Below are positions 1 through 64,000 of a stretch of 64,000 bases of DNA, in pieces (the first letter of the stretch is position 1; each line of letters opens with the position of its first letter). The DNA lies in assembly GCA_021234155.1 (NCBI GenBank), contig JAJEKV010000057.1, positions 62,001-126,000 of the forward strand, written 5' to 3'. The position numbers and the translations under genes were made by a program. The notes below the pieces were generated by a model, which was given only the letters and a program-made list of their open reading frames with translations, had not been told where the DNA came from and did not search any database. The DNA comes from Isoetes taiwanensis. Lineage: Eukaryota; Streptophyta; Lycopodiopsida; Isoetales; Isoetaceae.

Positions 1-404
1 CAGAATACCAGATTGAACATTGGTTATACCAGTATTTCAGTTCCAGATTGAACATTTGACATTGCACACCACGTTTTTTTAGTGGCCCGATTGTTGTTGC
101 TCCTGCACCGTCAATATTCGATTTCATTTGCTATTTTTAGTTATTAAATATAAACATATGAGTAAAATGTTTTAAACATGAGTACAACATCATTACAAAT
201 GTTTTCTACTATGTTTAGTTGTGTTTACTTGTTTTTTTGTATCAGCTCTCTTATTTCATAGCACTCTCTTATTTCATTGCTCCTATGTTCTAAAATATTA
301 ATAATGTATTGTATGTTTGTTTGTTAGGGTCCGAACACAACATACCATCAACTCATCCAAGTGTGATGTAATGTTGTTTGTTTTTTGCCCCGAAGGGGCA
401 AAAT
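1..404. other. AT-rich non-coding DNA, no feature seen
   Basis: AT-rich sequence without a convincing reading frame or repeat boundary. The right edge (about 383-400) has a short GC hairpin (GCCCCGAAGGGGC) leading into the foldback element that starts near 405. Confidence 0.5.
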
Positions 405-820
405 TTTTTTTAACCTATAACACAAACCATTACATTACACAGATTAGGAATTAAATTCCCCCTTAAACCCCCTTTTGTTTGGGTGCATATTCACACGGGG
501 GGTGACGTAGGGCAGCGAGAGCCCCTGCAATTATGTTTTGCACGTACAAAATTAACACCATGTAGTATATTGCCTGAAATCTTATAGTATTTTGCGAATC
601 TGGTTATATAGTATAACAAATCCTATACATCCATACCCCACAAACGAGGAACCTTGTGTACGGTGTAGATTAAGGAATAAGGGGCGAATATACCTATCCA
701 ACAGCTCTCGTTGCCCGGAGTCACCCCCCGTGTGAATATGCACCCAAACAAAAGGGGGTTTAAGGGGGAATTTAATTCCTAATCTGTGTAATGTAATGGT
801 TTGTGTTATAGGTTAAAAAA
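405..820. repeat. Foldback / long-inverted-repeat element
   Basis: Positions 405-522 and 704-820 are near-perfect reverse complements of each other. The outer edge reads ttttttaacctataacac and the inner edge reads gcgagagc / gctctcg, leaving a loop of about 180 bp. No coding capacity is visible. The right arm plus loop edge (about 658-775) recurs at 24256-24375, so this is a dispersed family. It could be a MITE or a foldback transposon; no target duplication was identified, so the class is open. Confidence 0.75.
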
Positions 821-3626
821 CCAAGCATGCATGACTTACATGTGATGGCTGCTCTGGAAGATTGATACAAAACCATAAAATCTTACATGCTGTGATTCGC
901 CTTGGATCTGGATGGAATGAGAAAAGCCTCCAACAGAAGAAACTGAGGGTTTCGCCCAAGGGAGATAATAGAGACCCGGAGCGCTGTGAGAGGAACGTGG
1001 AAATCATACTCTGGAAATCATACTCCACAGCCAAATAAAGAAAAATTGTGGCTTTGCAATTGTTTTTTACCTTCTTAGTAGCAAGAACAAAAATCCGACT
1101 CAGAGCTGGGCCTTCCGCTACGAATCTCTGTCGGAGCTCCGAGCTAGCTGAGGAATGAAGGAGCCGGATAGCCTAATCGCGCTGGGCAAAAAAAAAAAAC
1201 GTCTGCACTACACAAACGGGCAAAATGAAAATTTTGCCCCAAAACTCAAAAAGCGGCGTTACATGGCCGGAAAAAGCGTAACATCCGGCGGCCGGAAGGG
1301 GCACACCGGCATCAGCAAAAAGCCCAAGAAACTTTTTAAGTAAGTAGATCTTCCTGTAGCAATGTCTCTCGTGTCTGCACTAGAAGTTTACCTTCTAGGT
1401 CTTCTATCTGCATATTATTTTTGCTCCATATATTGCTCTGAATCTGTTAAACTGATGGTATATATCTTCAAAACTCACCTGGTATAAACAAATAGAAAAA
1501 ATATACTCTTGCCTTATAAATACTTAAGATAGAAATCATTATTCTTGCTTTGGAGGGAAGCAGTAGCAATCTATACATGTTAGAATAGCAGAGTAATGAA
1601 GTACTACTTTACCTTTCACTAAGTCAGAAGGAATAAAAATTGCTTAACTGGATAAACCGTTGAAAATGCTTTTCCTTTCAAGGTTGCTCATAACTGTTAT
1701 AATACATTTACTGTCTCCATGTATCACAGCATTACAACCATAATTTTGTTTATAGCAACAATAACAAAAATGCAAAAACATAATTCAAAATGTTGATCCC
1801 AAGTGTAAAATTAGAAGTTTGTATTTTCTCCAAAGAAAGAAGGTCAGATGATGATAAAGCTGGAAGTAATGCATACTATGGCATGATAAACAGCGAGACA
1901 GCTTAAAATTGGAAAAGTAATGCACATGTAGGAATTATTGCAGAATATACGTTCTTTGGACTGCATATTCTTTGGATGGTATGGAGAAAGTACACAATAA
2001 AATTCCATGATCAGCATGATGTTTCAAACAAATTACAGAAAAGGAGACACAGCTCGTTGTATGCATAGCTAGAATAATCAACAATCTGAAAAAGATGATG
2101 CCAACAAGGCTTTGGAATGAGTTCAAGTCTGGGCCCTAATTTCTTGACACTCACAGCAGAGTGGCACTGAAAACCACCAGAATGGCTCTTTTCTAAAGAA
2201 TCAGGAAGGAGTCAATGCTTACAGAGCTTGTCTTTCATCTTTCATAGAATATAGTAACATATTTAGTTACTATCTCATGAAGACCTTGCAACGCCATAGC
2301 ATAAGGGATTAAGTTCTCATGAACTCCAGCAAGAGCTAGAGCAAGCATAGGATCTATTTAGAGTAAAACTTCCACAAATCGAAACTCAAACAAGTTAAAT
2401 TGATCGTACCAGGCCAGATGGTAATCGTCAGAGGAAGAACTGTCGGATCTGAAAGAACTGCCGGATCTGAATGGCCATAGCCAGCGATCTTGGGATCAGA
2501 AATTAATGTTTACCCAGAGCTTTCAAATCCAATCTACGGCATGCACATGCAAACATTCTTTTGCGAAAGTTTTAGCAGGAATAGAAAGCTTACCTTTCAT
2601 AGCGTCCATCTCGAGTCCCTCAGGTTTCGCTATGGCGTCCGACAAAGGGCTAGAGTTCTTTCATTTTAGGGTAAAAATTCGCTAGTTCTCATCCATTTTA
2701 GGGTAAAGATGCTCTTTTGCATTGGAAAACAAAAGTGCTTTATTAAAGAAACTAAAAATGCTACGACAATCTCAAAAGGTATTTAAATGCCACAATTTGC
2801 AAACAAGCTTAAAAAAATGCTAAAGATCATGACGTAGATGGAAGACAATTAGATTTTAAAAAGACATGACAATGCTTGTAGGGCCAATAAACAAACTAAG
2901 TAAGACTATAGCTTTTACATAAATGTATCCTTCAATATAGATGGAAACCAATTGGAATTTAAATGTGAGTCCAACAATAGAGCATTTGTTATAGAAATCT
3001 CGAGCAATATTTGCTTGTAGGTAAGTAGTCATCATAGAATTCATTTTCTAATGGTTAATATAATTGTGATGCACCCTTAGATGCCAAAAAAAATTCTCAT
3101 TGCAAAGCATGAATAAGAACCAATGCATCTTAACCGTTTGCAAATAATGATGACATCCCCGAAGATCCAAAGGTTCACTATGAAAGCTAAATCAAAGAAA
3201 GGAACTAAATCCTATTTTAGTTTCATGTCCAAGTCACTTAGGGAATAGACAAACTTTGTTCACCTACTTGGCATTTGTCCATGTGGCAACCAAGTGTCAC
3301 ATCACCCTAAACCCAAACCTCTGTTTGTCATTATGGTTACATGGTCTGATTTGTTTTAGCATACCTCTGCCAAGACATGTCATGAATTTCTAGTTGGGAT
3401 TGCTTAGTTACATGTGAGTGGTCACATGTAAGGCGGGGATTAAAGTTGAAGATACGCCACCTTAGTATTCTTACCCACATTATATCTGGCATAATATTCC
3501 ATATCTGATGTGTATATGAGTGTCCCCCTGTTCCTTTGGTATGTGTCAGTCATGCAACTACTAGACATAAGTGTGGAATCTTAATGCTGACTGAAACTAG
3601 ATAAATGCCATGTCAAATGTATTATG
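821..3626. other. Non-coding stretch, only short chance ORFs
   Basis: The longest frames are 60-73 codons and match no family I recognise. A lysine/arginine-rich frame at 1155-1343 has no recognisable domain. Small local repeats occur at 2436-2475 (a gaactg-cggatctga motif twice) and near 2660-2705 (ttttagggtaaa twice). The rest is AT-rich and featureless. Confidence 0.5.
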
Positions 3627-3947
3627 ACGATTGTTCTGACGAATAGTCTGACGAAATGAATCGTCAGAATTATCGTCGTTTTTTCGTCAGAACTTTCATC
3701 ACATTATTCGTCAGAAAAATCGTCAGAATTTGCGCCAGATTTTTCGTCAGATTATACGTCAGATTTTGCGTCAGAGTTTTCGTCAGGTTTTTCGTCAGCA
3801 ACTATATACGTCACATTTTGCGTCAGACTTATCGTCAGGATTAATAGTCAGAATTTGCGTCAGAATATTCGTCAGGAAGTTCGTCAGAGACTCAATGAGG
3901 AAACCCATAAAAAATTTCTGACGGATTACGGGCATTCTCTTGCAGTG
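3627..3947. mobile_element. CACTA-like transposon right end with subterminal repeats
   Basis: Read on the minus strand, the segment begins CACTGCAAGAGAATGCC at 3947. This resembles the CACTA (EnSpm) terminus CACTACAAGAAAA. Inside it lie about twenty copies of the 7-mer CGTCAGA (some as TCTGACG at the far end, 3633-3655), spaced 12-18 bp, which matches the dense subterminal repeats of CACTA elements. The matching left end is not in the window, so the element is truncated or the partner has been lost. Open frames here only reflect the repeat (an FVR-like period). Confidence 0.55.
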
Positions 3948-4735
3948 AGCTTATACAGGCCTGTTAGAGCAATGCAATTATGCACTTATGGCTGAAATAA
4001 TCCCAAATTCGAACAAATGATCTGCAGTGCTTCGAAGAAGCTGTTGAAAAGCCATGCATGCAGAGTATGATTCTTTGCAAAAGAATCATATACTCGATCT
4101 CGTTTGCAAGCTTGTAGGGAAGAATGCTATTGGCTGCAATGGGTCTATTGTCTAAGCTTACTGCTGTAATAAGTGATTACATATAAATGAAAAATTTTCA
4201 TTTGTCAGCAAGCTAATTTTTTCATCTTCCAATCATTGTTTTTTCATGCAATTCTATGTGCTGTCTTACATTTTATCTCGTTTTCTTAAATAGAACTGTC
4301 AAATATATATGTAATCATAATGATGGATATTTGCTGTTTGCCTTATCTTGCAGTCCTTATCATGCCTTATATGGTTGAGCGTCAGCTGCGATTAAGAAGG
4401 TGCCAGCTTCTATACAATCTGTAATTATTGTAAAATCACTGCCATTGTTAGAGGATTCTTTATTGTAAAATCATCGGGAAAAGATTCTCAATTAAGTTTA
4501 TCCTATTGATTGTTTTTCATTCATACGAAATAACATGGACGATGTCTTGGAGGATCCTGTCACTTATGCTATTAAAGTTATCTTAAAGTTAAGACGATGG
4601 TAGTGGTGCAGCAGGCAGCTATGCCTGCTAAAACAATATTGTATTTCTTTTGAATTAATAAAAATTTTCTTTTTGTTATGTCTTACTTTGTTATTATATA
4701 AAGAGAATCTGAAAAAAAAGGTGCATAAAAGTTCG
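3948..4735. other. Non-coding AT-rich DNA
   Basis: No frame above background and no recognised repeat. Confidence 0.45.
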
Positions 4736-4739
4736 TTCA

Positions 4740-4985
4740 ATTTTTTTTTGTAACGGTTTATGAACTTGCAACGCATTGCAAGTTTTTTTTTTTTTTTTTT
4801 TTTTTTTCAAATTGTTATTTGAAATGCGTTTCAATTTTGAACGCGTTTCTGTTTTAATTTTTTTGAAACGCATTGCAAACTGTTGACGCGTTTCAAACTT
4901 CTTATGCGTTACAAATTCGTTATGCGTTTCAATTGACCCTATCATTCGTGACGCGTATCAAATCAACATTGTAACGCTATTTTTT
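4740..4985. repeat. Interspersed GCGTTTCAA-motif cluster with poly-T
   Basis: Around a poly-T run (about 4783-4807) the motif (A/T)(A/T)GCGTTTCAA or its complement TTGAAACGCAT occurs about nine times in 200 bp, often as AACGCATTGCAA or ATGCGTTACAA. The same motif style reappears just beyond LINE-A at 7280-7312 (CGTATCAAAAAGCGTTACAA). This suggests LINE-A inserted into this cluster. Such motif arrays resemble the subterminal regions of DNA transposons, but no terminus is visible. Confidence 0.5.
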
Positions 4986-5014
4986 AATTATATTATATTA
5001 CCCCGGAACAATGG

Positions 5015-6715
5015 GTGAGATACTTGCAGCAGCTGTATGACCCAATGGGAAGCCGGGCACCAGTACCTCCGCAGACAGGCCTAGCACTGGTCATTACTGA
5101 AGGGGATGTCATAATGGGCCTGCAACGCCTCGCTAACGGGAAGGCAGCAGATTTGGATGGTATGCAGGCAGAGCTTCTCAAGTGGGCCGGGCCCCCAATG
5201 GTGCCGGTTCTCACAGCACTCTTCAACAGGGCATTGCAAGAAGGCTTCCCCCCGCACTGGACTACCAGTAGAGTTGTGCCCATATACAAAGCAGGGGACC
5301 CCCACAGCCCAGCCAACTATCGTACCATTATGGTCAGTTCTGTCTTTGCCAAGTTGCTTGCCGGGATTCTTGAGCAGCGACTGACACTTTGGGCAGAGGA
5401 TGGAGAAGTGCGGGCTCTCACGCAGGCAGGCTTCCGCCCCCGGCATTCTACTATTGACCATATCTTCACTCTGCGAACACTCATAGAGGATAGCCGGAAT
5501 CAACGCCAGAACCTGTACTGTTGCTTTGTGGATTTCGCAAAGGCTTTTGACACAATGCCTCAGGATAAGTTGTGGGACAGATTGAGACAGCTAGGGACCC
5601 CCGTCGACTTGCAGAATGCTATATACAGACTATACGAGGCTTGCTCCGGTCGTCTCACACTGTCGGGGGAGCCCGTTGTTAGTAGCATTGGGGTGCGCCA
5701 GGGCTGCCCTCTATCCCCGACGCTCTTCGGCTTGTACATTGACCAGCTAGAAGAATGGCTAGGCGAGCACCTGGGGAGGCGCTCAGTTGATGCACCACAT
5801 AATCCGACACCTCATATATGCCGATGATGTTGACTGCTGCGATATACCCCGGAGGACATGCAATGCCACCGGATGCTTTGGACACTTTCCGCCAATTCAC
5901 CGACATGAGAGTTAACTTGGCCAAGACAAGGGTTCTTTGGGTCCCATCATCCCGCACCCACGCCTTCCCTCATTCACTTACCGAGGCGGTGTAGTGGAGG
6001 TGGCTCGATCTTATAAGTATTTGGGCATTGAGTTTTCTACTACCACACACCGGGATGCATCCATCGTTACGGGTCACTTCAGCCGGAAAGCCCCATGCAA
6101 TGCAAAACAATAGTCACAAAGGCGAGCTGTATGCATGGGGTCACCAGGCACACTTGTTTAGGGCCTTGGTTGAACCGGTCCTCCTCTATGGGGCAGAAGT
6201 GTGGGGGCCAGTGATATCCCTCACCACTTGGAACGATCTAGAGCAGGTACAGAAGGCCTTCTTGGCCCGGGCACTGGGAGTGAAGTCCACGGTCCCCATA
6301 TCGATCTTGCTCCAGGGACAGGCTTCCTTCCATTCTGAGAGAGCTGCTACTGAACGTCACATTATTTACTTCCGGAAGGTGGTGGCTATGGATGAAGCCC
6401 GGCTGCCCAACCTTTGCTTTGGCGTGGCGATGGGCCCGGCGACTCAAAGCCTCTTTGGAAAGACAAAGCAAGCCCGTGGTTCTCGCTATGGAATGTGCGA
6501 GGCAATACGAGATGTGGACCCGGTGCAAACCGGGCGAACGCTACCGCCTTGAAGCGATGCTTGGATGCTTGCTTCATGGCCATGCTTTGGGATCTGAGAG
6601 GCCCCGTCACATGTCAAGGTGGCAAATTATCGACGGCGAGGTTAATCCCATGCTCACGAGGGGCCCACACCACTACTGCGCACCCATCTACCCATGAAAA
6701 AGCGCCAGGGTGATT
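5015..6715 (+). pseudogene. LINE reverse transcriptase, frameshifted
   Basis: Would copy LINE RNA into DNA at the target site. The first open stretch (5015-5824, 270 codons) has the fingers motif NYRTIMVSSVFAKLL, a QAGFRPRHST block, motif A with its catalytic Asp in CFVDFAKAFDT, and motif B in GVRQGCPLSP. The frame then stops, but the catalytic YADD box lies in another frame at 5817-5828, followed by a motif resembling the thumb and KYLGIEF near 6015-6035. A later open part (6028-6552) carries the post-RT segment FRALVEPVLLYGAEVWGP, conserved in this LINE type. At least two frameshifts and several stops make it dead. The upstream endonuclease is absent. Confidence 0.85.
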
Positions 6716-7084
6716 GCTTCCATTCGCCGCAGTGCACACCACCTCCGCATTGAGGCAGGGGAGATGGATTCGGGGCCGCAGCGTTAGGGCGAGTGCATCA
6801 GTGCGGCCAACCAGCCGCCATTGAGGATGAAAGTCATGCCCTCCGAGGCTGTCCGTGCGTACCCGGCATATCCTGGCTCGGTATGCTCGGTTAGTTGTGC
6901 CCCATCAGGCCTTGCATGAGCTACTGAGCACGGCCTCTGTAGGCTTGTTGGGATCGTACCTCCGGAAGGTAATGGATACGCGAACTCAGTTATGCCCCCC
7001 TGCCCGACATTAACCTCAGCTGTACTTGTGATTAGGTATATAACTGTGCAGTATGTCAGCATCCTTATTGCTACTAAGGTTTTT

Positions 7085-7116
7085 CCCCCGAAAATCCTTC
7101 GGGGCGGGGGTTTTTT
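7085..7116 (+). other. LINE-A 3' UTR hairpin
   Basis: CCCCCGAA and TTCGGGGCGGGGG can pair around a short loop, flanked by T runs. 3' stem-loops are often the structure recognised by LINE reverse transcriptase; that role is inferred here. A similar block in reverse orientation occurs at about 22097-22145. Confidence 0.5.
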
Positions 7117-7200
7117 AATCCAGGTAGTAATACGCCTGCTGCTCTTTCTTTGTACTTGGGTCCCATAGGCCAGTTGGTCTCCGTGGACGATAAAATCATA

Positions 7201-7265
7201 TTCTATTCTATTCTATTCTATTCTATTCTATTCTATTCTATTCTATTCTATTCTATTCTATTCTA
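7201..7265 (+). repeat. (TTCTA)13 microsatellite tail of LINE-A
   Basis: Thirteen uninterrupted TTCTA units directly after the conserved LINE 3' end GGACGATAAAATCATA. Confidence 0.95.
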
Positions 7266-7279
7266 TTATTATTTTAGTT

Positions 7280-9390
7280 CAAAAAACCGTATCAAAAAGC
7301 GTTACAAGCATATGGGTTTTCTTCTAGTGATAGAAGCTTCTAATGCAAAACCGGTTTTTAATTCTCATATAAATATGTTAAAATAGTGAAGAAAGGCAAT
7401 AAGAAGTCGCTAAGTGACCAGGCTTAGTTTCTTAAAATCCCTTAAAATCTCGAATCTGCATGATATGAAATGTGCATGGCTATTATCAAGGAGACACCAT
7501 ATCTATACAATATCCTAACAACGGAATAACAAACCCTTGCTGATTAGTAAAATTTATGGTTTGGTGCTTCATGCATGCATCATGTTTTATATGATCGTAT
7601 TAGTTCAATGTTGAAAAATTGATAATACTATTTCGAATTGAAAGCCGTCATTCATGGGATCTTTATGACAATGTAGATGCACTTAAGTGCAAGTGCGTGA
7701 TAGTTGGACGAGCTAGTTGTGCCTACCAAAATATCTCATTGATTTCCAATGTAGGTGCAACATGAAAGCCAAACCAAACAGCTTCTTAGACAAAATGAAG
7801 CTCAATTGTTAAAAAAAAAAAGAAAGAGAAAAACACTGCAGACTTTACCTTTGGTTTCCTGCCACATCGGAGAAGAGCTAATGACCGACTTGGTCCAAAG
7901 AGACCACAAGTCCCACAAGATTCTAAGGAAGTGTTATCAACAGAAGCTCCATCAAAAAATGAAAGGATTTTGCCATGATTATTGCAAAATGGCGTTTGTC
8001 CAAATGACAGCTTATTAATTGATAAGGATGTCAGAAACCAAACTAGGAAAAAAATAGCCAAATTTATCATGCAGATGCTAAGAGATCTTTCTTACATGAT
8101 ATGGTAACTTCAGTTTGCTTGCATCTCTAATCTTTTTTTATAGTCCTCAAACAACCTCATCTTTAAGCGCCTTTACGAATTCAAGTTCTTCCTGATATTG
8201 TTTCCTTTTGAACTCCTTCCTTTTTTGATGATGCATTTGCGAATATGTCGGAGAAGAGAAATGTTCGCGACGACCTTGGGTGCCGCGATAAATTTCTTGT
8301 AATATGTAAAAAGTACTATATGGGGCATTCATTTGTACTATGTGACTAAATTAGAAGCAGACTTGAATGCATTTCAGCAAGATATAAGAGGATGCTGCAT
8401 AATTCTGGATTTTGGACCTCCCGAAGGATTTTTAGTGGCTTTGAGGTCTTCTTTACATGAAAATAAGTATAGAGGATGCAAAATATCAAGAGATATAGAT
8501 GGAGTAAATTTAGAGATGGTGATTGCACGTCAAAAAAAAAGTTTGCTAAAGCAATTTGTGACTGTTTGCAGACCAAATTTGAAGATACATCTATTTTGCA
8601 ATATTTTAGTGCTCTTTCGCCATTAAACTTTCTAAGAAATTCTATTAAAGCACGCACATTTGGTGAGAGAGTCAACATCTAGTTTAGTATACTTTGATCT
8701 TATTTTTTAGTTACTGTGTGTATTTTTATTCAAGCCTTTAAGGTTGATGAATCCAGGCAAATTTCCAGCATTTGGAACTGCAGTTTCTAGTTTTATTTTG
8801 TCAAATCCAGTACATATGAATATAAGATGGCAAATTTTCTAGTTACATCTAAAATATTTTTCGAACCCTGACCAGGGATTAAAAAAGTGGGGATTAGGCT
8901 CGAGGATTATCGGTTGGAGTTCTTATTTTCCGATTGACGTTTTTACATGCGGGAAAAAAAGTAGTAGCAAAACGCTTTTACATGCCAGGAAAAAAATAGT
9001 AGCAAAAGCAGAGTTTATATATAAAATCCGGTATATTTGAACTTTAGCATATAGGAAATCCGGCATACACTAACATACACAGGCAAATTTTCTGGTCATA
9101 CCTCAAATATTTTTGGAACCCTGCCTCACACACAGTATTTATTTGGTTGAAAGACTTTAGTTTGAAATTATTTCCTGCGTGCTTTATCAATAAAGAATTA
9201 ATCAGATTGCCTTTGGCCCGTAATGGCAAATTAATTTCTGCCAGAGATGCGAACCTGTGCATTCATGCCACAAGAAAATAACCAACCTGTCATAGGGAAA
9301 ATCGGGATGGTATGCCTTAAAGTGGCAAAAAGGGGTGATAGGGCGATGGATCCATCACTTGATCACCGATGCCACAGGTCTTTAACAAAT
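7280..9390. other. Non-coding or unrecognised; one charged minus-strand frame
   Basis: Mostly AT-rich. A minus-strand frame at 8147-8332 (61 codons) is rich in Lys/Glu/Gln with a coiled-coil-like end (KRKQYQEELEFVKALKDE) and could be an exon relic, but I do not recognise it. A plus-strand frame at 8333-8626 has no family resemblance. Near 8885-9010 a short segment (about 'agtagcaaaa' plus 'tttacatgc') is repeated. Confidence 0.4.
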
Positions 9391-10641
9391 CAATTTACGA
9401 TTTTTGTGCTATACCGCTTGCTAACTCTCTGTTGTTCCCTTTGTCAAGCTTGACTAGATGATAATAGGCACCATCGGTGTTTTTCAACAAGGTCCTCATG
9501 AGCACCCCTGCTCAATAATTTTACCATCTTGAATCACTGCAATCTTATGCGCATTTTTATGGTGGAAAGGCGATGTGCTACCACTATGGTCGCCCTTCCT
9601 TTCATTAGCCTTGTCAAGAGCGTCCCCGCACAATCGCGTTCGGTTCTGCATCCAAGGCACTAGTTGCTTCATCCAAAAGAAGAATTGTTGGATTCTTGAG
9701 GACCGCACGAGCAATTGCCACTCTCTCGCTTTTGGCCACCCGAGAGCAAGGCACCTCTCTCGCCAACTTCGCTTTATATCCTGCAGTAATGAGCTCACAA
9801 AGTTATGAGCATTGGCTGCTTTTGATGCCTCAATCACTTCACTTTTCGATGCATTTTCTTTACCATAAAGAATATTCTCATATATACTAGTCGCAAATAA
9901 AGCGTGGCTCTGGCCGGACAAGACCTACATGACGATGAAATGATTTCAGATTTAGCATTACGATGTCTTTTCCATCCACAAGTATCTTCTCATTTACAGG
10001 GGTCATAAAACCTCTCCACTAAGCTCATTCTGAGCTCTTTCCCGATCCACTAGCCCCAACTATAGCAAGAGACATCCCCAATGCACTTTCAGATTTAAAT
10101 TCTTGAATACGAGTACATCTGGCCTGGTTGGGTAGTAAAAAACTACTTTTTGAAATTCAAGTTCTCCTTTTATTTGATATACCTGCTCACCCTCAGTGCT
10201 ATCTGGCTCAATCTTGGTTTTTCGATCAAGAATCTTAAAAACAGATTTCATGGCATTGTTGCTTCTTATAATATTTGGAGTCATAGAAATTGTCTCTGCC
10301 ACTGCAAAGGATGTCATAACAAGGACGAAAAATGGCTTCATTACATCTCCAAAGTTTGCCACCCCATCTTTTACTAACTTGGCCCCATACGACAGCGTCA
10401 ATCCATAAGAAAAATATAGGAGAAGTTGAGACATGCCATATCCTAAGCCTGCTAACTGTCCTCTGATGAAGTTACTTTGCTTTGGCCCATCGAGTTCAGT
10501 AGAGAACAACTTTACCAATTTTATCTCAGCGTTGAAAGCTTCTACGACACGGATATTGCTAACAGCTTCTCCTGCTAGCGTGGTTGCTTTGTTATGTGCC
10601 TTGGCTATGTCCCCAGCAAAACCCTTCACAAACAATTGCTG

Positions 10642-10925
10642 CAAACCACAAACTATTTTTTTTTTGAAGAATATAGGAATATATTAAACCACTAGAATGT
10701 GATCAAGTACAACGATAAGTGTGGTGCTAAGAAATGAAGTGCCCATCATGATTCACAATCTGTAGGAATGTCGACCAAATTTCCCGCTTAACTGTGCCAG
10801 ACAAGTTTGAGACTTGGTAAGCCTGCCACAACTTATGCCTCAAGATCGGAACCAACCGAAAAGGGCTAAGCACTGCATTCTGGAAGACCTTCGCTCTCCG
10901 TCTTGAACTCAAACCACAAACTATT
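10642..10925 (-). mobile_element. Small poly-A retroposon in ABCB intron, 16-bp TSD
   Basis: The 16-mer CAAACCACAAACTATT occurs at 10642-10657 and exactly again at 10910-10925. The intervening 252 bp starts with a T run on the plus strand, that is, a poly-A tail on the minus strand. This is target-primed retrotransposition of a SINE or of a LINE 3' end. The insert has a short minus-strand frame (downstream end 10727) that I cannot assign. Confidence 0.85.
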
Positions 10926-11442
10926 ACTAGAGGCAGACCTAATTTTGTTCTTGAACTCAAAAAATATATAGATTCAGTATGTTATTTATAAGGAATGCAG
11001 ACAGTAAAAGTATTTTACCTGGACCATGGCAGCAACAACGAATAAGGGTATAGTTGCAGTTATTACAAAAGCAACCCTCCACTGCACAATGAATGCAATA
11101 ATAAAAGCTGAGAACAACAGTGTTCTGTTCTGTACAAGTATTGCAACACGGTGTCCCATAGCAGCTCTCACATATGTTGCTCCAGAGGCTAAGTGTGCTG
11201 TGATTTGCCCACTGCTATTCTCATCTTGATCAAACCAACTCACCTCATTTCTTAATATAGCTGCAACAGAGACATGTTTAAGCATGCATGCCTTATATCT
11301 ATCTATTATATTCAAAATTTTATCAGATTCATTCCATTACCTGCAAGCATTTTTTCGTGCATATGCATGGATTTTCGCCAGCAATGGCAAAAAAGTAGTG
11401 ATCCACAAAATAGGCCACGAGAGTTCCAGCTCCTATACAGAT

Positions 11443-13415
11443 GAATATAATGGAGTTTTACTAATTCTTCCAAGATTAACTAATTCTTCCAAGATTCTAG
11501 GTATCCCTTTTGCTTTAAAAGGTAGTCCTTCAGATATTTGGTCAGATATTATTGAAAAGTTCCAAAAAAAGGTAGATAGTTTGAATTCTAAATATATCTC
11601 AAAGCAGGGAAGAGCTATTATTGCCAATTTCGTCATATCTTCCTCTCATATCTATCAGTCCTCTGTCATTCTTGCACCCAAAAAGGTCTCGGCCAAGCTC
11701 CAGAGCATCATAGGTAGATTTATTTCTTGTGGCCAAAACAGAAGGTGCTGGACCCCTGTTGCCATGGACGAATGCTGATGCTGCAAGCATAAAAATATAG
11801 GGGGTTTGGGAGTAATCAATATTGAGAAACAGGGGATTGCTCTCGCGGCCAAGTACTTCCATAAGGCTGCTTACAATAAAATTAAACACCCTGTTGCCAT
11901 CATTATTAGACACTATCTTAATAAATGCCTTTCCTATGGTTGGAAGAAGCTTAACCTTAATCTACCCCATGCTATCTATTTCCCCTTCTCCATTCCGAAT
12001 TCAATTTCAGGTTTGATTAAGAAATGGATTAGAGCATGGAACTTGGTTAAGGGAATGTTTTCATGGAAGGAAGGGCTCTCCATGGATCAATCGATCTTTT
12101 GGAACCCTGCCTTGCTTACTAATGACTCCTCTCTCTGTTTAGCTTGTCAATTTCCAGAATAGGCTAGACTATGGAGCAGCAAAGGTTTAAACAATATCAG
12201 TGATCTGTTTGATGATCAGGGAATTATCCCCTTCAGAAATTCAGTTCTGGCAGGAGAAGATGCTAATACCGAGATGCTCTATAATAATATTTGTACTGCT
12301 CTAAGTAAGGGAAGATGGTCTGATGATAATCTTAGCTGGTCCCACAATGGCTCAGGGGAGTTTACAGTTAACTCTGCCTATAAGTATTTGATGAGGGATC
12401 AAAAGGGCAGTTAGGGGAAGAAAGATGCAAAAGAAACCTGAAATTCTTGTGGTCTAGCCCTATCCCCCCTAAGGTAAAATCTTTTATATGGCAACTTTGG
12501 CACAAAGCCTTAGCAACCAATGATAAAAGACACAGATTGCAAATGGCTGACTCTGACATCTGCCCTAGATGTCTGGGACACAAAGAGAATGAAGAGCATT
12601 TGTTTAGATCTTGCACCTGGTCGGAATGGATTCTGGAGCTTGCCTCCAATATTTTTGGTTATGACCTGAACTCCATGGCTTCAGCAGATTTTTTCTTACC
12701 AAACTATCCCAGGGACTGGAGACTCTACATCCTCTTGTGGAGGATCTGGAAGGGCAGAAACAATTTCATTTTTAACTGCGACATTACTCATCCAGAAGCG
12801 GTTATCAAGCAGATTGAATACGACATCAAATGGATCAATGCTGCAATTCAAAGTTCTGTTTAGGATTTCCTATGAATCTCACTATATCCTTGTGGTTATT
12901 ACAGGTATTATTTTCGTGCTGGTACGTAAACTTAAATGGAAGAAGATTGATCCGGCGGTTAATCAGCAATGGCTCAAGGTATTCGGCCCACCGGATCTTT
13001 ACAGACACGAGGAGCCATGCCTATGTGACTGTTGCTGTGATCAAAACCATGATGCGAGAAGAGGCCAATTATGTGAGGCAAAGGACAACACAGGTCGATT
13101 CAATATGGCAAAGGCAGAATCTTGCCTATGTGCTTTCTGCACACTCACGATCATGGTCAGAGGCAGAGGAAGAAAGTCGACCAATCAGAATCTCAAATCT
13201 CATTTTTAGGCAGCTTGTTATATCTCATATGACAGTTACATATATCCCACAGTTGTGCTCTAAGTACTTTATTACCATGCTTTATCTCCTTTTCAGGAGT
13301 CTTCCTGGGGTTATACTTCCCTATAAAAAGTACCTTTTTGTAATACCATAACTTATAATTAATATACACATACACCTTCAATAAAAAAAAAAAAAAGAGA
13401 ATATAATGGAGTTTT
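11443..13415 (+). mobile_element. LINE-B: 5'-truncated L1 LINE with perfect 17-bp TSD
   Basis: The target-site duplication GAATATAATGGAGTTTT is exact at 11443-11459 and 13399-13415. The insert (11460-13398) ends in a poly-A tract (13383-13396) and is cut at its 5' end inside ORF2. If the insert and one TSD copy are removed, the ABCB exon reading on the minus strand is continuous, so the insertion point is known to the base. The intact duplication suggests a fairly young insertion into what was, or had recently been, coding sequence. Confidence 0.95.
11460..12862 (+). pseudogene. L1 LINE ORF2 C-terminal part (RT thumb, zinc-finger region)
   Basis: The start resembles the post-catalytic RT region of plant L1 ORF2 (KILGIPFALKGSPSDIW, then SKQGRAIIANFVISSSHIYQ). 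After in-frame stops near 11776 and 12160 and a stop around 12412, the last open part (12447-12863) carries the zf-RVT domain typical of plant LINEs: a PPKVKSFIWQLWHKALAT segment followed by a zinc-binding CPRCLGHKENEEHLFRSC. The catalytic RT core and endonuclease are missing through 5' truncation. About 530 bp of 3' UTR follow before the poly-A. Confidence 0.85.
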
Positions 13416-14187
13416 TGGCAAGTTCTTTTTTCATATGATTGAAGTCCGTGTCATAAAACACCTTGATATTTGAGGCAAGGAAATATGCAAAACTCGGATT
13501 GACAACACCAGCAAACATGGCTCCGATTGTTCCCACAGTGAAGAAGGGCCACTCTGGTGCATTTAGCCTTAATAATCTCCAGAAGTATGCATTTGACACC
13601 TTTTTATCTTCTTGTATTTCAGTAACATCTCCAACTTCTATAAGATCTGAAGCCGTACTGGACTGACGGCTCAAGAAACACTTGATCCTACTGAACCTTG
13701 CACTCTCAACCATAGTATCTACACTTGGGCATTTATCAAAGGAGTCTTTTTTTAACACCCTGCACACAGTCAAACATAACCAAAAAATAAGGCTGTCCAT
13801 CACAAATAAGATGAAAGAAATCTGGGTTCTTGTGTTCCATATGCTTATTGGTCTTTTGCCATTGCTTGTAGCCTAACAAGAGCAGCATAAGTCCCATGTT
13901 CGCCTTTGGCAATGAGGTCCTCATGTGTACCTAACTCAACAATATTCCCTTGCTGTATAACAGCAATAAGATCTGCATTTCGAATGGTAGATAGACGGTG
14001 CGCCCTATCATGAGGTGATCCAGTGCTTCTTGGACGACATGTTCTGATTCTGCATCCAAAGCACTTGTGGCTTCATCAAGAAGAAGAATAGAAGGATCTT
14101 TCAGCATGGCCCTTGCTATTGCAATCCTCTGCTTTTGTCCCCCAGAAAGTTGCATGCCACGCTCACCAACCTATATCCGGCAGGACT

Positions 14188-14257
14188 ATGAGCATTTTAC
14201 CATAAGCTGGAGAGAAGAACCGATGAGCATTTTACCATAAGCTGGAGAGAAGAACCG
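14188..14257. repeat. 35-bp tandem duplication
   Basis: The unit beginning atgagcattttaccataagc is present twice, back to back (14188-14222 and 14223-14257), at the ragged upstream edge of the ABCB pseudogene. Confidence 0.9.
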
Positions 14258-14447
14258 ATGCTTATCGAAGAAAGATAAATGATAGAGCAAGGCCATCTGC
14301 AGCAAGAATTTGAGGTGTAGCAAAGCATGGTAGATGCAAGGGATCTGTACATGCATCAATGCGAGTGCGAATTAGAATTAGAGGTCAAACTGCCAGTTTA
14401 GCGACATAATCAGATGGTAAGTAGTAGGATGGGACATTTTGTGATAA

Positions 14448-15120
14448 CACTACAAAAATGTTGCCCCATATCGACGTCTATAACAACGTCCAGACGTCGT
14501 TTGAGCGTCGATAAATGTCGATAAACGACCAATAACGACGTCAGCACGTCGTCCAGTTGTCGTCGTTATACACGTCGCAACTGCGGCGTCGTTAAGCGAC
14601 GACATGTCGTCGTTGAATGACAATTAGAACACGCGTGGCGCCGCCAGCCGCGTGTGTTCGGGCGGTACCGCCGATACGGCGACGAAGCCGCATCGCCGTT
14701 CGTCGACGCCGACGACACGTCGGGGCCGCCAATCGCGTGTTCAATTGGCGTGGCGTCGCCAATAGCGGCCACCGATAAAGCGGAACATGTTGGCGACGTC
14801 GTTGAATGAAGTGCACATGTGGTGCCGTCGTGGCTGCCACGATGCATGTGCCAGTGTGCCGGTTGCCAGACACGCTGGCAATGTCGCTAAACGATGTCAA
14901 CGACATGGCCGCCCAGCGGTACGTGCCCGGCTTCGTCAAATGCCGGCCACATCTTTGGTGTGGTCGACACGCTGGTTGTGTCGTTCGGCGGCGTACCCGC
15001 CACTCGTCAAATGCCAAAGACATATCTTTGGTGTGGTGGCTGCCGACACGCGAAGTTGTGTCGTTGAACGACGTTTAAAACACGTGGCAGCCACGTGGCA
15101 TCATCGTTAAATGACGTCAT
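14448..15120 (+). mobile_element. CACTA-like transposon left end
   Basis: Begins CACTACAAAAATGTTGCC, the standard plant CACTA (EnSpm) terminus, preceded by TAA. It is followed by dense ACGTC / CGTCG repeats in both orientations (14473-14625 and again to about 15115), as expected for subterminal transposase sites. The interior is unusually GC-rich against its AT-rich surroundings. Short frames here are by-products of the repeats. No matching right end is visible before Helitron-1. Confidence 0.6.
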
Positions 15121-15649
15121 CCGAATTATGAAAAGAAAATTAGAAAAATAAAAGGAATATACTGATTAAATATTAGTATTCAATATAATACTTAATAAGC
15201 ATTATTATTTAATATTTAATATGTAATATTAAATAAATATAAATCCTATATTATAAGATTATCCCGTGTGTCTTCCATGGAGACCTAATTTGAACGGCTC
15301 CGATTTAGGAAACCAATGATCATGATGACGCCACGTCAGAAGATTCTTTAGGTTTTATTTCTTTTCATGTGGTTGTTTTTTCTAGCTTCGCGAGGCCAGC
15401 TATGGCCGAGCACTTCCACTGTTGAACAAGAAGGATCGGCATCGAACACTCAAAAAATACATGCCGATCTCCATACTTCGAATAGCGATCTTTGTGGCGT
15501 TCCAAAGACAATTATCACGGCCCTCGGGGCGATATCCGCATCTTTGCCTCGTCAGCCGCATTACCCGCCACTCCAGTTGACGTGTACGCTAGCGTGTAGC
15601 CAGGAGAGTGGCTCTAGGGGGCAGCGTGCCAGAAATATGTGCAACTATT

Positions 15650-15800
15650 AATGTGCACATTTTCCAATGAACACATTAATGGAGCACACATTTCCAAGTG
15701 GACACTTCAATCCAAGTGGGCCACACCCATAGGTGCAATTAATGTGCACATTTTCCAATGTACACATTAATGTGGGCACACATTTCCATGTGTGCACATT
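15650..15800 (+). repeat. LTR sub-repeats containing GTGCACAT palindromes
   Basis: The segment AATGTGCACATTTTCCAATG and variants recur several times here, and in complement at 33250-33445 and 43210-43405 within the element-B LTRs. Confidence 0.8.
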
Positions 15801-15891
15801 TGGCCACCTAGCCCTTAAAGGCAAGTGGGCCCATTTCCAATTATCCCACATGCCAAAAGGGGATAATTGGAAACCCTAGCCAACCCCTTGT

Positions 15892-15900
15892 CTATATAGG
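15892..15900 (+). promoter_or_regulatory. Putative LTR promoter TATA box
   Basis: CTATATAGG lies in mid-LTR, upstream of the conserved segment present in all copies. The element-B copies have a weaker CTATTTAAG at the same place. Functional only by analogy with LTR promoters. Confidence 0.35.
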
Positions 15901-18117
15901 GTAGGAAACCCTAACTAGCCCAATTTTCGATTTTAGGGCTTCAGAACTCTGTTTTGGCTGCCTCAACAGCCAAAACCGCATCCCAGACTCTGACTGGGAG
16001 AATTGCATCCTTAGTTTCTCTAGATCCGAGCGTTTCAGCAGGATGGTCGAAGCTCAGTCGAGGAGGAGCCCCTCAAGGATCGGTATTTGGCCAATTAGAT
16101 AGTCTAAACCCTATTTTAGTCATTGAATCAAGAGGGTTTAGCCTATTAGATTGGCCATAGCAGCCCTCTAGATCTCTAGATAGCAGATTCTAACTAAAGA
16201 ACCTAACTCTATGTTGTAGATTAGATCTTGTTCTTTAGTTCTTCTGTGATGTATATGGATGATGTATCTCTATGAACTCCTTGTATTGGGAAGGGGGGTA
16301 GAGACCTAAAGCTTTGTAGTCGATGCTCCTAGAGTAGCCTCTCTAGCACACTGTAGATGCGGCCTGTGCACAAGAGCCACACCTGGTTGTGGGTGAAGGG
16401 GCCAGACTGGCTTATAAGGAGGTTCGTGTTCTGACTCTTGAACGATCCCTATGGTGTGTTAGTGCTACCGGGGATCATTGTGACTAGGTCTAATGGCTTG
16501 CCACTGCGTGTGGGCAAGGCATGGGCTCGACACTCGTGAGGTGGTGGATATGACCTTCCATTGAGTTCAAGTCGAATACGGGCAGTGGCCCTCTAGTCAC
16601 CTTGAGTCAGCATGGAGATCTCTGGAGGGAATGATCCCTACCTGCCCCATCGGAACTGGGGAGATGGAACCCAGGAATAGCCCTTTTGGCTATGCATCCG
16701 GCGGGCTACAGTCAGGTCCCAACACTTTTCAGCCTACTCTGCAAAGTGTGCACAGGAGGGGCGGATGGAGTGGACAACCCTAAGCCATGTTCATATGCCA
16801 GCCAAATCCATTGCCATGAATTCTGTCTGCAATGAACTCTGGAGACCCAAGCCGTCAGTCATCCCTTTGAGTCTGAGCCTTGGGTAGGATTCCCTATGTG
16901 ATGTGCTGATCTTTGTCTATGCAGATATGTGGGGGACCATCCTTCGTGATGGTCATATGATGTTGATGTATGTGCTACTGACATGTATGTTTACGCTTCC
17001 GCAGCTAGGTAGGCCCTGAGGGAGACGGGGTGCAATGACCCTTCCACTCTTCCCACTGGAACCCGTCACGGTTGCAGTGTCATGTGGAGGGCCCTGTATT
17101 AGCATGGAGCTGGTACGGGGGATGAACTCCTGTTTGTATACGGTGACTGCACCGTATACGAGTAGGGGACGTCACAGATGCGGCTGGAGATGCGACTTGC
17201 TTCTTACAGGTTATTCTCAAGCTTTGCTTCTTACAGATCATTTTTGCTTGTGATGTTCAAGGAAGAGGAGGATGGCTCTCATGGAACCAGCGTGATCTTG
17301 ATATTGTGAAAAATGGGTTTGAATGGAAATTTGGAATAGACTGTTGGAAGATGAGCTTGGGGTCCAGGATGGCCGACTTTGCTTGCTCTGGACTTCGTCT
17401 CTCAAAGCAGTTGCAGTTTGTATTAGTTGTTACATGAAATGTAGGTTCTTGCTTGAGTTCAATACCTCAAAAAGAGAAGAATGATACGCCAGTTTAGGTA
17501 TGTAAGAAATGTTTTTTCTTTCTTATAGAATGTAGATTTCTAGGCTTTAAGGATTGAAGCTTAAAGGAGGTTGAAACAAAACTGTATTTAAGGCCAGTTT
17601 TGGTAAATTAGTATGGCAGTTTCAAAGGCCCAAACTTGGAGGGATGCCTGATAGTATGCATTTAAGTTTGCAACGACTGAAGTTTGTATGTAAGATACGA
17701 TATGGCATCATCATGCCGTTAAACATTGTGTGAAGCAATTTTTTCTCAAAATGACTTTGTTTCTGGAACAGGATGAAGATAACTGGGTTTTTGCTTCTCG
17801 GCATGGCAATCACAGCCTATGAAGATGGAGTAGCAACCTGCGAAAGAGCCCTTGGCTATATCATAAAGCTTCTCATTTTGCATGGTAATGATCCTCATTT
17901 TGCAATAAAGGTAATGAAATTCTGAATGATATAGGGTTGATCATTGCAGAAAAACCCCTGCATTGTATGTCTCCTCAGTTCCTTTTGCCTTGCCTGCACC
18001 TTGCTTAAATGGTCATAACATTGCGTGGTAGTTTTGTATGCAGAACAATATTTGTAAGCATTTTGCGGATGGATGAGCAGAGACGACGGCTTATAGGTAA
18101 GTATATGCTTTCTCCTT

Positions 18118-18760
18118 TCAAACAAATACCCTTAAAGCTGCAAGGGAACTGAAGCTTCTAAAAGCCTGCATAAATTCATATTCTTGAGTTATGGAGGGCT
18201 GGCTTTGCCAGCCCTTTGAAGTAATTCAAGTAGTATCTTGTAGGATTTGTCACGGAGAGTAGTTCCGGCTAGAGAGTTAAGTTCAAAGTTGCATTTAAGC
18301 ATACCTATTTTAGTCTCACTCTTTTTTTTTTTTTTTTGCTTTTAACCTCTCCTTCCTCTTTTACCAGATTTAAGGGAGTTAAGGAAACAAGAGCACTTTC
18401 AGTAAGTGGATCCCGGGCCAATTTTGTCTCAATGTAAGCAGCATAGAGTTCTTGAGCATGGAGCAAGAAGTTCAAAACAAGGTGTCATCCTTTTAAACAA
18501 ATATCCTTAAAGTTGCAAGGGAACTGGCGCTTAAAAAGAGCATAAATTGATATTGCAAAATTATGGAGAACTGGCATTGTAATTATGGTAACAGAAAGCA
18601 GAAAGGTAAAGGTCAAAAATAAGTTCCAGCTAGAGATTAAATTCAGGTATGCCATTTAATTAGATGTGTACATTGAGGACCAATTCTGCCCCAACATAAG
18701 CAGCAGAGAGTTCGAGCAGAGAGTCGGAAGTTCAAAGGAGGTAATTCTGGAGCTTTCATT
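18118..18760 (+). repeat. Diverged tandem duplication (~370-bp unit)
   Basis: The block around 18118-18480 and that around 18495-18760 share an ordered series of matches: aaacaaatacccttaaag, tgcaagggaactg, ggctagagagttaa, and the run with taagcagcatagagttc. Identity is roughly 75-80% by eye. A poly-T run (18312-18328) is in the first unit only. Confidence 0.7.
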
Positions 18761-19478
18761 TTTGGGGCTGAAGAGATGGTGCCGCAGGCATTTGAATGTT
18801 ATCTTTTTTCCATCTATTATTGTGTATAGTCTACTTCATCAATGGAAGTTGCTTTTCTATTCCAGTTAGTTGAGCGACTTACTTTCCATCTGTTCTTGAA
18901 GCTCACAAAGGGAAGCAATGTTGGGCATGATCCACAGATTGCATAGAAGTTCTGCAGGGGGGATTAAGACGAAGTTAGAGCTTAAATTATAGACATCAAT
19001 AAATTCTCATAGACCCGTAGTACAAAAATGCATCAAGAAAGCAAAAGCAAATACAAAGGGAGCATCATAGGTCACTCGATTGTTCATAAGCAAAGGCAAA
19101 TTCAATAGCTTAAATGGAGAATTCTTTTTTATGATAGGACAATGATAGACTTTGCTTTCAATCCAATCTCATTCCATAATGATTAGAATCTATAGTGTGA
19201 AATCACAATAAGAAAGCAAAAGTAGGATATGCCACTCAATTGTACAAAACATAAAGACATTCAATGGCTGTCACAAAATCAACTGTGATTTCTTATCAAC
19301 AAGAGATGTACACGCAATGCCCTCTCTCCGATTATTGTAAAGTACTATGCCCATCGATATTTAGAGACCCAATTATTTACAGAACCCTAATTTACACACC
19401 ACAACATTTACAGGTTTCCAGTATTTACAATTTACAAGTCCCCATATGATGCCCAGCAACGCTGGGCACCATAACTAG

Positions 19479-21707
19479 TCTTATATTATAAAATTATAGC
19501 GTGTGTCTTCAATGGAGCCCTAAATCGGACGGTCGAGGATTTGATTGACCAATGGTGGAGATGATGTGTGCGTGTCTTCAACTAAAATTTCATCTCGACT
19601 ATGGCTTCAATATGAAAGGGAAAAGGAAAAAGGAAAAGGAAAAGGGAAAGGGAAAGGGAAACGGAAACGGAAACGGAAACGGAAAAGGAAAAGGAAAAGG
19701 AAAAGGAAAAGGAAAAACGATGAAAGGGAAAAGATAAAAAGGAAAAAGGAAAAGGGGAAGGGAAAAGGAAAAACGAAGAAAGGGAAAAGGAAAAGGAAAG
19801 GGAAAAGGAAAAGGGAAAAGGAAAAAGGGAAGGGAAAAGGAAAAACGATGAAAGGGAAAAAGGAAAAGGAAAGGGAAGGAAAAGGAAAAACGATGAAAGG
19901 AAAAGGGAAAAGGGAAAGGGGAAAAGGGCAAGGAAAGGGGAAGGGAAAAGGAAAAACGATGAAAGGGAAAAGGGAAAAGGGAAAAGGGAAAAGGGAAAAG
20001 GAAAAGGGGAAGGAAAAGGGAAAAGGGAAAAGGAAAAGGGAAAAGGAAAAGGGGAAGGAAAAGGAAAAGGAAAAATGATGAAAAGGGAAAAGGGAAAAGG
20101 AAAAGGGAAAAGGGAAAGGGAAAAAGAAAAAGTGAAAAGGAAAAGGGGAAGGGAAAAGGAAAAACGATGAAAGGGAAAAGGGAAAAGGAAAAAAGGAAAA
20201 ACGATGAAAGGGAAAAAAGGAAAAAAGGGGAAAAGGGAAAAGGGAAAGGGAAGGGAAAAGGAAAAACGATGAAGGGGAAAAGGGCAAGGAAAAGGGGAAG
20301 GGAAAAGGAAAAACGATGAAAGGGAAAAGGGAAAAGGAAAAACGATGAAAAGGGAAAAGGGAAAAGGGAAAAGGGAAGGAAAAGGAAAAAACGATGAAAG
20401 GGAAAAGGAAAAGGGAAAAGGGAAAAGGAAAAGGGGAAGGGAAAAGGAAAAACGATGAAAGGGAAAAGGGAAAAGGGAAAAGGGAAAAGGAATAAAAGAA
20501 AGGCAAGAGGAAAAAGGAAAGAGAAGGAGAAAAGGAAAAAGGGAAAGATAAAAGGAAATAGAAAAAGGAATAGAATAGGCGAGGGGGAAAGGGAAAGGAA
20601 AAAGGGCACCGCGAGAAGGGTAAGAAGTAAGGGTGAGAAAAGGAGAAAAAGGTAAGGGAAAATAAGAAAAGTTTGCAAAGTCCATGGGAAAAAGGAAAGT
20701 AAACAGGAAAAGAGAGGGGGAAAAGGGCAAAAGAGAACTTGGGAAAAGGGAACGAGAAAAAGAGAAAAAAGGAAAGGGCGTAAAAAAAAGAGAAGAGAGA
20801 AAGGGTGAAGAAAGAGAAAAATGGAAGCAAAAAGAGCATCGAGATAAAGAAAGAGGGAAATGATGGAAAAAGGAGGAAAAGGGGTGGGGGGAAAGTAGAA
20901 TAGACAAAGGGTAGGGAGCAAGGAATAGGAAAAGAGGAAAAGAGGAAGGAGAAAAGGGCACGAGAAAAAAGGGAAGAGGGAAAGGGTGAGGAAATAAAAA
21001 AAAGAAAGGGAAAAAGAGCATGGGAAAGGGAAAAGAAAAAAGAAACAAGAAAATAGAAAGTGGAAATGGGAAAAGGGGGAAGAGGATGGGGAAAGAAGGA
21101 AAAAGGGTACATAAAAAAGGTTGAGAAAAGGGAATGGAAAGAGGCATATGAAAAGGGAAAGGGAACGGGAAAGGGAAAATGTAAAGAAAGGGGAAAGAGA
21201 AAGGAAAGGGAAAAAGGGAACAGTGCAAAGCAAAAGGGTGGGTAAAGTATGAAAAGGGAATGGAAAGTTGAAAGGAAAAGGGAAGCGAAAAAAGGAGAAG
21301 GGAAAGCAAAAAAGCATGAGGAAAAGGGGAGAGAGAAATGGGAAAAGAGATGGGGAAAAGGGCACATGATCAAGAGGAAGAGGGTGGGGAAAGGAAGAAA
21401 AGGGCACATGAAAAGGTAAGCAAAAGAGAACGAAAAAAATGCATGAGAAACGGGAAAGAGAAAGGGAAAAAGAAAAGGAAGAGGAAGAGGAAAACGAAAT
21501 GGAAAAAGAGTAGTAGAAAAATGGGAAGAGCGGGGAAAGATAAAAAGGAAGGGAAAAAACTGATAAGAAAAAGAGAAAGAAAAAAAGGGGAAGGGGAAAG
21601 GGAAGGCAAAGGGAGGGAGAAGGGGGTTAGAAAAAAAAAAGAGAATAAAAAAAGAAAGAAATTAAAGGTTCCTAATTTATGCCCAGCAAGGCTGGTACCA
21701 TTACTAG
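19479..21707 (+). mobile_element. Helitron-2, filled by a purine minisatellite
   Basis: Starts TCTTATATTATAAAATTATA directly after the CTAG of Helitron-1. It ends with a decayed hairpin GCCCAGC-AAG-GCTGG and ACCATTACTAG at 21704-21707. The inner ~2.05 kb is a purine-only tract, leaving only the first ~130 bp and last ~50 bp as ordinary sequence. No coding content. Confidence 0.8.
19614..21660 (+). repeat. ~2-kb polypurine minisatellite
   Basis: Almost pure A/G on the plus strand, built from GGGAAAAGG-type blocks. Between 19720 and 20465 they are punctuated about fifteen times by AAACGATGAAAGG, spaced roughly 30-130 bp. The right part (20470-21660) is more degenerate. Frames of about 600 codons on the minus strand (Phe/Pro/Ser/Leu only) exist because such a tract seldom contains stops; they are not genes. 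Confidence 0.95.
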
Positions 21708-21780
21708 TCCTATATAATAATGTTATGATGTGTGTCCATTGTGCATCTCGCCCTAGATTGGACGGCCCAGATCTAGGGCT
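21708..21780 (+). mobile_element. Helitron-3 5' terminus (3' end unresolved)
   Basis: TCCTATATAATAATGTTATG starts right after the CTAG of Helitron-2 and is followed by the family's conserved lead (tgtgtcc ... ctagattggacgg). No family 3' hairpin is seen before the next 5' end at 28101, so this element has either lost its 3' end or shares the one at 30691. Sequence from 21781 to 28100 would be its cargo. Confidence 0.7.
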
Positions 21781-22081
21781 ATATTGATCGGACAGTTCAG
21801 TCTAGGGTTGGATCATCCAGGGCTCTCGAGCGGCATAGCTTCTTCGCCATAGCTTCATTCCTGTAAAGTTCAAATCTTCTTGCACTGCGACTTGCATGAA
21901 CACAACAACATCCATAGGCTTTTCATTCATCTCAGCAGTTTTTTCTACAATGGTATAGGGTGGGTAGCCGCACATCGCAGACTACCCAAAAAATGAAAAA
22001 CATAGGGAATATCCAGTTATAACACCTGGACCCAAAAAAAAAAAAATTTGTGTGCTATAGATGTTGGCTAGTGTACCTGCC

Positions 22082-22160
22082 GAGAGTTTATCGCCGGGAT
22101 TAAAAAACCCCGCCCTTTCGGGTTTTCGAGGAAAAACCCTAGCGATAAAATCTCGGCAAG
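22082..22160 (-). repeat. Inverted repeat around a LINE-3'-end-like block
   Basis: Arms GCCGAGAGTTTATCGC and GCGATAAAATCTCGGC flank a core (22097-22145) that matches the complement of the LINE-A 3' UTR: GGATTAAAAAACCCC, GCCC, TTTTCG and GGAAAAACC in the same order. It may be a 3' fragment of a related LINE in minus orientation. Confidence 0.5.
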
Positions 22161-22283
22161 GGGCTTGGACAACGCAGGGCTGCTAAACGTTCCCAAAAAC
22201 CACGCCCACCACGAGAATAATACCGAAGTCGCGCATCACCCCGGACCGCACATCACCAAAAAAAACCAATAGAGAAAAACCTC

Positions 22284-22381
22284 GAAAAAAGAGGGGGCTG
22301 GTCACGCCGCGTGCCACGCGACAAAAAACAACATTTACACCTCGAAAAAGCGAGGGGCTGGTCACGCGTGCCAGGCGACAA
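22284..22381. repeat. Two copies of a ~45-bp GC-rich unit
   Basis: cctcgaaaaaa-gaggg-ggctggtcacg and cctcgaaaaagcgagg-ggctggtcacg, each ending in a gcgtgcca-gcgaca variant. Confidence 0.8.
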
Positions 22382-22433
22382 TTATAACAAATATGAACAT
22401 ATAAATAACAATTTTAAGGGGGGGAAGGGTGGG

Positions 22434-22619
22434 AGCCATGGATACTGCTGAGAGATGAGAAAGCGCCGATGAAACGTTGATGAAGAACTCTGCAATAAGT
22501 AGCGATCCCCCAACCTGATGAACGGCCTAGAAATGCATGTGATGCATGCATGCGACGCATGCAATGCATGCATGCTCGTCTCGTGCAAGAATGGCGATTC
22601 GCTATGCGAATCGATGGCA
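22434..22619 (+). repeat. 186-bp exact direct duplication, copy 1
   Basis: Identical by eye to 22823-23008, an offset of 389 bp. It contains an alternating ATGCATG / GACGCATGC palindromic stretch and the perfect palindrome CGATTCGCTATGCGAATCG near its end. No protein resemblance. Confidence 0.95.
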
Positions 22620-22822
22620 TTCTTACATCGCTAATTCGCATGAACACAACAACATCCCGATACCAGAGAACTTCAAATACTAGATCTGAGGAGAAAAGGT
22701 TGAAGATTGTCCTAGGCTGGACAAAAGGACAAAGAGAGAAGAGGTTAGAAAGGATAGGAATGGCCAAGAAAGCGTAGCTCATGCAAGAAGAAGCCCCTCC
22801 TCCGCATGAGATCAAGAATAGA

Positions 22823-23008
22823 AGCCATGGATACTGCTGAGAGATGAGAAAGCGCCGATGAAACGTTGATGAAGAACTCTGCAATAAGTAGCGATCCCCC
22901 AACCTGATGAACGGCCTAGAAATGCATGTGATGCATGCATGCGACGCATGCAATGCATGCATGCTCGTCTCGTGCAAGAATGGCGATTCGCTATGCGAAT
23001 CGATGGCA
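22823..23008 (+). repeat. 186-bp exact direct duplication, copy 2
   Basis: Second copy of 22434-22619. The sequence between the copies has a short Lys/Arg-rich frame without known relatives. Confidence 0.95.
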
Positions 23009-24255
23009 ATCTTCTTATGTTTAGGTGTTTTTGCCCTTTCCTTAACTGATCATTTGTTTTATGCAGAGCCATGGCAATGGCGATGGCGCATGGTTGGGGA
23101 GCTCTGTTTAGGGCTATGGCAAATCAGGGGCCGATTTGACACACATGGCTAAACACTATGTTGTCGGTGTTGCAACTACGGTGGAATTTGAGCCCCAGTC
23201 AGAACATTCCTGACATACAATCCTGGCAATCTTAGATCCACACATGACGATTTTTGGGGTTAGAACATTAGATTCATTCAAAGGCAGGGATTGGAAGAGA
23301 AGTTATACAACATTATATTGTTTTTCCAACTGGCTGAAAGAAAGCCTGCACTCTTTATGAACAGATGTAGAAAGAGAGAATGGATGTTATTGAATCAAAA
23401 TGCAGGAGCCATCCTGTATATTACAGAAATGAGCATCAAGGTAAGGGGTGCAGAGTTTCGCTAGAGATACTAATTTCCCATCAATGGCAAAGAATTATTG
23501 TAGGTCCAGCAGAGAGATTAACCAAACATTGGTCGGGTTGAGAAGCATCCAAATAAAGAATTTAGATACACATGCGGGACATACAGGAGTAGATGCATGT
23601 CCTTGGTATCGAGAGGTAAGAAGCAATCATTTGTACAGTCTATATGTTTTTGCATCTATAGAGTCTGTTTTCTCTGTTAGTCTGCACTTGAATTGTATTT
23701 TTTAACTTTCAAAGTTTTAGCAGAGCAAACTTTTAGATTTCATAGTTTGTCTATGTCTTAAGACGTAATCATTTTTTTCTATAACCAGAGGCACCATGAA
23801 GACATGCCTATACATGAAGCTTCAAATCATTTACATCATATTTTCCTATCTAAGGCCATGTTGTTGCACCTCCTTGTTACACTTAATTTTTATTTGCTTT
23901 GAAATGTGATCAATTTTTTGTGGTGATATTGACTTGCCTTTATTGAATATCTTGCCTCTTTACATAAAATAAAAGTGGATGACAGCTTTGGTCTACATGA
24001 GCATGTAGCAGTGTGTATTCCTTGCCTCTTCTGCATTTGCTTAAGAGTAAGGTAGAAAAGATGTTTGAGGAATGGCATTTCATTCTGATAAGTATTACCA
24101 TTCTTGAGCAAAACCCTTCATTCATTTCCCCCCCATTAATATCCATCTACGTGTTTTTAAAGTCTGCTACTTATAGAAAGGACATAATGTTGCTTAATTT
24201 TTGTGATTGAACGAGGCTTATGTTATTGCAGGCAGCCATTTTATTCATTTTACGT
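23009..24255. other. Non-coding stretch in Helitron-3 region
   Basis: AT-rich. Frames up to 85 codons with no recognisable family and no repeat structure noticed. Confidence 0.4.
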
Positions 24256-24560
24256 ACGGTATAGATTAAGGAATAAGGGGTGAATATGCCTATCCAATAG
24301 CTCTCGTTGCCCTACGTCACCTCCCGTGTGAATATGCACCCAAACCAAAGGGGGTTTAAGGGGGATTTTAATTTAAATGTGTTGGACCCAATGGTTGTGT
24401 TAATTAATGTCAATGGTAGTTATATGTTGGTTGTTAATGTCAATGGTTGTTATGTGTTGGTTGTTATGTGTTGGGGGATTTAATTTTTATATGTTGGATG
24501 TTAATGGTTTGTGTTGCCAAAAAAAAATTTTGGCCCCTTCGGGGCCTTAGGGACGTCACC
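24256..24560 (+). repeat. Partial copy of the 405-820 foldback family
   Basis: 24256-24375 matches 658-775 (tagattaaggaataaggggt ... gggtttaaggggga). It continues into a TGTTGG-rich simple region (24380-24510) and a hairpin ggccccttcggggcc near 24533-24547, the counterpart of the hairpin at 383-400. Confidence 0.75.
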
Positions 24561-25310
24561 CCCCCTCCTCCCCCCCCTTGGTGTGACAAAAAATTTAGAA
24601 TTCAGACTAGGAAAAAACTAGAATTCATTTGAGGCTTTCATCACCTGTAGCTTTTGAATTTGATCACAATAAAACAAATAGAACATAAGTAAAAGTTACC
24701 ATAAAGATAGAGCAGATTGATCCCATTATTCTGAAAGTCATAAAGTTTGCAACACAAAGAAAACCCCCTGTTATTTATGCTACATATTGTTACTTCCGCT
24801 ACAACTATTTCTCTTTCACAATGACACCATTGTTTATCAATCCATATGATTTTGGATGCTCCATCTCTAGCTTAAAGGTAATGCATGATTCACCTTATGG
24901 TTCGATTAAAGTTCCAAACCTACAATATAAATGCATTCTTGTGGCCATTGTTTGACTGATTTGCGTGACATGGAAAAGAGCGTGGAATAATCCGCCTGTT
25001 GTGTGCATAAGAATCCATTTGTTGATTGAAGCTAAAGGCTGGCTGCTATGAACAATCCGGCAGCCAGGAATATCCAAGAGTTGGAAGGAAACAGATGGCC
25101 TAAACTTGAATCTGCAGCAAATATTAGGAAGGAAACAAAAGGGGATTTTGCAGCACTACATTGTAGAATCAGGAAACCAATACCTTGTAAAAGAAAACAT
25201 TATGCTAACTGAAGAAACATTAAAAAACAAATACCTTTGTAAGTGTGAGCAAAAAATCCATCTCGTGGTAGTAAAATCCACTCCGGCAATAAGAATCAAA
25301 GAGGGCAAGT
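24561..25310. other. Non-coding, no feature seen
   Basis: Only short frames and no recognised repeat. Confidence 0.4.
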
Positions 25311-25515
25311 ACACATGCATATGCACACATGCACACACATGCACACATGCACATGCACTTGCACTTGCACTTGCACTTGCACTTGCACTTGCACTTGCAC
25401 ATGCACAATACACATGCGCATGCATATACATGCACATGCACATGAACATGCACATGCACACACATGCATGTGCACATGCACATGCATACACATGCGCAGT
25501 GTTCATGCACAAACA
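25311..25515 (+). repeat. (TGCACT / CACATG) microsatellite
   Basis: About 200 bp of hexamer-like repeats: CACATGCACACATG, then TGCACT about eight times (25343-25397), then CATGCACATGCA variants. The Cys/His/Met-rich frames on both strands are by-products. Confidence 0.95.
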
Positions 25516-26518
25516 CATGCAGAGAAAGACAACAACCCTCGGATTGTTCCAACCAACGAAAATCAACGGCCCATAAAGGGTGCACTCTAGAAATACTATT
25601 TAGTACACCTCAACGAATACAACAACGAAATCATAGAAAAACCATGTGAAAAAGCGTATAAAAATCTAAAACTAACCCCCTGTTATTGTGCTACATATTC
25701 GTTTTGGTTGCCACCTTGGAGAAGATCCTCAATTCACACAACATGAAGGTTCCCATCATAACAGTATTGAACAGTATGGAGAGTCTCAAGCAGGTGACTT
25801 CTCAAGTAGGATCTTAAAATTTTCTGCAACTTATAACCAAAATTTCTGCAACCCATAGACAGTTTTTCATTTCAATGTTTTGTCGTGTAGTTAAAGACTT
25901 GTTTTGTTTTGTGACTTGAAATGCTCATGTAGATTGCCTCTATGTGTCCAGTAAAGCTTAAAATATCTTTTGCATTTCCAGGCATTTTGTGGCAATTTCC
26001 AGGCGTTTGAAATTTTATAAACGCTATCTAAAGAAAATGGAGGATATAATTGAGGAGGATGGATACAAAATTCTTTGCTTTTATTTAGCAAGGAACGTTG
26101 CAATGGCAAGGATAATAATATCTGTTTAAACGTCATAAGATGTAAACTTATGTCTTGGACTCTAGGACACGCATTGATAAGACAATCACTATTGCCTCCA
26201 ATACCCCATGGTAGTAACAAGAAGACATGCTTTGGTTTTCAACTTATCACCAAACATTCATAGGGTTTCTTTATTGGAAAAGGAAAGTTCAAGAAATAAG
26301 CAAAGACCTGGTATTCATTACATATAATAAGAACATGTTTTAAAATTTTGACATTGTTTATGCAATAGCAAAGCCACAAGAAGACAACAGAGTAGTCGAC
26401 TTTTTTTTAGCACACCAGCCCTACCGGGCCTACAGCCTTTCCTCAAATTCTAGCCTATCCACGTGTAATTTCCATGTCATCAAAATCTGATGTGGCTTAT
26501 TTTGCACCATCAGATCTC
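25516..26518. other. Non-coding, no feature seen
   Basis: Frames up to 109 codons, none resembling a known protein. Confidence 0.4.
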
Positions 26519-26549
26519 TGGACGATAAAATCATATTCTATTCTATTCT
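26519..26549 (+). mobile_element. Ultra-short LINE-A 3'-end copy
   Basis: The 31 bp here match the extreme 3' end of LINE-A at 7183-7213: TGGACGATAAAATCATATTC followed by two to three TTCTA units. It looks like a severely 5'-truncated insertion of the same LINE family. Confidence 0.75.
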
Positions 26550-26869
26550 GCTTTTGCAAATCTATGGCGAGGGAAATTAGAAAATCTGCCAAAAATGGGC
26601 ATGGAGCCACAAGAGATGGAGAAGGTCATGGCAAATTTTCTTCGTGTGCCGTTTGGAAATGGGGCTTGCATTCCTCGTGTGCGGTTTGTTTTTTTTTTTT
26701 CGAAATGTTATGTAGAATTCTTTTTCTTTTGATTCTGGACGTTCAGGGTATTATCAGAGAGCCCTAGCCGACTTCCCAGCGACAACACCATAGCCAGATT
26801 TGCTCTCTGTTAGTGCCATATCCATGCCATTTTAGAAGACAACGTTACTCCTTCAACTCCAGAAACACG

Positions 26870-27235
26870 GATTAATGCAGGAATTGTAAGACTCAGTAAT
26901 GTAGATCTTTGCTCAAGCACAAAATCTGCAAGGTTTTGTTAGTTTTGCCATTTCAGCAGGAAGCACGATCCACAAGATGGGCCAGCAATTGCCTCTAGAA
27001 TTTGCCTCTTTCATGCAATCTTTTGCCATTTCAGGAAGCGCGCCTGGCCCACAAGGACCAAGGCAATTGCCTCTAGAATTTGCCTCTTTCATGCAATTGT
27101 TTGGTGAGTTTCAACATCGAACACAAGGCTGTGGATAGAATGCACCCCAATTTCAGCAAGTGCCATCTCAGGTCGCAGGAATTGCAGACTCAGTAATGCA
27201 GATGTTTGCCCAAGCACAAAATCAACAAGGTAACT
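26870..27235 (+). pseudogene. Gln/Pro-rich exon relic with internal duplications
   Basis: A frame around 27042-27230 reads like a real exon: a GPQGPRQLPLEFASFMQ segment, one in-frame stop, then VAGIADSVMQMFAQAQNQQ before a GT at the splice-like boundary aag-gtaact. Two parts are duplicated. The caattgcctctagaatttgc block occurs at about 26989 and 27063, and the gactcagtaatg..gcacaaaat block at about 26890 and 27187. Low-complexity Gln-rich content prevents family assignment; origin as a captured host exon is inferred. Confidence 0.4.
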
Positions 27236-27239
27236 TCTA

Positions 27240-28100
27240 GTTTTGCCACTTTGTAGAATCTTCATTTTTGTTCATCTATTTCTAACTTGCATTTTGTTCC
27301 TCTATTTCTAACTGGAAACAAGTTTTTGATAGCATCAGCTCAAGAATCTGGACGTCAATCTGTGCTTCAGCATTCTTTAACGTGAGAAGAGTGCTTATGA
27401 TAATTTCTACCACTATTGAAGTATATCTGATGCAGAACATGTCTGAGGTAATTGCTACATGATTTCTCCTTAAAATGCTATAGATGGTCAACTTGGTCAG
27501 ATTATGGAACCGCTCTCTGTTTCACATCCCAACTGCTCTGGTAGACGGGTTTATGTGCTCCAGAACTTGCGAAATTATGCATAGGATACTATTGCTTTGG
27601 TGTAAGTCATGGTGTGGAAATACAACTAAGGCAAACCAAGTGAAATGTATTCTCTATCTCAGTAAAATTCTTGCTTTTAGATCTGGTGGTTTTCCTCCCA
27701 CATTTAGCTGCTTTATTTGCATTTAATGGGCCCTTGAAAAGCAAAGTTGGGATTGAGATGGACAAAGTATGAAAAATGACAAAAATGTACCCAGTTGGAC
27801 GGGCTGGTATGGAGTCACTGGCTTGGTTACTTGATTTACATGGCCCTTTTTAATCCTCAATCAAGAGGTGGATGTATGGATAAATATGATATGCTTGATG
27901 TTGATTATGAGTAATCTTAATGGCCTCACATTAGTGGCATTATTGCCATGCAATGTTCTTTTTAGAAAGCTGTCGTATAAAGCTGAAGTTGCATAGCATA
28001 AAATGTATCTAAACAAACCCTTTCAGATTTTTTTTAAGAATGGTTAAGTTGCCATCATGAGGATTGGTTTAAAGGAGATCCAAAATCTACCTCATCAACA
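27240..28100. other. Non-coding, no feature seen
   Basis: AT-rich with short frames only. Confidence 0.4.
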
Positions 28101-28354
28101 TCCTATATTATAAAATTGTAATGTATGTCTGTCTTCAACCTCGCCCTAAAAATTGGGCGGTTCAGATTTAACCTAAGAATTGGACGACCCAGATAGCCCT
28201 AATTTCTTCTCGCTCACTTTTTCCACGGGTCTAAAGCAGATATGGCAGGGCAGGGGAGGGTCGCTGAGCAGGGCGATGGCAGGTGTGGTCTTCAGAACTT
28301 GGTGAATCTTACTATTGATAAAACTATGAACTCGCAGCATCTTCCGGCATTGAA

Positions 28355-28592
28355 ATCTCAGCTTTACTCCTTCACTTCCGGGATTTACTCTTTCACTTCC
28401 GGGATTTACTTCGCAGCCTTCCTTTACTTCCGATTTTTGTTTTATACAAGGGCTTCACCTCGCTATAGTATTTCCCCATCTCTGTGATCCATCCGAGGTT
28501 AGGATGCTCGATAATTAAGTGATTTAGGCTTCACTGTTTGTAGTACTTTGTCCATCTCTGTGATCCATCCGAGATTAGGATGCTCGATAATT
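28355..28592 (+). repeat. Local tandem duplications
   Basis: A ~21-bp unit (ttcacttccgggatttact) occurs twice at about 28370-28412. A ~90-bp unit (ccatctctgtgatccatccg ... gatgctcgataatt) occurs twice at 28476-28517 and 28552-28592. Confidence 0.85.
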
Positions 28593-29999
28593 CGTGACTT
28601 AAGCTATCTCGCCAAAAAAATAGCCAATCGAACTGTTTTTCTTTTGCGAGATTATGTGCATTTTCCATCTTATCATTTTCTCGGAGCTTTTAGCTTTTGA
28701 CAAAGGTGCAAGCTAACTTGCGTAAACATAATAAAAGCCGTGTATTTTGTAGTGGTAAGCTCATCTTCCCTCCTTTTGTTTCTACCGGACAATGTGGAGA
28801 TAATTTCTACATTTTGGATTTGCCCATGCTTGGCAAGATGGCGAACCGAAATTTTGTATTTTTCTTTTGCAGATTACATGGGGAAACAACAATAACATCC
28901 GTGGTATTTCACCTTAGATCATTCCAGAATCTTATATGTGTTGGTAGTTTGTTAAGATTTGTTGTTCATAAACTAAAGTTCAAACAATTTCTTGCGATAA
29001 TTCCATCCGATTATTATGACTTACCCTTTAACGATGTCATGAATTGCGAAATTTTGCTCTTTTCTTGAGAGAACAAGATGCTTTTGATTTAAAGTCTATT
29101 ATGTAGCCTATCACACATCACCGCATCAATGATCGCATGAAAGGTCTCCGCTACAAGTAAGTTCTCTTCTTTGCATTCTCGCGAGAACAAAGGGCAAGAC
29201 ATGCTAGCTATTTAGAAAAATTTTCAATTCCAGAAATAGGCATAAATTATCTTAGATGATGACATGTTTTAAATCCTAATTTGTTATTTTTGCGGGTTCA
29301 AAATCACTTTGTGGCATACACCACCTCTACCGTATGATATCGTTCACATGGTCATATATGAACTTCGGTTTAGACATCATGCGGTTCAATATAAGAAATG
29401 AGGAGTTGACTAAGGAATTGCGAAAACATCTACGACTTTAATGCATAAAGCGGTCTCATTAATATGAAACGATGGTATAGTTCTTATAGTAGGCATCGAT
29501 ATCCTCGGTCCTTGCGGTTCCCTCCAAGCAATTCTACTTGAGAGATTTTGAGGTCATTTAGGTTGTAGATAAATAAAAGGTCTAACTTGCTCACAAAATG
29601 CTTGCAACATGAACTTTGTAGATGGGGTGCTTAAATTTGGTGGGCATGAAGAAATAAAACATATCGTAAGCGGATGAACATGTGGTAGCAAAGCAGATTG
29701 GTATCTTCAAGGCATTCTCGCTTTACTTGCTTGAATTTTCTATATAACATGCCTCCCTTTCTTATCCCAATACCGAGGAAGGAGATTCCACGTCAATTTC
29801 TATCCATTTACTTGGGGGCTACCACAAATTCTTTAAAACTAATTAGAAATGTTCTTGGCCCTGCGATAAAAAACAAGTAGCTCTATGATATCAATTACCA
29901 AGAATTGTGAGTTTTACAATGCGGATATATTGTAAAAAGGAAGTGTCCTGATTATGATGAGATGGTGTGTCACTCAAACTTGAGAACATGATTATGTTG

Positions 30000-30300
30000 A
30001 AATTCCACTAACATTCTGCTATGCCAGGTCTTTTGAGAGCATGATTTAATGTTGAAATTCCTCCTAAGAACATGATTTAATGTTGAGATTCCACCAGTAT
30101 TCTTCTATGCCATGTTAGAAAAAAGATTGAACTTATTTTTCTCTTTGGCTTGGGACAATGGTAATTATGAATGGGAATGGAAGCATGGGACAATGGTTTG
30201 CTCACTCCTTAATGGGAGCAAAAGCGTCAAACAATGGCTTGCTTACTCCTTTAACAGAAATGAAAGCGTGGGACAATGGATTGCTCACTCCTTATCAATT
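30000..30300 (+). repeat. Short tandem repeats in Helitron-4
   Basis: A gggacaatgg-ttgctcactcctt unit of about 55 bp is present three times (30187-30292). A catgatttaatgttga..attcc unit is present two to three times (about 30040-30110). Confidence 0.8.
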
Positions 30301-30691
30301 CACAGTTGATAAAATTCTCTGTTACTATTGTTTTTTGCAACACACTTTTTGTTAATGGTTCAAAATAAAGCTTTGCTACAACATTACAATAGGCACATAT
30401 GGGATACATATATTCAAGATAATCCATTGACCCCATCTTTCATCCTTTGCAATGTTCATATTTTATTTTTTGTAATGTTTCACATTTAGTTAGCAAGACT
30501 CATGAGCACAAGTTTCATATTTTATGTACACACACAATTAACAACATCCAAGTATTTCTAAGGTGCAAAGTGCTTTTAAAGTAGCTATAGGTAAAGGTGC
30601 AACACACAATGAACAACAATATGCAAATGCACAGGTTCTAACATTTATAGGTTCTAGAATTATGCCCAGCAACGCTGGGCACCATTACTAG

Positions 30692-31875
30692 TCCTTTATT
30701 ATAAAATTTTAATGTATGTCTGTCTTGAACGACACTTTGAATTGGACGGTTTGGAGTTTTTTAGACACGTGGCATCATCTCCACCTTTTCTTTCAGCTTA
30801 CCTTTCTTTAGGGTTTCTCCTTCACGGCAGCAGTTTCTATCCAACCCTAATCTGCCTGTTGTTGAACAGAAAGGAGCCGCCAGGCTGCAAATCCTCTGTT
30901 GGGCGATGCAGGCATGGTGAAGGATGGGGATTCAACACAAAAAGGCGACAATCTGTTACCCTAAGAAGGCTGTGAGTTTGAGCAGACAGCTATGGCATCC
31001 ACCATGGCCAGGAACTAAATTAAAGCTGAGGATTCTGCAGTTTCAATGGGTCTGAGTTTTCCACATCTCGAAAGCAAAATATACATAGACGGCTTCATCC
31101 TGTTACATGGGATTCTGAAGGGAACCAGCTTCATGGCTCTCCGCGCTAGAAAGCGGCGGCTCTGCCCGAAAAACTTCGCGATGTCGATCTTTGATCTATC
31201 TAGCCTGAGCTTTTAAAGACGGAGGATACAATGCTATGCAGAGCTCCTTGGGAGTCTACGATCAACATGCCCTGCAGGTTTGTTTCCTTAATAGAAAATT
31301 TACTTACTTACTTCATGTAGTTTGGTTTTCCATTTTCTGAATGCTAACTTGAATTTGGTGCCAGGGCTTGGATTTCGTTATTTCTGAAGCTTCCAGTCAT
31401 GGCATCAAGCTCATCCTTTCCTTTGTTAATAACTGTGTTGACCTCGGTGGCCGACCTCAGTATGTTTGGGCAAGGTGGACATCCTGTTGCAGCTGTTAGT
31501 TTCTTTCGTGTGTTTACACCATGATTAGACAGCCATTATTCTTCTGTTTAAATAGTTGCAGGAGCAAATTGGATATACTATGTGTAACTGCCTGCACTAT
31601 GGACCAATTGCACATCACGCAAAATGTGCTCTATTTGTTACAAATTGTAGTAGAATGACTGCCCAGAAATACAAAGTTCACAGGAACTGGAAAACATACT
31701 ATGACAATTGATAGGACGAATTACCGCTGAGGAACTAAATTACCGCTGAGGAGCTATGGCTTTTGTTTTGTATCGAGGAATTTTTCTGGCTATGGCCGTC
31801 CTCTTGGAGCTGCCAGATGCACAGGCTTTGCCACATTGCGGATTGTCAGAGTAGACTCAGTTTAGACAGAGATTG
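30692..31875 (+). mobile_element. Helitron-5, left part, interrupted by element B
   Basis: Starts TCCTTTATTATAAAATTTTA right after the CTAG of Helitron-4, with the family's lead (aatgtatgtctgtcttgaac ... ttggacgg). Element B is inserted at 31875/43552. The right part continues from 43552, at least to the CCT and PP4c fragments. No 3' hairpin is seen before element C begins at 45988, so its end may lie beyond C. It carries a mannanase exon pair. Confidence 0.7.
31231..31492 (+). pseudogene. Captured fragment of GH5 endo-beta-1,4-mannanase
   Basis: Plant endo-beta-mannanases (GH5_7) hydrolyse cell-wall mannans. An exon end at about 31237-31277 reads SSLGVYDQHALQ. A GT..AG intron (31278-31364) follows, then an exon reading [37 protein letters not shown]. 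This matches the family block 'G.Y.. .FQGLDFVI.EA...GI.LILS.VNN..D.GG..QYV.WA'. The usual order QYV-WAR lacks one residue. Only about 55 codons remain; catalytic Glu residues are not included. Lying inside Helitron-5 with its intron kept, it was captured as genomic DNA rather than as a processed copy. Confidence 0.75.
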
Positions 31876-33580
31876 TGTGACGTCCCCTACTCGCATACGG
31901 TGCACTCACCGTATACAAACAGGAGTTCTTCCCCCATACCAGCTCCATGCCGATACAGGGCCCTTCACATAACACTGCAACCGTGACGGGTTCCAAAGGG
32001 GAAGAGTGAAAGGGTCATTGTACCCGCCTCCCTCGGGGCCTACCTAGTCTGCGGGCGTAAAACATACATGTCGATTATATAAAGAGCAACACATATACCC
32101 ACCCTTTCGGGTGGCACATCACATCTGCAAAAGACAATGATCAAGCACAATGCATAGAGGAAATCCTACCCAAGGCTCGGACACGGGGATGGACCGACAA
32201 GCTTGGGTCTCCGAGGTCATTGCGCATGCCGAATTCATGGCAATGGATTTGGGCGGGCATAAGAACATGGCATTGGGTTGTCCACTCCATCCGCCCCTCC
32301 CATTGCACACTTTGCGAGTAGGTTGAAAAGTGTTGGGACCCGATCAGAGTTCTCACGGAGGCATAGCCAAAAGGGCTATTCCCGGGTTGCATCTCCCGCC
32401 CGATGGGGCGGTAGGGATCACTCCCTCCGAGATCTACATGCCGACTCAAGGTGACTAGAGGGCCACCGCCCGTATTCAACTTGAACTCAATGGAAGGTCA
32501 TATTCACCACCTCACGCAGTGTCGAGCCCATGCCTTGCCCACACGCTAGCTGGCAAGCCATTAGACCTAGTCACAATGATCCCCTTAGCACTAACACACC
32601 ATAGGGATCGCTCAAGAGTCGAACACGAACCTCCTTATAAGCCGGGCCTGGCCCCTTCACCCACAACCGTGTGGCTCTTGTGCACAGCCGCATCTACAAT
32701 TAGTGCTAGAGAGGCTACTCTAGGAGCATCAACTATAAAGCTTTAGGTCTCTACCCCCTTCCCAATAAAAGGAGTTCACAGAGATACATCATCCATATAC
32801 ATCACGGAGAACTAAAAGAACAAGATCTAATCTATATCATAGAGTTAGGTTCTTTAGTTAGAATCTGCTATCTAGAGTTCTAGAGGGCTGCTATGGGCAA
32901 TTTAAGAGGCTAAACCCTCTTTGATTCGATGGCTGAAATGGGGTTTAGACTACTAAATTGCCTAAATACCCCGATCCTTGAGTTCCTCCTCCCGACCTGA
33001 ACTCGACCATCCCATTTGAAATGCTCGAATCAAGGAAAACTAATGATGCAGTTCTCTCGGGCCAGTGCTGGGAGGCGGTTTTGGCTCTTGAGGCAGCCCA
33101 AAAAAGAGCTCTAAAACCCTAGAAACGAAAATGGGCAAGTTAGGGTTCTCCTACTTAAATAGACAAGGGGTGGCTAGGGTTTCCAATTATCCCCTTTAGG
33201 CATGTGGGATAATTGGGAAAAGGGCCCACTTGCCTTTAAGGGCTAGGTGGCCAAATGTGCCATACATGGAAATGTGTGCACCCAAATGTGCTCACATGGA
33301 AATGTGTGCACATTAATGAATGTGTACATTGGAAAATGTGCACATTAATTGCACCTATGGGTATGGCCCACTTGGCATCAAGTGGCCACATGGAAATGTG
33401 TGCCCACATTAATGTGTACATTGGAAAATGTGCACATTAATACTAATGCACATTCTTAGCAAGTTGCCCCTAGGGGCTACCCACTTGGCTACACGCTGGC
33501 GTTACCGTCGGTCGGGTGGCGTGTACACGTGGCGGGCATATACGCCCCGGAGCGATAATCTTTGTCTTTGGAACGTCACA
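31876..33580 (-). repeat. Element B 3' LTR (1705 bp)
   Basis: On the plus strand it runs from TGTGACGTCCCCTAC to GGAACGTCACA. The neighbouring PPT-like sequence on its right shows it is the 3' LTR of a minus-strand element. Near-identical to 41838-43551, with differences concentrated at CAG/CTG/CCG positions. Confidence 0.9.
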
Positions 33581-33634
33581 TTCTCCCCACCTTGAAATGA
33601 TGTTTGTCGCAAAGATCGTGGTTCTCCCCACCTT
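33581..33634 (-). other. Polypurine tract, duplicated
   Basis: On the minus strand CAAGGTGGGGAGAA sits immediately before the 3' LTR (33581-33594). A second copy lies about 40 bp further inside (33621-33634). The first is placed to prime plus-strand DNA synthesis. Element C has the close relative AAGGTGGCGAGAA. Confidence 0.75.
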
Positions 33635-33689
33635 GGAATCTTCCTAACCTGCAATCAACCTGATGCATACGATATACTACTATAATACT

Positions 33690-34195
33690 TACACATTTAT
33701 TACGATTACCTTAAGATAATATTTTTAAATCATTATTACGCCATTACATTATCAAATAAGTTGTCAATTAAGTAACTTCTACTAAAATAAGGTACTTATT
33801 AGTTTCTATTATCACAACATTTAGTTTATCACAATTTAACACTTTCATATACAATTATTATTTAAGGTACTCTTCATTCCTTGCAACACATTCCAACAAA
33901 ATTTGTGTTGCAGGTCTTCGCACCTTAAAATCCTGCATTAATTTTACAATATCTATAATTACATACTTACTATCTTAATTATTAGAATTACTCTAAGGTA
34001 ATGTTTAAGACATTACTATTTCGTTATCCTATTAACTTATCACATCATAACTTAATCCACGCAAGGTAATTATTAACCTTACTTAATACAACATTTAAGT
34101 TTATCAAAGTTTATCAATTTCATACAAAATTTACACTTATAAGGTACCCTTCATCCCTTGCAACACATTATAACAAAATTTGTGTTGCAAGCCTT
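33690..34195 (-). repeat. 277-bp diverged tandem duplication
   Basis: 33690-33925 and 33965-34195 share an ordered set of blocks, the strongest being aaggtac-cttcat-ccttgcaacacatt and caaaatttgtgttgca (33864-33916 versus 34141-34192, offset 277). A weaker third copy may begin near 34795. Confidence 0.8.
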
Positions 34196-34199
34196 CGTA

Positions 34200-37100
34200 G
34201 TTCGACCTCCTTGCCCTCCGGAGCGCTCTATTGGCCTGCAGGTCGACACTACCTATTATTAATTATTACAAAAAAAATTTTGGTTATATGGTGACCACCC
34301 CACCTATCTACATGGATGCATGGCTAATCTCCCGGCGTAGGAAGAGGGTGAATCTTCCATTATGGCCGTGGAGACAGCACCTATATGCCTATATGCCGCT
34401 CATGCCTACACCCTAGTTGCCCAGCGTGGAGGATAGGTCCTTCCCGTATATGGGGCGTGAAGGCCAGATTCCTCCTATCAAAGCATATATGGGGCTAGAG
34501 GTGCTTTTCCTATCAATGCATTCCTCAATGACCTCCTTTCTCTCGAGGTCGTCTACTTCCGTGGGACAGAAGTAGACTTTCTAATCTACTTTCCACTCGT
34601 CCAAGCGGAAACGCGGTCATGCCTACATTGACATTACACCACGCCCTAGAGATCACCGTAGTGGTCTCATCATCGGTAACAACGCATGCAATCCATACCA
34701 AACATAGGTTGCATGCGTAGATTAATCTTAACTACACATGAAACTAATCTAAACATAAATCGACATGCCTGAGCCAATTTTTGCTGGCTCCTTTAATGCA
34801 TGTGATTAACATGATTACCCTAAGGTAATATTTATTAATTAACATTATCATAGTATCGGATACATTACTTCCGATAGTACAATTATATTTACTCTAAGCT
34901 TTGCAATATTTGACCACTTTTAGATCGCGATTATTTAAACAATAACCCTGATTTAGACCTATTGTTACATAGACAAGGTTTTAATTATCATACACAAGAA
35001 TTAGATGTGCTTCTTATTCTCTTCCTTGGGTCCTGCATTACCCTTGGAAGTATATCCCTAAGATGCACTTAAGTATATCCGAATTCTATTTTCTATTTAT
35101 ATTTATAAGGACCTATAGCTATCCTTGGAAGGAATTGCATCCTTCTGAAAGGATTAATTAACATGCTACTTCACATTATCGTTGTTATTTAACTTATTTC
35201 CCTATGATACATATCGTTACAACAATTTCTATGCGGTTATTAGGGTCTATATTTAACTTATCAATAAGACACATTAAGGCTTATAATACATGCGATACCT
35301 TTCCTAAGGCTAAAACGATCCACTCATTGAGCCGTCGAGTAGTTTGGAGGTGACTTGGTCGCTTCATTGCTCCCATAGTTTTGCTCCACTTCGTTGGTGT
35401 AGTTCACTACTACGTCAGTCTCTCACGTTGAAGGCCTCCTGAGCTATCTATCTATCTATCTTACGCTCTATTCGCTTCGGCCATTGCCGGAGTGAACTCT
35501 ATTCTACGGGTCAGTCAATTCGGTGCAAGTACGTTCAATCATAAGATTGAGCCCTCCCACTTTCTTCGAAAAGAAAATGGTCCTGCACCCCTTCAATGAC
35601 ATTGCACACAACGTCATATCTATTCTCTCCCCTTAAGAGGTTATACGCTTCTTACTTAGCGCATTAAGTTACTAGCCTTAGCTAACATATATAACCATCT
35701 AAGATGGATGCACATATTATGTTATCATTTATTTCAATATAATTATGGGTTATCTACTTAGTTAGAACGATTCTAAACCACAAGGTTTTGTCATGACGAC
35801 AATTCCTTTTGTCTCAAAAAAGACTATTTGATTACTATAATTCTTATTTTAGATGTACCTTGCATGTACTATTATTTTATTATTCTAGAGATTCCCCTTT
35901 CTTAGTTATTTAAACTCTTGGAATATTCCTACCAATCGAATTGATGTCATCGTAACAAGTTGGCCGGACTTGTTAGATTACTTCTTTTCTTTCGGTTGGA
36001 TTATTCTTTTGGAGATACTAGATTTATACATGGTCAACAATTATCCTAGTAGTGATTCCTTCTTAGCGAGGAGATCAATCTCACCAAGTGGTTTCAATAC
36101 GTTGGATGTCTGTTAACAATCGTGTATAATTTTAGTTATTCCTATGCGTCTCCTTCCCAATTGGGCAATCCTTTCAACGAGAATATCCGGAATTGCCTTC
36201 TAATCCCAATATGGATGTTACCATCCATACATTTAACCTACTAGGCCCCATGGCCTTAGATCTTTGAGCTTGCTAGAAGCTCATCCGCCGTTACTTTTGC
36301 TTGAAGGAGCAAGGTAACGTTCTTCCGAGTCGCTCGATACTTCAGTCTCCTTGACAGTGGCTCCTCTTTGATGTAGAGGTTGACTTTGTTCGCTAGAAGC
36401 CTCTTATTGCTGGTGGCTTGATGGTGTAGTTGATCATTTGAATCTTGCATGCCGCTTTTCAAATGCCTGAAAGTGGCGCTGTTGAAAGAGATCTTTCATC
36501 TTGAACTCTTTGTCTTGGCAGCTAAAGGATGACTCTGTATCCGATATTGTTTCTTCGACTCCATCGATGTCTCATACGTCGAGTCCTCTTGTCGTTATCG
36601 TGTTGCCCGAAGAGTGTTGACGATGTTGATTGCTTCACCCCTGCAACTTGCATGACATCTCTTCCTTTGATCTGTTATGCTATGGGAGGGATGGAATAAC
36701 AAGGGAACTATACATGCAAAACATATAGCTTACATAATTACAATTACTACTAGAGCTATTAGGTCCCCCTTGTGCCTCCCTTCGAGTTGCACACCTACTC
36801 CTTGGCAATGTCATCGGTGTTCCTCCCGGTGCAATGGTGTTGACGATCCTATTTGTACGTCAGTTCGTACTCCGGGGTAACTTGTTAATATACTTGGGCC
36901 TTCCGATGCTTGTCGGCTATGGCACAACCGCTTTGCATCACATTCTAACTAAGGTGTGCTTGTCGTTGATGCTTCGACATTTCAGTCTGCTTCTTGATCC
37001 TGTTCTCGGGCAATAATTGTTCCCCCCTTCATGATACTTGAAGCTATTTGAAGGCGTCTCTTGAGGCTGTGCGCGATTCCTTTGGCTATACTCCTCTGGA

Positions 37101-40100
37101 GTTGTTCTCTTCTGCAGTTGTTCTTTGAATCGTTCATCCTTGGGTTCACCAAGTTGCATGCAAGGCCGCGTGCAAGTCATCGGCTCGCCTCACCTAGTTG
37201 GTTCTCCATCGAGCTTCCAAACTTCTTCGTTTGATCCCCTCGATCACATGGCTTGGACGTTGTCACGTTCCACAGTGCTATGCCGTCTTCTTGTCTTGAG
37301 GTACCCTCCGGTGACTTTGATTGTGCTCGTCAGTTTTGATCCTCCTGTTGCCTCCTCAGGGGAAGCTCGTGGAAGAAGTCGGTTTGCTAGCACTTCTCCA
37401 TCTTTCGCCTTCGATCTTTGTCCTTCTATGCATTTCGGTCTCTTTGGCAAGTAAGGCATCATGACTCTCCTCCCCGATGGCTCCGTTTGTTCGGATGATG
37501 GATCCTTATCTCTGCGCAGCTTGACCCTTGCGTTGAAGAAGTACCTGCCTTAGATATACTCTTGTCGTTGAATAGCCTGGCTATTATCTTGAACTCTCTT
37601 TTCGCCGAAGGTGCTTCAGTTGCTATCCTTGTCGTTAAGGCGTCGAATGCTTCTACCTTGGGCGTTTGGCGTGCCACATGTCGGAGAGATATGGTCGGCT
37701 TCTTCTCTTCTAATTATTGGTAGGAGTATCGTGACGCCGTCACCTAGTTGTTGAAGGCATGTCTCCTCATCGCGGTGCCTTTCGTAAGTGCATCTCCATC
37801 TAATACACGTGTCATAGCGCATCACCCTATATTACCACAAGGTGGGATTATGGTCGTCGAGATGTTGCCTTCTTAGTTGGCTCGTTGATGTCGGGGTGTT
37901 CCTCCTTCCATTGTTGAGGCCACTCATGTCATAAGTTAGGTCAAGTCTTTGCCACTTTGCTACAAGAGGTAGTGTTGCACCCCGACGATGTCCCGGTGTG
38001 TCGTTGATGATCTTGACATGATCGGTGTTGTCTCTTATTCTAACATTGGGTGCACGAGCTGTCTTCTACTTGAGGGCGCTCCCAAGTGTTTGGAGTCGAA
38101 GGTTTGCTTGGGCTCTGGTCGTTCTCCCTCGTACTTGCTCTTCCATTTTGATCTTGGGCTATAGTTGTGCTTCCTCGCTTACTCCTTTGGTAGTCGAAGT
38201 GAAGGAGCTTCCTGATCTAAGCGCTAAATCCGTAAAACATGACTTTAAACTCATGTTTCTCCACTATATATGTGGACATCATTTACATTGGGATTTTAAT
38301 TCATCCACTTTTGCAAAACAACTACGAAGATCTACCTAATTATTTATACTCCTTTAAGGTTTCCCCTCCTTGATCGCGTTTGATACTTCGGTTTTGCTGC
38401 ATCTTCTTCGCTCGGTTGACTCGGGATTCCTTGAGATGCTTTGCTACTATTGTTGAGCTTAAATTCGATCCGAGCTGATCACCTCAAGTTCTGCGAAGAG
38501 TGTTCGCCGATGTGATCCCTTGAAAAAGCTGCTCCTCCTTATTGTGTAAGTTCGTCGCGAGGAGTGCGGTGACCGCTCACGTCCCTACATGCGGTGTGTC
38601 GTTGCAAGATTGCTGATTTGCGGTGCCATTGATCGAGCTTGAGTAGGGTCACCTGGCTGTTGCAGTCGGGCATTCTTGAATATCTTCGAAGCTCTGAGAT
38701 CGTGGTCGATGGCAGGTGTTGTCATTCCTCCGCATGTTGAATTTACGAGTCGACTCACGTTTGGGCTGGGCTTTGCTTTATTCCGAGGTGGCTCTCCCCG
38801 GCACGGAAGTGTGGTCATCTCCATTGCCCTACCATGGCTCCTTCTGGTCGCCTTTGCGTGATTTGTACCTGCTGGCTAGGTCGTCTCCTCCGTCCTTTGG
38901 GTCCTAACCATTCGAGTCTCGCACTCCTTGGCTGACGTAGTAAAGCCGTCCTTCCTTTGGTTTCTAGGTGTTCCTGGGTCCGGAATTCCTGTTTGAGCAG
39001 AATATTCTCCTCCTTGGTCTTGCCCCTAGTGCTTCTGAGCCTTCGAAGTCGGAATTGTTCCTTGATATCGTCTCCTCTCTCTCATGGTCTCCTACCTTTT
39101 TGGAACCGATGAAAGTTCTCCTGGCTGGTGCAAGGGAGCTGGAGGCTCATCTTGGTCAGCCTTTAGGTGCTTTGTGGTTGCCTAGCTTGGTTACTCCTTT
39201 TGTTGACGTTGGCGCTTTGAGCTGCTTGGGGCCGCAAGGTCGCGGGTGATCTTCCCTCCGGTTTCTATCTCTCCCGTTGTCGCCATGAGTTGTCTCCTCG
39301 ACGGAAGATTATGCCCTCTCGCCCTAGTTCGTGATGCTAACGCGACATCGATGCCTAACATCTTCCCGTACGTATTTTTTGTTGTCTCGCGTTCTTCCAT
39401 TTGAAACTCATGTGCGCCGAGTTGGTGAAGGCGTTGAGATCCTCTTTTCGATGTGAGCTCGTGGACGGGTAGCCGGAGGTTGACATCTAGAACATTCTTG
39501 GTGCCGTTGGTTACCAATATTCTTCCCATTTGATGGAGATTGATGATAGGCGGTGGTGTCCTGTTCTACTCGTTTGTCGGTTGAGGTGTTTGTCATGCTT
39601 CCCTCTCTTGGGTCCCGCCTTTTTTGGTCTCCTCTCCTTATCTGTTTGTACATCGGCCGGGACCTTGATGTCTTCAAGGAGTTGCGCCCTTAGCTCGCCT
39701 CTGTGGCTCGGGCCCCGTCCTTCAAAAGCAACGCCGCGGTGTATCCTAGAGTCTAAGAGTCTACTTGAAGGGCTCTCCTACAATATTCTCGGGCTCTATA
39801 AGCAAGCAAGATGGCTCGAGCAAAGATTACTAGAGACATATCTATAATTTACAAGTCTATGGACATTAGGGCGTGTGGTATGGCATGACATAAGGGTTGT
39901 TTTGCAAAGCCCTCATGGTGTTTGAGGTATACTCTAAGGTCCCAGCAAAGTTGGTTTGGGGGTCCAATCTCTACACATGGAATGACTTGGGCAGCTCTAG
40001 GCTCTAGCTCCTTTCTAGGTATCCTGGCAATAGGGAGTGTCAATGTGGCGGCTATATAAGTCAAACTCTATTAGAAGGACACAGAATTAGGTCAAGGTTT

Positions 40101-40400
40101 ATGCCTTTGGCTCGAGCAGAGGTGGTGTACCAACAGTTGGACTTGGGTTGCTATGCTAAGGTCTAGATGACTATAACAAAGGGGTGTTCCTGAGCACTTC
40201 TACCTAGGAGTAAGGCATCAGCTTCGAGCCGAGATCAATACTTGCGAGCTACTAATGGGGTATGCTTCTATTTACAACAAACCACAGTTTGGGAAAACAA
40301 TTCAAGGGTTTGAGCAATTTTGGTCATTTTGAGATGGGGTTTGACATTTCTATCCTAATTTGAGGTCATAAATGGATTCTAGGCTGTCTAACGGTCCTAA
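34200..40400 (-). other. Element B interior without recognisable protein domains
   Basis: The 36.2-39.8 kb part has higher GC and looks codon-like. Minus-strand frames of 60-112 codons are rich in Lys/Arg/Gln/Thr (for example 39191-39529 and 37459-37677), as expected of a gag-like or linker region, but none shows a known motif. Opposite-strand frames are similar in length. 34.8-36.2 kb is AT-rich. If this is a decayed gag-pol, frameshifts have erased it beyond recognition by eye. Confidence 0.4.
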
Positions 40401-40462
40401 CGCAACAAATTTCAGGCAATTTGGAGCTCTGTAGCTCAAGTTATGGAGGTTCAAAATTTGGA

Positions 40463-40532
40463 GGTCTCACACGTTGCGCCCAGACCGATTTTGAGAATGT
40501 AGAAATCTGTCCTGGCGCGACGTGTGAGACAT
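40463..40532. repeat. Leader palindrome, copy 1
   Basis: Arms GGTCTCACACGTTGCGCC and GGCGCGACGTGTGAGAC pair around about 33 bp that itself contains a weak aga..tct pairing. Three copies of this unit are found in the element-B leader. Confidence 0.9.
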
Positions 40533-40661
40533 GGGTCCTAATTGGGCTAGGCTTACTCAATTTAAGTGATCTAAGGCTGTAATTCCACTAAACTCATCGA
40601 GTTAGGCAGAATTGACCCCTTACTTGGTCGATTTGGAGCTGTTTTGGGCATTTTTGGGCAT

Positions 40662-40730
40662 GGTCTCACACGTTGCGCCCAGCCCGATTCCTAAAATCTA
40701 GAAATCTGTCCTGGCGCGACGTGTGAGACA
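40662..40730. repeat. Leader palindrome, copy 2
   Basis: Same arms as at 40463. The loop differs at scattered positions while both arms are conserved. Confidence 0.9.
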
Positions 40731-41263
40731 TCGTCTCAATTTTGCTCAAAAGCTCCAATTTGACTAAAACAAAAGCTAGAATTCTATAACTTAACTTAAT
40801 TAAGTAACTTTATACAGTTATAATTTACTCTAAAACACGTTGTATTAAACAAATTTTATCATTTACGAAATTAATAAGGTTCTCCTTTGATATGATTGGT
40901 AAGTGCATATCTTTCTTCATTAGAGTTACTCCTTTGGTGTGTCTTTGTCGGTTGTTGAGTCTTCAAAATGTTGGACCAGCTTCTGCTCTGCTGCTTCTTG
41001 ACCCCTGGCCTCCCGCTCTCGTTCTGCCCTCTCCTCTTCTTGTTTCCTTCAGCCTCCTTGGCCTCTGGCTGTTTTGCCTTGTCGAGGGAGTCGAGTGGTC
41101 TGTTTGGTGCGCGTCATGTCGATCGGAGGCTTGGTGTCTATCAGGATGATGACTCTATCTAGCTTAAGGGTCTTGGTTCTAAGTCTAAGGCTTGGCCATT
41201 AATATTATCTAACATTATTACAGCTTAAATCTAAATAAGGATTATAATTCAAACACAAACGAT

Positions 41264-41355
41264 GCCCGCCCTCAGTGGTTGGCACGGGGGGGTTTGGGGG
41301 GGTTCGGGGGGGTTCAACCCTTTGGGTGGGAGGTTCAATTCCCGCTACTGTGGGA
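41264..41355 (+). other. tRNA-like segment with G-runs
   Basis: CTCAGTGGTTGGCAC resembles a tRNA D-arm/A-box and GGTTCAATTCC is an exact B-box, with a stem-forming gggag / cccgc pair. Between them are three runs of 6-7 G separated by TTT/TTC (about 41285-41312), able to form a G-quadruplex. It is not a usable tRNA; a tRNA-derived SINE head or degenerate tRNA relic is likely. Confidence 0.4.
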
Positions 41356-41479
41356 ATTCTTTTAAGATGAGGTTTAAATAGATTAGAAAGCTAATCTAGC
41401 TAATTCCTAGGCTGAAATTCGAATTACTAAGTTACTTTTCTAAATTTTTTTTGACTTTTTAAACTGTTTTCCGATCAAT

Positions 41480-41546
41480 GTCTCACACGTTGCGCCCAGA
41501 CAAGTTTCTACATTTTAGAAATCAGCTCTGGCGCGACGTGTGAGAC
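41480..41546. repeat. Leader palindrome, copy 3
   Basis: Arms GTCTCACACGTTGCGCC and GGCGCGACGTGTGAGAC again conserved, with a more diverged loop. Nearest to the PBS of the three copies. Confidence 0.9.
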
Positions 41547-41574
41547 CATCCTATTTGGCTCACTAATTTTTTTC

Positions 41575-41712
41575 TTTAACTGCTACTAATTCACTTTAAC
41601 TGCTTCTTTAACTGCTATTAATTCACTTTAACTGCTACTAATTAACTTTAACTGTTGCTAGCTTAGCCACTTTAACTGCTACTAATTAACTTTAACTGTT
41701 GCTAGCTTAGCA
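41575..41712 (-). repeat. ACTTTAACTGCTACTAATT minisatellite
   Basis: About six units of 20-26 bp (ctttaactgctactaattaa and ctttaactgttgctagctta variants), about 115 bp inside the PBS of element B. Confidence 0.85.
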
Positions 41713-41825
41713 TATACTACAAAAATGAGAAAAAATTTCCCATTTCTCGAGGTTTGAGGATCCTATCAAGTTAGTACTACTGGGAGCATGGTCGATTAAC
41801 TTTGCTCTTGGTCTCCAAGAACATT

Positions 41826-41836
41826 GCTCGATACCA
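41826..41836 (-). other. Primer-binding site of element B
   Basis: The minus strand reads TGGTATCGAGC, directly beside the 5' LTR. This is the initiator-tRNA(Met) site TGGTATCAGAGC with one small deletion or error. It fixes the element's orientation. Confidence 0.8.
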
Positions 41837-41837
41837 C

Positions 41838-43551
41838 CGTGGACCCCTACTACCGCATACTGTGCACTCACCGTGTATACAAACAGAGTTCTTTCCCATA
41901 CCAGCTCCATGCCGATACAGGGCCCTTCACATAACACTGCAACCGTGACGGGTTCCAGTGGGAAGAGTGAAAGGGTCATTGTACCCCGTCTCCCTCAGGG
42001 CCTACCTAGCTGCGGAAGCGTAAACATACATGTCAGTATATAAGAGCAACACATATACCCATCCTTCTGGGTGGCACATCACATCTGCAAAAGACAATGA
42101 TCAGCACAATGCATAGAGGAAATCCTACCCAAGGCTCGGACCGCGGGGATGGACTGACAAGCTTGGGTCTCCAGAGGTCATTGCAGACAGAATTCATGGC
42201 AATGGATTTGGCTGGCATAAGAACATGGCATTGGGTTGTCCACTCCATCCGCCCCTCCTGTGCACACTTTGCAGAGTAGGTTGAAAAGTGTTGGGACCCG
42301 ACTGTAGCCCGCCGGAGGCATAGCCAAAAGGGCTATTCCTGGGTTGCATCTCCCCAGTTCCGATGGGGCAGGTAGGGATCACTCCCTCCAGAGATCTACA
42401 TGCTGACTCAAGGTGACTAGAGGGCCACTGCCCGTATTCAACTTGAACTCAATGGAAGGTCATATTCACCACCTCACGAGTGTCGAGCCCATGCCTTGCC
42501 CACACGCAGTGGCAAGCCATTAGACCTAGTCACAATGATCCCCGGTAGCACTAACACACCATAGGGATCGCTCAAGAGTCGAACACGAACCTCCTTATAA
42601 GCCCGGTCGCCCCTTCACCCACAACCAGGTGTGGCTCTTGTGCACAGGCCGCATCTACAGTGTGCTAGAGAGGCTACTCTAGGAGCATCAACTATAAAGC
42701 TTTAGGTCTCTACCCCCCTTCCCAATAAAAGGAGTTCACAGAGATACATCATCCATATACATCACAGAAGAACTAAAGAACAAGATCTAATCTATATCAT
42801 AGAGTTAGGTTCTTTAGTTAGAATCACTATCTAGAGTTCTAGAGGGCTGCTATGGGCAATTTAAGAGGCTAAACCCACTTGATTCGATGGTCGAAATGGG
42901 GTTTAGACTACTAAATTGCCTAAATACCCCATCCTTGAGTTCCTCCTCCTCGACTGAACTTCGACCATCCCAACAAATGCTCGAATCAAGGAAAACTAAT
43001 GATGCGCTTCTCTCGGGGCCAGTTCGGGGAGGCGGTTTTGGCTCTTGAGGCAGCCAAAACGAGCTCTAAAACCCTAGAAACGAAAAATGGGCAAGTTAGG
43101 GTTCTCCTACTTAAATAGACAAGGGGGGTGGCTAGGGTTTCCAATTATCCCCTTTAGGCATGTGGGATAATTGGGAAAAGGGCCCACTTGCCTTTAAGGG
43201 CTAGGTGGCCAAATGTGCCCACATGGAAATGTGTGCACCCAAATGTGCTCACATGGAAATGTGTGCACATTAATGAATGTGTACATTGGAAAATGTGCAC
43301 ATTAATTGCACCTATGGGTATGGCCCACTTGGCATCAAGTGGCCACATGGAAATGTGTGCCCACATTAATGTGTACATTGGAAAATGTGCACATTAATAC
43401 TAATGCACATTCTTAGCAAGTTGCCCCCTAGGGGCTACCCACTTGGCTACACGCGTTGGCATTACCGCCGGTCGGGGTGGCGGTACGCGGCGTGGCGTGG
43501 CGATTACAATATACGCCCCGGGGCGATAATCGTTGCTTTGGAACGTCCGCA
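41838..43551 (-). repeat. Element B 5' LTR (~1.7 kb)
   Basis: Matches 31876-33580 throughout. Its outer end reads GGAACGTCCGCA instead of GGAACGTCACA and its inner end TGGACCCC instead of TGTGACGTCCCC, so both terminal motifs are altered. Confidence 0.85.
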
Positions 43552-43810
43552 TTGGGCTTGCAGTATTGGCCTCAGCATGGCGTGGAGGTTCCAAGAATGG
43601 ATCGGCTTCCATGAATGCAGCTTATTCCATGTATTTTCTGTGCTTATTCCCCGTTTCGGGCTTGGAAGATCCGGCTATGGCAATGCAGCATGGGGTATGG
43701 CAATGTAAGATCCAGCTATGGTATGGTATGGTAAGAGGTGAGTTTTCACCTCTTTTGACATTTTTTTAGAGTTCTTTCATGTCTTCGGCATACTGAAAAT
43801 TGTGTTACAG

Positions 43811-44049
43811 GCTTCATTCATTGGGGCTATAGCTATTGCAGATTTTGTGAAAACAACGTTAGGTCCAAAGGGAATGGTATATCATACATTTATTGGCTGT
43901 TTATTATTGAGCATGCAGGAGTTTCTTAACATTCTTCTTTCTGGTTATAGGACAAGATATTGCGGTCCACAGGAAGAGGCCACACTGTTACTGTCACAAA
44001 TGATGGAGCAACGATTTTGAAATCTCTTCATGTAGATAATCCAGCAGCC
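43811..44049 (+). pseudogene. CCT2: Captured fragment of chaperonin CCT beta subunit
   Basis: CCT-beta is a subunit of the cytosolic TRiC/CCT ring that folds actin and tubulin. Exon 1 (43811-43876) reads ASFIGAIAIADFVKTTLGPK then GM, followed by a GT donor. After an AG at 43949-43950, exon 2 (43951-44049) reads [33 protein letters not shown]. This is the N-terminal equatorial ATP-binding region of CCT-beta, including the GDGAT-type loop equivalent TNDGAT. The frame is open across both exons, but the rest of the 530-residue protein is absent and the next bases run into PP4c sequence. Confidence 0.9.
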
Positions 44050-44087
44050 CCAGGAAGGAAGCTAAAGGGGCAAGTCTTTTCTCGATC

Positions 44088-44425
44088 CATGAAAGTCGTC
44101 AAATAACGCAGGTATAAATTGCTGTGCATTTGCATCTTTATGTTGTATTTGTGAACTTATGATAACATTCTGAAGTTCATGATTCTTTCAGGTTTATGGT
44201 TTTTATGATGAATGCTTAAGAAAATATGGATCTGTAAATGTCTGGCGTTACTGCACTGATATTTTTGACCATCTAAGGTCTGTACAATTGGATTATCCTG
44301 GGCTTCTGTATGAAGTGGTATAAAATAATTTTTGTGATTACCCTTGCAGTCTTTCAGCTTTGATTGAGAACAAAATATTCAGTGTGCATGGAGGTCTTTC
44401 CCCTGCCATAAGGACAATTGACCAG
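44088..44425 (+). pseudogene. Captured fragment of PP4 catalytic subunit (PPX)
   Basis: PP4c is a PP2A-family Ser/Thr phosphatase. Three exon parts are present. HESRQITQ (44088-44111) contains the catalytic His and Arg of the GNHE motif, though the Gly-Asn before it is lost. [17 protein letters not shown] and [10 protein letters not shown] follow (44192-44277). The last exon reads [20 protein letters not shown] (44350-44425). All junctions keep GT and AG. The [13 protein letters not shown] and [10 protein letters not shown] signatures favour PP4 over PP2A, which has other residues there. The fragment follows CCT-beta after only 38 bp in the same orientation, giving a potential chimeric transcript, although the frames between them are not clearly joined. 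Confidence 0.9.
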
Positions 44426-45096
44426 GTATGTTGCTTCTGAAGTGATGGCATTGTTTATTATGACACATAGCCTAGGTGATGAAAAAGAACACATAGCCTA
44501 GGTGATGAAACCTTGCCTAGATGATGAATCCATTGGCATTTTATATAATTGGTTATCCAATGTTGTTTTGTGATATTTATTTACTTACTGATAACATTTT
44601 GCAATGAATCTCCAAGTCATTTATGAACCTTCTTGCACATGGTGAAATATGGTCGCCAAGTTTATTTTAGATCCCATGTATTTTAACATTTTTATGTGAG
44701 TCCTTGAGGGCAATAGGGTGCGCACATCTCATAAGATATAATTACCAACTTATTTGTTGAGAATCATAGATTTTATAAGACTTATTCGCTAATTTAATTG
44801 ATTGTTCATTCTTTTTCTTAGCTCCCATGTGCTTTTAGTAGTTTTGTTTTCAATGTGATAGTGGTTCTTTTCTTCTTGGGATAGTATTTATTTTCTTCTT
44901 TTCAATGTGATAGTGCACTTATCTACTTCGTTCTTGACATGATATATTGTTGAAAGTCATTGTATTCGTCATGTATTAAAACAAATTGATTAGCCAACAA
45001 TCGCAGTCTAGATACCAAGCCTAAATAAAAATTTAGCAAGTCTTACCTTGCTAAAGCCTTCTGGTGTGCCTTTTGCTAGTTTTTCCTCTCTTTTTT

Positions 45097-45912
45097 TTTT
45101 TTTTTTTTAAGTAAGAGACGGTTTTGTCATTAATTATAAGATCTCAAGTACATAGCAAAGTGTATGCTTTTGCTAGAAGAGCATACCAAAATATGCATGT
45201 AAAACCAACAAGGAGTTTCATAATACAGTATGATCTCTAACGATATAAAGTATGACAGTCAACAGCAAATAAGTAAATATCTTGAAAGTATAGTTTCTTG
45301 AATGAAGAGAAAACCGAGGTATTCCATCATGTTGAAGAGATCACTTGAATTATCAACTTCCCCAAACTGTAGAGTCCCGCCAACATGTTAATCCACCAAA
45401 AACGTAAGCTAGATCAAAATTAAACAAGAGCAGGGAGCATGCTTTGTTTGGGAAGCAAGAAGGAGGTGATATTCGGGACTCGAGAAAATAAAGACTGAAT
45501 TATAGTAGGCATTAAAAGCATCAGTGGATCCAAAGATATAATGATCAGGGGACCAGTTATTGCTATAGAATAGGCAAAATTTGTCCTTGTTCTCCAAAAG
45601 GATCAGCAAGGATCCATATAGATCAGCAAGTAGCTTGTGATTGTAGTACATAGTTCTATACCTTGTCATCTGTGTCTCAGTAAGTATGAAGTTGTGGTTT
45701 GACAGAAAGGTCCACAAGCAATGAACCTGCACTACCTCCCTGCAGAAGATGGCAGCCCACAAATCCTCACTTTCCTTTTGATATCTTCTGTGTCCTGTTC
45801 TCATAAGAAATGATTCCATCGAGGTAGCAATACTGTTTTGCATAATCTGATCTTTAGCTTGTTGACTGAAAGGCGAGATGTCATCAAATTTGCTTACCAC
45901 GCAGGAATTCAA
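45097..45912 (-). mobile_element. Possible internally deleted LINE, minus strand
   Basis: On the minus strand the segment ends ...ATGACAAAACCGTCTCTTAC, then TTAA and a poly-A (45097-45110). This resembles plant L1 LINE 3' ends. About 300 bp upstream is a 167-codon frame (45912-45409) with a stretch FLSNHNFILTETQMTRYRTM that looks like the 'LTETK' part of an AP endonuclease domain. If so, most of ORF2 is deleted. The assignment rests on short motifs only. Confidence 0.4.
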
Positions 45913-45987
45913 GATATTCTAGGATCATCAAGCAGGAAAAAGTTAGAATCTATAGCATTCAAAATTGAAGTAAATGTCCCTTATACT

Positions 45988-47582
45988 TGTGACGTTCCAC
46001 ATATTTATACGCATATTTAAGTATAAATACGTGACACGTCACTATGAATAATTAATGGCACATTAATTATTCATAAGCTAAGGTTAGCTATGTTAATAAT
46101 TAAATTATAAAGGTGGAAACCTAACCAAAACCCTAATTCGAATTTAGGGCTTATCCTAATATTAAAAAGGGCTAAAATACCAAATTAGTTAATTATTGAC
46201 ATGCCACCTGGCCCAAATCGATTGGGCAAGGTAGGGTTTCCATTTTGGACACCCAAATTAGGGCTTTTGTGCCCCAATTCGAATTGGGAGCAATTGGGGA
46301 TGGAGGAGGAGGAGCAGCAGCCAGGCACCCTTCAGCAAATCGAGATGGAGCCATCCCAAGCCCGATTCGACGGTTAGTCTGTAGCTTAGCTGTGTTATTT
46401 GTAGGGTAGCGCCCCTGTTGGGCACTTGTTGTGTGTATTTCTTCTATTTCTCTGTGTTCTCTATGCTTTACCTGTAGGAACTAACCCTTGATTGCAAAGG
46501 TGAGTTCTCCTTATCTCTGATTCTGTACTTGCTCTTAAATGATGGATTGATAGTTCTTTGCATAGTATTACTCTTGAAATGGGGGAATTAAGGGGGGTAG
46601 AGACCTCTGAGCCCATGTATTGTAGTATGCTCCTAGATAGAGCCCTGTATTATTCCCATTAGTTGCGGCCTGTGCACAAGAGCCCACCGGGTCATAGATG
46701 CTATGGACCCGCTTAGCACCGATAAGGAACACAAGGTGAAGTGGTTGGTGGGGTCTTGCACGAACATACAAGGCTCCTGAGACTCCTATAGTGAGCTAGG
46801 CCTGATAGCCGGTCACGTAGAGGGCCGGGTATGGGTCTGACACTCCCTGGGTGTAGAGGTGTGACCCGTATGGGGCACCTTGCACTTTGAGTAGATTTAG
46901 GGCGAGTAAGTCGGGTACGGATCACGGGGGTCGTCGCGGATGCGCACGTTCTCTCTAGCTCACCCATGGAACCACCGTGATTCCGGAAGGGGACGCTTCC
47001 CGACCTGCCTCATCGGACCGGACTTCATGAACCCCAGAGTAGGCTCGGCAGTGGTGATGCCTCGAGCCCGCTCTCCTGGAAGGCTATAGCGGCGCCATAG
47101 CGTGGAGTTGACCCATCTGCAAAGTGTGCAACGGGAGGGGCGGATGGAGTGGACAACCCTAGCCAATGTTCTATGCCAGCCAACGCCATGTCAAGATTCG
47201 GTCTGCTGATCTCTTGAGACCTAGCCGTCAGTCGATCCTCACTGGAGTCTGAGCCGGGGTAGAACCATGGGTTTGGGGTGTTTTCTTAGTTTTAGATGCA
47301 TATTCTTTGCCGTTGGTATTTGGATGGATGCGCCACCCTTCGTGGTGGTTATTTATATGTGATTTATGCTGTGTGCTAACCCTTGTATTCACGCTTCCGC
47401 GACGTAGGAGCCCCATTGAAGGCGTGGGCCGAATGACCCCTTCGTGTCCTTCTCTCGGGCATCATATTATAGATGGCCCGAAATAGACGGAGGGCCCTGC
47501 TCATGGCGAGTTGGTCGCCATGGGAGGGGAAAGTCCCCGTATGTATACGGCCGAGGGTCGTATATGTTCAGGGAGCGTCACA
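45988..47582 (+). repeat. Element C 5' LTR (1595 bp)
   Basis: From TGTGACGTTCCACATATT to GGGAGCGTCACA. The first about 718 bp align to 62815-63532 with no mismatch or indel that I can see. After 46705 the two copies differ at many CAG/CTG/CCG sites. Confidence 0.9.
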
Positions 47583-47583
47583 G

Positions 47584-47595
47584 TGGTATCAGAGC
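47584..47595 (+). other. Primer-binding site of element C
   Basis: TGGTATCAGAGC, perfect complement-type site for initiator tRNA(Met), one base after the LTR. Confidence 0.95.
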
Positions 47596-47929
47596 CATGA
47601 TTTTGGTTGACCGGAATCATAGCACTGACCAAATCTTTAACCCGTTAGTTCGGTAGTTGAGTGGGAGTTTAGGCTAGTTGGACTGCTTAACTTTTTGGTC
47701 ATTTAATTTTGTGTTAGGTGGATGTAATAAATTGTGAGTTTTAGGAAGTTAGGGCGATTTTGGAGGGAAAAAGTTGTGACTGGAGGACCCAAGATTGGAA
47801 GGGCTATAACTTTCTGTAGGTAGTTCGGATGAAGGCAAAAACGGCTCCAATGGATCGGGCACCTCCCAAATACCCTAAGGGGCACGTCTCCCGAGGTCAA
47901 AAAGACAACAGGCCGCCGAAAAATGGAAA

Positions 47930-47996
47930 GGGGCGCTGCCTTACTCAGAGGTGTTTCTTTTCAAAAATAAAACGCGTATAAGCAATGCAGCGCCCC
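47930..47996 (+). repeat. Leader inverted repeat of element C
   Basis: GGGGCGCTGC (47930-47939) pairs with GCAGCGCCCC (47987-47996) across 47 bp. It occupies a position like that of the palindromes in the leader of element B. Confidence 0.75.
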
Positions 47997-48061
47997 ATAC
48001 GGTCCGCCGTATAAAAATACGCGTCCGTTTTTTTTTTTTTTTTTTTTAAATAATTTTTTCC

Positions 48062-48140
48062 GTTTTTCGCCCGCGTTTTGAACCCGTGACCTCTTACTTC
48101 CAACCCAACACTCTTTCCATCTTGCCAACTATCTTTATAT
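48062..48140 (-). other. tRNA-like relic (B-box region)
   Basis: The minus strand reads TTGGCAAGATGGAAAGAG, then GGTCACGGGTTCAAAAC, resembling an A-box and B-box. The same layout is found at 54108-54172. It is preceded on the plus strand by a poly-T run (48029-48048). It may be a tRNA-derived SINE. Confidence 0.4.
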
Positions 48141-48178
48141 AATATATATATGTTCTATTGCTTTGTTATCCTATATAA

Positions 48179-50622
48179 TCTTATATTATAAAAGTTATTC
48201 TCAGAAGTGTTGGACCCAGCCCTAAATCCAAAGGCTGAGATTTAGGGTTGAGATTTAATGGTTGAGATTTGACACCTAGGAACCCAAAAAAATAAACAAA
48301 AAAGGTCGTTGAGGTTTTTTTTGGCTATGGCGGCTAGCCTACTTTGCTTCAGTAGTTTGCATTCTGTTCAGAGTCTTTATGGAGAAGCGTGATGGCGGCT
48401 AGCATGTAGCCTACTTTGCTTCGTAGTTTGCATTCTTCAGAGTTTGCTTCATAGTTTGCATGTGATTTTTCTTCAAGCAGGGCACAAATCAAACCGGGGA
48501 GTTTCGCATCATTCCGACACAAATCCGGAGTCTCTGCACCGCTTTTGTGAAATTTCGAGTCTGTTATGGAGAAGCAGCTATGGCGGCTAGCATGTAGCCT
48601 ACTTTGCTTGGTGATGTAGCTGGTTGCCGGTTGCCGGTAAGGCTTCAAGAGCTTTAGGGTTATTTAACAGGCCCCTGTTTATGGTTGACCGCTTAAGCCA
48701 AAAAAATAATATGATCCGGGCGGTCGCGATCTCTGCCTATGGCGACCACAAAACCTTTTGTCGTGTGGACAACAAGACCGAATGCAAAGGTGAAAGGAGG
48801 TTCGATTTGCAGAAGCTCAGCCTCTGTGAAGAAGCTAAGAGACGAGCACTTGATATGGATCTCCTGCCCAAAAACTGCTGGTAGATATTCAGACATATAA
48901 CTCTGGTGTTTTAGCTATGCCGAAATGGTTTTTCTTTGTGGCAAGAATAATAAGGGCGTAATATACAGATATGAACCTCTGTTGCTTTCTGGTTGCTTAT
49001 TTACTGTCTCTGGTATTCTGGAGCAGCGGATTTTCCTTGATTCCGTGAGGCAAGAAGAAAATGGTCCCCTGTTGCCTTGACATCTGCAACTTCTGCCACC
49101 TCTACCTACATTGCATGCTGTGAGAGATGAATCTGCTACAGGTGCCTCAGAATTTACTAAGGATTCAGACATCAATGTTAGCTCATTCACATTGGCAGAG
49201 CCTCTAGATTTGCCAAGGTTAGATGCACATTTTGTTCTGACTGATTCTCAGATGATTTTGAAAGTTTTGGAGTATGTTTTTATGAACAGATTAGGATCTG
49301 GAATTTTCACTCATGCAAATTACTACAACATGCATAGGAGATGAAGATGAACAATAAAAGGTATATTTCTCTGGGAAAATTTCACCCTTCTTTTTGCTTA
49401 CAAGATGAGAAGAGTATAATCATTATTTCTTACAATACCACGAAGATATCAATGCCAGGCACTTAGTTTTGTTAGCTGAGCTCTACCATTGCTCTACAGA
49501 TAGAAGGAGAAGGATTCATGTGGCATTCTGCATTTGATTATGAATTTTATGTCAGGGAAATGTTAGTTTATTTTGAACCATTTTGTTGTGCCAAGAATGT
49601 AGAATTCCAATCATCAAAATGGGGTTACTAGGACTTTCGTTCAAGAAAGATATTTAGGAGGCATATGGAATCCATGACTTGAAATCTTCTACAGATGTCC
49701 TTTTGTTGTTATTTCTCTTTTATCTGATGTTATCATGAAGGATTACAACAAATGATTTTCAATACCTTAAGGGCAAGTGGTTTCAAGGAGGCAATCCTAG
49801 ACATCCACAATCTTTTTCCCTACAGTGGTGTAGAAAGCTATGCGAAAGTTGCTATATTCTGATATCGATTGACCATAAAGATTCTATGCAGAATGATATG
49901 AACTTCAATTTGCTGACTTGAAGCTCAAGATTTTTACAGTTCACAGTTCAAATCAAACAGCTAGATCTTTAAATGCTCTAAAGCAACTTCATCTAGATAA
50001 ACAACTTGGTAAAATCCCATGAAATATGGGAATCATTTACAAATAGCATAGCACTTTTGAACAATAATGCTATAAAACATAGATTGGGCAATATTTGTAA
50101 AACAACCACCTGTTGTTTATGTGAATTAACAAGGACGTCCCACCAAACTGTTGTTTCTTATGTTCATTGTTTTTTATGCTTATTAAATAAAGGCATAATA
50201 AGATTGTTATTATGTGTTCTGTTTATCGATAATCATTTTTAAGAGATTTGTAATATTTGTAGACGGTTGAGAAGATAATCATTTTTAAGAGATTTGTAAT
50301 AGTTGTAGAAGGTTGAGAAGAGAAACTAACAGGTTTAAGATTGTCGCTTCTCTTTAACAACCTTTATCACACATTACCTAAATGTTAATAAATTTGATGC
50401 TTAAGGAAACTTGAGCAAAATTTGATGTTGGGAAAGAGTTCAATAACCTAAACATCTATGCACACGACCAATTATAGCCCAACAACACATATGCAAGTTG
50501 TGCAATTCAGTTCATTAGTGCATTTACAGGTTTACGACCCTATAATTATAACTAACAAACCCAGGCCATCAACCCTATACATCTAACAAGTCCAGCCCAT
50601 CAACGATGGGCACCGTAACTAG
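48179..50622 (+). mobile_element. Helitron-6
   Basis: The 5' end TCTTATATTATAAAAGTTAT follows an A. The 3' hairpin CCCATC-AAC-GATGGG (50596-50610) and ACCGTAACTAG end at 50622. The hairpin stem differs from the family's usual GCCCAGC but remains fully paired, a compensatory change. Length 2444 bp. A plus-strand frame at 48624-48884 (86 codons, ending RRFDLQKLSLCEEAKRRALD) looks exon-like but is not recognised. A 47-bp unit is duplicated at 50229-50323. Confidence 0.8.
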
Positions 50623-51343
50623 TAAAATTATAGTGTATGTCTGTCTTGAATCTCGCCCTAGATCGGACGGCTCAAATCAAAGGCTAGATTGATCAGACGG
50701 TCTAGAGCTAAAGTTCAGTTTTTGTGGTAGAGAACTGATGGGTTAGGGCATCGGCTTGCCTTCGGATTTCGCATCCGAGGCAAGTAACTCCGGAGGGGAT
50801 CTGCTATCTTATCTCTGTTTCAAGGGTTTTATTACATGTCTGTTTAGGGTTTAGATTTAACGGCAAAGCTCGCAGCCTTATGTTTCGCATAGCCACTTCC
50901 ACGAACTGGAGTGATCTTTCATCAACCAAGATGGCCTCCAGACCTCTTTCGGCCAGTTAGGTGACTCTTCTGCCATGCCAGGCCACGATTTGCACAGTTC
51001 AGCATTCAAGGTAAGAAGGCAGTACTTCTTGAAGCTTCTGTGTTTAATTTTTAGCTTCATTCATGTCTTTCAGGCACCATCCGTTTCTTCAGATTCGGCT
51101 TCACATACTCTGAATGATTCATATCTGAATTCATAGAGCTGAATTCATGCCTTAATGCGTGAGCGAATCTGAGGGTCGAAATTTTGAAGTAAGTTCTTAA
51201 TCTCTTAATGTTGCCTTGAACTACCTAGGCTTGCCTTGAACTGCCTATTCTGGTGGCTTGGCTTGGTTTTAACCGCCTCTAAATGGGAAGGATTGATCAA
51301 CCAATGGGTTTTCATAAGCAGGCTGGTGCTATGATTGCTCTGG

Positions 51344-51687
51344 TGTATGGGTTTTCTCAGAGCCCCCTGCTGAGAAATCTGTGCAGAAGTCTGCAGAAAA
51401 GACTCCTGATCGCAGCTTTGACAATGGCACCCAGCAGGTCGACTTTTTGAAGCATGCAAGGCCCATTAGAGATACCTTGATCAAATTCCATGCTTCTCTG
51501 TGGGGAAAGTTTACGTGAGTGCATGCAAACCAATCTATACAATTACTGTTCAAATCTTACTGTTCACATCACTTTTTGGCATGTTTTTTATGTTTGCATG
51601 GTGTGCAGTATTCCAAGGATCGGGGGGAAACAGTTAGACCTGTATCTCCTTTATCGAAGTGTTACTGATCGTGGAGGATTGCAGCAG
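51344..51687 (+). pseudogene. Captured ARID (BRIGHT) domain fragment, ARID-HMG-like
   Basis: ARID domains bind AT-rich DNA. The first exon part, about 51350-51514, reads SEPPAEKSVQKSAEKTPD, later FLKHARPIRDTLIKFHASLW. The intron is 51515-51608 (GT..AG, 94 bp, splitting a Thr codon). The second exon, 51609-51687, reads IPRIGGKQLDLYLLYRSVTD and RGGLQQ, ending at a GT donor. This is the core ARID signature 'FH...G..F.IP.IGGK.LDLY.LY..VT.RGG...V'. Plant HMG-box proteins with an N-terminal ARID, or other ARID proteins, are the likely source. The frame is open, but the rest of the domain and any HMG box are missing, so it is a partial gene carried by Helitron-7. Confidence 0.85.
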
Positions 51688-52033
51688 GTAAGATGTAGAC
51701 CTTACCGTTTTTCTGGAACCATGTCAGATGCATGCACACTATCTTAACGAATAAATATTAAGATATAGCAAGGTATAGCGATTAACAATCTACTGGTGAA
51801 AGACACTCTCGAATGCAAGCATAATAAAAATACAAACATGGAACGATGTGGTCAGAGCAAAGAAGTTGAAATAGACCTCATTTTGTAGAACATGGTTAAA
51901 GAAAAATATGTGCTTTGACATTGTCAACGATTTGCCAGTAAAGTGTGTTGCTTTGTGGCTCGATTCTGTATTGCAGTTTATTTCATTCTCTTATGATTTA
52001 TTTTAATTTAGCAGATTCAAAATCAATTATTAT

Positions 52034-52712
52034 TATGTGGACAAACAATAACAATGAGTGTACTACCTTGCAGATTTGGAGAACGAAAGTGATGATTTGT
52101 TATAAGTAGTTCCAAACTGAACACGAGATAAACATGTTTCTCTTAGCACTGCAATAAACCAGGTTTTGTGTCCAGCATGCCTCAAATTTTGAGTCTCTCT
52201 TTCAGGGTCAATATATATAGAAGTTTAACTGCAATGTGCCCATTGCAGAATTTTTGTCTAAGCTATTGGCATGAGAAAGAAAATGTATGGTTCTATCTGC
52301 TCTTTCTTCCCTTGCATTGGCACCACAATTACTTGGTTGCCACGTGAATTTTTGAAGAAGGCTGATGAGAGAAATCCAGAGATGCAACCCCTATGCCCCT
52401 GCGGCCCACATCTAGAGCTAGGTTAGCATCATTTGTCAATGGTAAAGAAGCCATGGAAATAATTATGGTCGTGCTTCCACTTTATCGAAATTTCGATTAT
52501 TGCTACAAATTGGAGAAGATAGAACCAGCATTGTCTACCAATGATATGAGAGGACAATAAATCTTCACAACAGCTTAGCATTTGCTGCAGTTTGAAAAGC
52601 TGAGCTAAGCAGTAACAAATGAGGTAATATGTTGTAATATGTATGATATAATGAATGATGGTCAATCCTTTGTTATGTGGACAAACAATAACAATTGAGT
52701 GTACTACCAATG
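52034..52712 (+). repeat. 35-bp direct repeat pair
   Basis: ttatgtggacaaacaataac and the following a-gagtgtactacc occur at about 52034 and 52673, 639 bp apart, within Helitron-7. Confidence 0.8.
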
Positions 52713-53356
52713 ACTGCGCCCAAGAAATCTATTTGCATATCGTATTTCCTCTTTGATTTCTTTATGCAAGCAGAGAATCGATTGCGATTGATAGGCGAAA
52801 TGAACAATTTAAGCAGCTAATGCATGGTAGAAGAAATGGAGATTTCTACCTTGGTAGTAAGAGCTTCTAAAAGAACTGCAAAACCCGTAGCATTGCAGTC
52901 CTCTGCAGAGACCTTAAGACGTTTTAGCAATGGTCCCTCTTTTGTTCAAATACATACTCTATTTTTCCTTTCCAGGAACTAACTTTGCAATTTACGGAAG
53001 AATATCAGGTCCTACAGTGCAGTTTGTCTCAAAGATGTTTCACTCAAGTAGTAAGTTATATTAGAGCTTTTGATGCATGAGCTTTCTATTTGGCACTACA
53101 TGGAAGCATTCCTAGAGGACGAAATTGCCTCTTTTACAGTACTATAAATTGTTCTCCGAGTACTTTTGCATTATTAATGTTCTCTTTTCTTATCATTGGC
53201 TTATCATTTACAAGTTCCACACCACATGTCCATCAAGCTTAGCAAATTTAACTTCTAATTAACATATTACAAAATACTCCATACATGTACATGAAATCCA
53301 TTTAGAGGTTTCCAACAATTATAGGACCCACATTTCTATATTTTTAGATGGGCAGA

Positions 53357-53509
53357 CTCTAACAATAGAGCAAGGATGCACCATGAAACAAAAGGGCATA
53401 TATATGAATATTTCATAGGCAACTTTAATACAACTCTACCAATAGAGCAAGGATGCACCATAAAATAAAAGGGCATATACATGAATATTTCATAGGCAAC
53501 TTTAATACC
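53357..53509 (+). repeat. 77-bp tandem duplication
   Basis: Units start at ctctaacaatagagcaagg (53357) and ctctaccaatagagcaagg (53434), more than 90% alike. Confidence 0.9.
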
Positions 53510-54107
53510 CCTTCAACACAGCTTCATGTCAACAAAAAAAAAAAAACACAGAACAGCAAATCCATTGCACAACAAACATAACAACTTTTCTTTTACATGA
53601 GCTTTGCAATCACCTCACTATGTTTTTATGCCCTAGAGGAAGAAAATGCGATCTTAAAAATGTTATTTGAACAAAGAGTGAGCTGAGGTTGAAGTTGTCT
53701 TTATCTTTGGGACTTCTTGCCACAATAAAAATTTTGCCATTGTTATTCTTCATTTATTGTGCGTACCATTCTATTCAATTGCATTCTTTCAAGCTGCCAA
53801 AAAATTGGCCAATAAGACATACACTAACATCTATAGTGTTGCTTTCTCATGACAGCATCTCAGCACATGGTCATCGTTAATATGGAATTTTTTTAGAATA
53901 TTTTAATGATTAACAACCGCTTATGCTCTCCAATCTTCCTCCTTCCTGGGTATTGTAATGATGAAGAACTGCCTATAGCTCCGCAACCTTCTTCCTTCTT
54001 AGGTTTACAAATGACTCTCAACTTATGCCCAGCAACGCTGGGCACCATTACTAGTACATATCTAATATTCTGTTTTGTCCAGTTAGCAGTTCTTTTAAGA
54101 AAAAGGT

Positions 54108-54172
54108 ACATCATGGGATTGAACCCCTGACCTTCTGCAACACCTTTACCAATAAGCCAACTTCTTTCTTGA
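54108..54172 (-). other. tRNA-like relic
   Basis: The minus strand reads GTTGGCTTATTGGTAAAGG, then GGTCAGGGGTTCAATCCC: D-arm/A-box and T-arm/B-box patterns at about tRNA spacing. No intact acceptor stem was seen. It is probably a tRNA-derived retroposon head. Confidence 0.45.
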
Positions 54173-54271
54173 AGTGATATAATGCTTTTTCTAGTATTTA
54201 TAGTACATCTATTCCATATCTAAATTAGAGGCATGCCTTTGGTAAACCCACATTGTGGAGGCAACAACTCC

Positions 54272-54380
54272 GCCGAAGCAAGCTCTTTTGCCATAGCCGC
54301 CGGAGCAAGCTCTTTCGCCATAGCCGTCGAAGCAAGCTCTTTCGCCATAGCCGCCGGAGTAAGCAGCCTTGCCATAGCCA
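54272..54380 (-). repeat. 27-bp minisatellite, four units
   Basis: GCAAGCTCTTTCGCCATAGC units in register of 27 bp. On the minus strand it stays in frame as a nine-residue repeat MAKELAPAA, so it is compatible with coding, but the surrounding frame is only 69-79 codons. Confidence 0.85.
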
Positions 54381-55309
54381 TGGGAGACGACCTCTCTCTG
54401 CTATAGTCAACCGGATAACTGTCAACCATATAAAGCTAGTATCCCCTAGGAATAAACCGACCAAATGGCACGACGTAACCTAGCAAGTCCGGCCAACTTG
54501 TTATGACAACATCAACTCATTTGGTGGGACTAATTCCGGAACTTAATTAACAACGACAGGGCAACTCTCTAGAATAGTAGCATGTGTTATATCCTTGGAT
54601 ATTCTTTAGGCGACGATAATAATGTCCAGTTATCAGTGTTCCTCGATCCATACCTTTAATTATTTTTCCTTTGGTAGATGCCTTGATAACACAATTTCTT
54701 CGGGCCTTGCCATCATTTAATCTATACTACATTCATATGCTTTATATTAGACCTTATTCGACGTTATATAAGTAATGTTTTATAGACATAACTATAATTA
54801 ACGTTGTCTCTCTCTAGTGTCTAAACCTTGCCTCATCTCAATTCCCAGACAAAGGATCTCTTTTCGCCCAACCAACTAGGGTCTGCCATGCAGCACCCCT
54901 CCAGACCATTGGTAGCTTTAATCCTACCACCCCTCACTTCTTCTTCTCAATGCTCGTGTTCTTTTTATGGACCATTTTCCCAGACCACGGTACAAACTCT
55001 GTAATACGTAGTGAGTGCATGTGTTAGAACCCCCATAATAATGTCAACGCTTTGTGCCAAACTTCACCGTCTATATGGATGTGATTAATTATCTGTGCCA
55101 CACGCCTGTCAAAGTGACAACCGTCTACCCTCTTTTGGAATGTTCTCCCGGACATTCCAATGCCACCCAACCGTTGTTGATTGCTCACCTCCTTCTAGGG
55201 TACCTAGATAAGGTCCGAGCAAAATGTTTCCAACCATTATTTTAATACCTAAACGTCTTTAGGTTCTGCAAACGAACTTACATATTCCAAAGGATTATAT
55301 GAATATCCC

Positions 55310-55471
55310 AAAGGACAGTACCACCCAAAGACCTCTCAAGATAGGCCTCCTCTATTCAAAGATCTTGTGTTCAAGTCTCTGGGGGTCCGTCATATGTCCT
55401 CATGGACGCTGCCAATATGGCATGACGTATAAATGCTATCTATCTATCTATCTATCTATTTATAAAAAAAA
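55310..55471 (+). mobile_element. Possible SINE with (TATC)n tail
   Basis: A B-box-like TTGTGTTCAAGTCTC (55368-55382) is followed about 60 bp on by five TATC units (55438-55459) and an A run. A tRNA-like head with a simple-repeat tail is the SINE layout. The A-box is weak and no target duplication was confirmed. Confidence 0.3.
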
Positions 55472-58400
55472 AGGTCCTTGGTGAACTCAATTCACCATGT
55501 TGTCCGAAGACATGGACGTCTTCTTCCCTAAGCCATGCACCAAATCTTTAAGGAGTTTTTCAGCTCTCGCTACCATTCAAGCCGCAAGTCTACCTTTGTA
55601 TATTAGCAATGACCACCCTTCATGTTAGGAAATAACCTTTCTATCCAGATTGCTAAATATCATGCATCAGGGTCCTTTATTCCTTCTCTTCTTCAATATG
55701 TTTTCTAAGTCTATGATCGATTTTCAGTAGTCCGATCCTTACGCCTGCCACAGCTACATATTTCACTCTTTGATTGTGACCTTTATTCAGTAGAGTCACC
55801 AATCCCCATTACTCCTTTATGTATTTATTAACCGTCTTGTGGCTTCTAAGCCGCTATTATATGCTCCCTATATTGTTAACCCACCTATCATTGGGGATTA
55901 TGATTCAACATTGTCCTACATCCTGGAAATGTTAGTCATTACATTTCTCTGTCATGATGCTATAACGTTGTTCTGGCATTCCAAATAACTTGGCATCCTC
56001 ATCTAAGCCATAGTCATGGCCTAAGAGCGGGTGAGCCTTCGTAAGTTACCTGGAGTCATCAAGGTGCTTGCCTTGTATTTAGTGAGCCTTTCTACAATTA
56101 CCTACGTTTAATATAACCCGGGCTTGTATCAATGCTCGAGTCCTGTATATGTTAACTTGCACCCCCCCATGTAACCCATGGCGTCACCTCTGCCTGATCC
56201 AGGTATGGATCATGTGGGAAAGCTAGTCTTAGGTGTCTATGCAAGACACATTCGAACATTTAGCAGGTAACTGCTATTCGCTACTTATCCTGGAATTGTA
56301 CTATTGTACTACTCAACCCCACTACCTTAAGCTTTATTCCATTGGCCGTTGACATTTATTTCAAGTGCCAACTACTACACCATATCCTAGCATGCAACGG
56401 GTTGACGGTCCTTTGCACATTTTGAACGTATCTCCAGACCCTTCATCAGTAACTTTAGAATACGCTCGTCTTTCTCTCCTTATGTCGCCACCTAGATTAC
56501 CTTCCTAAGATGTTTATCGTATGTGTACATGGTATGTACATAATAAATATATCTCCACATCCCACAATGCTAGAGCTCTGCTCTAACTTAGCTAAACTAT
56601 AACCGTGGTAGTTCTTTCAAACAAACCCATGTATATGCTGCCATCTTTGACTCCTTCATAATGAAGTCGAGGCACTAAAACCTCCTGGTCTTCTAATAGG
56701 AAAACCCAATGTTTCAATCTGCGTTAGTAACCGCCATATGGTTATCCAATTCCTTACCCTCTTAAGAGTTTCAAAGTCATAATCTCTAACGGGTCTATGC
56801 CTCAAGGCAACGGATCCTCCACCTTCTACTTCACTACCTACACTGGTTCCTCGCGAGTAGCGTAACTCTTAAGATATATGGACTACTAGTCTATATAATC
56901 TCACTCCTTGTAATCTACACACCTCGTCTTGATTTTTATCGGGACTTGGATTGCTATGTATTGCCTCTTCTCGGTTATCCCTAAAAGTATAATTGTCAAA
57001 GTCATCGTACTCCTTCTTTTCTTCCATCAGGGGGATGCGATATTTTATACATTTTTTTTTATTTCCAAAACCACATAAACGCGGCTCTCGACATAACAAT
57101 GAAGTAACTCATTGGTATCTAGAACCTTTGAGCAACTAAGCTCTCATTAGCGGTTATTCCAACACTGTTCCAACCATCCTCGGGATGTTTTTGAATGTGA
57201 CATTACCGTAATTTAAACTCTTTTCATCTCCCTTAGTACGACGTATCTAAGATAGTCAACTTCAACCATTGGGATAACTTGAATGCTTATCTCTGGTAAA
57301 GCATACCTAACCCAATATCTTCGTATATAAGCATATCATTACGCTCATTCTTTAAACCTTGTCAAGCAATATTTCCCTCGCCCTGTACAAATATTCTACT
57401 ATCTTTTAATATGATATACATCTGAATATCACAATCGACATCCTCGATAGGATCACCACTATAGTATTTGATACTACTAAATCCTTCCTACATCCAGGAC
57501 CGCTACGTTGTTATTATATGATATAGTAACATGTGTGCACCAACCCTAAGTCTAGACTCCTATGTAACTTGTTGACATAGGCATCTAGCTATATTCATAC
57601 TTGCGGCCAACCTATTTCCCGAACTTGGTTATCTAGTACCATATACATGTTGTGGTTTCGACACCACTAACCTTACTTTGCCTTCGTCCTCAAGCTCTAG
57701 TCATAACTTCCACAGGGGCAAATGCCAACCTAAGTTCCTTGTGGACATGTTTCATCTCTAGTATAACAACTCTTATCTTCATTACCTCCCTATTTATATG
57801 GAATGTGAACTAAAAGTTCTAGTATTTATCCTATCTTCTTTTAGTTATGTTTTACTATTAAATGGTCCTAGTACACATATATCAACGTGGAGTTACTCCT
57901 CGGGATACACACACGATACCAAGTCCAGAGCACATCCTCCTTGGTGAGATGTTCATTGGGTGCCTACCTTGTTCATACTCCAGACTTTGGTACATTCAAC
58001 GTGTCATTCCAAACTCTCTATACTTGAAACGTTGTTTACAACAACTTTCAAGCACCTCTTCTCTCCCACTTGTCGTGTGGGTACATTACTTGCCTTCCTA
58101 ATGTATCATTACTTCAGGGTCAACTTCCATTCATAATCTAGCTTCACCAAAGATCCAACATACCTTGCACCTTTTCGATACTTGCGCTTGTTCCTACCAA
58201 TTGTCGTCTTCTCTTGACCTTATGTAGAAACTACGTTATAATCCATAGCTTATGGATCGATATCCTCATACACCATGACCTTCAAGGTCCAATGGGCGGG
58301 TGATTTAATATATTTATTTATTTATTTATTTATTTATTCTCCGCCATTCCGCGAATCATACCTCGATTCAAGTAGCAATAGCTATAAAATGTTGGCCCGA

Positions 58401-59063
58401 CATGCTATACCTTCACCACCATTGTCAAAACCTACACTTCTAAAGTGATCTTCCTTTCATAAACTGGGTACTTATAATCCAGTTTCCACCTTAGCATAGT
58501 ACCTCCTTAACATGGTCTATAGTAGATAATCATAAACCACTTCTCCATCAGATATATGGTGCTATCCAGTCTCCTTCTACATTGAATAGCAATCTAGATG
58601 CCGCATAATAAATCAATCCTCGTAATTATTAGGTCCGGTATTTCACTTAGATACCAAACATCGTCATACCAATTTTCTCGAGTATCCATCCAAAATAGGG
58701 ATATCTTAACACTCCTTATTCCCAACATTCAGCACTTCTACTTCGAGTATGAGCCCGGGACCTCCTCAGTCATCACCATCTAACAGGCTCAGGGCAGACC
58801 AGGCATGGTTTCGATGCTTCTGCCGTGGACACCATCGTCACAACTGACCTTCTGTAATACAGGACGATTGCATAGCCATAGCACTGCCGAAAAGCGACCG
58901 GGGCGGTACCAATTACGTCGAATATATATGTCAGCTGTACCTGTGCCCTGTAAATATAGCAGTGTCTGTATGTGTGATAAGTTTACGAAAATAGCAATAG
59001 GATAAATAAGTAATTCAAATGTAAGGATATCGGGACGTCTGGTAAATCTATAAACATAACCAA

Positions 59064-61908
59064 CTAGTAATGGTGCCCAGCGTTGCTAGGCATAAGCTGT
59101 GAACCTGCAAGCAATGAAATTAATGACAATATCCCTTCTATGTTCTATAGAAGGGATAGAAAATTACAATATCAAAACCGTGGCATTAATTTAATCTCTT
59201 ATGAATACCATTAAGAGGTTGTAGATCAACTTTACTGATCAACCTTACTGCACGCAGCATGAGAGGCTTATTAGCAAGTCAAGCTTCTGTGTATATGATA
59301 TAAAGGTGCTTGTTGTACAACCACGTCAGTGAAAACAGGCACCGCTAGCCTAAAATGTGCAAAGGCAATGATATTATAGGCAGTTTTGAGGTTGTTTTTT
59401 TGTTATGTTACCATTTTGTTAGGTTAGCATTTTTGAGTAAGTATGTTTTTTTAATCTGGTTTTATTCGATTACTTAAATGGTCCAACCTGTATAATGTCT
59501 AATGAGTGCTTCGTTCGACTAATTAAATGATCCAACATGTTTAATATCCAGTGAGTAGCAACTTTCAACTCATGCCTAACTTTTATGCTTTTGACACCTC
59601 CTCTGTCTCATCATGCGACACATAGAAAACCTCATCGCATAAAAACGGGATAACAATGTTCAATCTAATCTGCACTTCTAGAATATTTATCCAGGTTTTT
59701 ACTTCTGGTCACTTTGTGATTCACTATAGTTCTACCAAGAAAGAGAACCATTTTTAACTCGTTTTTTGAAACAGATTTCCTCATACTTTTTATACACACT
59801 GCATCATTCACTCTACTGCAAAGCAGTCAGGCAAATGTATAATGCTTACAGATTGCAACATCTAAAAAAACTCAATAATTCTTATTTCATTCTAAAGGGA
59901 GTTGCGCGACCATTAGATTCAATAATTCTTATTTCATTCTAAAGGGAGTTGCGCAACAATTAGATTTCAATAAATTTTAAACATATACATTGCATACCTG
60001 CAAAACAACAGCCTTGTTTAGGCAAAATGTATAATGCACAGATAGCAACAAACTATATAGAATAAATAAGAGGCAGTAGACATCAACCTCTTTACATGTG
60101 CATGTATGTATAAAAGGCTGGCAAGGACTTCTCTATCTCATGACTATACTAATCTATGACACATTGAAGTTCCTGTGTTGTACAATCATATCGAATGAAA
60201 AAACGCAGGATAAAGAAATGCTTCATTTATTTGAAATGGAAGTTGTAGTCTTAGAAAACCTATAAAGAGCTACATGATCATCATGATTGAAGTCTAAACC
60301 CTTGCAAAATAAACTGCAGGTTCAGCTGCTCTTCTACAAATGCTGCCAATAGGAATCTACAGAATAAAACGTCTCTCAAAATGAGTTCAAAGACTATGTG
60401 GTTAATTCGCTGCTTTGTTTGATCAGCGCTGTTACACATCAATATTACCAGAAAATAATTAAACTTTGAGCATTATCCTCTTGCAACCAAGATGCCAATG
60501 GAATTCATCACGAAGGAATTTCATTAATCACAAAATACTAAGATCTCTAGGCTTCTCTCAAGAATAAAATGTTTGATTTTCAAAATATGCAATACCATTA
60601 CTAAGGAAACGAAAAGGCTCTTACCACATCTTTGGCACTTCGCTGCCCTGATCCACCAACATTATTTGAAGTTATACCATTCCAATTAGAGTCCACCACC
60701 AAGATGATATACTCTTGCCATTATCACCACCTTCTTCCTGCAGAGCAACACAAATATAACAAAATGAAATGGGAAAAGATAAAATACAAATTTCATAATG
60801 CAGCATACATAGGAATCCAACTGCGCCATACCCCCATATGCTTTCCCTGTTTTATTTATAGCAGAAACGTCCAGAGACTATGCTTATGGCCAACTGCACA
60901 AGATCAAAGGTGCTGCTTGCAGCCAATGCTACAGATGTCATAGCTTACCTTTGCAAAGCGTGTTTGGAAGTGCAAACTACTCCATCATATGCTTTATCTT
61001 ATTATGCTTTGGCCAGCATGTAGGATGTCCATGCAGTTAATACGACATTTCCAAATCAATCGTTATGAGCACTTGCTCTGTATCAAATCCTGTCTGCGTA
61101 TAAACGCAAAACTATCAGCATGAAGAACATTTGCTTCCCAGCTCCAAGCTATTAACCTACTCCAACGATCTCCTGCAAGTATGCACACCATGTATGCCCA
61201 TCCAAAGATCCTTATCAATTTGTGTAATAAGGGTGACTGCTATTTTTTTAGTGCCAGTCATGCAGCATTTATTTTGCAGCTCAGATCTTAAGCACAAAGC
61301 AAAGTGAACTCTCCATTTCAACAGTTTGTGGCTCCACAATCTTTCTGCAAGTATGCAAGGTAAATTTGAGAACCAAGGTTAAATTCAAATTACCTGAGAT
61401 GTTTCCATGGTATTCCGACTTCCATGGTATTACCACTTACACCTGCGCCATAACTGAAGCAAAAACTGGTGATGACCAACATCAAAGGGAGCTTCAGAGC
61501 TTGCACCTTCACCTAAAGCATTCACCATAGCTTCCGGAATCCACCATAGCTCTCAAAACGTGCCCGAAGCAGAGGTTACCATAGCTGCCGAAATCTACAA
61601 TCCTCCGACCAGAGGCCTTCACATTTAGTGGTATAGCTAGAATTTTAGCCTCTACTGTTCTGAAGTTTGCACACGCCATAGCGATAGCCGCCTAGCCCGC
61701 AATAGCCATCACCGAGAGCTGAAGAGGGGAGATATGAAATCGTCGCCGCTTTGAAGCCATCACCGAGAGGAGATGCAAAATCATATCATCGAGAGCTGAA
61801 GAGGAGATGCGACATCGTGGTCGTCAAAATTTAGAGCAAAACATTTTGGACCGTTAGATTTAGGGCGACACACAAAACAGACATACACTATAATTTTATA
61901 ATATAGGA
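59064..61908 (-). mobile_element. Helitron-8 (minus strand)
   Basis: On the minus strand the 5' end TCCTATATTATAAAATTATA starts at 61908. The 3' hairpin GCCTAGC-AAC-GCTGGGC (one mismatch) followed by ACCATTACTAG ends at 59064. Flanks are A (59063) and T (61909) on the plus strand. Length 2845 bp. One exon-like stretch on the minus strand (about 60730-60625, reading DSNWNGITSNNVGGSGQRSA before a GT) is bounded by AG and GT but not recognised. A 50-bp unit is duplicated at 59870-59970. Confidence 0.85.
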
Positions 61909-62814
61909 TGAATTAATATGTGTCCTCATCTGACTGTAATCTATGCTAAAGATAGAGAGTGTGAGTGTGGAAAGATTAAAGATAATCGAAAGGAGCGAGC
62001 TATTTAAACACATAATCATATATAATAGAAGTAGATAAGTATGTATGTCTTACACAAACTTCGGAGGAAATAACGAGACTTAGATTAGGTTATAACAAGG
62101 TTATGAATAATAAGTCATGAACAACGTCTGTCTGTACTTAATATTAAAGTATATAGGTAAGACTGTCTGATACAGTATAATATATAGTTGTATTAAAGGA
62201 TAAGTATAACTGTCAAGAACCTATTAAATACTGAGGATAGGAACATACGAGTTCTTAAAAACTGTAACAAAAATAGGAAAACAAAAATTTGCTACAAAAT
62301 TAAAGTAGGAATGGTTGTAATGAAATGAATTACAAAGTGAAGCGGGAATATAATACACCTACACACACAAGTTAATATCCTTAGAATGACTTTCTATTAA
62401 ACAGTGCGAGGTTAATAACTCTGTATTATAATATAACAACAAATAGCAGTTCTTTATATCTATACCTATCTTTAATATATAATCAGTTACCTGTATGTAT
62501 AGAAGGAACGATTTCTAAAATAGATAGACTGTGAACTCGCCACCACGAATGAAACAGTGAGACTGTTCACTTTTGACAGTCCTAACCGATGATCATGTCT
62601 GATCCATGCCTCTACCACTTATATCCCAAAGTTATAAATTGCACATTACAAGTCATTTCAAACTTGATCACTTTGAACATGACAACGTCTGTGTGACTTA
62701 TAATCTCACGCCATCTCTTTAAGGAGGGGAGACTTCCTTCCAATGTATGATGTGTGCCCTGCAACAAGAGTAGTCTTGATGCTGAGGACAGCATCATTTT
62801 TAAGGTGGCGAGAA
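61909..62814 (+). other. Element C 3' interior and PPT
   Basis: AT-rich and non-coding, with one 85-codon minus-strand frame of no known family. It ends with the purine-rich AAGGTGGCGAGAA (62802-62814) directly before the 3' LTR, the expected polypurine tract. Confidence 0.7.
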
Positions 62815-64000
62815 TGTGACGTTCCACATATTTATACGCATATTTAAGTATAAATACGTGACACGTCACTATGAATAATTAATGGCACATTAATTATTCA
62901 TAAGCTAAGGTTAGCTATGTTAATAATTAAATTATAAAGGTGGAAACCTAACCAAAACCCTAATTCGAATTTAGGGCTTATCCTAATATTAAAAAGGGCT
63001 AAAATACCAAATTAGTTAATTATTGACATGCCACCTGGCCCAAATCGATTGGGCAAGGTAGGGTTTCCATTTTGGACACCCAAATTAGGGCTTTTGTGCC
63101 CCAATTCGAATTGGGAGCAATTGGGGATGGAGGAGGAGGAGCAGCAGCCAGGCACCCTTCAGCAAATCGAGATGGAGCCATCCCAAGCCCGATTCGACGG
63201 TTAGTCTGTAGCTTAGCTGTGTTATTTGTAGGGTAGCGCCCCTGTTGGGCACTTGTTGTGTGTATTTCTTCTATTTCTCTGTGTTCTCTATGCTTTACCT
63301 GTAGGAACTAACCCTTGATTGCAAAGGTGAGTTCTCCTTATCTCTGATTCTGTACTTGCTCTTAAATGATGGATTGATAGTTCTTTGCATAGTATTACTC
63401 TTGAAATGGGGGAATTAAGGGGGGTAGAGACCTCTGAGCCCATGTATTGTAGTATGCTCCTAGATAGAGCCCTGTATTATTCCCATTAGTTGCGGCCTGT
63501 GCACAAGAGCCCACCGGGTCATAGATGCTATGGACTGGCTTAGCACCAGATAAGGAACACAGTGGTGAAGTGGTTGGTGGGGTCTTGCACGAACATACAA
63601 GGCTCCTGAGACTCCTATAGTGAGCTAGGCCTGATAGCCGGTCACGTAGAGGGCCGGGTATGGGTCTGACATTCCCTGGGTGTAGAGGTGTGACCCATAT
63701 GGGGCACCTTGCACTTTGAGTAGATTTAGGGCGAGTAAGTCGGGTACGGATGCGGGGGTCGCTGATGCGGCACATATTCTCTAGCTCACCCATGGAACCA
63801 CTGTGATTCTGGAAGGGGACGCTTCCCTGACCTGCCTCATCGGACCGGGACTTCATGGTGATGCCTCGAGCCTGCGTCTCCGGAAGGCTATAGCGACGCC
63901 ATAGCGTGAATTGACCCATCTGCAAAGTGTGCACAGGAGGGGCGGATGGAGTGGACAACCCTAGCCAATGTTCTATGCCAGCCAACGCCATGTCAAGATT
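62815..64000 (+). repeat. Element C 3' LTR (cut by window end)
   Basis: Begins TGTGACGTTCCACATATT. The 1186 bp present align with 45988-47184. The ORF-like stretch on the minus strand (63395-63991) lies wholly inside the LTR and is not a gene. Confidence 0.9.

Follow-up and report, generated by a model that had tools for sequence, protein, structure and literature searches.

Can a single Helitron of Isoetes taiwanensis hold exons of three unrelated genes, and how would such an element have been put together? The window analysed here, a stretch of 64,000 nucleotides, contains matches to mannanase, CCT-beta and PP4c that are too strong for chance. The initial annotation had assigned all three to one Helitron in the same orientation, and the fragments proved to be real, to lie on the forward strand and to belong to a single element starting at 30692 (Helitron-5). 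This element is very probably non-autonomous and 3'-truncated, and belongs to a family that includes transposase-encoding members with CCT-beta or PP4c fragments near their 5' end.

Borders of Helitron-5

Helitron-5 lies head to tail behind another Helitron. The preceding element, Helitron-4 (28102–30691, + strand; 5' end near 28102), is missing from C1019 at the corresponding site and ends in a hairpin and CTAG at 30691, directly abutting the first base of Helitron-5 at 30692. Direct succession of the CTAG of one element by the TC of the next is a feature of head-to-tail Helitron arrays as described in the cited part of PMC5876387; a strict CTAG-TC pattern gave seven exact matches genome-wide, and compared with those arrays the arrangement here is known from junctions alone. 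The 5' end (TCCTTTATTATAAAATT..., 30692–31010, + strand) begins with TC and has a terminus conserved in the family, as expected of a Helitron, being common to copies on C1056, C948, C1052, C926, C1105, C1100, C1032 and C393. Insertion between A and TC is clear in C1056, C926, C1105 and C1100, whereas Helitron-5 itself follows the CTAG; the exact start in C393, C948 and C1052 is uncertain owing to a pyrimidine run.

Relatives with both ends (C393, C948, C1052 and C1105) terminate in a hairpin with a 7-bp stem (one base changed in C948), then CTAG, with T directly after it. Helitron-5 has no 3' hairpin and CTAG (CTRR) of its own, which counts against our explanation; instead, there is a deletion junction with templated filler at 44470–44481 (+ strand), and host sequence starts at 44482. 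C1019, C1052 and C1103 extend upstream of 44482 into sequence missing from the Helitron-5 locus. The deletion took the 3' end of Helitron-5 and ~1.6 kb of flank, so the true 3' end that the initial annotation proposed to look for is no longer there. A Helitron end near 50614–50623 was rejected as a candidate, as it sits within a second LTR element starting near 45986. The 167-aa ORF at 45409–45912 matched no Pfam family above cut-off. Like the Pack-MULEs in the cited part of PMC13317346, Helitron-5 is a DNA transposon with host gene fragments; it differs from them in its Helitron-type ends and in that, among 25 listed of 34 inverted pairs (at least 40 bp), no terminal inverted repeats had arms at 30692 and 44470.

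An LTR element within the Helitron

The suggestion that Helitron-5 was later split by another element was borne out. An LTR element occupies 31876–43550 (no strand assigned), with LTRs from 31876 to ~33593 and from ~41837 to 43550, and its direct repeats are ~9.96 kb apart. ATTG flanks both of its sides and is single in the empty site of four related copies (C393, C1056, C948 and C1052), in which 31875 is joined to 43551; two direct LTRs and a short target duplication are as expected of an LTR retrotransposon. The 3' LTR departs from the 5' LTR in its final bases, and a search with a minimum length of 120 aa found no ORF in the element. Dating by LTR divergence was rejected: K2P was 0.074 overall, but 27/140 and 24/86 aligned bases differed in the end stretches and 0/149 in another stretch.

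The empty site bears directly on whether the right half (43552 onwards) is another element or host DNA, its fragments lying beside mannanase by chance. Such an origin would fit the lack of a 3' Helitron end and the host-like sequence from 44482. However, four siblings join 31875 directly to 43551, and CCT-beta and PP4c have their source genes elsewhere, on contigs C919 and C1072, making it highly improbable. These same sources argue against remnants of separate local genes, an outcome the initial annotation had also allowed for, in the case of CCT-beta and PP4c. The two sides of the empty site form a fourth captured segment on the + strand, with a left piece at 31759–31875, matching repeat copies on C1053 and C490, and a right piece at 43551–43772; it matched nothing in Pfam above cut-off.

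Three captured gene fragments

The CCT-beta fragment (43770–44049, + strand) comprises two exons (43811–43876 and 43951–44049) with introns. Its best PDB match was TCP-1 beta (E 2.6e-20), it matched Pfam Cpn60_TCP1, and it differs from the C919 gene by 4 substitutions in 280 bp with no gaps. The PP4c fragment (44087–44469, + strand) has three exon parts (to 44111; 44192 to ~44277; 44350–44425) with introns, and differs from the C1072 gene by 5 substitutions in 382 aligned bases. Among solved chains it comes closest to PP2A-C (E 6.4e-28), and we take it to be PP4c, the narrower label, putatively, from the family sequence. Identity to the source genes was thus 98.6–98.7% over aligned bases. Both genes carry additional exons on either side of the captured parts, and homology continues through the introns, in agreement with the earlier proposal that the fragments keep their introns and were captured as DNA. 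The spacing of ~38 bp noted previously also holds, the two homologies being 37 bp apart (linker 44050–44086, + strand); they probably lie so close because internal deletions shortened the linker, which is longer in C1056, C948, C926 and C1100. A further PP4c-like match was seen at C1056:11065665, together with weaker PP4c matches.

The mannanase piece has a different background, as it is part of a 684-bp cassette common to other Helitrons, with a repeated filler motif on both borders. All parts are on the + strand. The left filler (31011–31030) is one copy of the motif, with two bases changed in Helitron-5 and exact in C393, and is not at this place in L011, L012, L013, L015 and L016. The cassette starts with Helitron-derived DNA (31031–31203) that occurs without mannanase in a C974 Helitron (L034) and with mannanase in L019, L030 and L031. 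The mannanase-derived part follows (31204–31714), and its exon boundaries (exon end 31277, next exon from 31365) bear GT and AG splice sites. The right filler (31715–31758) has two copies of the left-filler motif (tandem repeat 31719–31756) and is missing from sibling junctions. A 60-aa translation matched the plant mannan endo-1,4-beta-mannosidase 9m20 (E 1.7e-16) and had no match in Pfam. All or most of the cassette is present in L019, L029, L030 and L031, all of which have one or more Helitron ends on the strand of the cassette, and the mannanase piece is most likely derived from another Helitron. The search for parent genes therefore succeeded for CCT-beta and PP4c and failed for mannanase: outside Helitrons no gene was closer than 78% among the best 40 of 71 candidates scored, so a closer gene may exist. 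This negative result also counts against our explanation. C1066 was rejected as the source gene, being located between Helitron ends. The C1018 mannanase gene stretch (X at stops) matched no Pfam family.

Could the fragments work together as a chimeric gene? Each piece keeps intact splice sites and all run in one direction, but under native splicing the CCT frame stops within the first PP4c exon, the edge of the mannanase piece carries a TGA (31206–31208) that is also present in C1066 and C393, and the 11.7 kb LTR element separates mannanase from CCT. A working gene is thus scarcely credible, and a protein-coding CCT-PP4c chimera is not supported by the sequence. The two stops likewise weaken the chimeric transcript proposed in the initial annotation. 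Most likely, the fragments travel as cargo and lack any function as protein.

Relatives and probable assembly of Helitron-5

Several relatives combine the same 5' end with RepHel homology and with CCT-beta (C1105, C926 and C1100) or PP4c (C1100 and C1032), within the best 40 of 421 candidates scored in the RepHel DNA search. RepHel transposase domains, as expected of autonomous relatives, lie downstream of the common 5' end and CCT-beta fragment in C1105 (PF14214, E 6.9e-62) and C926 (PIF1, E 1.6e-28, and Pif1_2B). None of the four elements examined has an unbroken full-length RepHel frame, and a pattern search did not find the 3' ends of the C926, C1100 and C1032 elements.

Helitron-5 looks to have been built up stepwise, because CCT-beta or PP4c pieces occur in RepHel-encoding relatives and the mannanase cassette is common to other Helitrons. 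CCT-beta and PP4c would have been captured first and the mannanase cassette later, followed by internal deletions; the element would then have inserted behind Helitron-4, received the LTR element and lost its 3' end. Capture may have occurred through repair of breaks within the element, with a gene or a second Helitron as the template, and relatives may have supplied RepHel for its spread.

Two further observations count against this explanation. Relative to the CCT-beta gene, the C1100 copy has 29 differences in 269 aligned bases and 7 gaps, in contrast to 4/280 and none in Helitron-5, and a single shared capture predicts similar distances. As parts of the C1100 linker are 98–99% identical to other copies, we take the C1100 divergence to reflect a noisy consensus, an unproved reading; conversion by the gene, or capture on a second occasion, could also account for it. 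Secondly, the mannanase-bearing siblings C393 and C526 lack CCT. Mannanase and CCT are joined only in Helitron-5, which is also the only copy with all three fragments among the matches listed (the left-half DNA search scored the best 40 of 329 candidates, and further copies may exist). Helitron-5 might instead be a recombinant of two siblings, with a mannanase-type left half and a CCT/PP4c-type right half. C393 and C526 match 31031–43710 of Helitron-5 and then continue into other DNA (with a BASS fragment in C393), and the identity between the two is 92% in one stretch and 99.8% across the final 525 bp, which hints at mosaics. Against this, no crossover point is distinguishable, since the two kinds of sibling hardly differ in the middle that they share. 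We regard recombination as possible, though the less probable course; it overlaps with stepwise capture and differs in one inferred step from a CCT/PP4c element receiving the cassette.

The CCT-beta segment of C1105 and C926 starts in the 5' leader of the gene, has its first introns and start codon, and lies upstream of RepHel with the same orientation; at the equivalent position, C1100 carries a part from further along CCT-beta. These elements might use the segment as a borrowed leader for their expression, for instance through intron-enhanced transcription from a housekeeping gene, which we consider unlikely. If true, capture would have been selected within the transposon itself, and the three-gene Helitron-5 would be a by-product.

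The literature already describes capture in steps, gene fragments in autonomous Helitrons and repair with filler, and Helitron-5 illustrates a known process in well-preserved form. In the cited part of PMC3288121, maize Helitrons similarly show several fragments from different loci per element, related copy series and internal losses, and putative autonomous elements carry fragments (eight in ZmhelA1, two in ZmhelB2). The genes and plant differ, Helitron-5 has lost its 3' end, and for this single copy one can see two source genes, where an added cassette begins and ends, and the empty site of an insertion that came later. In insect Helitrons, capture of filler DNA, in the cited part of PMC6544945, is alike in its internal captured segments, short junction signatures and acquisition order; in Helitron-5, by contrast, the mannanase template was likely another Helitron and the filler motif is on both sides. 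The same source calls the mechanism of Helitron gene capture far from clear. Helitron-5 provides, in one genome, a readable record of the assembly of a multi-gene Helitron and its later damage; it bears on how Helitrons capture genes, adding a case rather than a new principle.

One Helitron interrupted by an LTR element

Helitron-5, which carries fragments of mannanase, CCT-beta and PP4c genes, was found in a scan for the family's ends to start at 30692, right behind the CTAG of the preceding element, Helitron-4 (28102–30691). Its left part (30692–31875) and right part (43551 onward) were searched separately against the 1.66-Gb genome, in which the window is C1064:62001–126000. The two parts were contiguous in four siblings (C393, C1056, C948 and C1052) and uninterrupted across GACAGAGATTGGGCTTGCAG, and the same site in the window was occupied by an element with direct LTRs ~9.96 kb apart, ATTG on either side and no ORF of at least 120 aa. 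The halves are therefore a single Helitron into which an LTR element has inserted, which bears out the guess of the initial annotation.

Helitron-5 has lost its 3' end. PP4c homology stopped at 44469, and from 44482 the window resembled C1019 (98%), C1103 (91%) and C1052 (89%), which run on jointly upstream of this point into DNA absent from the window. The bases in between copy the neighbouring host DNA, a pattern like that of templated end joining. In C1019 the match to the left flank of Helitron-4 (26638–28099) lies 1.6 kb from the 44482-matching point, and no Helitron is present at the corresponding site. A single deletion therefore probably took out the 3' end of Helitron-5 together with roughly 1.6 kb of flank, a size that assumes no C1019-specific insertion there. 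The check proposed earlier, to find the true 3' end, thus led to a lost end and host-matching sequence.

Several further repeats were observed. Head-to-tail junctions, in which CTAG is directly followed by the next 5' end, occurred in the window at 30691/30692 and 19479 and in the C526 locus at ~1258, with a variant near 50614. The strict pattern was found seven times genome-wide, including the window's, and zero times in a reversed control; PMC5876387 mentions such arrays in plants and bats. Purine-rich AAAAGG-type repeats (19597–21510, ~1.9 kb) adjoined a Helitron end. A second LTR element (45986–47582 and 62813–64000, extending into locus L025) had an LTR pair with 33 differences in 1568 aligned bases, and the unit into which it inserted recurred at C1064:133722, 145141 and 153600. 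A 167-aa ORF (45409–45912, minus strand) without a Pfam family above cut-off lay in a dispersed repeat (~45091–45975) with a T-run at its left edge and many genomic copies (74–88% identity).

Source genes of the captured fragments

The translated mannanase fragment (31231–31492) matched plant mannan endo-1,4-beta-mannosidase 9m20 (E 1.7e-16), with no hit in a Pfam scan. The CCT fragment (43811–44049) matched TCP-1 beta (E 2.6e-20; Pfam Cpn60_TCP1) and the phosphatase fragment (44088–44425) PP2A-type catalytic subunits (E 6.4e-28; Pfam Metallophos), for which the narrower label PP4c is our assumption. All three lay on the + strand with introns kept and checked splice sites intact; the positions, orientation and intron retention first proposed were confirmed.

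The CCT-beta fragment (280 bp) differed from C919:6691843–6692122 by four substitutions, and the PP4c fragment from C1072 (minus strand) by five substitutions over 382 aligned bases; the PP4c alignment also has two gaps, of which one is a 27-bp tandem unit. Exons flank the matching stretch on both sides at each locus, those at C919 being CCT-beta exons. Because homology to both genes continues across introns, this parent-gene comparison indicates capture at the DNA level, in agreement with the earlier proposal. The closest non-Helitron mannanase match examined, among the best 40 of 71 candidates scored, was a gene at C1018:17606463 (78%, colinear including the intron). Its exons were identified from motifs; part of the gene was scanned against Pfam and returned no family. 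Given that 40 of 71 candidates were scored, a closer mannanase gene is possible.

Mosaic composition

The mannanase fragment lies in a 684-bp cassette (31031–31714) also present at C1066 (97%), C279 (92%) and C457 (92%), whilst C963 has most of its mannanase part (98–99%). At all four loci one or more Helitron ends lie on the same strand (both at L019, on C1066; one each at L029, L030 and L031), and a Helitron on C974 carries the first 174 bp without mannanase; for these reasons another Helitron was most likely the template of the cassette. A 19-bp motif (tandem unit AATTACCGCTGAGGAACTA) flanks the cassette, with two copies on the right and one rotated copy on the left, the latter exact in C393 and changed at two bases in the window. 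The motif was absent from the cassette-border site in L011, L012, L013, L015 and L016. We read it as templated filler left when a break was repaired, which fits the filler-DNA model (PMC6544945).

A fourth segment (31759–31875 plus 43551–43773) corresponded to one 330-bp stretch at C1053 (93% to the C1056 copy) and C490, both copies of a ~0.86 kb repeat, and had no Pfam family. With it, Helitron-5 is a mosaic from four or more sources. Beyond 43710, the siblings with mannanase, C393 and C526, carry different DNA; that of C393 includes a BASS fragment (sodium/bile acid symporter family; PF01758, E 1.2e-9), and C526 has homologous DNA. Identity between these two loci (L009 and L010, respectively) was 92% over L009 4156–4900 but 99.8% in the final 525 bp, which suggests mosaicism. 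Among the loci found, all three genes occurred together only in the window copy (17/17 and 23/23 candidates scored; best 40 of 329 in the left-part search).

The join between CCT-beta and the linker that separates it from PP4c recurred with small changes in C1052, C926, C1056, C948 and C1100. The closeness of the two fragments is secondary, because the linker is longer in the last four of these copies, and that of the window was cut to 37 bp by two internal deletions (with 2 and 4 bp in common at their junctions). The C1100 copy of CCT-beta differed from the gene at 29 of 269 bases with seven gaps, an excess over the window copy that we tentatively attribute to a patchy consensus, as parts of its linker are 98–99% identical to other copies and the LTR pair in the window shows similar patchiness.

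Transposase-bearing relatives and coding potential

On C1105, a ~7.4 kb element with both Helitron ends (C1105:51869–59271; L015, L039, L041) contained a CCT-beta leader fragment as well as an open frame of 903 aa with Helitron_like_N; the frames after the 903-aa one are broken in the assembly. C926 had a longer CCT-beta piece (L020 4335–4660 and 4803–5122), and its 755-aa frame contained PIF1 and Pif1_2B. Among the best 40 of 421 candidates for the Rep/helicase transposase (RepHel), CCT-beta pieces were placed only in these two. CCT-beta and PP4c lie upstream of RepHel homology in C1100, located via its CCT piece, as does a rearranged PP4c in C1032. The C1100 element is followed by a tract similar to the AAAAGG-type repeats of the window.

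With native splicing, the CCT frame passes through the linker and ends at a stop within the first PP4c exon, whereas a different frame is open through the PP4c exons. In the frame model the second PP4c exon lacks its last base, which leaves the CCT stop position unaffected. The CCT piece itself would break off ~14 bp short of the probable donor site of that exon, and a TGA stands at the left edge of the mannanase piece, likewise in the C1066 and C393 copies. The likeliest role predicted for the gene fragments is that of cargo.

Comparable systems have been described. In maize these include capture in steps, loss of internal parts and autonomous Helitrons bearing gene fragments (PMC3288121); further examples are chimeric Helitron transcripts in maize (PMC4528327) and a 2026 review listing Helitron capture in plants (PMC13317346). 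Another parallel is Mothra in rice, whose elements carry a captured fragment and whose mother element lacks RepHel (PMC4683698). Helitron-5 belongs to this already described kind of element.
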